Origin: Eudorina sp. 2006-703-Eu-15
Lineage: Eukaryota; Chlorophyta; Chlorophyceae; Chlamydomonadales; Volvocaceae
Direction: 5' to 3'
Assembly: GCA_003117195.1 (NCBI GenBank)
Contig: BDSI01000131.1
Location: 276,569 to 340,568, forward strand
DNA length: 64,000 nucleotides
The position numbers and the translations under genes are program-made. This document shows, piece after piece, positions 1-64,000 of this stretch (position 1 is its first letter; every line of letters begins with the position of its first letter). The notes beneath the pieces were generated by a model. The model made no database searches. It had not been told where the DNA came from and worked only from the letters and a program-made list of their open reading frames with translations.

Positions 1-60
1 GCCATGGTTAGGATACGAGATTCTCACTCTCGAGACCCGGGTTCGAGTCCCGGTAGCGAA
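1..60 (+). pseudogene. Truncated tRNA-Glu(CTC)
   Basis: Anticodon arm (loop TTCTCAC), T arm and 3' acceptor strand of tRNA-Glu are intact, but the 5' acceptor strand and half of the D arm are replaced by GCCATGG-type sequence that cannot pair with TAGCGAA. The window begins inside it. Confidence 0.8.
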
Positions 61-80
61 AGTATAGATTGATGAGCATT

Positions 81-162
81 GTCGCTGTAGTATAGTGGTC
101 AGTATCCCCGCCTGTCAATGATAAGAACGCGGGAGGCCGGGGTTCGATTCCCCGCAGCGGCG
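81..162 (+). tRNA. tRNA-Asp(GTC) with 10-nt intron
   Basis: Acceptor GTCGCTG/CAGCGGC, anticodon stem CCCGC/GCGGG, T arm GGGGTTCGATTCCCC. The anticodon loop reads CTGTCA, then ATGATAAGAA, then C, so a 10-nt intron sits at the canonical 37/38 position. Mature length 72 nt including the discriminator. Confidence 0.93.
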
Positions 163-236
163 AATCATGGACTATGTTTGCCATGCATGAAGGAACAAAA
201 AATATAGTGCAATTACCTATAAAATGTGATAGGAAT

Positions 237-307
237 TGCACCAGCCGAGAATCGAACTCGGGTCTGGTCTGTGGCAAGGACCTATGCTACTACTATACCA
301 CTGGTGC
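237..307 (-). tRNA. tRNA-Gly(GCC), degenerate
   Basis: Minus-strand cloverleaf with acceptor GCACCAG/CTGGTGC and loop TTGCCAC. It has an A39 mismatch in the anticodon stem and a G-to-A change in the conserved GG of the D loop, so it may be weak or dead. Confidence 0.75.
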
Positions 308-1781
308 TGCATGGATCCAGTCGGTGATCCTAATATCATTGCTCATCAAACTGAACAACGCTATGGGTACACCTTGACTAATCAACAGGGCGGTACGGTA
401 GATCCCGTTCCGTCATCAATCAAAACATCCGGCATTGATGACACATGCCGGGTGAGTACAGTTCAATGTCTACTTGTAAATATTGTTTATCTCAGCATGC
501 ATTGATTGGTCCAAAATTCAAACAAGTATCAGCAAACAGGGATTTTGTAAATCCGTATTTACACTTCACACATCCTTAGGTGTCCTTTATCTAAGGACAA
601 ACTCATAGCTACCGCTGAACCATTAATAGACTTTATTAGGGGTGTGAATTCATGTGCAAGACATCCTCTGGGCTGTAAGTGATGTGAGCATCTCAAACCG
701 TAAATCGTTAGTTATACGTAGCTACAGTAGTTTTGGCTTCGATTACTACTGTACACATCCAAGTTACATTTCTAATTTGACCCACACACTTGGCCAAGGC
801 TGTGGTCAACATCCAAGCGTCAGCTATTGGCCACTCAGCCATGGGCCACATCTGGCATGGCACACAGTAGAATTCGGGTGCCTGAAGGGCAAAACTTATG
901 TGGTCGCCTAATGTGTTGACAAGCTACGTACTTACAACAACATCGAGTTTGGTACTCTATCGGCTGACTTCCGCTTTTGCTGTAACGAGCTGACGGCAAG
1001 ATGCACCACAAATTTTGGCGAAGGAAGCGGCCTGACGATGGACCATTTACACTGCAGAGAGCACCCACACCAGCAAAAAGCAAAGAAACAAGCGACACGT
1101 GTCGCCGCGCGCCCAGCCAGAAAACGAAGTCAGCGCCCCAGGGCGCACCAGGACGGCAACCCAACGGCACCGCCAAGAGCGAACGCCGCACCAAGACCGG
1201 CGAACAAGGCAAACGAAATCGAGCGGCGCGCGACGACGAGCGAGCGAGCACAGACAGCCACGACCCGACGCAGCCACCCGGCCAAGAACACCCCAGAACA
1301 GCCCCCCGGCGCCAACCACCAACGCGGGCAGGGGGAAAACCGCCCCATGCTTCCCGAAACGGAAAAACCCAGCCAGGGCAAGCGCGGCGGGAAAAAACGG
1401 GAACAGGAGCCACAAGCCAAAAAACCCCACCGCCGCCCCGGCCAGCAACAGTGACCCGCAAGAAGCGGCCACTCTACCAACACACCGCCAACCCGGCGGA
1501 GGGCTGGCCCCTTGCCGCCTATGGCCCCGTGGGGCGGATGGCTGTTCCCGGTCCGCCAGCACGGCCGTCTTTCCGACAGACCCCGCTCTTGCGCCCCCCC
1601 CACCCCACCCCCCTGCGTCCTCCCAAGAAAAACCCCGTCACGGGCGCCGCCCAGTGTCGGGCCCGGTTACCGGCCTTCACGGCCGCCGCTGCCAGCCGCC
1701 GCCAGCACTGAGGAGGATGGTGACCATGGGCGGGGAGAACGAGCCAGGGGAGGCTCGGGCAACAAAGGGATGGAAAGTGGT

Positions 1782-1801
1782 CACTCACAGTGATGTGAGT
1801 G
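1782..1801. other. Unit-junction palindrome
   Basis: Perfect inverted repeat CACTCACA-GTGA-TGTGAGTG marking each unit boundary. It recurs near 11935, 15511, 18595, 37226 and 40690. At 4863-4875 it is opened by the helicase element. It could form a short cruciform; a function is not shown. Confidence 0.7.
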
Positions 1802-2666
1802 CTCTCTACTGTGAACAGCAGAATGCCTGAAACAGGAGAGAGTGCGAAACATATCGCTTCAGTCAGCCGTACTATGCCGTACCAAACCTTGCTCAGTTCC
1901 TAAGATCACTACGTTCCTTCGGAACTAAGCTATTGGCAAAAAACGAATAGGGGAGGTGTGTACATGGAGTGCAGACACTACTACAGCTCCGGACGGCTAC
2001 ACATGGATTTTGCACCCCAAAGATCTGGAGTGTCATATTCACCTAAAGGGATGGTAAATCCAGTATGAACGGAGGAAGGACGGAGGATGGGTGCACAGTC
2101 CATGGTAGGGGTTGATGAGGTGAGGCTCCATTGAGCTTTCTTGGCCGGTTAGAACACCCGGTCGGGGTACGGGTCCACCATGTAACGGCTACAAAGTATG
2201 TACACTGTGAGAAGCTCAAATTGCAGCCCGTTTGGGGGCGGTCACAGTGAAATTACAGCAGACTGTAAACCTTTCAACTGAAAACTGTCATGTCTCAACC
2301 CTTATCTTGATGGTAGACTTGTTACATAATTTACACCCAGGGCACAGTAACCTATGTCACCAGGGTGGTGGAGGGCTCTGGAAATTACTGGAATGCAGAA
2401 TCCACTGAACCATGGTACAACATAGTGCCAATTAGCTCCATGCTTCAAAACCGAAGTGATGACAGAGCCGAAGTTGCTTGGTGCACCCATTGAAAGACTG
2501 CACTTTGTGTCCTGTGTCCTCAACTGTTTTCATTAATCAATGAATAAGAGCAACATGGATTGGCAATAACTTCCTGTGAACAAGTAACAAATGCATAGTG
2601 AAACATCGGACGCGACGGGACTACTGCGACATGTGGCAATCATTACCTGACCGCTGAACAATAGGT

Positions 2667-2725
2667 GGGCCTATGGCTTAATGGATAAAGCGCCGGTCTA
2701 CGGAACCGGAGATTCCAGGTTCGAT
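2667..2725 (+). pseudogene. Truncated tRNA-Arg(ACG)
   Basis: Starts as GGGCCTA with a good D arm and anticodon arm (CCGGT-CTACGGA-ACCGG) but breaks in the T loop at TTCGAT and runs into AATTAAGTATG. The 3' half of the T arm and the acceptor strand are gone. Confidence 0.85.
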
Positions 2726-2890
2726 AATTAAGTATGTCGATTACATCTGCAAGTCCAATGCAAATATGGAGGAGATGATGAGGCAGGCGTTAGAGTCTGG
2801 AATGCAACATCACATATGCGTGCATGAGTGTTCAAAAGTATTCGAGCATTGAATATGGTGTCGATATTTTATGTCATCTTGCTATCTCAA

Positions 2891-2962
2891 TTCGCTATAG
2901 TCTAGGCGGTTAGGATACGAGATTCTCACTCTCGAGACCCGGGTTCGAGTAGCGGTAGCGAA
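2891..2962 (+). tRNA. tRNA-Glu(CTC), T-stem damaged
   Basis: Full 72-nt length with acceptor TTCGCTA/TAGCGAA and anticodon loop TTCTCAC. The T stem 3' strand reads AGCGG instead of CCCGG, which breaks two pairs. Confidence 0.7.
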
Positions 2963-2982
2963 AGTATAAATTTATGAGCATT

Positions 2983-3064
2983 GTCGCTGTAGTATAGTGG
3001 TCAGTATCCCCGCCTGTCAATGATAAGAACGCGGGAGGCCGGGGTTCGATTCCCCGCAGCGGCG
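2983..3064 (+). tRNA. tRNA-Asp(GTC) with intron
   Basis: All stems intact, and the same 10-nt intron as the copy at 81. Confidence 0.92.
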
Positions 3065-3081
3065 AATCATGGACTATGATT

Positions 3082-3141
3082 GCCATGGTTAGGATACGAG
3101 ATTCTCACTCTCGAGACCCGGGTTCGAGTCCCGGTAGCGAA
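3082..3141 (+). pseudogene. Truncated tRNA-Glu(CTC)
   Basis: Same chimeric 5' end (GACTATGATTGCCATGG) as at position 1, so both share one breakpoint. Confidence 0.85.
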
Positions 3142-3161
3142 AGTATAGATTGATGAGCATT

Positions 3162-3243
3162 GTCGCTGTAGTATAGTGGTCAGTATCCCCGCCTGTCAAT
3201 GATAAGAACGCGGGAGGCCGGGGTTCGATTCCCCGCAGCGGCG
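3162..3243 (+). tRNA. tRNA-Asp(GTC) with intron
   Basis: Second Asp gene of unit b; intact stems and intron. It lies 20 bp after the truncated Glu. Confidence 0.93.
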
Positions 3244-3317
3244 AATCATGGACTATGTTTGCCATGCATGAAGGAACAAAAAATATAGTGCAATTACCTA
3301 TAAAATGTGATAGGAAT

Positions 3318-3388
3318 TGCACCAGCCGAGAATCGAACTCGGGTCTGGTCTGTGGCAAGGACCTATGCTACCACTATACCACTGGTGC
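3318..3388 (-). tRNA. tRNA-Gly(GCC)
   Basis: Anticodon GCC. The D loop is normal here, but the anticodon stem keeps the C31-A39 mismatch seen at 237. Confidence 0.82.
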
Positions 3389-4901
3389 TGCATGGATCCA
3401 GTCGGTGATCCTCATATCATTGCTCATCAAACTGAACAACGCTATGGGTACACCTTGACTAATCAACAGGGCGGTACGGTAGATCCCGTTCCGTCATCAA
3501 TCAAAACATCCGGCATTGATGACACATGCCGGGTGAGTACAGTTCAATGTCTACTTGTAAATATTGTTTATCTCAGCATGCATTGATTGGTCCAAAATTC
3601 AAACAAGTATCAGCAAACAGGGATTTTGTAAATCCGTATTTACACTTCACACATCCTTAGGTGTCCTTTATCTAAGGACAAACTCATACCTACCGCTGAA
3701 CCATTAGTAGACTTTATTAGGGTTGTGAATTCATGTGCAAGACATCCTCTGGGCTGTAAGTGATGTGAGCATCTCAAACCGTAAATCGTTAGTTATACGT
3801 AGCTACAGTAGTTTTGGCTTCGATTACTACTGTACACATCCAAGTTACATTTCTAATTTGACCCACACACTTGGCCAAGGCTGTGGTCAACATCCAAGCG
3901 TCAGCTATTGGCCACTCAGCCATGGGCCACATCTGGCATGGCACACAGTAGAATTCGGGTGCCTGAAGGGCAAAACTTATGTGGTCGCCTAATGTGTTGA
4001 CAAGCTACGTACTTACAACAACATCGAGTTTGGTACTCTATCGGCTGACTTCCGCTTTTGCTGTAAAGAGCTGACGGCAAGATGCACCACAAATTTTGGT
4101 GAAGGAAGTGGCCTGACGATGGACCATTTACACTGCAGAGAGCACCCACACCAGCAAAAAGCAAAGAAACAAGCGACACGTGTCGCCGCGCGCCCAGCCA
4201 GAAAACGAAGTCAGCGCCCCAGGGCGCACCAGGACGGCAACCCAACGGCACCGCCAAGAGCGAACGCCGCACCAAGACCGGCGAACAAGGCAAACGAAAT
4301 CGAGCGGCGCGCGACGACGAGCGAGCGAGCACAGACAGCCACGACCCGACGCAGCCACCCGGCCAAGAACACCCCAGAACAGCCCCCCGGCGCCAACCAC
4401 CAACGCGGGCAGGGGGAAAACCGCCCCATGCTTCCCGAAACGGAAAAACCCAGCCAGGGCAAGCGCGGCGGGAAAAAACGGGAACAGGAGCCACAAGCCA
4501 AAAAACCCCACCGCCGCCCCGGCCAGCAACAGTGACCCGCAAGAAGCGGCCACTCTACCAACACACCCCCAACCCGGCGGAGGGCTGGCCCCTTGCCGCC
4601 TATGGCCCCGTGGGGCGGATGGCTGTTCCCGGTCCGCCAGCACGGCCGTCTTTCCGACAGACCCCGCTCTTGCGCCCCCCCCACCCCACCCCCCTGCGTC
4701 CTCCCAAGAAAAACCCCGTCACGGGCGCCGCCCAGTGTCGGGCCCGGTTACCGGCCTTCACGGCCGCCGCTGCCAGCCGCCGCCAGCACTGAGGAGGATG
4801 GTGACCATGGGCGGGGAGAACGAGCCAGGGGAGGCTCGGGCAACAAAGGGATGGAAAGTGGTCACTCACAGTGATACGAGAAATTTTACTATTCTGAGAT
4901 C

Positions 4902-6644
4902 ATGCAGCGCTTCCCCTTCCGCAACCACGACGACGCCTTCAAGCGAACAGACAACCGTACTAAGAGCTGGTGTGAGGCAGCGTACCTGCATGGTTTGTTT
5001 ACGTCAGATGAGGCGCTGGTTGAGCACTTGAAGCTTTCAAAGTACAACTGGGAGGGACACATGCGTGACTCCGCTCTGGAGTTCATCGAATCTGAAAAGC
5101 CCATAGCGTCCATGTTAGAAATCCGTGCGTCCATGCCGGAGTTCGTTGACCAGCACGCCCATGACTATGATGACCTTAGACGATCTTCAACGGATAGCCT
5201 TTCCCGTCACTTCATGGCATGCATTCAGCGCTCCTACGCCCCTACTGTTGAACCCAACGAGGCCAATCTACTCGTTGCCCAGTGTGAGGCTGATCCGGAC
5301 CAGGAGATGGTCCTCTCCATACTAGAACAGCAGCAACATAAGCTATGGCGAATCCAGGGTGCCGGGGGGCACGGTAAGAGTCACACCTTGCGTGCGTTTA
5401 TCGCTAAAGCTACCACCATGGGCAAGCGGGTCGTGGTGTGTGCCACTACTGCCAAGGCTGCCAAACTCCTTGGCCCCAGTGCAATGACTGTTCACATGGC
5501 CTTCGGCTTTTCTGGATCGTCGTGGATTCCTTTGACCAATGTTAATATCCTCATGTATATTGACATGGCGGATATTATCATTATTGACGAGGTCAGCATG
5601 GCAAAGTCCGATCTGTTGCATGAGGTGCATCAGAGGTGTATTGACGCAACTCCTAATTGCACTGAACCCTTTGCCGGCAAATTTGTTATCTTAGGCGGGG
5701 ACAAGCACCAGTTACCGGCTGTCTGTGATAGACGTTGCAATGAATCGACGTGTGTCCATCAGCCCTACCGCTGGGCTATGTGGTCTCAGTTCAGAGAAAT
5801 CACTCTCAGCACCAACCACCGCCAGGATCCTAACAACGCTTCCTGGATTCAGTGTCTGAACAATGTGCGGGTTTCCCAGCCCAGCCACGAAAATCTTGCT
5901 CTCCTACAAGCTCGTGTTGCCTCTGACGATTGGGTTCCACCTTTGAATGCATGGTTCATTGCGGGTACCAACGAGGAGGTGACACAATACAACGAAGAAG
6001 CCGCGTGCGCCCATTACTCCGAGCAAGAACTTGTCACGATTCTGGCTGAGGATGAAGTGGAACAAAGCACCCGTTTTTCTGCCGAAAACCTGGCGTACCT
6101 TAAGCGCATGATGGAGGACAAAGGTGTCCTTAGTGAGAAGTTGCTCGTTGCCGTCGGAATGGTCGTCATGTGCACCCAAAACCTCAAGCACCCGAAGATA
6201 GAGAATGGGACGCTTGGAGAGGTGCTGGAGGTGACAGCCAAGTTTGTACGGCTTCGCGTCCTGGCCACTTCTGTTGAGGTTCACATCCCGCGAATTATTG
6301 ACTGCAAGTACTACAACCGTGTACGTCTCCGGCGCAAAATGTTTCCCTTGGTGGTCGCCTACGCACGCACTGTGCACAAGGTTCAGGGAGATACCATCTG
6401 CGACCCCGTAGTGGTTGACTTCACAAATATGTCACGTTTGGGGCAGGCTTATGTTGCCCTGTCGCGTGTTGTCAGCATAGACCAGCTGCACATCCTGCCC
6501 AGGAACGTTGCGCTCACCGCGGACATGTTCAATCCGCATGTACCGGACGACGGCACAGACTTAGATGATGTCGTTTATGCCGATATGCTCGCGGATATTG
6601 AAGAGATGGGCCCGCCAGTTGCGGCTGGCAACGATGACGATTAG
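4902..6644 (+). CDS. PIF1/RecD-like superfamily 1B DNA helicase
   Basis: 580 aa from the first ATG. Walker A is GAGGHGKS (residues about 153-160, with His where Thr is usual), Walker B is IIIIDEVSM (about 225-233), motif III GDKHQLP (about 266) and C-terminal helicase motifs HKVQGD (about 492) and YVALSRV (about 516). These are hallmarks of ATP-dependent 5'-3' PIF1-family helicases. Residues 1-140 resemble the linker before the helicase in Helitron polyproteins (YYSEIMQRFPFRN, then WCEAAYLHGLF). The frame stays open upstream to the insertion edge, where a stop lies in flanking DNA, so a longer 5' part may have been lost. An ordinary PIF1 gene is less likely given the element context. Nuclear location is inferred. 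Confidence 0.88.
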   Translation: MQRFPFRNHDDAFKRTDNRTKSWCEAAYLHGLFTSDEALVEHLKLSKYNWEGHMRDSALEFIESEKPIASMLEIRASMPEFVDQHAHDYDDLRRSSTDSLSRHFMACIQRSYAPTVEPNEANLLVAQCEADPDQEMVLSILEQQQHKLWRIQGAGGHGKSHTLRAFIAKATTMGKRVVVCATTAKAAKLLGPSAMTVHMAFGFSGSSWIPLTNVNILMYIDMADIIIIDEVSMAKSDLLHEVHQRCIDATPNCTEPFAGKFVILGGDKHQLPAVCDRRCNESTCVHQPYRWAMWSQFREITLSTNHRQDPNNASWIQCLNNVRVSQPSHENLALLQARVASDDWVPPLNAWFIAGTNEEVTQYNEEAACAHYSEQELVTILAEDEVEQSTRFSAENLAYLKRMMEDKGVLSEKLLVAVGMVVMCTQNLKHPKIENGTLGEVLEVTAKFVRLRVLATSVEVHIPRIIDCKYYNRVRLRRKMFPLVVAYARTVHKVQGDTICDPVVVDFTNMSRLGQAYVALSRVVSIDQLHILPRNVALTADMFNPHVPDDGTDLDDVVYADMLADIEEMGPPVAAGNDDD

Positions 6645-6798
6645 CTTTGCCTTTACAGCAAACTACAAACGAATGGATCCCATAACACATGATTATTGCA
6701 ATAGTCCCGGTCGGTGCATGTGTGCCTCATTGTCACTCATTTGTTTTCCATGTTGGGTTTGAATCGTAGGGTCGGAGCATCTTGGTCTTGCTGCTGGT
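6645..6798 (+). other. Intergenic or 5' intron region of the companion gene
   Basis: About 150 bp between the helicase stop and the first clear companion codon. It contains acceptor-like TTTACAG (6659) and GAATCGTAG (about 6769). No other signal seen. Confidence 0.4.
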
Positions 6799-7866
6799 AT
6801 GGGCATGACGCTGCAGGAGTTCTACGACGCGGGTTTGGCGGCGCCCTTAGGCGGCCCTAGTACATCAACAGTTGGTTCTGTGAAGACTGATCCTAACGGC
6901 CCCCGCTCCAAGGGCCAGGAGAACTTTCTCAACGACCTGGGTATTTTGCCAACTGAATGGCCAGAGACATTTGTGGATGCAAGCAAGATGATTACCGAAC
7001 ATCGTGTGGCGCACGACTTGGTAAGGCACAAAGTCTTCACCTATCAGCCTTCCTTGTGTTGCCGGGTTACAGTTTCAGCCAGCAACAGGTCCAATTACAC
7101 GCCTTCATGAAGACGCACTCGCCCTGTCCCTGTCCCTGCTGCCCCCGTAGTTCAAAACCATCCATGATGGTAAGAAGCCTGCAACTGGACGTCAGAAGGA
7201 GGCCCTTATAAACAAGGGCATTACCGTCGAGGACGACCTCACCAAGGAGAAGGCTACGACTATGCTGGAGACAGCCACTCTTACTTCAGACGAGCCCATC
7301 ACCGACGTTCAGGCGAAGTGGCTCGCAAAACGTAACGTAAGTACTGTTGCTGGTCAACATTCCCTTGTAGCTAGTCCACTTGCCGTGACATGCATGGTGC
7401 ATAGCTCTTCACTGTGTTTCCTTTCCAGAGCTAACCATGCCTGTATGCTGTCCACCACCCACAGATACCGCCCGAGAAGATGCCCAAGACCAAGGCCGAG
7501 GCCATCAGCTTCATTGGCAACACCATCAGTCAAATTAGTGGAGCCTCTGAAGCTCAGAAGGCCCTTATTAAGAAACTCAACCCTCAAGTCAACCCTCAGG
7601 TCCTCGACCGCCTTACTAGGACTCAGGCGGCCATGATGATTGACAGCTACATGGCTCAGAAACGTGGTCAGAAGTGCAAGCGCTCCGACACTCCGTTTAG
7701 GCGTGATTCCAGTGGTGGTGGCGCCGGGGGGCAGGGTGGTTCTGGCGGGGGTCACAGTGGGGGCGGAGCCTATGGGGGTGCCTATGGTGGTGGTTCAGAA
7801 AGCGGCTCTGATGGAGGCGCAAATGGGGCTGGCCACTCGACGCCTGTTGTGATGCCTGTTGTTTAA
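6799..7866 (+). CDS. Spliced companion protein with four short repeats and Gly-rich tail
   Basis: Three exons join in phase 0: 6799-7020, 7151-7336 and 7465-7866 (donors GTAAGG and GTAAGT, acceptors CGTAG and CACAG), giving about 269 aa. The open frame runs upstream to an acceptor-like TAG near 6769, so a 5' exon may be missing. The protein has four modules of about 35 aa with the pattern T/S-x-x-Q-x-x-x-L, then I/G, then T-K-x-x-A-x-x-x-I: SKGQENFLNDLGI, ATGRQKEALINKGI, ITDVQAKWLAKRNI and ASEAQKALIKKLN. The last 55 residues are Gly/Ser-rich, as in single-strand DNA-binding proteins, but I see no OB fold. I do not recognise the family. Its place beside the helicase suggests a role in the same element. 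Confidence 0.72.
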
Positions 7867-8382
7867 AGGTCGGGGTGGTGTGTGTGTTGGCTGGCCACCA
7901 CATACACGCTACCTCGAGCCTGTGGTCCCCATTTCTTGCCTATGCTACATAGCTGTTCTTCATGTTGCAGTTGGCTTTATCTTTATTGATTCGAATGTGC
8001 ACCCGCTCGTCGTTTTATTGCGAACTGTTGCGAACATTGCGAACTATTGCGCCATCCTGCGCACATCTACGTGACAAACATTCTTGCGCCATTTCTTGCG
8101 CCATATCCATTCACTAAACTACGATTCCATTTATCCATTTCTTTCCGTATGCATTGCGTGCTTCATAACAATATAACCGACACATGCCATTGACCTTGTA
8201 ACTTGACCGCCTCATACCTGACATTTACCCTACATTTCGGCCCTACATTTCGGGCTTGCCAGCGTGACGTGGAGAGTGCGGGCCGTGGTGCGGCAGTACC
8301 ACGACCCGCACGACCAACGTTCCCTTATCTTAATGACATGCGATACTGAAAGGGATGAGCGGGAGCTGGACATTTAAAAGCA
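7867..8382 (+). other. 3' non-coding end of the helicase element
   Basis: About 515 bp with no gene. It has AT-rich text, repeated GCGAAC/TTGCGCC-like words (about 8020-8105) and the hairpin at 8276-8311. Confidence 0.5.
8276..8311 (+). other. Strong hairpin near the element's right end
   Basis: GTGCGGG-C-CGTGGT pairs with ACCACG-A-CCCGCAC around an 8-nt loop: 13 pairs and one mismatch. It lies 71 bp inside the right edge. Helitrons carry a 3' hairpin, but normally about 10 bp from a CTRR end. Confidence 0.65.
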
Positions 8383-9258
8383 TGATGTGAGTGCTCTCTA
8401 CTGTGAACAGCAGAATGCCTGAAACAGGAGAGAGTGCGAAACATATCGCTTCAGTCAGCCGTACTATGCCGTACCAAACCTTGCTCAGTTCCTACGATCA
8501 CTACGTTCCTTCGGAACTAAGCTATTGGCAAAAAACGAATAGGGGAGGTGTGTACATGGAGTGCAGACACTACTACAGCTCCGGACGGCTACACATGGAT
8601 TTTGCACCCCAAAGATCTGGAGTGTCATATTCACCTAAAGGGATGGTAAATCCAGTATGAACGGAGGAAGGACGGAGGATGGGTGCACAGTCCATGGTAG
8701 GGGTTGATGAGGTGAGGCTCCTAAGAGCTTTCTTGGCCGGTTAGAACACCCGGTCGGGGTACGGGTCCACCATGTAACGGCTACAAAGTATGTACACTGT
8801 GAGAAGCTCAAATTGCAGCCCGTTTGGGGGCGGTCACAGTGAAATTACAGCAGACTGTAAACCTTTCAACTGAAAACTGTCATGTCTCAACCCTTATCTT
8901 GATGGTAGACTTGTTACATAATTTACACCCAGGGCACAGTAACCTATGTCACCAGGGTGGTGGAGGGCTCTGGAAATTACTGGAATGCAGAATCCACTGA
9001 ACCATGGTACAACATAGTGCCAATTAGCTCCATGCTTCAAAACCGAAGTGATGACAGAGCCGAAGTTGCTTGGTGCACCCATTGAAAGACTGCACTTTGT
9101 GTCCTGTGTCCTCAACTGTTTTCATGAATCAATGAATAAGAGCAACATGGATTGGCAATAACTTCCTGTGAACAAGTAACAAATGCATAGTGAAACATCG
9201 GACGCGACGGGACTACTGCGACATGTGGCAATCATTACCTGACCGCTGAACAATAGGT

Positions 9259-9317
9259 GGGCCTATGGCTTAATGGATAAAGCGCCGGTCTACAGAACCG
9301 GAGATTCCAGGTTCGAT
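9259..9317 (+). pseudogene. Truncated tRNA-Arg, anticodon changed to ACA
   Basis: Same T-loop truncation as at 2667. The anticodon loop is CTACAGA, so ACG has become ACA. Confidence 0.83.
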
Positions 9318-9567
9318 AATTAAGTATGTCGATTACATCTGCAAGTCCAATGCAAATATGGAGGAGATGATGAGGCAGGCGTTAGAGCAGAACCTGACCA
9401 AAACCTAAACAAAGTAGATGTGTGCTTGTGCAAACCCCTAAAACCCCAATCATGCACCTCAACATAGGATATAAAGTGTGCCTTGTTACATGAGTGAATG
9501 TCATGTATCGTTATACCCACACACATATAAAACTTGATATACATATGTAACACAATTAAACACTCTT

Positions 9568-9640
9568 CGCCCAATGTGGGGATCGAACCCACGACCACAA
9601 GGTTAAGAGCCTTGCGCTCTACCGACTGAGCTAACCGGGC
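9568..9640 (-). tRNA. tRNA-Lys(CTT)
   Basis: 73 nt on the minus strand: acceptor GCCCGGT/ATTGGGC with two G-T pairs, D arm TAGCTCAGTCGGTAGAGC, anticodon arm CAAGG-CTCTTAA-CCTTG, T arm GTGGGTTCGATCCCCAC. Confidence 0.95.
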
Positions 9641-9742
9641 TTGACTGTATGGGAGAAGCTCCAAAACTCATAGGTAACAACCGCACGAGTCATCTTAGTG
9701 TTTGTAATAGATGGCCGAGATGTCAGGAGTGTGCATTGCAGA

Positions 9743-9814
9743 GTCCTCATTGTATAGTGGTTAGTACATCACGTTGTGGCCGTGAAGACCCCGGCTCGAA
9801 TCCGGGTGAGGACA
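9743..9814 (+). tRNA. tRNA-His(GTG)
   Basis: Acceptor GTCCTCA/TGAGGAC, anticodon arm TCACG-TTGTGGC-CGTGA, T arm CCCGGCTCGAATCCGGG. The base at -1 is A, so the G-1 of mature tRNA-His would have to be added after transcription. Confidence 0.94.
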
Positions 9815-9983
9815 TTCATTACCCTTATGGCAGTGAAAGTAACTGCAATGTCCAGGTTATCGTTCCATACGGAAACTGCGTAGCTGCAACTGGAATGCAA
9901 CCTCACATATGCGTGCATGAGTGTTCAAAAGTATTCGAGCATTGAATATGGTGTCGATATTTTATGTCATCTTGATATCTCAA

Positions 9984-10055
9984 TTCGCTATAGTCTAGGC
10001 GGTTAGGATACGAGATTCTCACTCTCGAGACCCGGGTTCGAGTCCCGGTAGCGAA
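9984..10055 (+). tRNA. tRNA-Glu(CTC)
   Basis: Intact 72-nt gene: TTCGCTA/TAGCGAA, CGAGA-TTCTCAC-TCTCG, CCGGGTTCGAGTCCCGG. It lies 20 bp upstream of tRNA-Asp. Confidence 0.95.
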
Positions 10056-10075
10056 AGTATAGATTGATGAGCATT

Positions 10076-10157
10076 GTCGCTGTAGTATAGTGGACAGTAT
10101 CCCCGCCTGTCAATGATAAGAACGCGGGAGGCCGGGGTTCGATTCCCCGCAGCGGCG
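10076..10157 (+). tRNA. tRNA-Asp(GTC) with intron
   Basis: Intact, with one D-loop change (GTGGACAGT for GTGGTCAGT). Confidence 0.92.
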
Positions 10158-10174
10158 AATCATGGACTATGATT

Positions 10175-10233
10175 GCCATGGTTAGGATACGAGATTCTCA
10201 CTCACGAGACCCGGGTTGAGTCCCGGTAGCGAA
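10175..10233 (+). pseudogene. Truncated tRNA-Glu(CTC)
   Basis: Chimeric 5' end as at 3082. It also lacks one base in the T loop (GGGTTGAG) and has CACGAGA in the anticodon 3' strand. Confidence 0.85.
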
Positions 10234-10253
10234 AGTATAGATTGATGAGCATT

Positions 10254-10335
10254 GTCGCTGTAGTATAGTGGTCAGTATCCCCGCCTGTCAATGATAAGAA
10301 CGCGGGAGGCCGGGGTTCGATTCCCCGCAGCGGCG
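10254..10335 (+). tRNA. tRNA-Asp(GTC) with intron
   Basis: Intact second Asp copy of unit c. Confidence 0.93.
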
Positions 10336-10406
10336 AATCATGGACTATGTTTGCCATGCATGAAGGAACAAAAAATATAGTACAATTGCCTATAATATGA
10401 TAGAAT

Positions 10407-10477
10407 TGCACCAGCCGAGAATCGAACTCGGGTCTGGTCCGTGGCAAAGACCTATGCTACCACTATACCACTGGTGC
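10407..10477 (-). tRNA. tRNA-Gly(GCC)
   Basis: All stems pair. The anticodon stem has one G-T wobble (GGTCT/GGACC). Confidence 0.9.
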
Positions 10478-12818
10478 TGCATGGATCCAGTCGGTGATCC
10501 TCATATCATTGCTCATCAAACTGGACAACGCTATGGGTACACCTTGACTAATCAACAGGGCGGTACGGTAGATCCCGTTCCGTCATCAATCAAAACATCC
10601 GGCATTGATGACACATGCCGGGTGAGCACAGTTCAATGTCTACTTGTAAATATTGTTTATCTCAGCATGCATTGATTGGTCCAAAATTCAAACAAGTATC
10701 AGCAAACAGGGATTTTGTAAATCCGTATTTACACTTCACACATCCTTAGGTGTCCTTTATCTAAGGACAAACTCATACCTACCGCTGAACCATTAGTAGA
10801 CTTTATTAGGGTTGTGAATTCATGTGCAAGACATCCTCTGGGCTGTAAGTGATGTGAGCATCTCAAACCGTAAATCGTTAGTTATACGTAGCTACAGTAG
10901 TTTTGGCTTCGATTACTACTGTACACATCCAAGTTACATTTCTAATTTGACCCACACACTTGGCCAAGGCTGTGGTCAACATCCAAGCGTCAGCTATTGG
11001 CCACTCAGCCATGGGCCACATCTGGCATGGCACACAGTAGAATTCGGGTGCCTGAAGGGCAAAACTTATGTGGTCGCCTAATGTGTTGACAAGCTACGTA
11101 CTTACAACAACATCGAGTTTGGTACTCTATCGGCTGACTCCCGCTTTTGCTGTAACGAGCTGACGGCAAGATGCACCACAAATTTTGGTGAAGGAAGTGG
11201 CCTGACGATGGACCATTTACACTGCAGAGAGCACCCACACCAGCAAAAAGCAAAGAAACAAGCGACACGTGTCGCCGCGCGCCCAGCCAGAAAACGAAGT
11301 CAGCGCCCCAGGGCGCACCAGGACGGCAACCCAACGGCACCGCCAAGAGCGAACGCCGCACCAAGACCGGCGAACAAGGCAAACGAAATCGAGCGAGCGA
11401 GCACAGACAGCCACGACCCGACGCAGCCACCCGGCCAAGAACACCCCAGAACAGCCCCCCGGCGCCAACCACCAACGCGGGCAGGGGGAAAACCGCCCCA
11501 TGCTTCCCGAAACGGAAAAACCCAGCCAGGGCAAGCGCGGCGGGAACAAACGGGAACAGGAGCCACAAGCCAAAAAACCCCACCGCCGCCCCGGCCAGCA
11601 ACAGTGACCCGCAAGAAGCGGCCACTCTACCAACACACCCCCAACCCGGCGGAGGGCTGGCCCCTTGCCGCCTATGGCCCCGTGGGGCGGATGGCTGTTC
11701 CCGGTCCGCCAGCACGGCCGTCTTTCCGACAGACCCCGCTCTTGCGCCCCCCCCACCCCACCCCCCTGCGTCCTCCCAAGAAAAACCCCGTCACGGGCGC
11801 CGCCCAGTGTCGGGCCCGGTTACCGGCCTTCACGGCCGCCGCTGCCAGCCGCCGCCAGCACTGAGGAGGATGGTGACCATGGGCGGGGAGAACGAGCCAG
11901 GGGAGGCTCGGGCAACAAAGGGATGGAAAGTGGTCACTCACAGTGATGTGAGTGCTCTCTACTGTGAACAGCAGAATGCCTGAAACAGGAGAGAGTGCGA
12001 AACATATCGCTTCAGTCAGCCGTACTATGCCGTACCAAACCTTGCTCAGTTCCTACGATCACTACGTTCCTTCGGAACTAAGCTATTGGCAAAAAACGAA
12101 TAGGGGAGGTGTGTACATGGAGTGCAGACACTACTACAGCTCCGGACGGCTACACATGGATTTTGCACCCCAAAGATCTGGAGTGTCATATTCACCTAAA
12201 GGGATGGTAAATCCAGTATGAACGGAGGAAGGACGGAGGATGGGTGCACAGTCCATGGTAGGGTTGATGAGGTGAGGCTCCATTGAGCTTTCTTGGCCGG
12301 TTAGAACACCCGGTCGGGGTACGGGTCCACCATGTAACGGCTACAAAGTATGTACACTGTGAGAAGCTCAAATTGCAGCCCGTTTGGGGGCGGTCACAGT
12401 GAAATTACAGCAGACTGTAAACCTTTCAACTGAAAACTGTCATGTCTCAACCCTTATCTTGATGGTAGACTTGTTACATAATTTACACCCAGGGCACAGT
12501 AACCTATGTCACCAGGGTGGTGGAGGGCTCTGGAAATTACTGGAATGCAGAATCCACTGAACCATGGTACAACATAGTGCCAATTAGCTCCATGCTTCAA
12601 AACCGAAGTGATGACAGAGCCGAAGTTGCTTGGTGCACCCATTGAAAGACTGCACTTTGTGTCCTGTGTCCTCAACTGTTTTCATGAATCAATGAATAAG
12701 AGCAACATGGATTGGCAATAACTTCCTGTGAACAAGTAACAAATGCATAGTGAAACATCGGACGCGACGGGACTACTGCGACATGTGGCAATCATTACCT
12801 GACCGCTGAACAATAGGT

Positions 12819-12877
12819 GGGCCTATGGCTTAATGGATAAAGCGCCGGTCTACAGAACCGGAGATTCCAGGTTCGAT
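12819..12877 (+). pseudogene. Truncated tRNA-Arg, anticodon ACA
   Basis: Copy of 9259 in unit d, with the same truncation and ACA change. Confidence 0.83.
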
Positions 12878-13127
12878 AATTAAGTATGTCGATTACATCT
12901 GCAAGTCCAATGCAAATATGGAGGAGATGATGAGGCAGGCGTTAGAGCAGAACCTGACCAAAACCTAAACAAAGTAGATGTGTGCTTGTGCAAACCCCTA
13001 AAACCCCAATCATGCACCTCAACATAGGATATAAAGTGTGCCTTGTTACATGAGTGAATGTCATGTATCGTTATACCCACACACATATAAAACTTGATAT
13101 ACATATGTAACACAATTAAACACTCTT

Positions 13128-13200
13128 CGCCCAATGTGGGGATCGAACCCACGACCACAAGGTTAAGAGCCTTGCGCTCTACCGACTGAGCTAACCGGGC
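13128..13200 (-). tRNA. tRNA-Lys(CTT)
   Basis: Identical to the gene at 9568. Confidence 0.95.
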
Positions 13201-13302
13201 TTGACTGTATGGGAGAAGCTCCAAAACTCATAGGTAACAACCGCACGAGTCATCTTAGTGTTTGTAATAGATGGCCGAGATGTCAGGAGTGTGCATTGCA
13301 GA

Positions 13303-13374
13303 GTCCTCATTGTATAGTGGTTAGTACATCACGTTGTGGCCGTGAAGACCCCGGCTCGAATCCGGGTGAGGACA
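13303..13374 (+). tRNA. tRNA-His(GTG)
   Basis: Identical to the gene at 9743. Confidence 0.94.
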
Positions 13375-13543
13375 TTCATTACCCTTATGGCAGTGAAAGT
13401 AACTGCAATGTCCAGGTTATCGTTCCATACGGAAACTGCGTAGCTGCAACTGGAATGCAACCTCACATATGCGTGCATGAGTGTTCAAAAGTATTCGAGC
13501 ATTGAATATGGTGTCGATATTTTATGTCATCTTGATATCTCAA

Positions 13544-13615
13544 TTCGCTATAGTCTAGGCGGTTAGGATACGAGATTCTCACTCTCGAGACCCGGGTTCG
13601 AGTCCCGGTAGCGAA
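13544..13615 (+). tRNA. tRNA-Glu(CTC)
   Basis: Identical to the gene at 9984. Confidence 0.95.
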
Positions 13616-13635
13616 AGTATAGATTGATGAGCATT

Positions 13636-13717
13636 GTCGCTGTAGTATAGTGGACAGTATCCCCGCCTGTCAATGATAAGAACGCGGGAGGCCGGGGTTC
13701 GATTCCCCGCAGCGGCG
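13636..13717 (+). tRNA. tRNA-Asp(GTC) with intron
   Basis: Identical to 10076, including the D-loop change. Confidence 0.92.
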
Positions 13718-13734
13718 AATCATGGACTATGATT

Positions 13735-13793
13735 GCCATGGTTAGGATACGAGATTCTCACTCACGAGACCCGGGTTGAGTCCCGGTAGCGAA
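13735..13793 (+). pseudogene. Truncated tRNA-Glu(CTC)
   Basis: Identical to 10175. Confidence 0.85.
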
Positions 13794-13813
13794 AGTATAG
13801 ATTGATGAGCATT

Positions 13814-13895
13814 GTCGCTGTAGTATAGTGGTCAGTATCCCCGCCTGTCAATGATAAGAACGCGGGAGGCCGGGGTTCGATTCCCCGCAGCGGCG
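13814..13895 (+). tRNA. tRNA-Asp(GTC) with intron
   Basis: Intact second Asp copy of unit d. Confidence 0.93.
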
Positions 13896-13966
13896 AATCA
13901 TGGACTATGTTTGCCATGCATGAAGGAACAAAAAACATAGTACAATTGCCTATAATATGATAGAAT

Positions 13967-14037
13967 TGCACCAGCCGAGAATCGAACTCGGGTTTGGTCC
14001 GTGGCAAGGACCTATGCTACCACTATACCACTGGTGC
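13967..14037 (-). tRNA. tRNA-Gly(GCC)
   Basis: Anticodon stem fully paired (GGTCC/GGACC). One base differs from the unit c copy next to the T stem. Confidence 0.92.
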
Positions 14038-16395
14038 TGCATGGATCCAGCTGGTGATCCTCATATCATTGCTCATCAAACTGAACAACGCTATGGGTAC
14101 ACCTTGACTAATCAACAGGGCGGTACGGTAGATCCCGTTCCGTCATCAATCAAAACATCCGGCATTGATGACACATGCCGGGTGAGCACAGTTCAATGTC
14201 TACTTGTAAATATTGTTTATCTCAGCATGCATTGATTGGTCCAAAATTCAAACAAGTATCAGCAAACAGGGATTTTGTAAATCCGTATTTACACTTCACA
14301 CATCCTTAGGTGTCCTTTATCTAAGGACAAACTCATACCTACCGCTGAACCATTAGTAGACTTTATTAGGGTTGTGAATTCATGTGCAAGACATCCTCTG
14401 GGCTGTAAGTGATGTGAGCATCTCAAACCGTAAATCGTTAGTTATACGTAGCTACAGTAGTTTTGGCTTCGATTACTACTGTACACATCCAAGTTACATT
14501 TCTAATTTGACCCACACACTTGGCCAAGGCTGTGGTCAACATCCAAGCGTCAGCTATTGGCCACTCAGCCATGGGCCACATCTGGCATGGCACACAGTAG
14601 AATTCGGGTGCCTGAAGGGCAAAACTTATGTGGTCGCCTAATGTGTTGACAAGCTACGTACTTACAACAACATCGAGTTTGGTACTCTATCGGCTGACTC
14701 CCGCTTTTGCTGTAACGAGCTGACGGCAAGATGCACCACAAATTTTGGTGAAGGAAGTGGCCTGACGATGGACCATTTACACTGCAGAGAGCACCCACAC
14801 CAGCAAAAAGCAAAGAAACAAGCGACACGTGTCGCCGCGCGCCCAGCCAGAAAACGAAGTCAGCGCCCCAGGGCGCACCAGGACGGCAACCCAACGGCAC
14901 CGCCAAGAGCGAACGCCGCACCAAGACCGGCGAACAAGGCAAACGAAATCGAGCGGCGCGCGACGACGAGCGAGCGAGCACAGACAGCCACGACCCGACG
15001 CAGCCACCCGGCCAAGAACACCCCAGAACAGCCCCCGGCGCCAACCGCCAACGCGGGCAGGGGGAAAACCGCCCCATGCTTCCCGAAACGGAAAAACCCA
15101 GCCAGGGCAAGCGCGGCGGGAAAAAACGGGAACAGGAGCCACAAGCCAAAAAACCCCACCGCCCCCCCGGCCAGCAACAGTGACCCGCAAGAAGCGGCCA
15201 CTCTACCAACACACCCCCAACCCGGCGGAGGGCTGGCCCCTTGCCGCCTATGGCCCCGTGGGGCGGATGGCTGTTCCCGGTCCGCCAGCACGGCCGTCTT
15301 TCCGACAGACCCCGCTCTTGCGCCCCCCCCACCCCACCCCCCTGCGTCCTCCCAAGAAAAACCCCATCACGGGCGCCGCCCAGTGTCGGGCCCGGTTACC
15401 GGCCTTCACGGCCGCCGCTGCCAGCCGCCGCCAGCACTGAGGAGGATGGTGACCATGGGCGGGGAGAACGAGCCAGGGGAGGCTCGGGCAACAAAGGGAT
15501 GGAAAGTGGTCACTCACAGTGATGTGAGTGCTCTCTACTGTGAACAGCAGAATGCCTGAAACAGGAGAGAGTGCGAAACATATCGCTTCAGTCAGCCGTA
15601 CTATGCCGTACCAAACCTTGCTCAGTTCCTACGATCACTACGTTCCTTCGGAACTAAGCTATTGGCAAAAAACGAATAGGGGAGGTGTGTACATGGAGTG
15701 CAGACACTACTACAGCTCCGGACGGCTACACATGGATTTTGCACCCCAAAGATCTGGAGTGTCATATTCACCTAAAGGGATGGTAAATCCATTATGAACG
15801 GAGGAAGGACGGAGGATGGGTGCACAGTCCATGGTAGGGGTTGATGAGGTGAGGCTCCATTGAGCTTTCTTGGCCGGTTAGAACACCCGGTCGGGGTACG
15901 GGTCCACCATGTAACGGCTACAAAGTATGTACACTGTGAGAAGCTCAAATTGCAGCCCGTTTGGGGGCGGTCACAGTGAAATTACAGCAGACTGTAAACC
16001 TTTCAACTGAAAACTGTCATGTCTCAACCCTTATCTTGATGGTAGACTTGTTACATAATTTACACCCAGGGCACAGTAACCTATGTCACCAGGGTGGTGG
16101 AGGGCTCTGGAAATTACTGGAATGCAGAATCCACTGAACCATGGTACAACATAGTGCCAATAAGCTCCATGCTTCAAAACCGAAGTGATGACAGAGCCGA
16201 AGTTGCTTGGTGCACCCATTGAAAGACTGCACTTTGTGTCCTGTGTCCTCAACTGTTTTCATTAATCAATGAATAAGAGCAACATGGATTGGCAATAACT
16301 TCCTGTGAACAAGTAACAAATGCATAGTGAAACATCGGACGCGACGGGACTACTGCGACATGTGGCAATCATTACCTGACCGCTGAACAATAGGT

Positions 16396-16454
16396 GGGCC
16401 TATGGCTTAATGGATAAAGCGCCGGTCTACAGAACCGGAGATTCCAGGTTCGAT
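16396..16454 (+). pseudogene. Truncated tRNA-Arg, anticodon ACA
   Basis: Truncated at TTCGAT like the other unit b-f copies; loop CTACAGA. Confidence 0.83.
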
Positions 16455-16619
16455 AATTAAGTATGTCGATTACATCTGCAAGTCCAATGCAAATATGGAG
16501 GAGATGATGAGGCAGGCGTTAGAGTCTGGAATGCAACCTCACATATGCGTGCATGAGTGTTCAAAAGTATTCGAGCATTGAATATGGTGTCGATATTTTA
16601 TGTCATCTTGATATCTCAA

Positions 16620-16691
16620 TTCGCTATAGTCTAGGCGGTTAGGATACGAGATTCTCACTCTCGAGACCCGGGTTCGAGTCCCGGTAGCGAA
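16620..16691 (+). tRNA. tRNA-Glu(CTC)
   Basis: Intact gene of unit e, reached directly after the Lys-His deletion. Confidence 0.95.
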
Positions 16692-16711
16692 AGTATAGAT
16701 TGATGAGCATT

Positions 16712-16793
16712 GTCGCTGTAGTATAGTGGTCAGTATCCCCGCCTGTCAATGATAAGAACGCGGGAGGCCGGGGTTCGATTCCCCGCAGCGGCG
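16712..16793 (+). tRNA. tRNA-Asp(GTC) with intron
   Basis: Intact, with the common GTGGTCAGT D loop. Confidence 0.93.
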
Positions 16794-16810
16794 AATCATG
16801 GACTATGATT

Positions 16811-16869
16811 GCCATGGTTAGGATACGAGATTCTCACTCACGAGACCCGGGTTGAGTCCCGGTAGCGAA
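16811..16869 (+). pseudogene. Truncated tRNA-Glu(CTC)
   Basis: Same 5' chimera and T-loop deletion as at 10175. Confidence 0.85.
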
Positions 16870-16889
16870 AGTATAGATTGATGAGCATT

Positions 16890-16971
16890 GTCGCTGTAGT
16901 ATAGTGGTCAGTATCCCCGCCTGTCAATGATAAGAACGCGGGAGGCCGGGGTTCGATTCCCCGCAGCGGCG
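16890..16971 (+). tRNA. tRNA-Asp(GTC) with intron
   Basis: Intact second Asp copy of unit e. Confidence 0.93.
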
Positions 16972-17045
16972 AATCATGGACTATGTTTGCCATGCATGAA
17001 GGAACAAAAAATATAGTACAATTGCCTATAATATGTTATAAGAAT

Positions 17046-17116
17046 TGCACCAGCCGAGAATCGAACTCGAGTCTGGTCCGTGGCAAGGACCTATGCTACC
17101 ACTATACCACTGGTGC
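17046..17116 (-). tRNA. tRNA-Gly(GCC)
   Basis: Intact apart from a T-G wobble at the base of the T stem (TCGAG/CTCGG). Confidence 0.9.
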
Positions 17117-18607
17117 TGCATGGATCCATCCGGTGATCCTCATATCATTGCTCATCAAACTGAACAACGCTATGGGTACACCTTGACTAATCAACAGGGC
17201 GGTACGGTAGATCCCGTTCCGTCATCAATCAAAACATCCGGCATTGATGACACATGCCGGGTGAGCACAGTTCAATGTCTACTTGTAAATATTGTTTATC
17301 TCAGCATGCATTGATTGGTCCAAAATTCAAACAAGTATCAGCAAACAGGGATTTTGTAAATCCGTATTTACACTTCACACATCCTTAGGTGTCCTTTATC
17401 TAAGGACAAACTCATACCTACCGCTGAACCATTAGTAGACTTTATTAGGGTTGTGAATTCATGTGCAAGACATCCTCTGGGCTGTAAGTGATGTGAGCAT
17501 CTCAAACCGTAAATCGTTAGTTATACGTAGCTACAGTAGTTTTGGCTTCGATTACTACTGTACACATCCAAGTTACATTTCTAATTTGACCCACACACTT
17601 GGCCAAGGCTGTGGTCAACATCCAAGCGTCAGCTATTGGCCACTCAGCCATGGGCCACATCTGGCATGGCACACAGTAGAATTCGGGTGCATGAAGGGCA
17701 AAACTTATGTGGTCGCCTAATGTGTTGACAAGCTACGTACTTACAACAACATCGAGTTTGGTACTCTATCGGCTGACTTCCGCTTTTGCTGTAACGAGCT
17801 GACGGCAAGATGCACCACACATTTTGGCGAAGGAAGCGGCCTGACGATGGACCATTTACACTGCAGAAAGCACCCACACCAGCAAAAAGCAAAGAACCAA
17901 GCGACACGTGTCGCCGCGCGCCCAGCCAGAAAACGAAGTCAGCGCCCCAGCAGGGCGCACCAGGACGGCAACCCAACGGCACCGCCAAGAGTGAACGCCG
18001 CACCAAGACCGGCGAACAAGGCAAACGAAATCGAGCGGCGCGCGACGACGAGCGAGCGAGCACAGACAGCCACGACCCGACGCAGCCACCCGGCCAAGAA
18101 CACCCCAGAACAGCCCCCCGGCGCCAACCGCCAACGCGGGCAGGGGGAAAACCGCCCCATGCTTCCCGAAACGGAAAAACCCAGCCAGGGCAAGCGTGGC
18201 GGGAAAAAACGGGAACAGGAGCCACAAGCCAAAAAACCCCACCGGCCCCCCGGCCAGCAACAGTGACCCGCAAGAAGCGGCCACTCTACCAACACACCCC
18301 CAACCCGGCGGAGGGCTGGCCCCTTGCCGCCTATGGCCCCGTGGGGCGGATGGCTGTTCCCGGTCCGCCAGCACAGCCGTCTTTCCGACAGACCCCGCTC
18401 TTGCGCCCCCCCCACCCCACCCCCCCTGCGTCCTCCCAAGAAAAACCCCGTCACGGGCGCCGCCCAGTGTCGGGCCCGGTTACCGGCCTTCACGGCCGCC
18501 GCTGCCAGCCGCCGCCAGCACTGAGGAGGATGGTGACCATGGGCGGGGAGAACGAGCCAGGGGAGGCTCGGGCAACAAAGGGATGGAAAGTGGTCACTCA
18601 CAGTGAT

Positions 18608-19608
18608 GTGAGTGCTCTCTACTGTGAACAGCAGAATGCCTGAAACAGGAGAGAGTGCGAAACATATCGCTTCAGTCAGCCGTACTATGCCGTACCAAAC
18701 CTTGCTCAGTTCCTACGATCACTACGTTCCTTCGGAACTAAGCTATTGGCAAAAAACGAATAGGGGAGGTGTGTACATGGAGTGCAGACACTACTACAGC
18801 TCCGGACGGCTACACATGGATTTTGCACCCCAAAGATCTGGAGTATCATATTCACCTAAAGGGATGGTAAATCCATTATGAACGGAGGAAGGACGGAGGA
18901 TGGGTGCACAGTCCATGGTAGGGGTTGATGAGGTGAGGCTCCATTGAGCTTTCTTGGCCGGTTAGAACACCCGGTCGGGGTACGGGTCCACCATGTAACG
19001 GCTACAAAGTATGTACACTGTGAGAAGCTCAAATTGCAGCCCGTTTGGGGGCGGTCACAGTGAAATTACAGCAGACTGTAAACCTTTCAACTGAAAACTG
19101 TCATGTCTCAACCCTTATCTTGATGGTAGACTTGTTACATAATTTACACCCAGGGCACAGTAACCTATGTCACCAGGGTGGTGGAGGGCTCTGGAAATTA
19201 CTGGAATGCAGAATCCACTGAACCATGGTACAACATAGTGCCAATAAGCTCCATGCTTCAAAACCGAAGTGATGACAGAGCCGAAGTTGCTTGGTGCACC
19301 CATTGAAAGACTGCACTTTGTGTCCTGTGTCCTCAACTGTTTTCATGAATCAATGAATAAGAGCAACATGGATTGGCAATAACTTCCTGTGAACAAGTAA
19401 CAAATGCATAGTGAAACATCGGACGCGACGGGACTACTGCGACATGTGGCAATCATTACCTGACCGCTGAACAATAGGTGGGCCTATGGCTTAATGGATA
19501 AAGCGCCGGTCTACGGAACCGGAGATTCCAGGTTCGATAATTAAGTATGTCGATTACATCTGCAAGTCCAATGCAAATATGGAGGAGATGATGAGGCAGG
19601 CGTTAGAG
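18608..19608 (+). repeat. tRNA repeat unit f (5' part, cut by the LINE)
   Basis: The left kilobase of a unit up to GCGTTAGAG, where it changes into LINE sequence (TCTGGAAACC). It holds a truncated tRNA-Arg only. The rest of the unit is found, imperfectly, from 34148. Confidence 0.8.
19480..19538 (+). pseudogene. Truncated tRNA-Arg(ACG)
   Basis: Truncated in the T loop. The anticodon is still ACG, like the copy at 2667. It sits about 70 bp upstream of the LINE boundary. Confidence 0.83.
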
Positions 19609-20670
19609 TCTGGAAACCATGAGGAGCAACCGGCTGCAGAGATCCGGCCGCAGGTCTGCATATCCATTACCGACCTCATCGGCGACAGTTCTGACAGCAT
19701 ATTCACTGAACCTCCGACCAAACTCGGTCTCCGATTCTGTTTTGCGCCGGGAACAAACTTCACCGACGCGAGAGCCTTTGCAGCGGGCCCCGGCCTCAAC
19801 CACTTCCTAACCGTCATCGCCGAGAAGCTCCCGGGCTGCCCGGAACCCGCTCACGCCAACACCATCGTATGGTCAGACGGGCAGGAGCGCCGGCACGTAC
19901 TGATTAACCTGTCCTACCCGGAGCACTGGGCTCAGCAGGTTCGGAAACTGGCCGACACACACGGCTGGATAAACCTAGGCGAGCTAGTAGTCGACGACCA
20001 GCGGTTCCCCGACCTAGTCGTGCTCATCCCCGAGGCGAGGGGACACCTGTCCATCATCAGGGGCCTCCCCCCCAACCTCAAGCGGCAATACGTCCCCGTC
20101 GTGGTGAAGAGGGCGTTCGCACTGCCCACGGAAGGAGTTCGGATTGAGCCTGGGCTTGGCAGCACGGCACAGGTTTGGCTCCAAGGCCACCTACCGGCCC
20201 TCCAGGGTGAGAGCGGCTACAACATCACCGACCCCAGAGCCGCGCAAGCACCCAAGATACTGGTCGAGGGGAAGCTTACGGCCGAAGTAGTCCAGATGGG
20301 ACTGAGCTTCTATCCGCTCCCACCACCTCCAAAGCAACAACGGCCACCCGCCAACCGCCCGCAAAGGCCTCCGCCGCCGCCAATCCGGGCAGCGACCCGG
20401 GGACTGGAAACACGCCAGCCTGCAGCCGGAGGAGCCGCCGGCCCGAGTGGAAGCGCAACCGCCAACCCCGCGACCGGGACAACCCCATCCAACCGCCCTA
20501 CGGGGGAGGTAGGGGAGGCACGGGAACACGCCACGCAGCCGACACCAACAGCGGCAGGCCAGCCGGGACAACAGGCGGCAACACAGCACCCGCAACCGCC
20601 GCAACAGCAGCGGCTGCCGCCACAACAACCGCCGCAGATGCGGCCACCCCCGCCCCAGCCACGACAGCAA

Positions 20671-20717
<47 letters not shown>

Positions 20718-21399
20718 GCAGGCGGCGGCGGCGGTGGCGGCGACGCCGAACGCAGCGGCGGCGACGCAGCAACAGCAGCCGCAACAGCAACAGCTCGCGA
20801 CACGCCCCTACATCCCGCGGGTTCCGCAACTGCAGATGTCACGCGAGGATATCCAGCGATATGAGGCCTTGGCAGGCCCCAGGCCGCCGCCGCCCACCCA
20901 GCGAACCCCGGAGGAGATAGCAGCCGCCGCGAGGTCCGCAGCAGAGAAGGCGGTGCTGAAAGCCCGCAGCGTGGCGGAGGCGCCACCCGAGAGGCCGGTC
21001 GAAGGGGTGCTGGCTACGACAGCACCAGCCGCAGGACCTGGCCCGCAGGGGAGGGAGCTCGACACGCCGAGGGGAACAGCAGCGGCAAACCCCCATCGGG
21101 CTCAGCCTTCAGAGGCGCAGCCCACAGGCGCAGCGCCAAGCACAGCACCCCCAGGAGCAACACGAGCGCTCCGCAGTCGGCCAGCCAGCAACCACGGTGA
21201 CTCGCCACCCGCGGTGCGCAGCAACAGGGTGGGAACCGACGAGGGGGAGGACATGATGAGGGTGGAGGACGATGACGAGGGGGAGTGGCAGAGTGGAAAG
21301 GGGCGGGCAATCGTTCTGGTGCCGGACCGCCAGATTATCCTATCCCGGAACGCATACGATGCCCTGGGCAACATGGACGGGGGGAGGATGAGGTCATGA
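19579..21399 (+). CDS. LINE ORF1 protein with polyglutamine tract
   Basis: 606 aa. The first ten codons (MEEMMRQALE) lie in sequence present in every tRNA unit, so the start may be supplied by the insertion site; the LINE-specific part begins at SGNHEEQPA. Residues 1-240 look globular, with no zinc knuckle that I can see. The rest is low-complexity Pro/Gln/Ala with a polyglutamine run (CAG repeats, 20674-20715). ORF1 proteins of this class bind the element RNA in the RNP; that role is inferred from position, 8 bp upstream of ORF2. Confidence 0.72.
20674..20715 (+). repeat. CAG trinucleotide repeat in LINE ORF1
   Basis: About 14 uninterrupted CAG triplets coding for Gln, with more CAA/CAG on both sides. 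Confidence 0.9.
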
Positions 21400-21407
21400 C
21401 CTAAGCA

Positions 21408-23192
21408 ATGCCCAGGGCAAGGGGCGACGGGCACTCTCTGCGGTATCGCCCGCTTAGGGTGGGCTCTTGGAACGCGGATGGGCTCAGGACACCAACGCAC
21501 ACAGCCAAGCTATGTGCCGCTCTGAAGTGGTGGGAACGCGAAAACATGGACGTTGTGTGCATCCAAGAAACCCACATTGCGACAAAACCGCAGTTCCAGC
21601 GCTTTGCGGAGGCGCTGACGAAGGCTACAGCGGGCATGCAGATCAGAGGCTGGCAGGTAGTGGCACATTCGTATGCCCCGTCCATCCACACAGGGGGGGT
21701 TGCAATCCTCACCCGCACAGGGGCCCACGCAACAATCAAGCAAGTAGCCACACCCAACCACCTCAGACCCACCATGCCGCATCGGGGCCGGATGTGCCAG
21801 TACTCGTTCATGTGGCGAGGACACAAGATCCATCTGGTAAACGTCTACTTGCCCACATCGGGCAGTGCACCCACGGCAGAGCGAACATCCTTTGTTACTA
21901 AGCTCATCGCTCCGATTAGTCAGGGCAGCACGGAGGTGGACCCGGTGATGGTGGTCGGGGACTTCAACTTTGTCATGGACCCCGGAAAGGACAGCTCCGC
22001 GGGACCCAATAGGAGGGTGGCGGACAGGGCGGTGGCGCGGGCGTTTGCCGAAACGTGCACAAACCTCACGGATTCCTACCGCGCACTGCACCGCCAAGGG
22101 CGGGAATACTCGCATATGTACCACGCCCCAGCCCCGGGAGGGTCCCGGCTGGACAGGATCTATGTCTCGAGCGCGATACACCCGTTCATTGCAGCGGCGG
22201 CCATGAGGGGCCAAACACCGTCGGACCACCGGATGGCTACCGTGACCCTGCTCCCGAGGACCGGCCTGGCGCAGGGCCCAGGCATGAAAAGGGTTAGGTG
22301 CGACTTCATGAGAGTGAGGCCGCTACACGACCACTTTGACGAATGGCTCACGGGGGAGCTGGCGGGCAAACCTGCCAGGGAAGATGCAGAGGGATGGCTG
22401 TCGTGGTGGGGCCCCTTCAAGACCCGTATGGTCGAGAAGATAAGAGAACTCAGCCATGCGGCCAGACATGCGCGTGTACGACCGGGGGCTCGGAGCCGGA
22501 CTGCCATCGAGCGAGCGGAGCAAGCAGAACTGAAGGCCGCCGAGGCACCCGGCGACCCCGCGTCGATTCAAGAAATGGTGGAAGCGCAGACGGAGGTACG
22601 GGCCGCTCTTAGAGAGGAAGGGGACGACATTCGGCGTCGGCTGCGGGTGCAATGGCTACGGGAAGGGGAACGGCCGAACCGAGCCCTGACGGCCCTGGTC
22701 AAGCCACCCCAGGCGCAGAACGTGGTAGCTGGGCTTAGGGACAAGCACGGGAACTTAGTTACGACTGCGAAGAAACTGCCAAAAGTGGTCGCGGACTACT
22801 GGGGGACGATTTGCCAATCCCCGGCGAATGTGACAGCGGAGGATAGGGAGCAAGTGCTGCAGGCCCTGCGGCACCGAAACCTAAGGATACCGGAGGACCA
22901 AACAGCAGACATCGGCTCGATGGAGGTGTCCGCCACGGAGGTAGGAAGTGTCTTGAAAACGCTGCGCCCGGGAAAATCGCCAGGATGGGACGGTATCCCG
23001 GGCGAGCTGTATAAGGGATACCGGGCGAAGTTTGCAGACGTGTTGGCGAATCTGTACACGGCCATTGGAACCCTAGGGCGAACGCCGGACGGGTTCCTTG
23101 ACGGGATCATCACCATTCTGTACAAGAATCGGGGGCATCGGTACCTGCCAGGTAGCTATCGGCCGATTACACTGCTGTGCACGGACTATCGC
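21408..23192 (+). CDS. LINE ORF2, N-terminal part: APE endonuclease and start of RT
   Basis: 594 codons before the gypsy insertion. APE motifs in order: GSWNADGL (about residue 24), CIQETH (about 52), GGVAILTR, VNVYLP, VGDFNFV (Asp/Asn pair), SRLDRIYVS and SDHRMATV (catalytic Asp-His). This nuclease would nick target DNA to prime reverse transcription. A basic helical linker follows, then RT start motifs LRPGKSPGWDGIPGELYK and YRPITLLCTDYR, where the gypsy element cuts the frame between R and I. A stop appears two codons into the insert. Confidence 0.9.
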
Positions 23193-23198
23193 TAAAGT

Positions 23199-23565
23199 AC
23201 TACGTATATTGGTGGTAGTAAGAACTACCGATTGTTGAGTCTCAGTGTGCATATAAGCACCAGCTCCGCGCCCAGTAGCGATTTCCGTACCGTACATGGG
23301 ACGACGGGTCAGTAGGCCAACGGCGTAGCCGTTAGTCGAACTCGACAACCGGAGTCAGTCAGAACAGCTACCAGGACCAGTTGTCCTAATTGTAAACAGA
23401 TTTACAATTACCGTCAGAAATAACAGCTATTCGGCAGCCCGAATACAGGTTCGCAACTCGGTTACGAGAACAGTTAGGAACTCACAGCGAAGTTCCAGAA
23501 TGACAGAACAGTAAAACACCAAAGAGAAATATTGTTTATTATGCGACAGATTGCATAATACAACA
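23199..23565 (-). repeat. 3' LTR of gypsy copy 1
   Basis: 367 bp in element orientation from TGTTGTATTATGC to TACGTAGT. A polypurine tract (AGAGGGGGGATAG) precedes it at about 23571. Contains a TATA-like TTATATG (about 23250) followed by the conserved CTCAACAATCGGTAG block also found in gypsy copy 2. Confidence 0.88.
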
Positions 23566-23566
23566 A

Positions 23567-26500
23567 CTATCCCCCCTCTGGCGGCAGCGTCCTCGCCGCC
23601 CGTTTAGCCCGTGACCGAACCTCCTCCAGGACTGACTTTAGATCAGCCGTAAAGTTGCGCGCAGGTTCCCAGGAATTGTGCTCAGACGAATAGCCAGCCC
23701 ATTTGACAAGCCATTCGTGCACAGTCCGGAAACGACCGCCAGTAGTACGAACACGACGGGAACGGTAGTCCAGAACGCGTTCAACAGAGTACAGAGGTCG
23801 GTCATCAGACAGCCAGGCAACAGGATCAGGTTCAGGGTCAGTAACCATATCGTCAGCACCGTCAGACGTGCGTGAACGATAAGGTCGAATCAGTAACACG
23901 TGGAAGGTCGGGTGAATGCGCATGCTTGCAGGCAAACGCAATTCAACAGCTGCAGTACCAACCATGCGTACGACAGGGTACGGGCCAACCCAACGCGGAA
24001 GCAGCTTACGAGCGCCACGTGACAGATCACGCAAGTGCTTCGTACTCAGCATCACCATCTGATCAGGCGAGAAGGTGACAGGCTTCTTGTCGCGGTTGTA
24101 GTAATCAGCAGCCCGTTGTTGCGCAGCGTCCAGGCAGGCCTTAGCCTCAGTCAGCCTAGACACGAAGCTACGAGCAAATCGCTTAGCAGCCGGAACAGTG
24201 ACGTCCAACTCACGCCATACAGGTAGCGCAGGATGGTAGCCATAGTTCAAGAAGAACGGACTCTTCCCAGTTGAGCGATTCACTGCGTTGTTCAGCGCAA
24301 ACTCAGCAGCAGACAGGTGGGTGTCCCAGGTTTCAGGATTACGGCCAGCAAAGTTACACAACATATCACCAAGCGTGCGGTTCATGCGCTCAGTTTGGCC
24401 ATCAGACTGGGGATGGTATGCGGTGGACAGATTCACACGCATATTCAGCAACACCCCAAGCGCGCCCCAGAACTTGCTTGTGAAACGGGTATCCCGATCA
24501 GAAACGATATTCTTAGGAACGCCGTGCAGTCGTACAACGTTGTCCATAAACAGACGCGCAGCTTGTTCAGCAGTACAGGACGTGGTGGTGGGCGCCAGGT
24601 GCACCATCTTCATCAGGCGATCAACCAAGACGAACACCACGTCGTATCCCCCCTCAGTTTTGGGGAGCGCGACAACAAAGTCCATGGAGACACTGTCCCA
24701 CGGGTTCGCTGGCACAGGCAGCGATGCCAGGTACCCAGGGGTCTTACCGGACTGAGCCTTGTTGCGCTGACAGAGGTCACATGACCGAACATAATCGGCG
24801 GCGTCGGCGGCCAATTTCGGCCACCAGAATACGCGGGCAATCAGTTCCAGAAGACGACTGCAGCCAGGATGCCCTGCCAAGGGACCGTCATGATACTGCG
24901 ACAGCAGCTCCCGACGTAAAGCATCATCATTCGGGATGACAATCTGCTTACGATCAGACAGGGGGCGGTACCAGATACCTCGCTCACAGACGAGCGATGC
25001 CGTGTTAGCAGGATTCATGAAGTACGGATCAGTACGGTACAAGGCACGCAGACGGGCGAACAGATCAGGTGCAGGCGCATTTGCGGCTGCAGGGTTAGAG
25101 GCAGGAGCGGCCGCGACATTGTCAGCGATTGCAACCTTGCGAACAGAACTGCGAGTCGTCACAGACAGAACAGCAGAGTGCAGATTAGGGTGCCTACTGA
25201 GAGCGTCCGCGATATTCATCGAGCCAGACAAATACTCCCAGGTATAGTCGAATCGCGCCATATATTCCAGCCATCGGGCCTGGCGACGATTCAGGGTCGG
25301 CACACCTTGCAGGAACGTAAGGGGCTTATGGTCAGTTTTCAGAGTGAAGGGACGCCCCTCAAGGTAGCATCGCCATTCTTTCAGAGCGTGGATCACAGCA
25401 AGCAGTTCCTGCTCCCCAGTAGTATAACGAGTTTCAGCACCCGTAAACTTCTGACTGGTGAAAGCAACAGGCCTACCCTCTTGCAACAGAACAGCTCCCG
25501 TGCCGTACAGCGAGGCATCAGATATGACCTCAACACGAAAGGGCAAGGAATAGTCAGGGAACCGCAGGATCACGTCTTCACAGACAACACGCTTCAGTTC
25601 AGCAAACGCCTGTTGGCACTCAGCAGTCCAAGCAGCAGGCGACAGAAAAGCACCCTTACGCGTCAGATTGGTCAGAGGCGCAGCAATGACAGAGTACCGC
25701 GAAATGAACTTTCGAAAGTAGTTGGTCAGCCCCAAAAACTTACGAAGGTCCTGCAGATTGGTGGGAGTGGGCCAGTCACGGACCGCAGCAGACTTGCGCG
25801 GATCCATCCGAATGCCATCAGCAGAGACGACATGCCCCAGATACTCCACCTGCGGTTGGGCCCAGTGGCACTTCGACCGCTTCGCGTACAGTTGCTCACG
25901 CCGCAGAATCTCAAAGACCTGCCGGAGGTGTTGTAAATGTTCTAAATGTTCCTCCCGTGTCTTAGAGAAGATCAGGATGTCGTCCAGATAACAGACGACG
26001 AACCGGTCCATCCAGGAACTGCCTGAAGATGCGGTTCATAACAGCTTGGAAGGTGGCAGGGGCGTTCACCAAACCAAAGGACAGGACAGTGTACTCAAAG
26101 TGACCGAAAGGTGTACGAAACGCAGATTTGGGAATATCGGACTCAGCAATCCGAATCTGGTTGTACCCCTGTTGCAGATCGATCGAACTGAAGTACGCAG
26201 AACCCCTCAGCTTATCCAACAGATCGTCTACACGTGGCAACGGGTAACGGTTCTTCACAGTGACCGCATTCAGACCCCGATAATCAATGCACATGCGCAG
26301 ACCACCATCCTTCTTACCCACGAACAGGATCGGGGCGGAGTACGGTGAGGTGCTAGGACGGATCATGCCCTTAGCTAGCAAGTCAGTCACTTGCCGTTTA
26401 ACCTCATCAAGCTCCAAAGGACTCAGCCGGTACATGGGACGTGACACAGGCGCCGCTCCCGGTACCAGAGGGATGGTGTGGTCGACAGGTCGCATAGGAG

Positions 26501-27714
26501 GCAGACCAGGTATCTCCTTGAAGATATCTGCGTATTCCTCCAACAGGGCTTCAACCTCAGGGTCCTTAGCGTCAGGTTGCTGTACGGCCGAATTCAGACA
26601 CAGCTTCGGACGAACAAGCAAAGCATGGGCACCCTTGCGAAGCATGCGAGCAGCAGCCTTACGCCCAATCAGCTCAGGCTCAGAGCGCGAGCACAGTGCA
26701 GCAAGCGCAAAATTCACATGAGGCGCAGCATCGTCGCCCCCCTCACGTACAGCAGCGGCAAGCAACGGCACACGGAAAGACAGACGGCCTTTGCGCAGAC
26801 GCAAAGTACGTGAACCATAGTCTAAGACAGCACCGTGAGCATACAGAGACGCCGCGCCCAAGATAAGCGAAGCGACGCTGGTCAGATCAGGCAAGACATA
26901 TGGTTGCAGATTCAACCGCAGCGGCCCAGCAGAGGCCCGCAGAGAGACTTGCCCCAGCAACGCACGCTTACCTCCGTCAGCCAGCGTGACGTGCGACCAG
27001 CCGCAGGGACGGATGGTCAGGTTGAGTTGCCGAACAGTAGCCTCAGACACGAAGTCATGGCTAGCCCCAGAGTCGACTAACGTAGGCAGGGAGACGCCGG
27101 CGGCAGCCAGCGCTACGCGAGGCAAATCATCACCTGACAGGGACGCAGCGACTGGGGAACAGAGGGTTGACAAGAACGGGGCAGACGGCGAAGAGGTGGA
27201 CGCAGGACGATCATACCAGACATCCACGGAGTGCGTCAACGCAGGCAGAGCCACAACAGCGCCAGTCAAGTCTAACCCGTTGAACAGAACAGTACCTTTG
27301 TCGAAGCGGCGGAGGAGAGTCATACCAGTGAGATGACGTGACGCTCGACCAGCTAAGTACGTAGGCAACAGCAGACACGCAGCAGTGTCGGGACGCAGCT
27401 GTTTGCACGCGCGATAATGTGCAAGCTGTAAGTGCATTTCGCGCATGGATGAGGGAACAAACAGGACCGTGTGACCGCCTAGGTCGGGACAGCGGCCGAC
27501 AGCGCGGCAGACCCAGGTTACAGACCGAATCAAACCCCGCGCGCGCAGCGTGCGCATCGAAGCTGAAACGGCGGCCCACAGCAAGTTCAAGTTCAGCCAA
27601 CGCCGACGGAATCAGAGCGCGGACAGCACGACGGCGTATAACGGGGTCCGGCACAGATGCAACAGACACACCGTCACACTCAGAGTCGACAGCGCTACCA
27701 TCAGCGTTTAGCAC
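23567..27714 (-). pseudogene. Gypsy copy 1 Pol, frameshifted
   Basis: Homologue of the intact 1401-aa Pol of copy 2, broken in two places. Near 27490 a 5-nt deletion (CTGTCCCGAC versus CTGTCATCTGTCGAC) shifts frame before the protease. Near 26005 a 4-nt insertion (TGGATGGACCGG versus TGGATCGG) shifts frame just upstream of the RT active site YLDD. Between and after are VDSGASHDF (PR), [28 protein letters not shown] (RT), TDHKPL (RNase H), integrase HHCC and DDE motifs and a C-terminal chromodomain (WLVKWAGY). Also has a small EHL duplication after YLDD. Cannot make full Pol as read. Confidence 0.9.
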
Positions 27715-27762
27715 AGCAGCTAACCCAGGAGGCAGCCCCTCAGAACCGGCCTGGGCATCCCC

Positions 27763-29196
27763 CTAACGGGTCTTGCGAGCCTTCTTGGCCGGATGTGCGG
27801 CACCGCCCTGGGACAGCTCGGGATGCTCAGCACGCCACACAGGGCAGTCCTTGACGCGGTGTGAGGCGGCGCAGCAGTGGAGGCACAGCGAAGCTTCCAG
27901 GCGGCGCAGGTACTCGCCGAACGTGCAGCCGAACTTGGTCGCGGCAGCCAGTTGTTGAGCGGTGTAGTCCTTGCGGGGGCCGGCTGACCGGGCGGCGGCA
28001 GCAACAGCGGGCGGCGCCACAGCGGCAGCCACAACGGGCGCAGCGACAGGCTGCGGAGGGGCCAATGCCGCGACGACCGGCGCAGCAGGGGCCGTCGGTG
28101 CGCGGGGCCTCTTGCCGTTGCTGGGACCCGAAGCCGCCGGGTCGAAGGCCTCCTGCATGGACAGAGCGTTCAAACGCAGAGCACGAGCACGTTTAAGGGC
28201 GTCAAACTGTGCTTCCTTGCCGATGGCGAACGTGACAAGGTCGTTGTAGCATGGGAAGGGCACACCCTTCTGGTCAGTCACGCTCACTTGCATCAGTTCG
28301 TCGGTCAGGCCAGAGTGAAACCAGAACATGCGCTCAGACTCAGTGCAGTCAGTGATGGAGGTCAGTAGGGCTTCAAAGCGCGACTGGTAGGCAGCAACAG
28401 TCTCCTTCGCACTCATGATGTATTGGCGGGCAGCAAGCTTCTGACGAGCTTCGGTCGAACGTGGCTGAATCTGGGGCGCGAACCGCTGCAACAGAGCAAT
28501 CAGGAACGCATCAGAAGTGTAGGCGATGGTGGCGAGCGTCCATTCGTCATGGAACGTCTTAGCGACGCCCCCCATTGCCTGACCCAGATACAGACAGCGT
28601 AGACCGTCGTTCTGACCGCCCTTGACCATCATGAAGTACTTCTTGACATCGCGGATGAAGGCGCGAGTAGCAGCAGCAACGACGTGAGGCTTGGCGTCGG
28701 CGCTAATCTGCAACTTAGGCGGGGTAATGTTCAGCTTAATCACCTCTGAGTCCGACGAGTCAGCGCCGGTGGCCACAGTAGGCGCAGCCGGGACAGCGAC
28801 AGTAGCAGGCCTGGCTCCTACACGGCCAGCACCGGAGGCCACAACAGCGTGGGCAGGCAAGTACCTCAGCAAGTCAGAGTGATCGCCAGCAACAGCAACG
28901 CGCGGTACAGGCGAGTGTGGATTGCCGGAGGCGGCCCTCACAGCAACAGGTTCGACCTCCAAGTCATCATCAGGTTCAGCAACAGGTTCCGCAACAGCAG
29001 CGGGTTGGACAGCATCGGCAGGACCCACAACAGCAGCGGGCTGACCAGCAGCGACAGGTACCGCGACAGCAACAGGCGGCACTACAACGGCAGCGGCCGG
29101 GTTCGCAGCAACCGGTGCAGCAGGTGCAACGGCAGGAACCTCATTCAAACCAGCCAGCCACTCATTGTACAGATTCGCCATCAGAACGGCTGACAA
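27763..29196 (-). CDS. Gypsy copy 1 Gag
   Basis: 477 aa. Ala/Val/Pro-rich N-terminus, then a central capsid-like region (FIRDVKKYFMMVKGG, then TYQ/AYQSRFEALLTSI and MFWFHSGLTDELM) typical of gypsy Gag, then one CCHC knuckle CLHCCAASHRVKDC near the C-terminus and a basic tail. Expected to form the virus-like particle and bind element RNA. The frame is open throughout. Confidence 0.9.
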   Translation of the reverse strand: MSAVLMANLYNEWLAGLNEVPAVAPAAPVAANPAAAVVVPPVAVAVPVAAGQPAAVVGPADAVQPAAVAEPVAEPDDDLEVEPVAVRAASGNPHSPVPRVAVAGDHSDLLRYLPAHAVVASGAGRVGARPATVAVPAAPTVATGADSSDSEVIKLNITPPKLQISADAKPHVVAAATRAFIRDVKKYFMMVKGGQNDGLRCLYLGQAMGGVAKTFHDEWTLATIAYTSDAFLIALLQRFAPQIQPRSTEARQKLAARQYIMSAKETVAAYQSRFEALLTSITDCTESERMFWFHSGLTDELMQVSVTDQKGVPFPCYNDLVTFAIGKEAQFDALKRARALRLNALSMQEAFDPAASGPSNGKRPRAPTAPAAPVVAALAPPQPVAAPVVAAAVAPPAVAAAARSAGPRKDYTAQQLAAATKFGCTFGEYLRRLEASLCLHCCAASHRVKDCPVWRAEHPELSQGGAAHPAKKARKTR

Positions 29197-29493
29197 TGGA
29201 CAGGACTCGGTCGCAATCCAGCAATTGCTTACCGAACTTAACAGCCAGAGTTCGAACCAATGTCGCAGGTGACGTTCGATTCAGGATAGTTCCAGGCGAG
29301 TCGCCCAGGACAGTGATGTGCAGACGAATTGGGTATTCGCCCGGCGATGACTCTACAGTGACCAGTAACAGCTCAGCGGGCGGCAGACCCAACAGCAGAA
29401 ATACAAGTGGGTTAATTACCAACCTGCACCAGCAGCGGCAGCGACCTTGGCGTTCATGTTAGGAGAGTAAGTTCCGAACTTCAAAGTAGCCAT
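29162..29493 (-). CDS. Gypsy copy 1 spliced leader ORF (ORF0)
   Basis: A small protein upstream of gag read from two exons, 29424-29493 and 29162-29352 (donor CAG|GTTGGT, acceptor CTGTAG), joined in phase 1, 86 aa. Unspliced, the first exon stops two codons after the donor. The same structure and protein pattern occur in gypsy copy 2: MAT start, YSPN, NA, AGAES, PGEYPIRL, ITV, LVR, VKFG. Conservation between clearly diverged copies suggests a real product. It overlaps the gag start. I know no Ty3/gypsy protein like it. Confidence 0.6.
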
Positions 29494-29551
29494 GGTCAAC
29501 AGGTTAAGTATCAGCAGGCGGAAGCGTATACAGGAAAGCCGTCTCGAGTCC

Positions 29552-29918
29552 ACTACGTATATTGGTGGTAGTAAGAACTACCGATTGTTGAGTCTCAGTG
29601 TGCATATAAGCACCAGCTCCGCGCCCAGTAGCGATTTCCGTACCGTACATGGGACGACGGGTCAGTAGGCCAACGGCGTAGCCGTTAGTCGAACTCGACA
29701 ACCGGAGTCAGTCAGAACAGCTACCAGGACCAGTTGTCCTAATTGTAAACAGATTTACAATTACCGTCAGAAATAACAGCTATTCGGCAGCCCGAATACA
29801 GGTTCGCAACTCGGTTACGAGAACAGTTAGGAACTCACAGCGAAGTTCCAGAATGACAGAACAGTAAAACACCAAAGAGAAATATTGTTTATTATGCGAC
29901 AGATTGCATAATACAACA
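29552..29918 (-). repeat. 5' LTR of gypsy copy 1
   Basis: Same 367 bp as the other LTR with no difference I could find. The following TGGACTCGAGACGG (internal side) has the TGG start expected of a primer-binding site; the matching tRNA is not identified. Confidence 0.88.
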
Positions 29919-29923
29919 ATCGC

Positions 29924-32442
29924 ATTCTAGCAAAGGTGCTAGCCAACCGCCTGGGCCCAGCCCTAGGCAAGGTGGTCACCCTGGAACAGTCGGCGTTTCT
30001 CCCGGGGAGACTGATAGGCGCAAATGTGCTGTTTCTGCGGTACCTGCCCCACCTGCTGGCACAGCAGGGCCGATCAGGCTGCATAGCCTTCCTGGACATC
30101 GCGAAAGCGTACGACACTCTAGACCGGCCCTTCCTCATGGGATGCATGGACGCGATGGGGGCCGGGGAAGGGCTGATGAAGTGGACCCGTACCATCCTGT
30201 CGGAGACAGCGGCGAGAGCAGTGGTGAATGGGTACAAGTCGGAGCTAGTCCCCATGACGGCGGGAGTCAGGCAGGGGTGCCCGTTAGCACCACTGCTATA
30301 TCTGTTTGCAGCACAGGCGCTGCTTTGCTGGCTGCAGCAATGCGGGGTAGGGATCAAGTTAGGACCGCAGGATAGCGAGCTCACTACGGCGGTGCAATTT
30401 GCGGATGATACGGAAGTAGTGCTGGAGAACACCCAGGCCGTGGCTCCATTCCTGGAATATATGGACACATACGCGAAGGCGTCGGGGCAACAGCTCAATC
30501 TCGACAAGGTGGAGCTTCTGGTTGTAGGGGCGGCGGACGAGTCGGGCACAGTCGCGTTGGGCGAGGGTCAGGACGTCGCGGGGTTGAGGATTGTTCACCG
30601 CGCCACTGCGCTTCACCTCCCTTTCACGAACCTGGGAAGGGACGCTGAACTGGACTGGAGGGCGCACGGGGACAAGGTGAAAGAGCGCCTTCAGGCGCTA
30701 TCGCGGCTATCCCTGTCGATATTCGGGAGGGCATCATCAGCGGCAGCATATGGACTGCAGCGAGTGACGTGGCACATGGAGCACGGCGGATTACCGCCCC
30801 AGAGAGAGAGGGTGGCCTGGGAGAAGTTGGCGGCTCGCTTAATCGATAGAGGACTCGGCCCCGACGACACAGAACGGAGGGCAACAGGGGTCCCCAAATC
30901 GCTGTTGGCAGGGCACCCGACGGGAGGAGGGTTTGGGGCCCTACCCCTGCTGGAGCACGCGCGGGCCAGATGGGCCGGGTGGGCGGTCCGCTTCGTCCTG
31001 GGACCCAAGGGCGGGGCAGACGCCCCGTGGCGGCGAATTCTGCTTGAGTTCCTACGTGGAGCGATACCGGGCTTCGAACCCATCATGGCCTTGACGGCGC
31101 CCCATGCAGGACCATGGCTGGACTGCCCCGGACTACCGGAGGGAGTGAATCGGATAGCAAGGGCACTGAGTGCCCTCCCGCCCGTGATCGATGTTGAGGC
31201 GGAGCCCCTGACCCCAGGGGGCTGGTGCTGGAATGCACCGCTGTGGGGCAACCCGCTATTACCACACGGGCTGCAACTAGGCGAGCGACCGGGGCTCGAA
31301 CATAGGCATGCCGCCCTTGCCAAATGCCTGTCGCTGAGGACCGTTGGGCATGCGGTTCGCGTGATATCCCGGCTCCGGGACACGACGGACGGATGGGAGA
31401 GGAACTTGGACGCGAACCCCCGACCGCCCGCACACAGCGCCAGCGTCGCCGGGGATGGGCAATGTTTGTTAAGGAATGCTTGGGGGTAGGAGCCGACGGG
31501 TGGCAGGAGTGGGACCGGTGGAGGGAGTGTGAGGCGGCCCTAGAAGCGCTCCGACAAGACATCCCACCAGGGTGGTGGGAAGCCGCCGAGGGGTCCCTGG
31601 GGCCCACCGAGGCGACCCCCCCAGGGAGAGAGGAAGTCACGGAAATGCTGGTGAGGCGCATGGGGTGGAGGCTGCAAAACGGCCTCAAGGTGGCACTCCA
31701 CGAGTACACCGTGCGGTATGGCACGACACTGCAGCTGCAAAGCCTGGGGGAGGCGAGGCGTGCGGCGCACACACGCTTTGTTTGCGAAGCGCTTGGGGTA
31801 GAGGATACTGCGCCAGAAGTGTCGAGGATGGTTTCCAAGGTAATAGAGAACATGCAGCGGATGTGGACGGAGACCAAGTGGGAAAACTCCAATAAGGAGG
31901 CGTATTGGCGACTGGCGGTTGATGGCATCCCAATGCTTGGTAACTCCCACATGAGGGGGGCGGCGGTGGCCCCTTGTGGATGCGGGACGTACCCCGGCGC
32001 CGGGGCGATACGGCCAACACCCAGGCAACACCATTTTTGGGGCTGTGGGGTGGCACAAGCGGTTGTCGCACAGATCGAGGCAAGGCTAGGGGTGAGCCTC
32101 CAAAGGCAGCAGGTGTGGCTCACAACGCCCCCCATGGGTGTGCAACAGTGTGTCTGGGACGTTGTCGTCTTGGCGGCAACCAATGCCATGGAAACGGGCC
32201 GACGAGCCCTGAGGGCCGACAGGTCCAGGAACGCGGGTGGGATCCCGGGGTCCTTAGGGGACGCTGAAGGGCTAGCCGCCCGGCGGGCAGTGGCAGACTT
32301 TTGGAGCCGGCTCTACGACTTCACTGAGCTGGGAGTCCCAGTGAAAGGGTGGTCAGCGGTGGGGGCTACACACCCGATCCTGAAAGTGCAGGACGGTCGT
32401 CTTGTGTGCCGAGGCCCGGTTCTGTCAGGCCAGGATTCTTAA
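29924..32442 (+). pseudogene. LINE ORF2, C-terminal part: RT core and CCHC knuckle, frame broken
   Basis: Continues the RT after the gypsy insert: FLDIAKAYDTLDR (catalytic Asp), GVRQGCPLAPLLYLF and QFADDTEVVL (FADD active site), then a long C-terminal region. The frame opening here closes at 31489. A second frame (from about 31324) carries on to 32442 and contains CGCGTYPGAG and HHFWGC, the cysteine/histidine knuckle typical of L1-like ORF2. The switch needs a one-base shift between 31330 and 31470. Split by gypsy and frameshifted, this copy cannot make ORF2p. Confidence 0.88.
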
Positions 32443-32524
32443 GCCCTGTAGGTACTCTGTCGTAATAGACCGCGGGTGGTCAGGGCACTGACGCCCAGTG
32501 GAGCTATCGCTAGGTGTGGGCAGT

Positions 32525-33852
<1,328 letters not shown>

Positions 33853-34147
33853 TCGGCCCGGTGGGACCGTACGGGCAGGCCCCTGAATGGTGACTCGCGA
33901 GCCCCCGTGGCCTTCCAAGACTACGGGCCACCGCTGGAGAAGTGACCCCGCCTTGGTGGGGATGGTGGTTCGCTAATAGGGGCGCCATGGTGGCTAACTC
34001 CCCCTGAGCGGGCTTTATCCCTTGCCATGGTTGGTTCTCAGGAACGGGGTGGTTCCCTGGTAGTGTGGGCCCGGGGAGTGTTTCGGTGCACTTGGGGAGC
34101 CTGTCCGGAGCGCCATGGTGGCGTTAGTTCAGTTAGGCAGTGTTAGG
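33853..34147. other. Unassigned segment between hairpin element and unit g
   Basis: About 295 bp, GC-rich, with the phrase GCGCCATGGTGGC twice (33980s and 34110s). No convincing gene, tRNA or repeat link to the rest of the window. Confidence 0.5.
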
Positions 34148-34182
34148 CTTGATATACATATGTAACACAATTAAACACTCTT

Positions 34183-34255
34183 CGCCCAATGTGGGGCTCG
34201 AACCCTCGACCATAAGGTTAAGAGCCTTGCGCTCTACCAACTGAGCTAACCGGGC
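34183..34255 (-). tRNA. tRNA-Lys(CTT), degenerate
   Basis: Anticodon CTT is preserved, but pair 27-43 of the anticodon stem is C-A and the T stem has an A-C mismatch (GAGGG/CCCAC). Confidence 0.72.
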
Positions 34256-34357
34256 TTGACTGTAAGGGAGAAGTTCCAAAACTCATAGGTAACAACCGCA
34301 CGAGTCATCTTAGTGTTTGTAATAGATGGCCGAGATGTCAGATGTATGCACTGCAGA

Positions 34358-34429
34358 GTCCTCATCGTATAGTGGTTAGTACATCACGTTGTGGCCGTGA
34401 AGACCCCGGCTCGAATCCGGGTGAGGACA
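34358..34429 (+). tRNA. tRNA-His(GTG)
   Basis: All stems intact. One change after the acceptor (CATCGTATAG) relative to the unit c gene. Confidence 0.92.
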
Positions 34430-34622
34430 TACGTTACCCGTATGGCAGTGAAAGTAACTGCAATGTCCAGGTTATCGTTCCATACGGAAACTGCGTGGCT
34501 GCAACTGGAATGCAACCTCACATATGCGTGCATGAGTGTTCAAAAGTATTCGAGCATTGAATATGGTGTTGATATTTTATGGTGTTTATTTTATGGTGTT
34601 GATATTTATCTTGATATCTCAA

Positions 34623-34694
34623 TTCGCTATAGTCTAGGCGGTTAGGATACGAGATTCTCACTCTCGAGACCCGGGTTCGAGTTCCGGTAGCGAA
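34623..34694 (+). tRNA. tRNA-Glu(CTC)
   Basis: Full length. One T-stem change (GAGTTCCGG) turns a G-C pair into G-T, so it could still fold. Confidence 0.85.
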
Positions 34695-34714
34695 AGTATA
34701 GATTGATGAGCATT

Positions 34715-34796
34715 GTCGCTGTAGTATAGTGGTCAGTATCCCCTCCTGTCAATGATAAGAACGCGGGAGACCGGGGTTCGATTCCCCGCAGCGGCG
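34715..34796 (+). tRNA. tRNA-Asp(GTC) with intron, degenerate
   Basis: Intron present. The anticodon stem 5' strand is CCCTC against GCGGG, leaving one mismatch. Confidence 0.75.
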
Positions 34797-34870
34797 AATC
34801 ATGGACTATGTTTGCCATGCATGATGGAACAAAAATTATAGTACAATTGCCTATAATATGTTATAAGAAT

Positions 34871-34941
34871 TGCACCAGCCGAGAATCGAACTCGGGTCTG
34901 GTCCGTGGCAAGGACCTATGCTACCACTATACCACTGGTGC
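34871..34941 (-). tRNA. tRNA-Gly(GCC)
   Basis: Fully paired copy, anticodon loop TTGCCAC. Confidence 0.92.
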
Positions 34942-35466
34942 TGCATGGATGTACCCGGTGATCCTCATATCATTGCTCATCAAACTGAACAACGCTATGG
35001 GTACACCTTGACTAATCAACAGGGCGGTACGGTAGATCCCGTTCCGTCATCAATCAAAACATCCGGCATTGATGACACATGCCGGGTGAGTACAGTTCAA
35101 TGTCTACTTGTAAATATTGTTTATCTCAGCATGCATTGATTGGTCCAAAATTCAAACAAGTATCAGCAAACAGGGATTTTGTAAATCCGTATTTACTCTT
35201 CACACATCCTTAGGTGTCCTTTATCTAAGGACAAACTCATAGCTACCGCTGAACCATTAGTAGACTTTATTAGGGTTGTGAATTCATGTGCAAGACATCC
35301 TCTGGGCTGTAAGTGATGTGAGCATCTCAAACCGTAAATCGTTAGTTATACGTAGCTACAGTAGTTTTGGCTTCGATCACTACTGTACACATCCAAGTTA
35401 CATTTCTAATTTGACCCACACACTTGGCCAAGGCTGTGGTCAACATCAAAGCGTCAGCTATTGGCC

Positions 35467-35714
35467 GGGTTTCACCGCCCTAATACGATGAGGGAGGCGA
35501 TTGCCTGGGATCCGGCTCGTTTGGCAAAGATGTTGGAGCGCATGTGGGCTCACCGTAATTCTATCGTGCCCTTTGGGCGCTAGTCTCGTCGACTCCTGTT
35601 AATGCGGTATTGCAAACCAGTGCTTTTGGGCGTTTTGTTTGCCCTTGGGCCTCCGGCTCGTATGGGTATGTGCAGGTATGGGGTTACGCACCCCCAACCA
35701 TGTAAAACACACAC
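35467..35714 (+). other. Insertion within unit g with a coding-like fragment
   Basis: About 248 bp unlike any other part of the window. From about 35475 one frame reads MREAIAWDPARLAKMLERM and stops about 12 codons later, resembling the C-terminus of a protein. The remainder looks non-coding. Possibly the 3' tip of another mobile element; family unknown. Confidence 0.4.
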
Positions 35715-35733
35715 ACCACTATACCACTGGTGC
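35715..35733 (-). pseudogene. tRNA-Gly 5' fragment
   Basis: Only the first 18-19 nt of tRNA-Gly (GCACCAGTGGTATAGTGG) remain. The break marks the edge of the second partial unit g. Confidence 0.8.
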
Positions 35734-37238
35734 TGCATGGATCCAATTGGTGATCCTCATATCATTGCTCATCAAACTGAACAACGCTATGGGTACACCT
35801 TGACTAATCAACAGGGCGGTACGGTAGATCCCATTCCGTCATCAATCAAAACATCCGGCATTGATGACACATGCCGGGTGAGTACAGTTCAATGTCTACT
35901 TGTAAATATTGTTTATCTCAGCATGCATTGATTGGTCCAAAATTCAAACATGTATCAGCAAACAGGGAATTTGTAAATCCGTATTTACACTTCACACATC
36001 CTTAGGTGTCCTTTATCTAAGGACAAACTCATACCTACCGCTGAACCATTAGTAGACTTTATTAGGGTTGTGAATTCATGTGCAAGACATCCTCTGGGCT
36101 GTAAGTGATGTGAGCATCTCAAACCGTAAATCGTTAGTTATACGTAGCTACAGTAGTTTTGGCTTCGATCACTACTGTACACATCCAAGTTACATTTCTA
36201 ATTTGACCCACACACTTGGCCAAGGCTGTGGTCAACATCCAAGCGTCAGCTATTGGCCACTCAGCCATGGGCCACATCTGGCATGGCACACAGTAGAATT
36301 CGGGTGCCTGAAGGGCAAAACTTATGTGGTCGCCTAATGTGTTGACAAGCTACGTACTTACAACAACATCGAGTTTGGTACTCTATCGGCTGACTTCCGC
36401 TTTTGCTGTAACGAGCTGACGGCAAGATGCACCACAAATTTTGGCGAAGGAAGCGGCCTGACGATGGACCATTTACACTGCAGAGAGCACCCACACCAGC
36501 AAAAAGCAAAGAAACAAGCGACACGTGTCGCCGCGCGCCCAGCCAGAAAACGAAGTCAGCGCCCCAGCAGGGCGCACCAGGACGGCAACCCAACGGCACA
36601 GCCAAGAGCGAACGCCGCACCAAGACCGGCGAACAAGGCAAACGAAATCGAGCGGCGCGCGACGACGAGCGAGCGAGCACAGACAGCCACGACCCGACGC
36701 AGCAGCCACCCGGCCAAGAACACCCCAGAACAGCCCCCCGGCGCCAACTGCCAACGCGGGCAGGGGGAAAACCGCCCCATGCTTCCCGAAACGGAAAAAC
36801 CCAGCCAGGGCAAGCGCGGCGGGAAAAAATGGGAACAGGAGCCACAAGCCAAAAAACCCCACCGCCGCCCCGGCCAGCAACAGTGACCCGCAAGAAGCGG
36901 CCACTCTACCAACACACCCCCAACCCGGCGGAGGGCTGGCCCCTTGCCGCCTATCTATGGCCCCGTGGGGCGGATGGCTGTTCCCGGTCCGCCAGCACGG
37001 CCGTCTTTCCGACAGACCCCGCTCTTGCGGCCCCCCCCCCCCCACCCCATCCCCCCTGCGTCCTCCCAAGAAAAAACCCCGTCACGGGCGCCGCCCAGTG
37101 TCGGGCCCGGTTACCGGCCTTCACGGCCGCCGCTGCCAGCCGCCGCCAGCACTGAGGAGGATGGTGACCATGGGCGGGGAGAACGAGCCAGGGGAGGCTC
37201 GGGCAACAAAGGGATGGAAAGTGGTCACTCACAGTGAT
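35716..37238 (+). repeat. tRNA repeat unit g, right part (second partial copy)
   Basis: Restarts inside a tRNA-Gly and repeats about 0.5 kb of spacer already present in the left part, then runs through the GC-rich block to the junction palindrome. The duplicated spacer means this is a second truncated copy, not a continuation of the same one. Confidence 0.8.
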
Positions 37239-38109
37239 GTGAGTGCTCTCTACTGTGAACAGCAGAATGCCTGAAACAGGAGAGAGTGCGAAACATATCG
37301 CTTCAGTCAGCCGTACTATGCCGTACCAAACCTTGCTCAGTTCCTACGATCACTACGTTCCTTCGGAACTAAGCTATTGGCAAAAACGAATAGGGGAGGT
37401 GTGTACATGGAGTGCAGACACTACTACAGCTCCGGACGGCTACACATGGATTTTGCACCCCAAAGATCTGGAGTGTCATATTCACCTAAAGGGATGGTAA
37501 ATCCAGTATGAACGGAGGAAGGACGGAGGATGGGTGCACAGTCCATGGTAGGGGTTGATGAGGTGAGGCTCCATTGAGCTTTCTTGGCCGGTTAGAACAC
37601 CCGGTCGGGGTACGGGTCCACCATGTAACGGCTACAAAGTATGTACACTGTGAGAAGCTCAAATTGCAGCCCGTTTGGGGGCGGTCACAGTGAAATTACA
37701 GCAGACTGTAAACCTTTCAACTGAAAACTGTCATGTCTCAACCCTTATCTTGATGGTAGACTTGTTACATAATTTATTACACTCAGGGCACAGTAACCTA
37801 TGTCACCAGGGTGGTGGAGGGCTCTGGAAATTACTGGAATGCAGAATCCACAGAACCATGGTACAACATAGTGCCAATTAGCTCCATGCTTCAAAACCGA
37901 AGTGATGACAGAGCCGAAGTTGCTTGGTGCACCCATTGAAAGACTGCACTTTGTGTCCTGTGTCCTCAACTGTTTTCATGAATCAATGAATAAGAGCAAC
38001 ATGGATTGGCAATAACTTCCTGTGGACAAGTAACAAATGCATAGTGAAACATCGGACGCGACGGGACTGCGACGTGTCGCAATCATTACCTGACCGCTGA
38101 ACAATTGGT

Positions 38110-38182
38110 GGGCCTATGGCATAATGGATAAAGCGCCGGTCTACGGAACCGGAGATTCCCGATTCGATGCCTGGTAGGCTCG
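38110..38182 (+). tRNA. tRNA-Arg(ACG), degenerate
   Basis: Full 73-nt length with acceptor GGGCCTA/TAGGCTC and loop CTACGGA. The T stem reads CCCGA/CCTGG with two mismatches, so it is probably inactive. Confidence 0.7.
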
Positions 38183-38511
38183 GACGGAGGGGTCCTGTCC
38201 TCACCACAAATACATTGATACCTGAGAGTGATGCAATCGGAACTGGGGAACAGACGGACATAATCAAGTATGTCGATTACATCTGCAAGTCCAATTCAAA
38301 TATGGAGGAGATGATGAGGCAGGCGTTAGAGCAGAACCTGACCAAAACCTAAACAAAGTAGATGTGTGCTTGTGCAAACCCCTAAAACCCCAATCATGCA
38401 CCTCAACATAGGATATAAAGTGTGCCTTGTTACATGAGTGAATGTCATGTATCGTTATACCCACACACGTATAAAACTTGATATACATATGTAACACAAT
38501 TAAACACTCTT

Positions 38512-38584
38512 CGCCCAATGTGGGGCTCGAACCCACGACCACAAGGTTAAGAGCCTTGCGCTCTACCGACTGAGCTAACCGGGC
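38512..38584 (-). tRNA. tRNA-Lys(CTT)
   Basis: All stems intact; one T-loop change relative to 9568. Confidence 0.93.
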
Positions 38585-38686
38585 TTGACTGTAAGGGAGA
38601 AGTTCCAAAACTGATAGGTAACAACCGCACGAGTCATCTTAGTGTTTGTAATAGGTGGCCGAGATGTCAGGTGTATGCATTGCAGA

Positions 38687-38758
38687 GTCCTCATCGTATA
38701 GTGGTTAGTACATCACGTTGTGGCCGTGAAGACCCCGGCTCGAATCCGGGTGAGAACA
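38687..38758 (+). tRNA. tRNA-His(GTG), acceptor mismatch
   Basis: 3' acceptor strand reads TGAGAAC, one mismatch against GTCCTCA. Otherwise normal. Confidence 0.82.
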
Positions 38759-38918
38759 TACGTTACCCGTATGGCAGTGAAAGTAACTGCAATGTCCAGG
38801 TTATCGTTCCATACGGAAACTGCGTAGCTGCAACTGGAATGCAACCTCACATATGCGTGCATGAGTGTTCAAAAGTATTCGAGCATTGAATATGGTGTTG
38901 ATATTTTATGTTATCTTG

Positions 38919-38990
38919 TTCGCTATAGTCTAGGCGGTTAGGATACGAAATTCTCACTCTCGAGACCCGGGTTCGAGTCCCGGTAGCGAA
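38919..38990 (+). tRNA. tRNA-Glu(CTC), anticodon-stem mismatch
   Basis: Anticodon stem 5' strand CGAAA against TCTCG leaves one A-C mismatch. Acceptor and T arm intact. Confidence 0.8.
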
Positions 38991-39010
38991 AGTATAGATT
39001 GATGAGCATT

Positions 39011-39092
39011 GTCGCTGTAGTATAGTGGTCAGTATCCCCGCCTGTCAATGATAAGAACGCGGGAGGCCGGGGTTCGATTCCCCGCAGCGGCG
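39011..39092 (+). tRNA. tRNA-Asp(GTC) with intron
   Basis: Intact. This unit has only one Glu-Asp pair. Confidence 0.93.
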
Positions 39093-39166
39093 AACCATGG
39101 ACTAAGTTTTCCATGCATGAAGGAACAAAAAATATAGTAAAATTGCCTATAATATGTTATAAGAAT

Positions 39167-39237
39167 TGCACCAGCCGAGAATCGAACTCGGGTCTGGTCC
39201 GTGGCAAGGACCTATGCTACCACTATACCACTGGTGC
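39167..39237 (-). tRNA. tRNA-Gly(GCC)
   Basis: Fully paired copy. Confidence 0.92.
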
Positions 39238-40702
39238 TGCATGGATGTACCCGGTGATCCTCATATCATTGCTCATCAAACTGAACAACGCTATGGGTAC
39301 ACCTTGACTAATCAACAGGGCGGTACGGTAGATCCCGTTCCGTCATCAATCAAAACATCCGGCATTGATGACACATGACGGGTGAGTACAGTTCAATGTC
39401 TACTTGTAAATATTGTTTATCTCAGCATGCATTGATTGGTCCAAAATTCAAACAAGTATCAGCAAACAGGGATTTTGTAAATCCGTATTTACACTTCACA
39501 CATCCTTGGTGTCCTTTATCTAAGGACAAACTCATAGCTACCGCTGAACCATTAATAGACTTTATTAGGGGTGTGAATTCATGTGCAAGACATCCTCTGG
39601 GCTGTAAGTGATGTGAGCATCTCAAACCGTAAATCGTTAGTTATACGTAGCTACAGTAGTTTTGGCTTCGATTACTACTGTACACATCCAAATTACATTT
39701 CTAATTTGACCCACACACTTGGCCAAGGCTGTGGTCAACATCCAAGCGTCAGCTATTGGCCACTCAGCCATGGGCCACATCTGGCATGGCACATAGTAGA
39801 ATTCGGGTGCATGAAGGGCAAAACTTATGTGGTCGCCTCATGTGTTGACAAGCTACGTACTTACAACAACATCGAGTTTGGTACTCTATCGGCTGACTTC
39901 TGCTTTTGCTGTAACGAGCTGACGGCAAGATGCACCACACATTTTGGCGAAGGAAGCGGCCTGACGATGGACCATTTACACTGCAGAGAGCACCCACACC
40001 AGCAAAAAGCAAAGAAACAAGCGACACGTGTCGCCGCGCGCCCAGCCAGAAAACGAAGTCAGCGCCCCAGCAGGGCGCACCAGGACGGCAACCCAACGGC
40101 ACCGCCAAGAGTGAACGCCGCACCAAGACCGGCGAACAAGGCAAACGAAATCGAGCGGCGCGCGACGACGAGCGAGCGAGCCACGACCCGACGCAGCCAC
40201 CCGGCCAAGAACACCCCAGAACAGCCCCCGGCGCCAACCGCCAACGCGGGCAGGGGGAAAACCGCCCCATGCTTCCCGAAACGGAAAAACCCAGCCAGGG
40301 CAAGCGCGGCGGGAAAACGGGAACAGGAGCCACAAGCCAAAAAACCCCACCGCCCCCCGGCCAGCAACAGTGACCCGCAAGAAGCGGCCACTCTACCAAC
40401 ACAACCCCAACCCGGCGGAGGGCTGGCCCCTTGCCGCCTATGGCCCCGTGGGGCGGATGGCTGTTCCCGGTCCGCCAGCACAGCCGTCTTTCCGACAGAC
40501 CCCGCTCTTGCGCACCCCCCCTGCGTCCTCCCAAGAAAAACCCCGTCACGGGCGCCGCCCAGTGTCGGGCCCGGTTACCGGCCTTCACGGCCGCCGCTGC
40601 CAGCCGCCGCCAGCACTGAGGAGGATGGTGACCATGGGCGGGGAGAACGAGCCAGGGGAGGCTCGGGCAACAAAGGGATGGAAAGTGGTCACTCACAGTG
40701 AT

Positions 40703-41942
40703 GTGAGTGCTCTCTACTGTGAACAGCAGAATGCCTGAAACAGGAGAGAGTGCGAAACATATCGCTTCAGTCAGCCGTACTATGCCGTACCAAACCTTGC
40801 TCAGTTCCTACGATCACTACATTCCTTCGGAACTAAGCTATTGGCAAAAAACGAATAGGGGAGGTGTGTACATGGAGTGCAGACACTACTACAGCTCCGG
40901 ACGGCTACACATGCATTTTGCACCCCAAAGATCTGGAGTATCATATTCACCTAAAGGGATGGTAAATCCAGTATGAACGGAGGAAGGACGGAGGATGGGT
41001 GCACAGTCCATGGTAGGGGTTGATGAGGTGAGGCTCCTAAGAGCTTTCTTGGCCGGTTAGAACACCCGGTCGGGGTACGGGTCCACCATGTAACGGCTAC
41101 AAAGTATGTACACTGTGAGAAGCTCAAATTGCAGCCCGTTTGGGGGCGGTCACAGTGAAATTACAGCAGACTGTAAACCTTTCAACTGAAAACTGTCATG
41201 TCTCAACCCCTATCTTGATGGTAGACTTGTTACATAATTTACACCCAGGGCACAGTAACCTATGTCACCAGGGTGGTGGAGGGCTCTGGAAATTACTGGA
41301 ATGCAGAATCCACTGAACCATGGTACAACATAGTGCCAATTAGCTCCATGCTTCAAAACCGAAGTGATGACAGAGCCGAAGTTGCTTGGTGCACCCATTG
41401 ATAGACTGCACTTTGTGTCCTGTGTCCTCAACTGTTTTCATGAATCAATGAATAAGAGCAACATGGATTGGCAATAACTTCCTGTGAACAAGTAACAAAT
41501 GCATAGTGAAACATCGGATGCGACGGGACTGCGACGTGTGGCAATCATTACCTGACTGCTGAACAATAGGTGGGCCTATGGCTTAATGGATAAAGCGCCG
41601 GTCTACGGAACCGGAGATTCCAGGTTCGATCCCTGGTAGGCTCGGACGGAGGGGTTCTGTCCTCACCACAAATACATTGATACCTGAGAGTGATGCAATC
41701 GGAACTGGGGAACAGACGGACATAATCAAGTATGTCGATTACATCTGCAAGTCCAATGCAAATATGGAGGAGATGATGAGGCAGGCGTTAGAGCAGAACC
41801 TGACCAAAACCTAAACAAAGTAGATGTGTGCTTGTGCAAACCCCTAAAACCCCAATCATGCACCTCAACATAGGATATAAAGTGTGCCTTGTTACATGAG
41901 TGAATGTCATGTATCGTTATACCCACACACGTATAAAACTTG
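40703..41942 (+). repeat. tRNA repeat unit i (5' part, cut by gypsy copy 2)
   Basis: Contains the best-preserved tRNA-Arg. The unit stops at CGTATAAAACTTGA, about 35 bp before the Lys gene would begin, and changes directly to gypsy leader sequence. Confidence 0.82.
41572..41644 (+). tRNA. tRNA-Arg(ACG)
   Basis: The only fully paired Arg gene here: GGGCCTA/TAGGCTC, CCGGT-CTACGGA-ACCGG, CCAGGTTCGATCCCTGG. It shows what the truncated copies have lost. Confidence 0.94.
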
Positions 41943-41954
41943 ACCTTGACTTCA

Positions 41955-42241
41955 ATGGCGACTCCTTCCCGTTTCTCTGTTTACTCGCCAAACACCAACG
42001 CCGCCATTGCTCGCGTTGCTGGTGCAGGTCTGTAAATTATTCTGCTTTATTCTGTCTGTTGGGTCGACTTCCTGCGCTCACCTGCTGTAGCATCGCAGAG
42101 TCAACTCCCGGTGAATATCCGATCCGGCTGCGGATTACTGTGGCTGCACCGGAGCATCCTTCGCCAACGACTGTTCTGAACAACGCTTCGCCGACGACCC
42201 TCGTTCGGTTGTTGTCTGTCAAGTTCGGTGAGCAATCGTGA
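41955..42241 (+). CDS. Gypsy copy 2 spliced leader ORF (ORF0)
   Basis: Exons 41955-42027 and 42099-42241 (donor CAG|GTCTGT, acceptor ATCGCAG) join in phase 1 to give 71 aa. Without splicing the reading stops right after the donor. The pattern matches copy 1 (MAT, YSPN, AGAES, PGEYPIRL, ITV, LVR, VKFG) although DNA identity in the intron is low. The stop lies 43 bp before the gag ATG. Confidence 0.6.
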
Positions 42242-42284
42242 GATTGTTCTCTGTTACTGAACTCTGTTTCTGTTTCTGTCCGTC

Positions 42285-43705
42285 ATGGCGAACCTGGTCA
42301 ATGAATGGAATGCTGATGGTGACGCCGTTCTGGTGAATCCTCCTGCGCCCGCTGCTGTTGCGGACCCTGCTCCTGAACCTGCGGTTGTGGAACACGCTCC
42401 GGCTCCTCCTGCTGTTGCTCAACAGTTGCCTGCTGTGAACCTGAGCTCCGCTGCCGCAGTCCCTGTCATCGACTTGGCATCGGATCCCTTTGCTGACTTC
42501 GATCTGGATGTGCTGCGCGCTCTGTTTCGCCGCTCTCCTGCTTTGCGCGGCGCTGTCTCTGACGAACACTCTGACCTGCTGCGGTATCTGCCCCACCACG
42601 CTGTTGTGTCCTCCGGCGCTGGCCGTGCAGGCGTGGCTGTCCCCTCGGCTCCTGTGGCCGCTGCGCCTGCTGGGGCATCTGCCGACAACGCCTCGTTCGC
42701 TGAGGTAATCAAGCTGTCCGTGCCCGCGCCCAAGTTGCAGATTTCGACGGACCCGAAGAGCTGCGCTTCCGCACCGCCTGCCGTTGCCGCTGCTACTCGT
42801 GCCTTCGTCCGCGACGTCAAGCGCTACTTCACGCTGGTCAAGGGCGGTCACGATGACGGTTTGCGATGCCTGTACTTGGGTCAGGCGCTGGGGGCGCGGC
42901 TAAGTCGTTCCACGACGAGTGGACCCTGTCCACCCCGTCGTACACGTCTGATCAGCTGTTGCTTGCCTTGCTGAAGCGCTTTGCACCTCAGATTCAGCCG
43001 CGTGTCACTGAGGCCCACAATAAGCTTGCCACCCGCCAGTTTATCATGCGCCCTAAGGAGACTGTCCCTGCCTATCAGTCTCGGTTCGAGGCGTTGATGA
43101 CTGCCATCCCTGACGCCACCGAGTCTGAGCGCATGTTCTGGTTCCACGCTGGCCTGCCTGATGACCTGATGCACGCCTGCGTGACTGATGAGCGCGGTGC
43201 CCCATTCCGCACCTACTCTGACTTGGTGCAATACGCTATTGGCAAGGAGGCTCAAGCTTTTGCCCTCAAACGTGTTCACTCGCTGCGCCTGAACTCTGTT
43301 GCCATGCAGGAGGATGTTGACCCGGCGGCCTCGGGACCCAGCAACGGCCGGCGTGCGCGCGCTCCGACGGCGTCTGCACCCGCCGCCACCGCCGCCGCTG
43401 CTGGCGCTTCTCCCCGGCCTGTCGTCGCCGCCGCGGCTCCTGCCCCGCGTGCGGCGCCTGCCGTCGCTGCTGCCGCCCGGTCGACACCCTCCGACAAGAC
43501 GTACTCGGCTGCTCAGCTCGCTGAGAAGACCAAGTTTGGTTGCTCCTTCAAGGAGTATCTCCGTCGGATGGAAGACCGGCTTTGCCTGCGCTGCTGCTCC
43601 GACGCCCACCGCGTGAACCATTGCCCAATCTGGCGGGCCGAGCACCCCGAGCTGTTCGTCGACGGCACCCCGCCGCCCAAGAAGAAGGCCCGGCGCAACG
43701 TTTAG
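42285..43705 (+). pseudogene. Gypsy copy 2 Gag with one-base frame break
   Basis: Same layout as copy 1 Gag, but the frame opening at 42285 is lost at about 42893, where GCGCTGGGGGCGCGG has five Gs after CT and six would restore frame (GQALG continuing into GAAKSFHDEW). The second half runs 42866-43705 and contains YQSRFEALMTAI, MFWFHAGLPDDLM and the CCHC knuckle CLRCCSDAHRVNHC. The lesion is in a G homopolymer and could be a sequence error. Confidence 0.85.
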
Positions 43706-43762
43706 GTTGTTGCCCAGGGTGGTTCTGAGGGACTGCCCCCTGGGTGTTCTGCTGATGCTGCT

Positions 43763-46700
43763 GTGGTTGGCTGCGCTGTCGGTGTTGGCGGTTCTGTTGG
43801 CTCTGTTGCCGGTGTTTCTGTGGCTGCTGTGCCAGACACTGTTGCTTGCCGTCGCCGTGCCGTACGCGCTTTGACGCCGTCCGCGCTTGCTGAACTCGAA
43901 CTTGCTGTGGGCCGCCGTTTCAGCTTCGATGCGCACACTGCGCGCGCGGGGTTTGATTCGGTCTGTAACCTGGGTCTGCCGTGCTGTCGGCCGCTGTCAT
44001 CTGTCGACCTGGGTGGTCACACGGTTCTGTTTGTCCCTTCATCCATGCGTGAGATGCAGACTCAGCTGGCACATTACCGTTCGTGCAAGCAGCTGCGTCC
44101 TGACACCTCTGCCTGTCTGCTTTTGCCTACGCACTTGTCTCGTCGCGCCTCTCGTCACCTGGTCGGTATGGCTCAGATACGACGCTTCGACAAGGGTGCT
44201 GGTCTGTTCAACGGGTTGGACTTGTCTGGGGCTGTGGTTGCCTTGCCTTCGCTGCCGTACTCGGTCGATGTCTGGTACGACCCACCTCGGCCTGTCTCCA
44301 CTCCTGCTGCCCCTTTCTTGTCAACCCTCTGTTCGCCAGTTGCTGCTTCCCTCTCAGGAGCCGACCTGCCTCGCGTCGCCCTGTCCTCCGCTGGCGTTCC
44401 TCTGCCGACGCTGGTGGACTCCGGCGCCAGTCACGACTTCGTGTCTGAGGCTACTGTACGGCAACTTGGTCTGCCGATCCGCCCTAGTGCCTGGTCACAC
44501 GTCACCCTCGCTGATGGAAGTAAGAGCGCGTTGCTTGGGCAGGTGACTTTGCGTGCCTCTGCTGGCCCGCTGCGGTTGCAACTTCAACCGTATGTCTTGC
44601 CTGACCTGACCAGCGTCGCGTCTCTTATCTTGGGGTCTGGGTCTCTGCACTTGCACGGTGCTGCTTTGGATTACGGTTCACGTACTTTGCGTCTGCGCAA
44701 GGGCCGTTTATCGTACCGCGTGCCGTTGCTTGCCCCTGCTGTACGTGAGGGGGGCGAGGGCGCTGATGGCTCTGCGCCTGCTGCACCTCACGTTAATTTT
44801 GCGCTTGCTGCTATGTGTTCTCGCACTGAGCCTGAACCCGTTGGGCGCAAAGCTGCCACTCGCCTGCTTCGTAAGGGTGCCCATGCCTTGCTTGTTCGAC
44901 CGAAACTATACCTGAACTCGGCCGTACCGCAACCTGATGCTAAGGACCCTGACGTTGAGGCCCTGTTGGAGGAATATGCAGATCTCTTCAAGGAGATCCC
45001 TGGCCTGCCTCCTATGCGACCTGTCGATCACACCATTCCTCTGGTACCTGGTACGGCGCCTGTGTCCCGTCCTATGTACCGCCTGAGCCCTCTGGAGCTC
45101 GACGAGGTAAAACGGCAAGCGACTGACTTGCTGGCTAAGGGCATGATCCGTCCGAGCACCTCGCCGTACTCTGCTCCTATTCTGTTCGTGGGTAAGAAGG
45201 ATGGTGGTCTGCGCATGTGCATTGACTATAGGGGTCTGAATGCGGTCACTGTTAAGAACCGTTACCCCCTGCCGCGCGTAGACGATCTGTTGGACAAACT
45301 GAGGGGTTCTGCTTACTTTAGCTCTATTGACCTGCAGCAGGGCTACAATCAGATTCGGATTGCTGAGTCCGACATCCCAAAGTCTGCTTTTCGTACACCC
45401 TTTGGTCATTACGAGTATACTGTCCTGTCCTTTGGTTTGGTGAACACCCCTGCCACCTTCCAAGCTGTTATGAATCGCATCTTCAGGCCCTTCCTGGATC
45501 GGTTCGTCGTCTGTTACCTGGACGACATCCTGATATTCTCCAAGACCCGCGAGGAGCACCTGCAGCACCTCCGCCAGGTCTTCGAGGTTCTGAGGCGTGA
45601 GCAGCTGTACGCGAAACGGTCGAAGTGCCACTGGGCGCTCCCGCAGGTCGAGTATCTGGGGCATGTCGTCTCTGCTGATGGCATTCGAATGGACCCCCGC
45701 AAGTCTGCCGCGGTCCGTGACTGGCCCACTCCGACCAACCTGCCGGACCTGCGTAAGTTTTTGGGTCTGACCAACTACTTTCGTAAGTTCATTTCGCGCT
45801 ACTCTGTGATAGCTGCACCTCTGACCAATCTGACGCGTAAGGGTGCGTTTCTGTCGCCTGCTGCTTGGACTCCTGAGTGCCAACAGGCGTTTGATGAACT
45901 GAAGCGTGCTGTCTGTGATGATGTACTTCTGCGGTTCCCTGATTACTCCCTGCCTTTCCGTATTGAGGTCATATCTGATGCCTCGCTGTACGGCACCGGC
46001 GCTGTCCTGTTACAGGAGGGGAGACCTGTTGCTTTCACCAGTCAGAAGTTTACGGGTGCTGAAACTCGTTACACTACTGGGGAGCAGGAACTGCTTGCTG
46101 TCATCCACGCTCTGAAAGAATGGCGGTGTTACCTTGAGGGTCGCCCCTTCACTCTGAAAACTGACCACAAGCCCCTTACGTTCCTGCAAGGTGTGCCCAC
46201 TCTGAACCGTCGTCAAGCCCGGTGGCTTGAGTACATGGCGCGTTTTGACTACACCTGGGAGTATCTGTCTGGTTCGATGAACATTGCTGATGCTCTCAGC
46301 CGGCACCCTAACCTGCACGCCACAATCCTGTCTGTGACGACTCGCAGTTCTGCTCGCAAGGCTGCGGCTGTTGACCCCGTTCCGGCCGCCCCTGCGCCTG
46401 TTCGTGCGCGTACGCCTGCTGACCCCGTCGCTGCCGTACCTGCCACCGCACCTGCGGCCGCTGAGGCGCCCGCAACTGATCTTTTTGCCCGTCTGCGTGC
46501 CTTGTACCGTACTGATCCGTACTTCGCTGATACTGCTAACACAGCAGCGCTCACCTGTGAGCGTGGCGTCTGGTACCGCTCCCTCCCTGATCGCAAGCAG
46601 ATTGTCATTCCGAATGACGACGAGCTGCGTCGTGAGCTGCTGTCGAAGTACCATGACGGTCCCTTGGCTGGGCATCCTGGCTGCAGTCGTCTGATTGACT

Positions 46701-47968
46701 TGGTTACCCGCACCTTTTGGTGGCCTAAGTTGGCTGCCGACGCCGCTAACTACGTTCAATCCTGTGATCTCTGTCAGCGCAACAAGCCATCGTCCGGTAA
46801 GACCCCTGGGTTGCTGCAGTCGCTGCCTGTGCCAGCGAACCCTTGGGACAGCGTCTCTATGGACTTTGTGGTTGCGCTCCCCAAAACTGAGGGGGGATAC
46901 GACGCGGTTATCGTACTGGTTGATCGCCTTACGAAGATGGTGCATCTGGCGCCCACCACCACGTCCTGTACTGCTGAGCAGGCTGCACGTTTGTTCTTTG
47001 ACAACGTTGTACGTTTGCATGGTGTTCCTAAGGGCATTGTCTCTGATCGTGATCCGCGTTTCACGAGCAAGTTCTGGGGAGCGCTTGGGGATCTGCTGGA
47101 TATGCGTGTGAATCTGTCCACTGCGTATCACCCCCAGTCTGACGGTCAAACTGAGCGCATGAATCGTACACTTGGTGACATGCTGCGCAACTTTGCTGGC
47201 CGTAACCCTGATACCTGGGACACTCATCTGTCTGCTGCTGAGTTCGCGCTGAACAATGCAGTGAATCGCTCCACTGGCAAGAGTCCGTTCTTCCTGAACT
47301 ACGGATTTCACCCTGCGCTTCCTGTCTGGCGGGAGTTGGACGTCAACGTTCCTGCCGCGAAGCAGTTCGCACGGAGCTTTGTGTCTCGTCTGTCTGAAGC
47401 TAAGTCCTGCTTGGACGCAGCGCAACAACGGGCTGCTGATTACTACAACCGGGGTGAGAAGCCTGTCACTTACGCCGCTGGGCAGTTGGTGATGCTGAGT
47501 ACGAAGCACTTGCGTGACATGTCACGTGGGCCTCGGAAGCTTCTCCCTCGCTGGGTTGGCCCGTACCCTGTAGTACGCATGGTTGGTTCTGTTGCGGTTG
47601 AGTTGCGCCTGCCCTTGGACATGCGCATCCACCCGACCTTCCACGTGTCTCTGGTTCGTCCTTATCATTCGCGCGCATCTGACGCCGCTGATGAAATGGA
47701 TACTAGTCCTGAACCTGTTGCCTGGCTGACTGAAGACCAACCTCTGTTTTCTGTTGAACGCGTTCTGGACTACCGTTGTCGCCGCGTTCGCACTGGCAAA
47801 CGGACTCGCTTTGTGCAAGAGTGGCTCGTTAAATGGGCTGGCTACTCATCTGAGCACAATTCGTGGGAACCCGCTCGCAACTTCACACCTGATCTGAAGC
47901 CTGTTTTGGATGAGGTTCGGTCGCAGGCCAAGCAAGCAGCGAGGACGCTGCCACCAGAGGGGGGATAG
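43763..47968 (+). CDS. Gypsy copy 2 Pol polyprotein (PR-RT-RNH-INT-chromodomain)
   Basis: Intact 1401 aa. Protease VDSGASHDF (Asp at about 218). RT motifs [30 protein letters not shown] and [15 protein letters not shown] (active site about 585). RNase H region [25 protein letters not shown] and TDHKPL (about 800). Integrase zinc site GHPGC...CDLCQRN, then the DDE core [15 protein letters not shown] and GQTERMN (about 1033, 1094, 1131). A chromodomain ([17 protein letters not shown]; about 1340-1390) ends the protein and in chromoviruses guides integration to chromatin marks. The start ATG is 58 bp after the gag stop, in another frame, so Pol expression needs reinitiation, a shift or a separate message. 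Confidence 0.96.
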
Positions 47969-48343
47969 TGGTTGTATTATGCTCTGTCTCGCATAATCAA
48001 CAATATGCTCTTTATGGTATTTTACTGTTCTGTATTTGCTGTCACTTTTGAGGAAGCTGTTCCTTACACTTTGCTGATACGTAACTGTTTACGAACCTGT
48101 ATTTCGGACTGCCGAATCCTGTTATTCTGCTGTCTGTTTACAATTAGGACAACTGGTCCTGGTAGCTGATTCTGTGTGACTCCGGTTGCTGAGTTCAAAC
48201 TGACGGTTAAACCGTTGCCTCACTGACCCTTCGTCCAAGTGGCGGCTCGCCGTACACTACTGGGCGCGGACCTGGTGCATTTAAGCACACGGCGACTCAA
48301 CAATCGGTAGTTCTTACTACCACCTAAGTACGTGGATACAACA
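47969..48343 (+). repeat. 3' LTR of gypsy copy 2
   Basis: About 375 bp from TGGTTGTATTATGC to GATACAACA, preceded by the polypurine tract AGAGGGGGGATAG. It has a TATA-like GCATTTAAGC at about 48278 and the block CTCAACAATCGGTAG shared with copy 1. The rest is well diverged from copy 1. Confidence 0.85.
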
Positions 48344-49735
48344 GGGGGCGCAAGAGAGGGGTCTGTCGGAAAGTCGGCCGTGCTGGCGGACCGGGAACAG
48401 CCATCCGCCCCACGGGGCCATAGGCGGCAAGGGGCCAGCCCTCCGCCGGGTTGGGGGTGTGTTGGTAGAGTGGCCGCTTCTTGCGGGTCACTGTTGCTGG
48501 CCGGGGGGGCGGTGGGGTTTTTTGGCTTGTGGCTCCTGTTCCCGTTTTTTCCCGCCGCGCTTGCCCTGGCTGGGTTTTTCCGTTTCGGGAAGCATGGGGC
48601 GGTTTTCCCCCTGCCCGCGTTGGCGGTTGGCGCCGGGGGGCTGTTCTGGGGTGTTCTTGGCCGGGTGGCTGCGTCGGGTCGTGGCTCGCTCGCTCGTCGT
48701 CGCGCGCCGCTCGATTTCGTTTGCCTTGTTCGCCGGTCTTGGTGCGGCGTTCACTCTTGGCGGTGCCGTTGGGTTGCCGTCCTGGTGCGCCCTGCTGGGG
48801 CGCTGACTTCGTTTTCTGGCTGGGCGCGCGGCGACACGTGTCGCTTGTTTCTTTGCTTTTTGCTGGTGTGGGTGCTCTCTGCAGTGTAAATGGTCCATCG
48901 TCAGGCCGCTTCCTTCGCCAAAATTTGTGGTGCATCTTGCCGTCAGCTCGTTACAGCAAAAGCGGAAGTCAGCCGATAGAGTACCAAACTCGATGTTGTT
49001 GTAAGTACGTAGCTTGTCAACACATTAGGCGACCACATAAGTTTTGCCCTTCATGCACCCGAATTCTACTGTGTGCCATGCCAGATGTGGCCCATGGCTG
49101 AGTGGCCTATAGCTGACGCTTGGATGTTGACCACAGCCTTGGCCAAGTGTGTGGGTCAAATTAGAAATGTAACTTGGATGTGTACAGTAGTAATCGAAGC
49201 CAAAACTACTGTAGCTACGTATAACTAACGATTTACGGTTTGAGATGCTCACATCACTTACAGCCCAGAGGATGTCTTGCACATGAATTCACACCCCTTA
49301 TAAAGTCTATTAATGGTTCAGCGGTAGCTATGAGTTTGTCCTTAGATAAAGGACACCAAGGATGTGTGAAGTGTAAATACGGATTTACAAAATCCCTGTT
49401 TGCTGATACTTGTTTGAATTTTGGACCAATCAATGCATGCTGAGATAAACAATATTTACAAGTAGACATTGAACTGTACTCACCCGGCATGTGTCATCAA
49501 TGCCGGATGTTTTGATTGATGACGGAACGGGATCTACCGTACCGCCCTGTTGATTAGTCAAGGTGTACCCATAGCGTTGTTCAGTTTGATGAGCAATGAT
49601 ATGAGGATCACCAATTGGATCCATGCAGCACCAGTGGTATAGTGATTGCATAAGTTCTTGCCACGGACCAGACCCGAGTTCGATTCTCGGCTGGTGCAAT
49701 CCTATAACATATTATAGGCAATTGTACTATATTTT
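48344..49735 (-). repeat. tRNA repeat unit j (inverted partial copy)
   Basis: Reverse complement of the GC block, AT-rich spacer and tRNA-Gly of a unit. It starts in the C-run of the GC block directly after the 3' LTR of gypsy copy 2 and ends at the hairpin element. It shares small deletions with unit h (near 40180), so h is its closest relative here. Confidence 0.83.
49628..49698 (+). tRNA. tRNA-Gly(GCC) in the inverted unit
   Basis: Same gene as the minus-strand copies, here on the plus strand. The anticodon stem is AGTTC/GGACC with one mismatch and one wobble, and the D arm is altered (GTGATTGC), so activity is doubtful. Confidence 0.8.
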
Positions 49736-49794
49736 TGGGCGGGGCCCCAGCGCGAAGCGCGTTCGGGGGGCCCCGCCCCCTAGGATTGCCCATG

Positions 49795-49849
<55 letters not shown>

Positions 49850-50763
49850 GTGTGTCCGTGTGTCCGGTAACAGCAAAACGTTCATTATCCGCTAAACTAA
49901 TTCGCTATGTTTGTCATATTAATTGTCCTCTATTGCAAGGTAACTTTGGTTTGGCTGAAAAAAATTCTTTGCGCACAAACGGTCAAAGTAAAGCTCCGCG
50001 GTCCCCATGGACCCGAGTCAACATCCAACCAACGCCTCTCGCGCTCATATTTGTTGCAACGGGTGCCGCGTGATGAATACTTGAATTAGGAATGGGCGGC
50101 GCGTGCTAAATTGAACTTCCATAGTGTTCTGATGTTTGAACATCAAGATGCCACCAACACCAAGATTTGCCTTTCTGTTTTGTCAGATGAATACAATTCA
50201 ACATTATGTATTGAATCAAAGTTTCAAGATGCAAAGGGATAGCATACCGAGTACCAAGGAGTTCTCCAGTTTCGATGGCCCGAAGTCCGGCTCTCACCGC
50301 GACTTTTTTGCACCCTGCTTTTGCTTTACATTGCTATGTAACTATTGTAGCAAACTTTAGAGGTTCACGTCTGCTGCACGCGTGCAGCAGAAGGGTTGCA
50401 AGCTTGCCGACGGACCAAACAACGACAGTTTCACGGCAAAACAACAATGCTTCAAGCTTGCTTTTTGATATCTGCTTGACAAACGGATGTGGTAGTGCAG
50501 AGGCGTCTAATAATGCAGTTGCGGTGACCGCCGTTGGCGGCGCGTACTGCAGGTTGGTTTCGGGGCTACCCTACCTGCTTGAGCTTGCTCAATTTATGCA
50601 CAGCGATCCACCTTCAACATCAACGACACCCTCAATGGCACCCTTTCACACTCTCACACTCTTGCGCGGTAACAGAGTTTCCGTTGTAAAGCAAGCGGCC
50701 CGTACGGATTGTAGGGGGCCCCGCCCTTTTTCCGGCTTCAAGGAAGCCGACCCCCTACTTGTT
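49736..50763 (+). mobile_element. Hairpin-ended non-autonomous element, copy 2
   Basis: 1.03 kb inserted in the inverted unit. Unit text ATATTTTT stops at 49735 and GTTCCTTCATGCA resumes at about 50764 for 13 bp. Left end GGGCGGGGCCCC/GGGGGCCCCGCCC; right end GTAGGGGG...CCCCCTAC enclosing the hairpin CCGGCTTC-AAG-GAAGCCGA. The interior is about 90% like copy 1 apart from TG tract length. No coding sequence recognised. Confidence 0.75.
49797..49863 (+). repeat. (TG)n microsatellite, about 65 bp
   Basis: Same position in the element as the 340-bp tract of copy 1, but five times shorter, ending in GTCCGTGTGTCC. Confidence 0.95.
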
Positions 50764-50776
50764 TGTTCCTTCATGC

Positions 50777-51492
50777 ACTCGGGGAAAGGCTCAGTCATAC
50801 AGTGTGTTTTCAGTCATATTCCCAGTCATACTCCCAGTCATACTCCCAGTCATAAACCCCTCCTGGTCATGCAGTGTTGGTCATATTCCCAGTCATAATG
50901 CGCCTCAGTCATACAGGCCCAGTCATACACCCAGTCATACCATGGGTCATACCGTGCCTTGGGACAGGCACCCGGTATGACTGGGGCCCGTCATACTGGG
51001 CATGCATTTCATGACTAGAACTGGATGACTCACCGGACCACAGAATGACTGGAAGGGCACAAAATGACTCATGCCAGTCGTACTGTGCAGTCATACCGCA
51101 GTCATACCGCCTGTTTCCATTCATCCAAACCCCGATATGACCAGTCATACTGCGTGCTCAGTCATGGCATGCAAGCTCTTGGCGTTCGTTATGACTGTGG
51201 CTGGTCATACCCTGCCCGCCCATCATGACTGTCGCTCGCCCATCATGACTGTGGCTGGTCATACCCATCCCGCCCATCATGACTGTGGCTGGTCATACCC
51301 ATCCCGCCCATCATGACTGTGGCTGGTCATACCCATCCCGCCCATCATGACTGTGGCTGGTCATACCCATCCCGCCCATCATGACTGTGGCTGGTCATAC
51401 CCGTCCCGCCCATCATGACTGTCTGTGGTCCTGGTATGACTCGTACCGGTCATCATGACTGTCTGTGGTCCTGGTATGACTCGTACCTGTCA
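50777..51492. repeat. GTCAT-rich region with 34-bp minisatellite
   Basis: First, short repeats of CAGTCATACTCC and relatives on both strands (50815-51170). Then about six head-to-tail 34-bp units beginning CATGACTGTGGCTGGTCATA (about 51190-51413), then two variant units. A near-palindrome of GTCATACCG and CGGTATGAC lies at about 50946-50981. No coding sequence. Confidence 0.8.
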
Positions 51493-51830
51493 TATTACAC
51501 GAACTGATACATACCCAGTCCACCCCCCATAAGCACCCAGTCCACCCGCCTGCCCTTTTCAACGGATACAGCAGGTCCATGCACTCCACTTGACTACCGC
51601 CTTTCCAATAACATAGATATAGGTCACACCCAGCCCGCCCTACTTGACTAACGCCTGCCCTTTCTCACTGTAGCAGGTCGCTCGTGCCAGGTCCACTCAA
51701 CCTGACTACCGCCTGTCCACTAACATAGATGCAGGTCCTGCCCAGTCAATCGGACCACTGCCTTCCCCATACGATGGATGCAGGTCGTACACCTTCCCAC
51801 TAAGATTGATGCGGGGTCGTACTGGGGCAT
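51493..51830. other. Degenerate repeats downstream of the minus-strand gene
   Basis: CT-rich text with three loose copies of a phrase like GACTACCGCCTGTCCACTAA followed by CATAGATGCAGGTC. It forms the 3' flank of the gene ending at 51831. Confidence 0.45.
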
Positions 51831-54662
51831 CTACCTGACCAACTTGCCTGCCTTGGGGTTCTTGCCAGAGGGCTTTCTGGCCGGCCCCTGGCCCCTGCCG
51901 CTAGGTGCCCCCTTGCCCACTTGTGCCATCACCTGCTCCAATGCAGCTTCATGCATCGCCTCGTACTCATCACCGAGCCCATACGCACCGCCACCCTGAG
52001 CAACTGCGGCTGCATATGCCGCCGTCTGGCCCGTCACCATGGGCCCCCGGCCCACTGCAGTGGTGCCCTGGCCCGCCGCCGTGGGCCCCTGGCCCGCCGC
52101 CGTGGGCCCCCGGCCCGCCACCGTGGGCCCCCGGCCCGCCGCCGTGGGCCCCTGGCCCGCCGCCGTGGGCCCCCGGCCCGCCACCGTGGGCCCCGGCCCG
52201 CCGCCGTGGTGCCCCTGAGTTGGCTGCCGGCGATGCCGTCCATGCCGGTCTCCAAAGCGTCAAGCTCCTGGTCGTAGTCCTCCTCGTGAGGCCGCTTGTG
52301 GCCCACTGCCGGCGGCCGGTCGAAGCCAACTGCTGCCGGTGTCTGCATGTGCAAGAGTAAGACATATGTGATAAAGATGAAATCATTGAAAACGACCACA
52401 CGACACTGGAGCAATACTCACCGTTTTGGGGTGCTCCGTCATGGATGCGACCTGAGCCGCCACAGTGTTGGCAGCCGCGGGCGGTGCTGCAGGGTTGAGC
52501 GGCGCCGTCTTTCTCTGCTGCAGCAACTTCATGCTGATCCCGTGGAAGTCTAGCGCTGCACGGCTGAGCGTGTCTGCGAGTAAAAGTATTCACTCAGGAG
52601 CACTGCCAAAATGCAAGTTTGGATACGACGAACTTATGTACCACTTACACTTGGTGTTGGACACAACCCACTCGTAGGCCCTCCCGCCAGGTGTCGCAGT
52701 AGCCAATGTACAGGTACATCTTGAGTGGCTCCGGCACTGAGGAGCCCTTGATCACGGCCTGCACTTATAAAATTGTGATGTCACCATTTACTCCAGGTGC
52801 CGGTAGCTGCAGCCAAGCTTACCCGGGCGAACCGCGAGCATTTGCCAACCTCCTCCAACTGATCCGCGATCGCCACGTAGCTGGGCCTGCAGTTCTCTTC
52901 CCAGTTCTGGCGGCGCTCCTTGAACTTGTCCGTGTACTGCTTCAGGTCGTCCGCGTCCTTAGTCAGCTTCTTGTTGTAGCATTTCTTTGCGTTGGCCTTG
53001 GCTTCCGAGGGGTAGCTGCAAGCAGTTGAAGTTAATGAAGGTATGTGCGACTCAAGACGGCTCTAGAGTCCTGCTTGGGCAACGTGGACGCACCTTTGGG
53101 CCTGGCTGTACAAGGCCTTGGGAGTCCCGGGGAATGTGAACATCCCAACAGGCTGCTTGACCTTTTTGCCCGCCTTCTTTGCCTCTTCGACCACCCTCTG
53201 GCGGTATGCATCGATCGCCGGCTTGTTGGCAGAGTAGCCTTCGTTGTAGTTCCCGAACAGGCCGTATTCGAACGGTTGCATCGGCAAGCCCCTCGAGTTG
53301 AGTGGACATGCCTCAGACAAGGTCATCGCCTACATGCCTGGACAAAGGAAGATAGTGAAATGTGAACAGGACAACAACAGATGCACTCCACCGATTGGCA
53401 TGTTGCTGTACTGATAATGCCAGTGTTGTATGCAAGCCTACCTGCCAGGGCACGTGTAGAAACCTCTGTGATGGCCGGTGGTACGCCATCACCACCAGTC
53501 CCGACCAGCACCAGTTCGCCCGTTCTCGCGTCGCGTGGGTAAAGGAGGTCCCCAGCTGCAAAATGGATCGTAGTAGAGCATGTTAGAACAACCTCAAACG
53601 CTCAGCTAATGAGACGTGCTGAATACTCAACCATTGCGCTTGTGCTCGTTGACCACACTCCTGAATCCGGCGTTGGCCTGCTCAAAGGCCTTAATGTCTT
53701 CCTCGACCTTGAAGCCAGCTTCTGTTTTATGAGAGATGAGGTGAATCCGCATGCAAAACCTCGGGCTTGAGCTTCGCCCCAGCCGACCGGCTCCTGCTCT
53801 TGATGACCTGCACATTTTCCATGTCGTCGTCATCACTTCTTGTTTCAGAACTTGCTCGATGTATGCCTGCAGGTTCCGTGGAGAACCGGAGCTCGTCTCG
53901 TTCCAATCCTCTGAGGGACATTTGGATGCAGAGGTCGCTGGTTATTAATCGTCTGGAAAACTAAATGAGGGATTTATTATAACATTGTGAAATGGAAAAA
54001 TAATGTCGAAGCATTAGTGCACATGCCTGGGTGCCCATGGGAAAGTGCGACGGTCAATCTATGACTTGACTTGCTCACCGTTGGACGTCGGCTTTTGGTG
54101 CTCACGGAAGTCGTATATGTCGACCTTGCTTGCCGAAAATGTGTTCGGCAGATACTCAAGTCGCTCGACCAGTGGTGTTTCAGTAATGTTGTCTGTGGAA
54201 CAGACCGACCAGGAGCGCTTCTGACCAACACTAGAGAGATTACCGACCGGTACAAGACTGACATGAACAGATACAATAGTTTTTATCTGAAGAGGTGCTG
54301 CTCCGTCAGGCTGCTGCCCAATGTGGGCCTGGGTCTCCATGGTATGGAGAGTCTAACAGAAAGTTGGTGCGTTGGTTGATGTATTAGGTAAACAAATGCA
54401 AAATATTTAACTCGACAGTCATATTACGCTGACTCCAGACAAAGCTTACTTGCTGAAAGACATCAGTCGAATTCTGGATCCGGATCCCAGTGTCCCACAT
54501 TTCAAGGTTGCCTCCTTGCCTTCAATGTCTGTGCTGTATCACAATTTTACCCACGCATGGTCATACTTATTCATCCAAGTCCCGTTGAGAGCGTTCGCAA
54601 CAACAGAGGTCTTGCACATGTTAAAATGTTGCCCGAAACCAAGCCTGCGCAATGCACCCAAC
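51831..54662 (-). CDS. Multi-exon gene of unknown function with GP(T)AAGR/Q repeat tail
   Basis: I recognise nine exons on the minus strand: 54551-54662, 54079-54352, about 53632-53930, 53442-53555, 53094-53329, 52823-53015, 52649-52758, 52422-52573 and 51831-52342, most with GT-AG borders and agreeing phases. Readable pieces include KYDHAW, YLPNTFSASKVDIYDF, EEDIKAFEQANAGF, DLLYPRDARTGELVLVG, MQPFEYGLFGNYNEGY, FKERRQNWEENCRPSY and FHGISMKLLQQ. The last exon has about eight GPTAAGR/Q repeats and a basic end (RKPSGKNPKAGKLVR). One extra G near 52680 and one missing near 52190 break the frame in G/C runs. The 5' end is not found; it may join the gene at 55130-57619. No domain recognised. Confidence 0.65.
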
Positions 54663-55129
54663 CTGCGGAGTCCGCCGTATCCATAAAGTGTTAAAGCCAA
54701 CATTCACATTTGACATAAACATGCCGGGTTGCCCTCACCCTGGTGACACACTATCACGCACCCTATCAATGTTCGCCGCGCACCCTATCAAGCAACCTTT
54801 AGCTTTCCAACTAATGACGTGACCCGTGGAATTCACCAATCACAAATACCCACACATCTGCGCCTGAAACATTTCGTCATGAAATCGTGTCGTGTACTAC
54901 CTTTTTCCCATAGGCATGGCACCTAGCTACGCACAACAGGCACCAACGCACAATCGCTCCGGCCCATCCATCCTTGAGCGCCGTAAGAGCAGCCAATAAG
55001 CGCGCATCGGACATGGACAGCCCCTTGTTTCACACTTGAACCTCACGTTAAGTGCATGGCTGCCGTCGGTCCGATGCCCCCATGCAATGCACACATTTGC
55101 CGCACCTTTCCCCACACCCCCTGGTCAGC
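54663..55129. other. Gap between the two minus-strand gene models
   Basis: About 470 bp, partly AT-rich, with TATCAATGTTCGCCGCGCACCC-like text near 54765. A further exon is possible but I cannot place one with good borders. Confidence 0.35.
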
Positions 55130-57619
55130 CTACTCAATCGGGTTTTTGATTTGGCAGTAGGGCTGAAGGCTGTGCTCTCCGAGCAGAGTCTCAGTGCCCG
55201 CCGCCTTGGGCACGACGTCTCGGAACGGTGTAAACGGGCCGTCCTTGCACGGACACGCGCCAGCCTGGCAGTCCTCATCCATCTGCTGAAGTTCCTCGAC
55301 CACAGGCTGTGCGATATCTGCACAGAACGCGTGCACCTTGTAAATATTGGTACAGGCAAGGAAACTAGCACCAGCTGATAATGTTAGCTCACCCTGCATC
55401 TGTTTGAGTGCCTTCAATGCAGACATTAAGCCGTCCTTCCATGGCTCATCCAGGTCCCGCACGGCGGCCCATCCTCACCTCGGCTGCTGGCGAGGCGGCC
55501 ACTGCCTCGAGCATCGCGCCTGACGCCGGCGGTGACGCCGCAGGCTGCCCCTCGTCCGCGCCAGCCTGCAGGGGAATGAAGAGAAAGCGTGTGCACACTT
55601 CCTTTGCATTCACGAAAGCACCTGCCTGTCCCTACACGGCGCAGCACCGCACGCCCGCACAAGTACAGCAGGTCCCGCACGGCGGCCCATCCTCACCTCG
55701 GCTGCTGGCGAGGCGGCCACGGCCTCGAGCGTCGCGCCTGACGCCGGCGGTGACGCCGCAGGCTGCCCCTCGTCCGCGCCAGCCTGCATGGGAATGACGA
55801 ATAAGCGTGTGCACACTTCCTTTGCATTCACGAAAGCACCTGCCTGTCCATACGCGGCGCAGCACCGCACGCCCGCACAAGTACAGCAGGTCCCGCACGG
55901 TGGCCCATCCTCACCTCGGCTGCTGGCGAGGCGGCCACTGCCTCGAGCATCGCGCCTGACGCCGGCGGTGACGCCGCAGGCTGCCCCTCGTCCGCGCCAG
56001 CCTGCAGGGGAATGAAGAGAAAGCGTGTGCACACTTCCTTTGCATTCACGAAAGCACCTGCCTGTCCATACACGGCGCAGCACCGCACGCCCGCACAAGT
56101 ACAGCAGGTCCCGCACGGCGGCCCATCCTCACCTCGGCTGCTGGCGAGGCGGCCACTGCCTCGAGCGTCGCGCCTGACGCCGGCGGTGACGCCGCAGGCT
56201 GCCCCTCGTCCGCGCCAGCCTGCAGGGGAATGAAGAGAAAGCGTGTGCACACTTCGTTTGCATTCACGAAAGCACCTGCCTGTCCCTACACGGCGCAGCA
56301 CCGCACGCCCGCACAAGTACAGCAGGTCCCGCACGGCGGCCCATCCTCACCTCGGCTGCTGGCGAGGCGGCCACGGCCTCGAGCGTCGCGCCTGACGCCG
56401 GCGGTGACGCCGCAGGCTGCCCCTCGTTCGCGCCAGCCTGCAGGGGAATGAAGAGTAAGCGTGTGCACACTTCGCTTGCATTCACGAAAGCACCTGCCTG
56501 TCCATACGCGGCGCAGCACCGCACGCCCGCACAAGTACAGCAGGTCCCGCACGGCGGCCCATCCTCACCTCGGCTGCTGGCGAGGCGGCCACTGCCTCGA
56601 GCATCGCGCCTGACGCCGGCGGTGACGCCGCAGGCTGCCCCTCGTCCGCGCCAGCCTGCAGGGGAATGAAGAGAAAGCGTGTGCACACTTCCTTTGCATT
56701 CACGAAAGCACCTGCCTGTCCATACGCGGCGCAGCACCGCACGCCCGCACAAGTACAGCAGGTCCCGCACGGCGGCCCATCCTCACCTCGGCTGCTGGCG
56801 AGGCGGCCACTGCCTCGAGCATCGCGCCTGACGCCGGCGGTGACGCCGCAGGCTGCCCCTCGTCCGCGCCAGCCTGCAGGGGAATGAAGAGAAAGCGTGT
56901 GCACACTTCCTTTGCATTCACGAAAGCACCTGCCTGTCCCTACACGGCGCAGCACCGCACGCCCGCACAAGTACAGCAGGTCCCGCACGGCGGCCCATCC
57001 TCACCTCGGCTGCTGGCGAGGCGGCCACGGCCTCGAGCGTCGCGCCTGACGCCGGCGGTGACGCCGCAGGCTGCCCCTCGTCCGCGCCAGCCTGCAGGGG
57101 ATTTAAGAGGAGGCATCCCAAGTGAGCATTACGGCCCAAGGACGCAACCTGCCTCTGTCTCCGTGACAAGGACCCCGTTTGACCGCCACACTTAGGCGGC
57201 CGCACCTGGCCCGGGTCTGAGGCGCTTTGCACGGCAACCGCCAGCTCCTCCTGCGGCGGCCCCCCAGTGAGTTGTGCATCCACCTCCATGTCCTCGCTTG
57301 CCTGAGCGGCGTCAGGAAAACATGCGCGCACATTAATAAACATGGCGCCCCACGTGACCAGGTAGAGGCGACAGAATGCCCTCACACTCTCAGCCGCAAG
57401 GAAGCCATTCGACCTTACGAAATGCGAGTTGCTTGACGCTCCTTACCACACAACAGGGAAAGGTAACAGGAGCGCGACCGCTAGCCGTAGCAGCATCTGG
57501 GAAGCATGCGTGCTCATCTGTAAACATGACGGCCCAAGGACACAACCTGCCGTGGTCTCCGTGACAAGGACTCCAATGCATTCTCGATCTAGCTGACTTA
57601 CCTGATCCGGCGCTGTCAT
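55130..57619 (-). CDS. Gene with eight tandem 87-nt exons (minus strand)
   Basis: Exons with consistent phase, 5' to 3': 57602-57619 (MTAPDQ, strong donor CAG|GTAAGT), 57206-57301 (32 aa, ASEDMEVDAQL...), eight 87-nt exons, 55393-55411, then 55130-55317 ending in TAG. Another exon may lie near 57440-57510 (CATGCTTCCCAG acceptor). Each repeated exon adds 29 residues, AGADEGQPAASPPASG then AMLEAVAASPAAE. The C-terminal 60 aa (EELQQMDEDCQAGACPCKD, PKAAGTETLLGEH) look globular. An alternative start at 57757 would give a signal-peptide-like N-terminus but overlaps the divergent gene. Function unknown; the downstream minus-strand exons may belong to the same gene. Confidence 0.62.
55479..57091 (-). 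repeat. Tandem exon array 1: 8 copies, 218-bp period
   Basis: Exons at 55479-55565, 55697-55783, 55915-56001, 56133-56219, 56351-56437, 56569-56655, 56787-56873 and 57005-57091, each flanked by acceptor CCCCTGCAG (CCCATGCAG in one) and donor GAG|GTGAGG, separated by 131-bp introns. Copies differ by a few bases (for example AMLEAV versus ATLEAV). Exon length is 29 codons, so any number of copies keeps frame. Confidence 0.88.
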
Positions 57620-57639
57620 ATCCCGTGTTCTGACTGCTG

Positions 57640-60600
57640 ATGCCTGCGGTTGCTGCCGTTTCAGGGACAGCCGCCTGGGTGACACGGCCGTGTCCAGGGC
57701 CTCAGCAGACGCCGGACCCAACAGAAGGTGCCAAACCATCAAGTGTAACCAGAGCACAGCAGCAAGATATCATTGATGGTACGTCCTGTCGGGCCCATGT
57801 CCTATCCCGCCTCTACAGTGAACCTTCCATCCCCAGCAGGCGCAGAAGAAGAAGCTCAGCTGGGCGGCGACCTGCACGTGACAGAGGAACCCCAGCCGGC
57901 TGAGGATGGTAAGTGCCGTAGCCAGTAGGTCATCATCGGCTACACGACAACTTGTACGACCTACCAGCGGTCGGTCGTACACACGCGTGTGTGTGCTTCC
58001 TCGATCGACTGCACCCGTCCCGGCCTGTGTCCTATCCCGCCTCTACAGTGAATGCGTGCTGCCCTTCCATCCCCAGCAGGCGCAGAAGAAGAAGCTCAGC
58101 TGGGCGGCGACCTGCACGTGACAGAGGAACCCCAGCCGGCTGAGGATGGTAAGTGCCGTAGCCAGTAGGTCATCATCGGCTACACGACAACTTGTACGAC
58201 CTACCAGCGGTCGGTCGTACACACGCGTGTGTGTGCTTCCTCGATCGACTGCACCCGTCCCGGCCTGTGTCCTATCCCGCCTCTACAGTGAATGCGTGCT
58301 GCCCTTCCGTCCCCAGCAGGCGCAGAAGAAGAAGCTCAGCTGGATGGCGACCTGCACGTGACAGAGGAACCCCAGCCGGCTGAGGATGGTAAGTGCCGTA
58401 GCCAGTAGGTCATCATCGGCTACACGACAACTTGTACGACCTACCAGCGGTCGGTCGTACACACGCGTGTGTGTGCTTCCTCGATCGACTGCACCCGTCC
58501 CGGCCTGTGTCCTATCCCGCCTCTACAGTGAATGCGTGCTGCCCTTCCATCCCCAGCAGGCGCAGAAGAAGAAGCTCAGCTGGGCGGCGACCTGCACGTG
58601 ACAGAGGAACCTCAGCCGGCTGAGGATGGTAAGTGCCGTAGCCAGTAGGTCATCATCGGCTACACGACAACTTGTACGACCTACCAGCGGTCGGTCGTAC
58701 ACACGCGTGTGTGTGCTTCCTCGATCGACTGCACCCGTCCCGGCCTGTGTCCTATCCCGCCTCTACAGTGAATGCGTGCTGCCCTTCCATCCCCAGCAGG
58801 CGCAGAAGAAGAAGCTCAGCTGGGCGGCGACCTGCACGTGACAGAGGAACCTCAGCCGGCTGAGGATGGTAAGTGCCGTAGCCAGTAGGTCATCATCGGC
58901 TACACGACAACTTGTACGACCTACCAGCGGTCGGTCGTACACACGCGTGTGTGTGCTTCCTCGATCGACTGCACCCGTCCCGGCCTGTGTCCTATCCCGC
59001 CTCTACAGTGAATGCGTGCTGCCCTTCCGTCCCCAGCAGGCGCAGAAGAAGAAGCTCAGCTGGATGGCGACCTGCACGTGACAGAGGAACCCCAGCCGGC
59101 TGAGGATGGTAAGTGCCGTAGCCAGTAGGTCATCATCGGCTACACGACAACTTGTACGACCTACCAGCGGTCGGTCGTACACACGCGTGTGTGTGCTTCC
59201 TCGATCGACTGCACCCGTCCCGGCCTGTGTCCTATCCCGCCTCTACAGTGAATGCGTGCTGCCCTTCCATCCCAGCAGGCGCAGAAGAAGAAGCTCAGCT
59301 GGGCGGCGACCTGCACGTGACAGAGGAACCTCAGCCGGCTGAGGATGGTAAGTGCCGTAGCCAGTAGGTCATCATCGGCTACACGACAACTTGTACGACC
59401 TACCAGCGGTCGGTCGTACACACGCGTGTGTGTGCTTCCTCGATCGACTGCACCCGTCCCGGCCTGTGTCCTATCCCGCCTCTACAGTGAATGCGTGCTG
59501 CCCTTCCATCCCCAGCAGGCGCAGAAGAAGAAGCTCAGCTGGAAGGCGACCTGCACGTGACAGAGGAACCCCAGCCGGCTGAGGATGGTAAGTGCCGTAG
59601 CCAGTAGGTCATCATCGGCTACACGACAACTTGTACGACCTACCAGCGGTCGGTCGTACACACGCGTGTGTGTGCTTCCTCGATCGACTGCACAGTGGAC
59701 AGTGGGCCCGCCCCGTGGATCGCCATACATGCGCATGGAAACAAATAGAACAACTCGTTTATGAATGACTTATGACAGATGAGCTGTACTGCGTGAGCCT
59801 AGCCAAGTGGTGTGTGCGTGTCTCCTCGCAGTGACCTCAACCTCCCGGGGCATACTTTCAAAACGAGGGTCCCTTGATTCGTCTCCAACACATTTCGATA
59901 CTGATATGAATTCCTGATGATATTGCCCCATATCGGCCGTCTGGCTGCAGCTTCATTACGGGCACATTAACTAGCGACAGTGCATAGAGTTGACCCAGCG
60001 GAGGTCCTATACCGCCGGAAACTGAACCACGTTTGTATTATGTATCAAACTGAAAGCTAGCAATCAACATAGGGAAACTCTCGCATGAACTTCGTCACCA
60101 TGTGACCCGCATGCCCACCCTCGTTTTTAGACACAAATCAACCATCTTAATGCAGAGTTCTGTATGATAAAGTATCCATAAGATTCCACAATGTCTTTTC
60201 CTTCCATTAGATGCAAGCCAACACGCTTCTTTGTACAACCACGCCGCCTGCACGACAGAGATTTATAGGCGCACATCCAACAGCAGCAGTTGTATCCTTA
60301 TTCTCGAGCTGTAAACAGCACATCACACCCCAGCACAGAGTGTACCATCGGGCCGGCTATCGATTAAAATGCAGGACACTCACTCTGGTGCATCTGGTGG
60401 AAGCCTCAGGGCTCTTGCACACAACATGCCCTATCGAATTACAGGATCATGGCCGCATTGCAGCAATGTGGTAGGCTTCATGTGCCAAAAGTACCCCTTC
60501 ACCAAGAACGGTGATCAGGCCAAGGTGGCCAACCTCACGTGCGCAGCGGACGGCTGCCAGGCAACTCTGCAAGTGCGCAAACTGTCTGAGGCTGGCGACA

Positions 60601-63311
60601 ATACCTTGGAAGTCGTGCAGGTTGGCCAGCATAATCACGACCCGCGCAACATGTCAGCCAAAGAACTACGGTAGGTAAGGGACCTGGTAGGGATGATTTT
60701 TTTACGAAGCGCACCCATGAAGGAGCTAACAAATTGATTGCAAACCCGATCCTGCACAGCCGTCTGAGGAAGCTTGGTGATCAGAACAACCCCGAAAATG
60801 CGTAAGTCTCCCCGACTTAGACCGAACACCCTCGATCCATGCGTTATGAGGATATTAGGTAGTTAAGTAGCCGAGACGATTCGAACCCGGATGTCTCGAT
60901 ACCAATGTTTAAGTAAGACGTAATACGGCGACCTAGAATGGTTATCGTAACAGCTGGCCACCATTGCTGCGCTAAGCCCCGGCCCTGTCTCTTACTTATA
61001 TGTCGGCCCTGCTTTGCACCCCAGGCCACAGCTGCGCAGCAACGTTGCAAGTGGTGTGGATATTGCCCGGGGACAGCATGGCAGCTACATCGAGAACGTA
61101 CATGATGGCGATGCCAACCCGCAGCTGCCCAACCATGTCCACCTTGTGCGCAACAGGCATGTCGCTCAGATGCTGCTCAGGCAGCACAATATCAATCTTC
61201 CAAATGCGCTGGTGTTCGTGACCTGGCGGCTGTGAATTCCCACAAGGGTGTCATGCCCCTGCATGATGTTACTGGTAAGCCCTGGGCCTTCTTTGTCACG
61301 CTGCCGGATGATGGAGCGCCAACTCAGCCACCAGCTACGGGAGCCATTCACGAGGGCCTTTTGGTGGGCAAGAAGACCGCACTTGCGGCCCTATCCATTC
61401 AGGTATGTCCACGCCTGCCACCCACTGTACCATGGCGCCTGGGTAATAGGGTCACGGCGGTTCTCCAGGCCACCATCTGACAGTCAGAACTGCTGTGTGA
61501 TGCTGCTGTGCACAGGTGGAGGACGGCGAGTACCTTCCACGCCTGCAGACATGCTTCGAGATGCTCGGCTGCCTTCCGGGTGGCTGGGCTGAGGTCAACC
61601 GCTTTAAGAACTCCAAGGTCTTTGGGATGTCCGGCAAGCCCCTCATCATAACGGACCCCTGGGCGGTCTCACCCCCGGTACGCACGTTGCCTGCCTGTCA
61701 CCAGCCTGCCTGCCAGCCTGCTGTCTGCCACCTGGCGGCTTCCCCACCTGGCCTGCCTGACACCCAGCCGCGCTGCAGCTTCTCAATTGACAATCACTTG
61801 GCACACAGCACTTGAACAGGTGGCCACCGAAGTGGCTGACCGCTACCTGCCTACCCATACCTTGCTCTTCTGGACATGCCTTGCGCTTATTGGTGCAGGT
61901 ATGCCACCAAGCGCCGTGCTGAGGAAGAGGCCACATACGCACCTCATGTGGTTGACAAAGTCCTCGACGACCTTGCCGCTCTCATCTGGGACCAAGTCGA
62001 GAACGTATGGAAGCCAGCACAGGATTACAGGTAAGAAAGGGCGGTTCACTCTAAATGCCCTTACTGTGCCCTGCAGAAACCCATGCTGCAGCTGACCGGC
62101 TGTGTCATTGTGATGGGCAGTTGCCTGTAAACAGATTTGGTTGCTGTGGCATGTCTCTTGTGCGTACACATCTTGGCAGGATGCGACGAGTCACGTCGCA
62201 TGGTTGCCTGTGTGATGCGTGCAACTCGGAAGCCAATGGCCATGCCACATGCAGCATGACACGCTGCATTGGGGCTGTGCCTAGGCCCGAGAGAGGATGC
62301 CTGTGCCTAAGCCCGAGAGAGGTTGCATCCAACTCGAAAATCCAACCTGCAAACTGCTGTGATATATAGGCAGTCTCACCCTGTCAACACCAAGTCATGT
62401 CGCATTGATGTTCGTATGATGCGTGACAAAATCCCAAACCCAACCTCCTGCTCCTCTGTTTGAAGGCTTCGCCCTGTCTTTTAGGGCTCCCAAAGATCCA
62501 CCCTACACACTCAGGCTAACACACCTATGTTCTGGTTTGGTGCTTGGCTCCTGCCATGCAGGGCGCAGGTGCTGGCGAACCTGTCCTCTTGCCAAGGACT
62601 TCCTGCTAGGCCGGTCAGCCTACAACCTGGTTGCCATGACAGTGGATCAGACTATCGGCAGCCACCGGACGAGAAAGACCTGGGTCCGGCTGTCATCTTC
62701 TGGGCTCACAGTGGACGTGGCCCCCTCCACGGCGGGCACTTTCGCTTGCCGTCCTTGGGTCTTCAGCTGCTGCGCGTGTCGTCTACGCTGACCCTCCTGT
62801 ATACGGCTATCTCAGTCATGGCACAGCGCCTGTTACGCGACGGCTGGTTGACTCCCCGGTTGACACTCCTGTGGCCGGCGCTGGCGCGGATGCTGCGCGG
62901 ATGGCATGGCTGGCGCGGCTGGCGTGGCTAGCGTGGCCCTCCCAAAACCCGGGCAGGCAAGCGTCCAAACTACACTGCCAATGACGCCCACTTGCCATCA
63001 CGGGCAGGGGCGTCCATGTTCCTGCGGTGGCAGGACCTTGAGGCCCTGGACGCACTGCATGCTGGTGCTGTGGCCAAGGGGACACACTGCGGGCGACCCA
63101 GGGGAAAATCGATGCTGCCCGGCAGGCAGGCCCACGGAGCATGATGGCCAGCCAGACTGTACGGGATCGCAGGGAGGCCATTGCACAGGGCAGGACGGCA
63201 TGGTGGAACGGCCAGGGTGTTGAAGGATCCCTGGCTGCTGGCCGCCGCAACAGCAAGTTTGCTAGCAGCATGGTGGAGGGCTTTGCGTTTTGGAAACCCT
63301 TCACCCAGTGA
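57640..63311 (+). CDS. Gene with eight tandem 72-nt exons and FLYWCH/WRKY-GCM1-like zinc finger
   Basis: Exon 1 57640-57778 (MPAVAAVSG..., ends QQQDIID in phase 1), eight 72-nt exons, 60319-60670, 60760-60801, 61025-61402, 61516-61677, 61899-62030 (a short exon may start at 61820), one or more exons about 62572-62930, and a last exon ending TGA at 63311. Phases agree across the joins I could test. The 60319 exon holds a finger: FMCQKYPF, TCAADGCQATL and VVQVGQHNHD, a CCHH pattern of the FLYWCH/WRKY-GCM1 type, a DNA-binding module common in Mutator-like transposases. Later parts (HDVTGKPWAFFVTLPDDG, EVNRFKNSKVFGMSGKPL) match nothing I know, and no DDE triad is evident. One-base losses near 61208 and 63075 break the frame. 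Confidence 0.66.
57837..59587 (+). repeat. Tandem exon array 2: 8 copies, 240-bp period
   Basis: Exons at 57837-57908, 58077-58148, 58317-58388, 58557-58628, 58797-58868, 59037-59108, 59276-59347 and 59516-59587. Acceptor CCCCAG (CCCAG in the seventh), donor GGATG|GTAAGT. Each adds 24 residues: AGAEEEAQLGGDLHVTEEP then QPAED, with GG, DG or EG in the middle. Phase 1 at both ends matches the donor of exon 1 and the acceptor at 60319. Introns of about 168 bp are almost identical and contain ACACGCGTGTGTGTG. Confidence 0.9.
59588..60318 (+). other. Long intron between exon array 2 and the zinc-finger exon
   Basis: About 730 bp. The first 100 bp repeat the array intron; 59694-59830 is a diverged copy of the 170-bp repeat at 63.4-64 kb; the rest is AT-richer and unremarkable. 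Confidence 0.5.
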
Positions 63312-64000
63312 TGTGCGTGGTAGAATGGGTATAGGGTGAAGGGCTGCCTATCTTGCTGGCTGGGGTGGGGCCTGCAGGGGCCGCAGGGCTGGGGATATGG
63401 GGAGTGCTTGTGTGCTTGTGGATACTATCAAACCATGGAGGCAATGGAACTCGTTTAGAAATGACACCTAATAGCTGCTGACGCCTATGTGCTGGACATG
63501 GCGTGACTGCCTCTGCACAGAATGGGGGAGGCGATGTGTGATGGACAGCGGCCGCCCCCCCCCCCCGTGGATTACAGTGAGTGCGCATGGAAGCAATGGA
63601 ACTCGTTGCAAGTTGCGTGGCTGCCTCTGCTGAGTTGTACTGCGGAAGCCTGGCCGAGTGGTGTGTGGCACGTGTTGTGTGAACGGCAGGTGCACGGAGT
63701 GGGGGAGGCGATGTGTGATGGACAGCGGGCCGGCCCCCCCGATTACAGTGAGTGCGCATGGAAGCAATGGAACTCGTTTCAAGTTGCGTGGCTGCCTCTG
63801 CTGAGTTGTACTGCGGAAGCCTGGCTGAGTGGTGTGTGGCACGTTGTGGCAAACCGCAGGTGCACAGAATGGGGGAGGCGATGTGTGATGACAGCGTGCC
63901 CGCCCCCGGTGGATTACAGTGCGTGCGCATGGAAGCAATGGAACTCGTTTGCAAGTTGCGGGCTGCCTCTGCTGAGTTGTACTGCGGAAGCCTGGCCGAG
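63312..64000. repeat. 170-bp tandem repeats at the window end
   Basis: At least three copies of a 170-bp unit (GATTACAGTGAGTGCGCATG at about 63571, 63741 and 63912) plus a degenerate one before 63560, running off the window. Each contains GAAGCCTGGCCGAGTGG, which resembles a tRNA A box. No coding sequence. Confidence 0.75.

Follow-up and report, generated by a model that had tools for sequence, protein, structure and literature searches.

The two tandem repeat arrays of the window, i.e., of the whole stretch of 64,000 nucleotides analyzed here, both reside within a repeated DNA transposon of the CACTA/EnSpm type, an assignment that can be regarded as close to certain. We consider it fairly probable that this transposon carries recombination-prone arrays of symmetric exons, one of which is joined to a CMD1-like enzyme possibly opposing silencing.

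The Repeat Arrays Lie Within a CACTA/EnSpm-Type Transposon

The element begins at position 50776 with CACTCGGGG and continues past the end of the window, making it wider than the interval 55130..63311 to which the sequence-only reading had confined it. Its terminal inverted repeats start with CAC, CACTCGGGGAAAGGCTCAGTCATA being present at the left end in the window and at the right end of contig C1250 (CACTC termini), and many GTCATA motifs form subterminal repeats at both element ends. With 40 of 871 candidates scored, the left boundary at 50776 was recovered from 16 further contigs; for the right end, 40 of 43 candidates were scored, and C1250 as well as 19 more contigs contain it. This right end is absent from the window because the underlying contig, C131, stops at base 64000. 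Besides the two gene models given below, the element shows the following features:

50773-50775: ATG, target duplication if the window copy and C1250 are one insertion, immediately left of the left terminal inverted repeat
50776..50799, plus strand: left terminal inverted repeat CACTCGGGGAAAGGCTCAGTCATA, the reverse complement of the C1250 right end
50776..51500, no strand: subterminal region of the left side, rich in GTCATA/TATGAC motifs and containing a 34-bp tandem repeat (sequence, TRF)
51700..54345, minus strand: tentative third element gene, several exon-like stretches with no known domain (open stretches)
63514..64000, no strand: ~171-bp satellite near the element right end; the contig ends within the satellite and the right terminus is visible in C1250

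A Pfam scan of the pieces of the tentative third gene gave no match, and a transposase of the Tnp2/EnSpm type is missing from the window copy. A stretch of ~270 bp (window 54776-55047) is absent from C1312 and C1648 and is perhaps a nested insertion. The satellite of ~171 bp (window 63514-64000) looks similar to one of ~239 bp in C1312, which is located there between the plus-strand array and the finger exon described below.

The target site duplications comprise 3 bp in both of the two pairs examined: TGT flanks the C1312 copy on both sides, and ATG lies to the left of the window copy and to the right of C1250, the latter pair counting as a target duplication only if both contigs carry one insertion. 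Aligned over 12,291 bases, window and C1250 show 27 substitutions, none of which falls between 53 and 60 kb, and the gaps between them cluster toward each contig's end. These few and end-clustered differences point to one insertion, so that the window copy and C1250 probably represent one locus and the breaks of the plus-strand gene in the window are probably contig-end errors. Provided that C1250 is the continuation, the window copy has a size of ~14 kb. Its host is probably a green alga: the genome yields 68 matches to the chlorophyll a/b-binding family, and the one examined comes nearest to chains designated LHCI and chlorophyll a-b binding protein, which we take as pointing to the green lineage. 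The apparent uninterrupted insertion site is given by seven tRNA-bearing units of the window, which the C1250 right flank matches over long stretches and with which the window left flank agrees for about a dozen bases before diverging. Repeated units of ~3 to 3.6 kb with tRNA clusters (Lys, His, Glu, Gly, Arg, and others) occupy window 1-20000 and 34000-42000, and a GT dinucleotide run of ~171 copies is found at 32591-32929.

In its own genome (181 Mb, 3033 contigs) the 218-bp unit of the minus-strand array (array A) yields 315 matches and the 240-bp unit of the plus-strand array (array B) yields 257 (16 of 17 candidates scored), array A being present in at least 21 contigs among the matches listed. 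The central region between the arrays occurs in 8 contigs, or seven loci if C131 and C1250 are taken as a single one, and is partly duplicated in four of these 8. Six contigs hold both arrays and their junction; the center is kept in three (window, C1250, and C406) and missing in C790 and in C1312 and C1648, which share a flank, the arrays nearly touching each other in these three. As the center is absent from some copies, the divergent layout is not fixed in the family.

Two Divergent Genes With Predicted Symmetric Exon Arrays

TRF places the 218-bp array at 55451-57109 and the 240-bp array at 57823-59693. All minus-strand units (8/8) contain an open exon-like stretch of 87 nt in phase 0-0 and all plus-strand units (8/8) one of 72 nt in phase 1-1, each bounded by a GT donor and a CAG acceptor. 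The sequence-only reading had described eight 87-nt and eight 72-nt exon-like units with symmetric phases, in 5' position and in divergent layout, and in all these points it was right. The gene models read as follows:

57602..57739, minus strand: possible exon 1 of the minus gene (spliced model; uncertain, antisense to plus exon 1)
57206..57301, minus strand: exon 2 of the minus gene, ASEDMEVDAQ...DPGQ (spliced model)
55479..57091, minus strand: span of array A, eight 87-nt exons (TRF, spliced model)
57005-57091, 56787-56873, 56569-56655, 56351-56437, minus strand: first four exons of array A
56133-56219, 55915-56001, 55697-55783, 55479-55565, minus strand: last four exons of array A
Peptide of the array A exon: AGA[D/N]EGQPAASPPASGA[M/T]LEAVAASPAAE
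55130..55399, minus strand: last exon of the minus gene, 89 codons and stop (spliced model)
57640..57778, plus strand: possible exon 1 of the plus gene, MPAVAAVSG...IID (spliced model; uncertain, overlap)
57837..59587, plus strand: span of array B, eight 72-nt exons (TRF, spliced model)
57837-57908, 58077-58148, 58317-58388, 58557-58628, plus strand: first four exons of array B
58797-58868, 59037-59108, 59276-59347, 59516-59587, plus strand: last four exons of array B
Peptide of the array B exon: AGAEEEAQL[G/D/E]GDLHVTEEPQPAED
60334..60670, plus strand: FAR1/WRKY-like finger exon (Pfam, spliced model)
60760..63311, plus strand: exons of the CMD1-like TET/JBP domain, frame broken in the window contig and open in C1250
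60760-60801, 61025-61402, 61516-61677, 61899-62030, 62562-63311, plus strand: the individual exons of the CMD1-like domain

The minus gene, composed of the possible exon 1, exon 2, the eight exons of array A, and a final exon of 270 nt that ends at 55130, gives a single frame of 399 aa in the window under predicted splicing, with every boundary in phase 0 and all introns GT/CAG. For the plus gene, 15 exons give a single frame of 843 aa in C1250, likewise under predicted splicing; the window contig breaks this frame near 61.2 kb. Over 100 bases the predicted first exons of the two genes lie antisense to each other, so that one or both could be mispredicted. In shuffles keeping the dinucleotides, an exon obeying the splice, length, and phase rules was obtained in 87 of 5000 cases for unit A and in 262 of 5000 for unit B. 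Judged from sequence, the arrays are likely to be tandem symmetric exons, and the N-terminal stretches encoded by them are probably disordered, with array B being strongly acidic and array A being Ala/Pro-rich.

A Finger-Like Exon and a CMD1-Like Domain Follow Array B

The finger exon is matched by the Pfam families FAR1 (E=0.00089; 20.4 bits, below the curated cut-off of 28.1) and WRKY (E=0.0015; 19.1 bits, below the curated cut-off of 21), and its fold model, with a pLDDT of 54.3, is too weak for use. A MULE-type identity of the element, which the FAR1-like finger had prompted, was rejected in view of the element ends, the 3-bp duplication, and the CMD1 match.

The exons downstream of the finger match CMD1 in the PDB with E=2.5e-23 (phmmer) and with 5.1e-22 in a second search. 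The match spans three predicted splice junctions, supporting the splice rules used. With the residue numbering anchored on the CMD1 residues in PMC7854593, the iron ligands of the HxD...H motif, H345, D347, and H397, are kept, and so are, within the strong alignment, the 5mC contacts R244, F245, and D350. The 5mC contacts F416 and R418 as well as S414 are also kept, but in a separate short segment scoring 1 bit alone. Among the vitamin C contacts, R244, T337, W358, T399, I356, and F371 are kept, as is S414 in the weak 1-bit segment, and three are changed (V342 to I, H249 to K, and S335 to A). The sequence thus argues strongly for a CMD1-type homology of the domain, and the conserved iron ligands and 5mC contacts make a 5mC chemistry of the predicted enzyme likely. 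The Pfam model Tet_JBP reaches 13.4 bits on the plus gene, under its curated cut-off of 34.9; applied genome-wide, this model found nothing, and the controls likewise gave nothing.

The plus gene was tried on nine copies, seven of which could be fitted, C580 and C790 giving no fit. It is fully open in C1250 and in C449, which has a different flank and in which the 605-aa core following the array is also open; C187 keeps it open to 543 aa, the end being altered, and it is broken in C406, C1312, C1648, and the window. In C187, 417 bp are inserted into the final exon of the CMD1-like gene, and the sequence upstream of array B is unlike the element of the window. At window 60853-60915, ~63 bp of intron are missing from C1312-type copies, and the surrounding stretch has weaker genome matches. 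No homologue of the plus-gene core emerged from the 7995 candidates scored at E 0.001, nor from genome_contigs or viral_contigs by scans that reach close relatives only. A search for diverged paralogues in the own genome returned 100 matches (72 of 111 candidates scored), those listed being all located in element-bearing contigs.

Array Length Varies Between Copies

The numbers of A/B units amount to 8/8 in the window and in C1250, 10/8 in C1312 and in C1648, 33/42 in C406, and at least 24/38 in C790. In copies where the B side alone is covered, array B comprises at least 21 (C187), at least 33 (C449), and at least 30 units (C580). Moreover, the unit variants stand in different orders in different copies.

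The conservation of the units was tested on full-length units alone, i.e., 85 of 93 for A and 173 of 196 for B, window and C1250 both being counted even if they are probably one locus. The GT/AG splice dinucleotides are intact in 85/85 A and 173/173 B units, a result favored by the selection of full-length units. Either the expected peptide or a version with substitutions is encoded by 76 of the 85 A units and 149 of the 173 B units, the remaining ones being frameshifted, scrambled, or stopped; exons of deviating length account for 7/85 (A) and 21/173 (B), and some indels resemble contig-end assembly errors. An excess conservation of the array exons was absent when variable columns were compared between exon and intron (A: 23/87 versus 41/131; B: 13/72 versus 38/168), and with such similar variability the data do not show selection on the array exons in this young family. 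From the subfamily-divergence coding test C112 was dropped, as it is too close and error-prone at the contig end. The sequence-only reading had suggested a linker of tunable length; the length indeed varies between copies, but tuning is not shown, as exon columns are about as variable as introns and off-length exons are not rare.

Transposase-Like Exons and a Second Family

Between array B and the finger exon, C580 and C790 are longer by ~1.4 kb and C1312 and C1648 by ~1 kb. In these four copies, the extra exons look like a CACTA transposase N-terminus, as first judged by motifs. In C580, the transposase-like exons fit array B in phase by hand reading. The transposase-like main exon, for which no Pfam match was obtained, is unbroken where matched in C580, C1312, and C1791, and it is interrupted in C790, C537, and C1512, among others. 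As judged from the gap lengths, transposase-like exons are missing from the window, C1250, C406, C449, and C187, and none of these five appears among the listed matches of the main exon.

The main exon is 58% identical to C292, in which another open stretch matches Transposase_21 with E=0.0024, below the cut-off. In the genome, the Transposase_21 model has matches in C272, C1702, and C1337 only, none of which is a copy of this element. At the array position, C292 shows acidic open stretches and no exon array was found there; this transposase-bearing relative has a 20-bp minisatellite of 56 copies directly before the transposase exon.

A second family of transposase-like genes (C1012), 32% identical over the transposase-like main exon and, as we infer, also of the CACTA type, has a series of tandem exons, 108, 108, 96, and finally 72 nt long and each in phase 1-1, placed after an N-terminal exon and ahead of the transposase-like part. 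In this family, a deletion of 12 nt retains the frame. Its oldest exon pair is no more alike than the introns (77/96 versus 71/83 identical). Of 72 candidates 40 were scored, and among the matches listed every one of these 40 contigs has the three units; the unit number of this family therefore looks stable. We read tandem symmetric exons as a recurring habit of these predicted transposase genes.

Proposed Explanation and Alternatives

In the explanation that we favor, two divergently transcribed element genes would each carry a symmetric exon array near the 5' end. As the exons are multiples of three with equal entry and exit phase, units can be gained or lost without breaking the frame. Gain and loss might proceed by unequal exchange, slippage, or gap repair, and the copies display from 8 to more than 30 units. 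Array B most likely originated within a transposase gene, because some copies have transposase-like exons after the array and the second family is built likewise. Copies of the window type would have lost the transposase exons, the array running by predicted splicing directly into the finger and the CMD1-like TET/JBP enzyme. This enzyme would, going by its family, modify 5-methylcytosine on the element DNA and thereby oppose silencing. In Chlamydomonas reinhardtii, 5mC is reported to occur rarely inside transposable elements (available text of PMC12458080); should this alga behave likewise, the anti-silencing step would lose weight. That the expandable arrays serve as adjustable N-terminal domains, and that array, finger, and CMD1-like domain together form a targeted 5mC eraser whose recruiting or activating strength is set by the repeat number, appears distinctly doubtful.

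Other explanations were weighed against this transposon model. Array B might belong to the transposase gene only, with the CMD1-like gene of window-type copies having its own promoter and starting at the ATG of the finger exon, so that the 843-aa fusion is not made. That ATG lies early in the exon, in four copies (C580, C790, C1312, and C1648) transposase-like exons still separate the array from the finger exon, and those of C580 are in phase with the array; on the other hand, the acceptor and the phase of the finger exon fit the array, and five copies (window, C1250, C406, C449, and C187) have no transposase-like exons in between. We regard a separate start as unlikely, albeit deserving real weight. 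In another view, the arrays would be nothing but the usual minisatellites inside a CACTA element, containing splice-like signals and either untranslated or translated without effect. This view fits with exon positions lacking extra conservation, with the existence of frameshifting units, with the second family's exon being no better kept than its intron, and with other tandem repeats (171 bp, 34 bp, and 20 bp) in the element and its relative, in which no exon reading was found; Chenopodium CACTA elements, moreover, have internal satellite arrays according to the accessible part of PMC8978399. Nevertheless, both unit types hold an open symmetric exon in the phase of its neighbors, which the shuffles reached in 87 and 262 of 5000 cases, the frames of both genes run through all eight units, and the second family has the same design including the in-frame 12-nt deletion, so that untranslated or inconsequential minisatellites seem rather improbable.

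It is very unlikely that the array lengths are assembly artefacts, even if several contigs, including those of the window, C112, and C449, terminate within the element and the base quality looks poor near contig ends: the overlapping contigs C131 and C1250 share the unit order, and C1312 and C1648 nearly agree in theirs while other copies differ. Hardly credible, finally, is the view of the sequence-only reading that a divergent gene pair of the host had its exons amplified around one promoter. It accounts for the layout in the one window; however, the center recurs in 8 contigs, array A is spread over at least 21 contigs among the matches listed, the units have 315 and 257 matches, and inverted terminal repeats and target duplications are present. 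Refuted by the repeated copies and the ends, the host gene pair was rejected.

Relation to Known Systems and Significance

In rust fungi, EnSpm/CACTA elements that have CAC...GTG ends and make duplications of 3 bp were described as carriers of TET/JBP genes, and an escape from silencing was proposed (accessible text of PMC12730594). The element reported here resembles these, as far as that text describes them, in its CAC...GTG ends, the 3-bp target duplication, and the TET/JBP gene inside the element. It differs in its host, a probable green alga, in the enzyme, which matches CMD1 by sequence, in the FAR1/WRKY-like finger that precedes the enzyme, and in the two expandable exon-like arrays. 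Within the literature searched, as far as its sources were accessible, TET/JBP genes inside CACTA elements have so far been described in fungi only.

CMD1 is the 5mC-modifying enzyme 1 of C. reinhardtii (PDB 7cy4-7cy8; available text of PMC7854593). The predicted enzyme shares a homologous catalytic domain with it, including the iron and 5mC contacts checked; unlike CMD1 as described there, it is encoded by a transposon, has N-terminal repeats and a finger added, and differs in the vitamin C contacts H249 and S335. A review mentions at least seven further CMD1 homologues for C. reinhardtii (available part of PMC11065753).

The tandem arrays within a CACTA element have a counterpart in the Chenopodium CACTA elements with internal satellite arrays (PMC8978399). 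Unlike in these, where the array lies near the 3' end and exons are not described in the accessible part of the source, the units here resemble symmetric exon-intron modules and occupy the 5' ends of two genes. For Chlamydomonas and relatives, KDZ transposons (Zisupton, Kyakuja) are reported (available text of PMC8226300); they are DNA transposons of green algae, as the present element probably is, KDZ being a group linked to fungal TET/JBP genes. Zisupton has 8-bp duplications according to the accessible text of PMC12730594, unlike this element, which makes 3-bp ones. EnSpm-Plavaka elements are named for the green alga Auxenochlorella in the available part of PMC12636532. In the literature searched, mostly without subscription papers, neither a CMD1-like gene in an algal CACTA element nor symmetric exon arrays in transposon genes were reported.

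With a CMD1-like gene carried by an algal CACTA element, the range of transposon-borne 5mC modification would come to include the green lineage; this suggests that some algal CMD1-like genes could be transposon-borne. Furthermore, near-identical copies with differing unit number would constitute a natural series for two questions: does the repeat number affect what a disordered protein region does, and do symmetric exons allow mobile elements to alter protein length without frameshifts?
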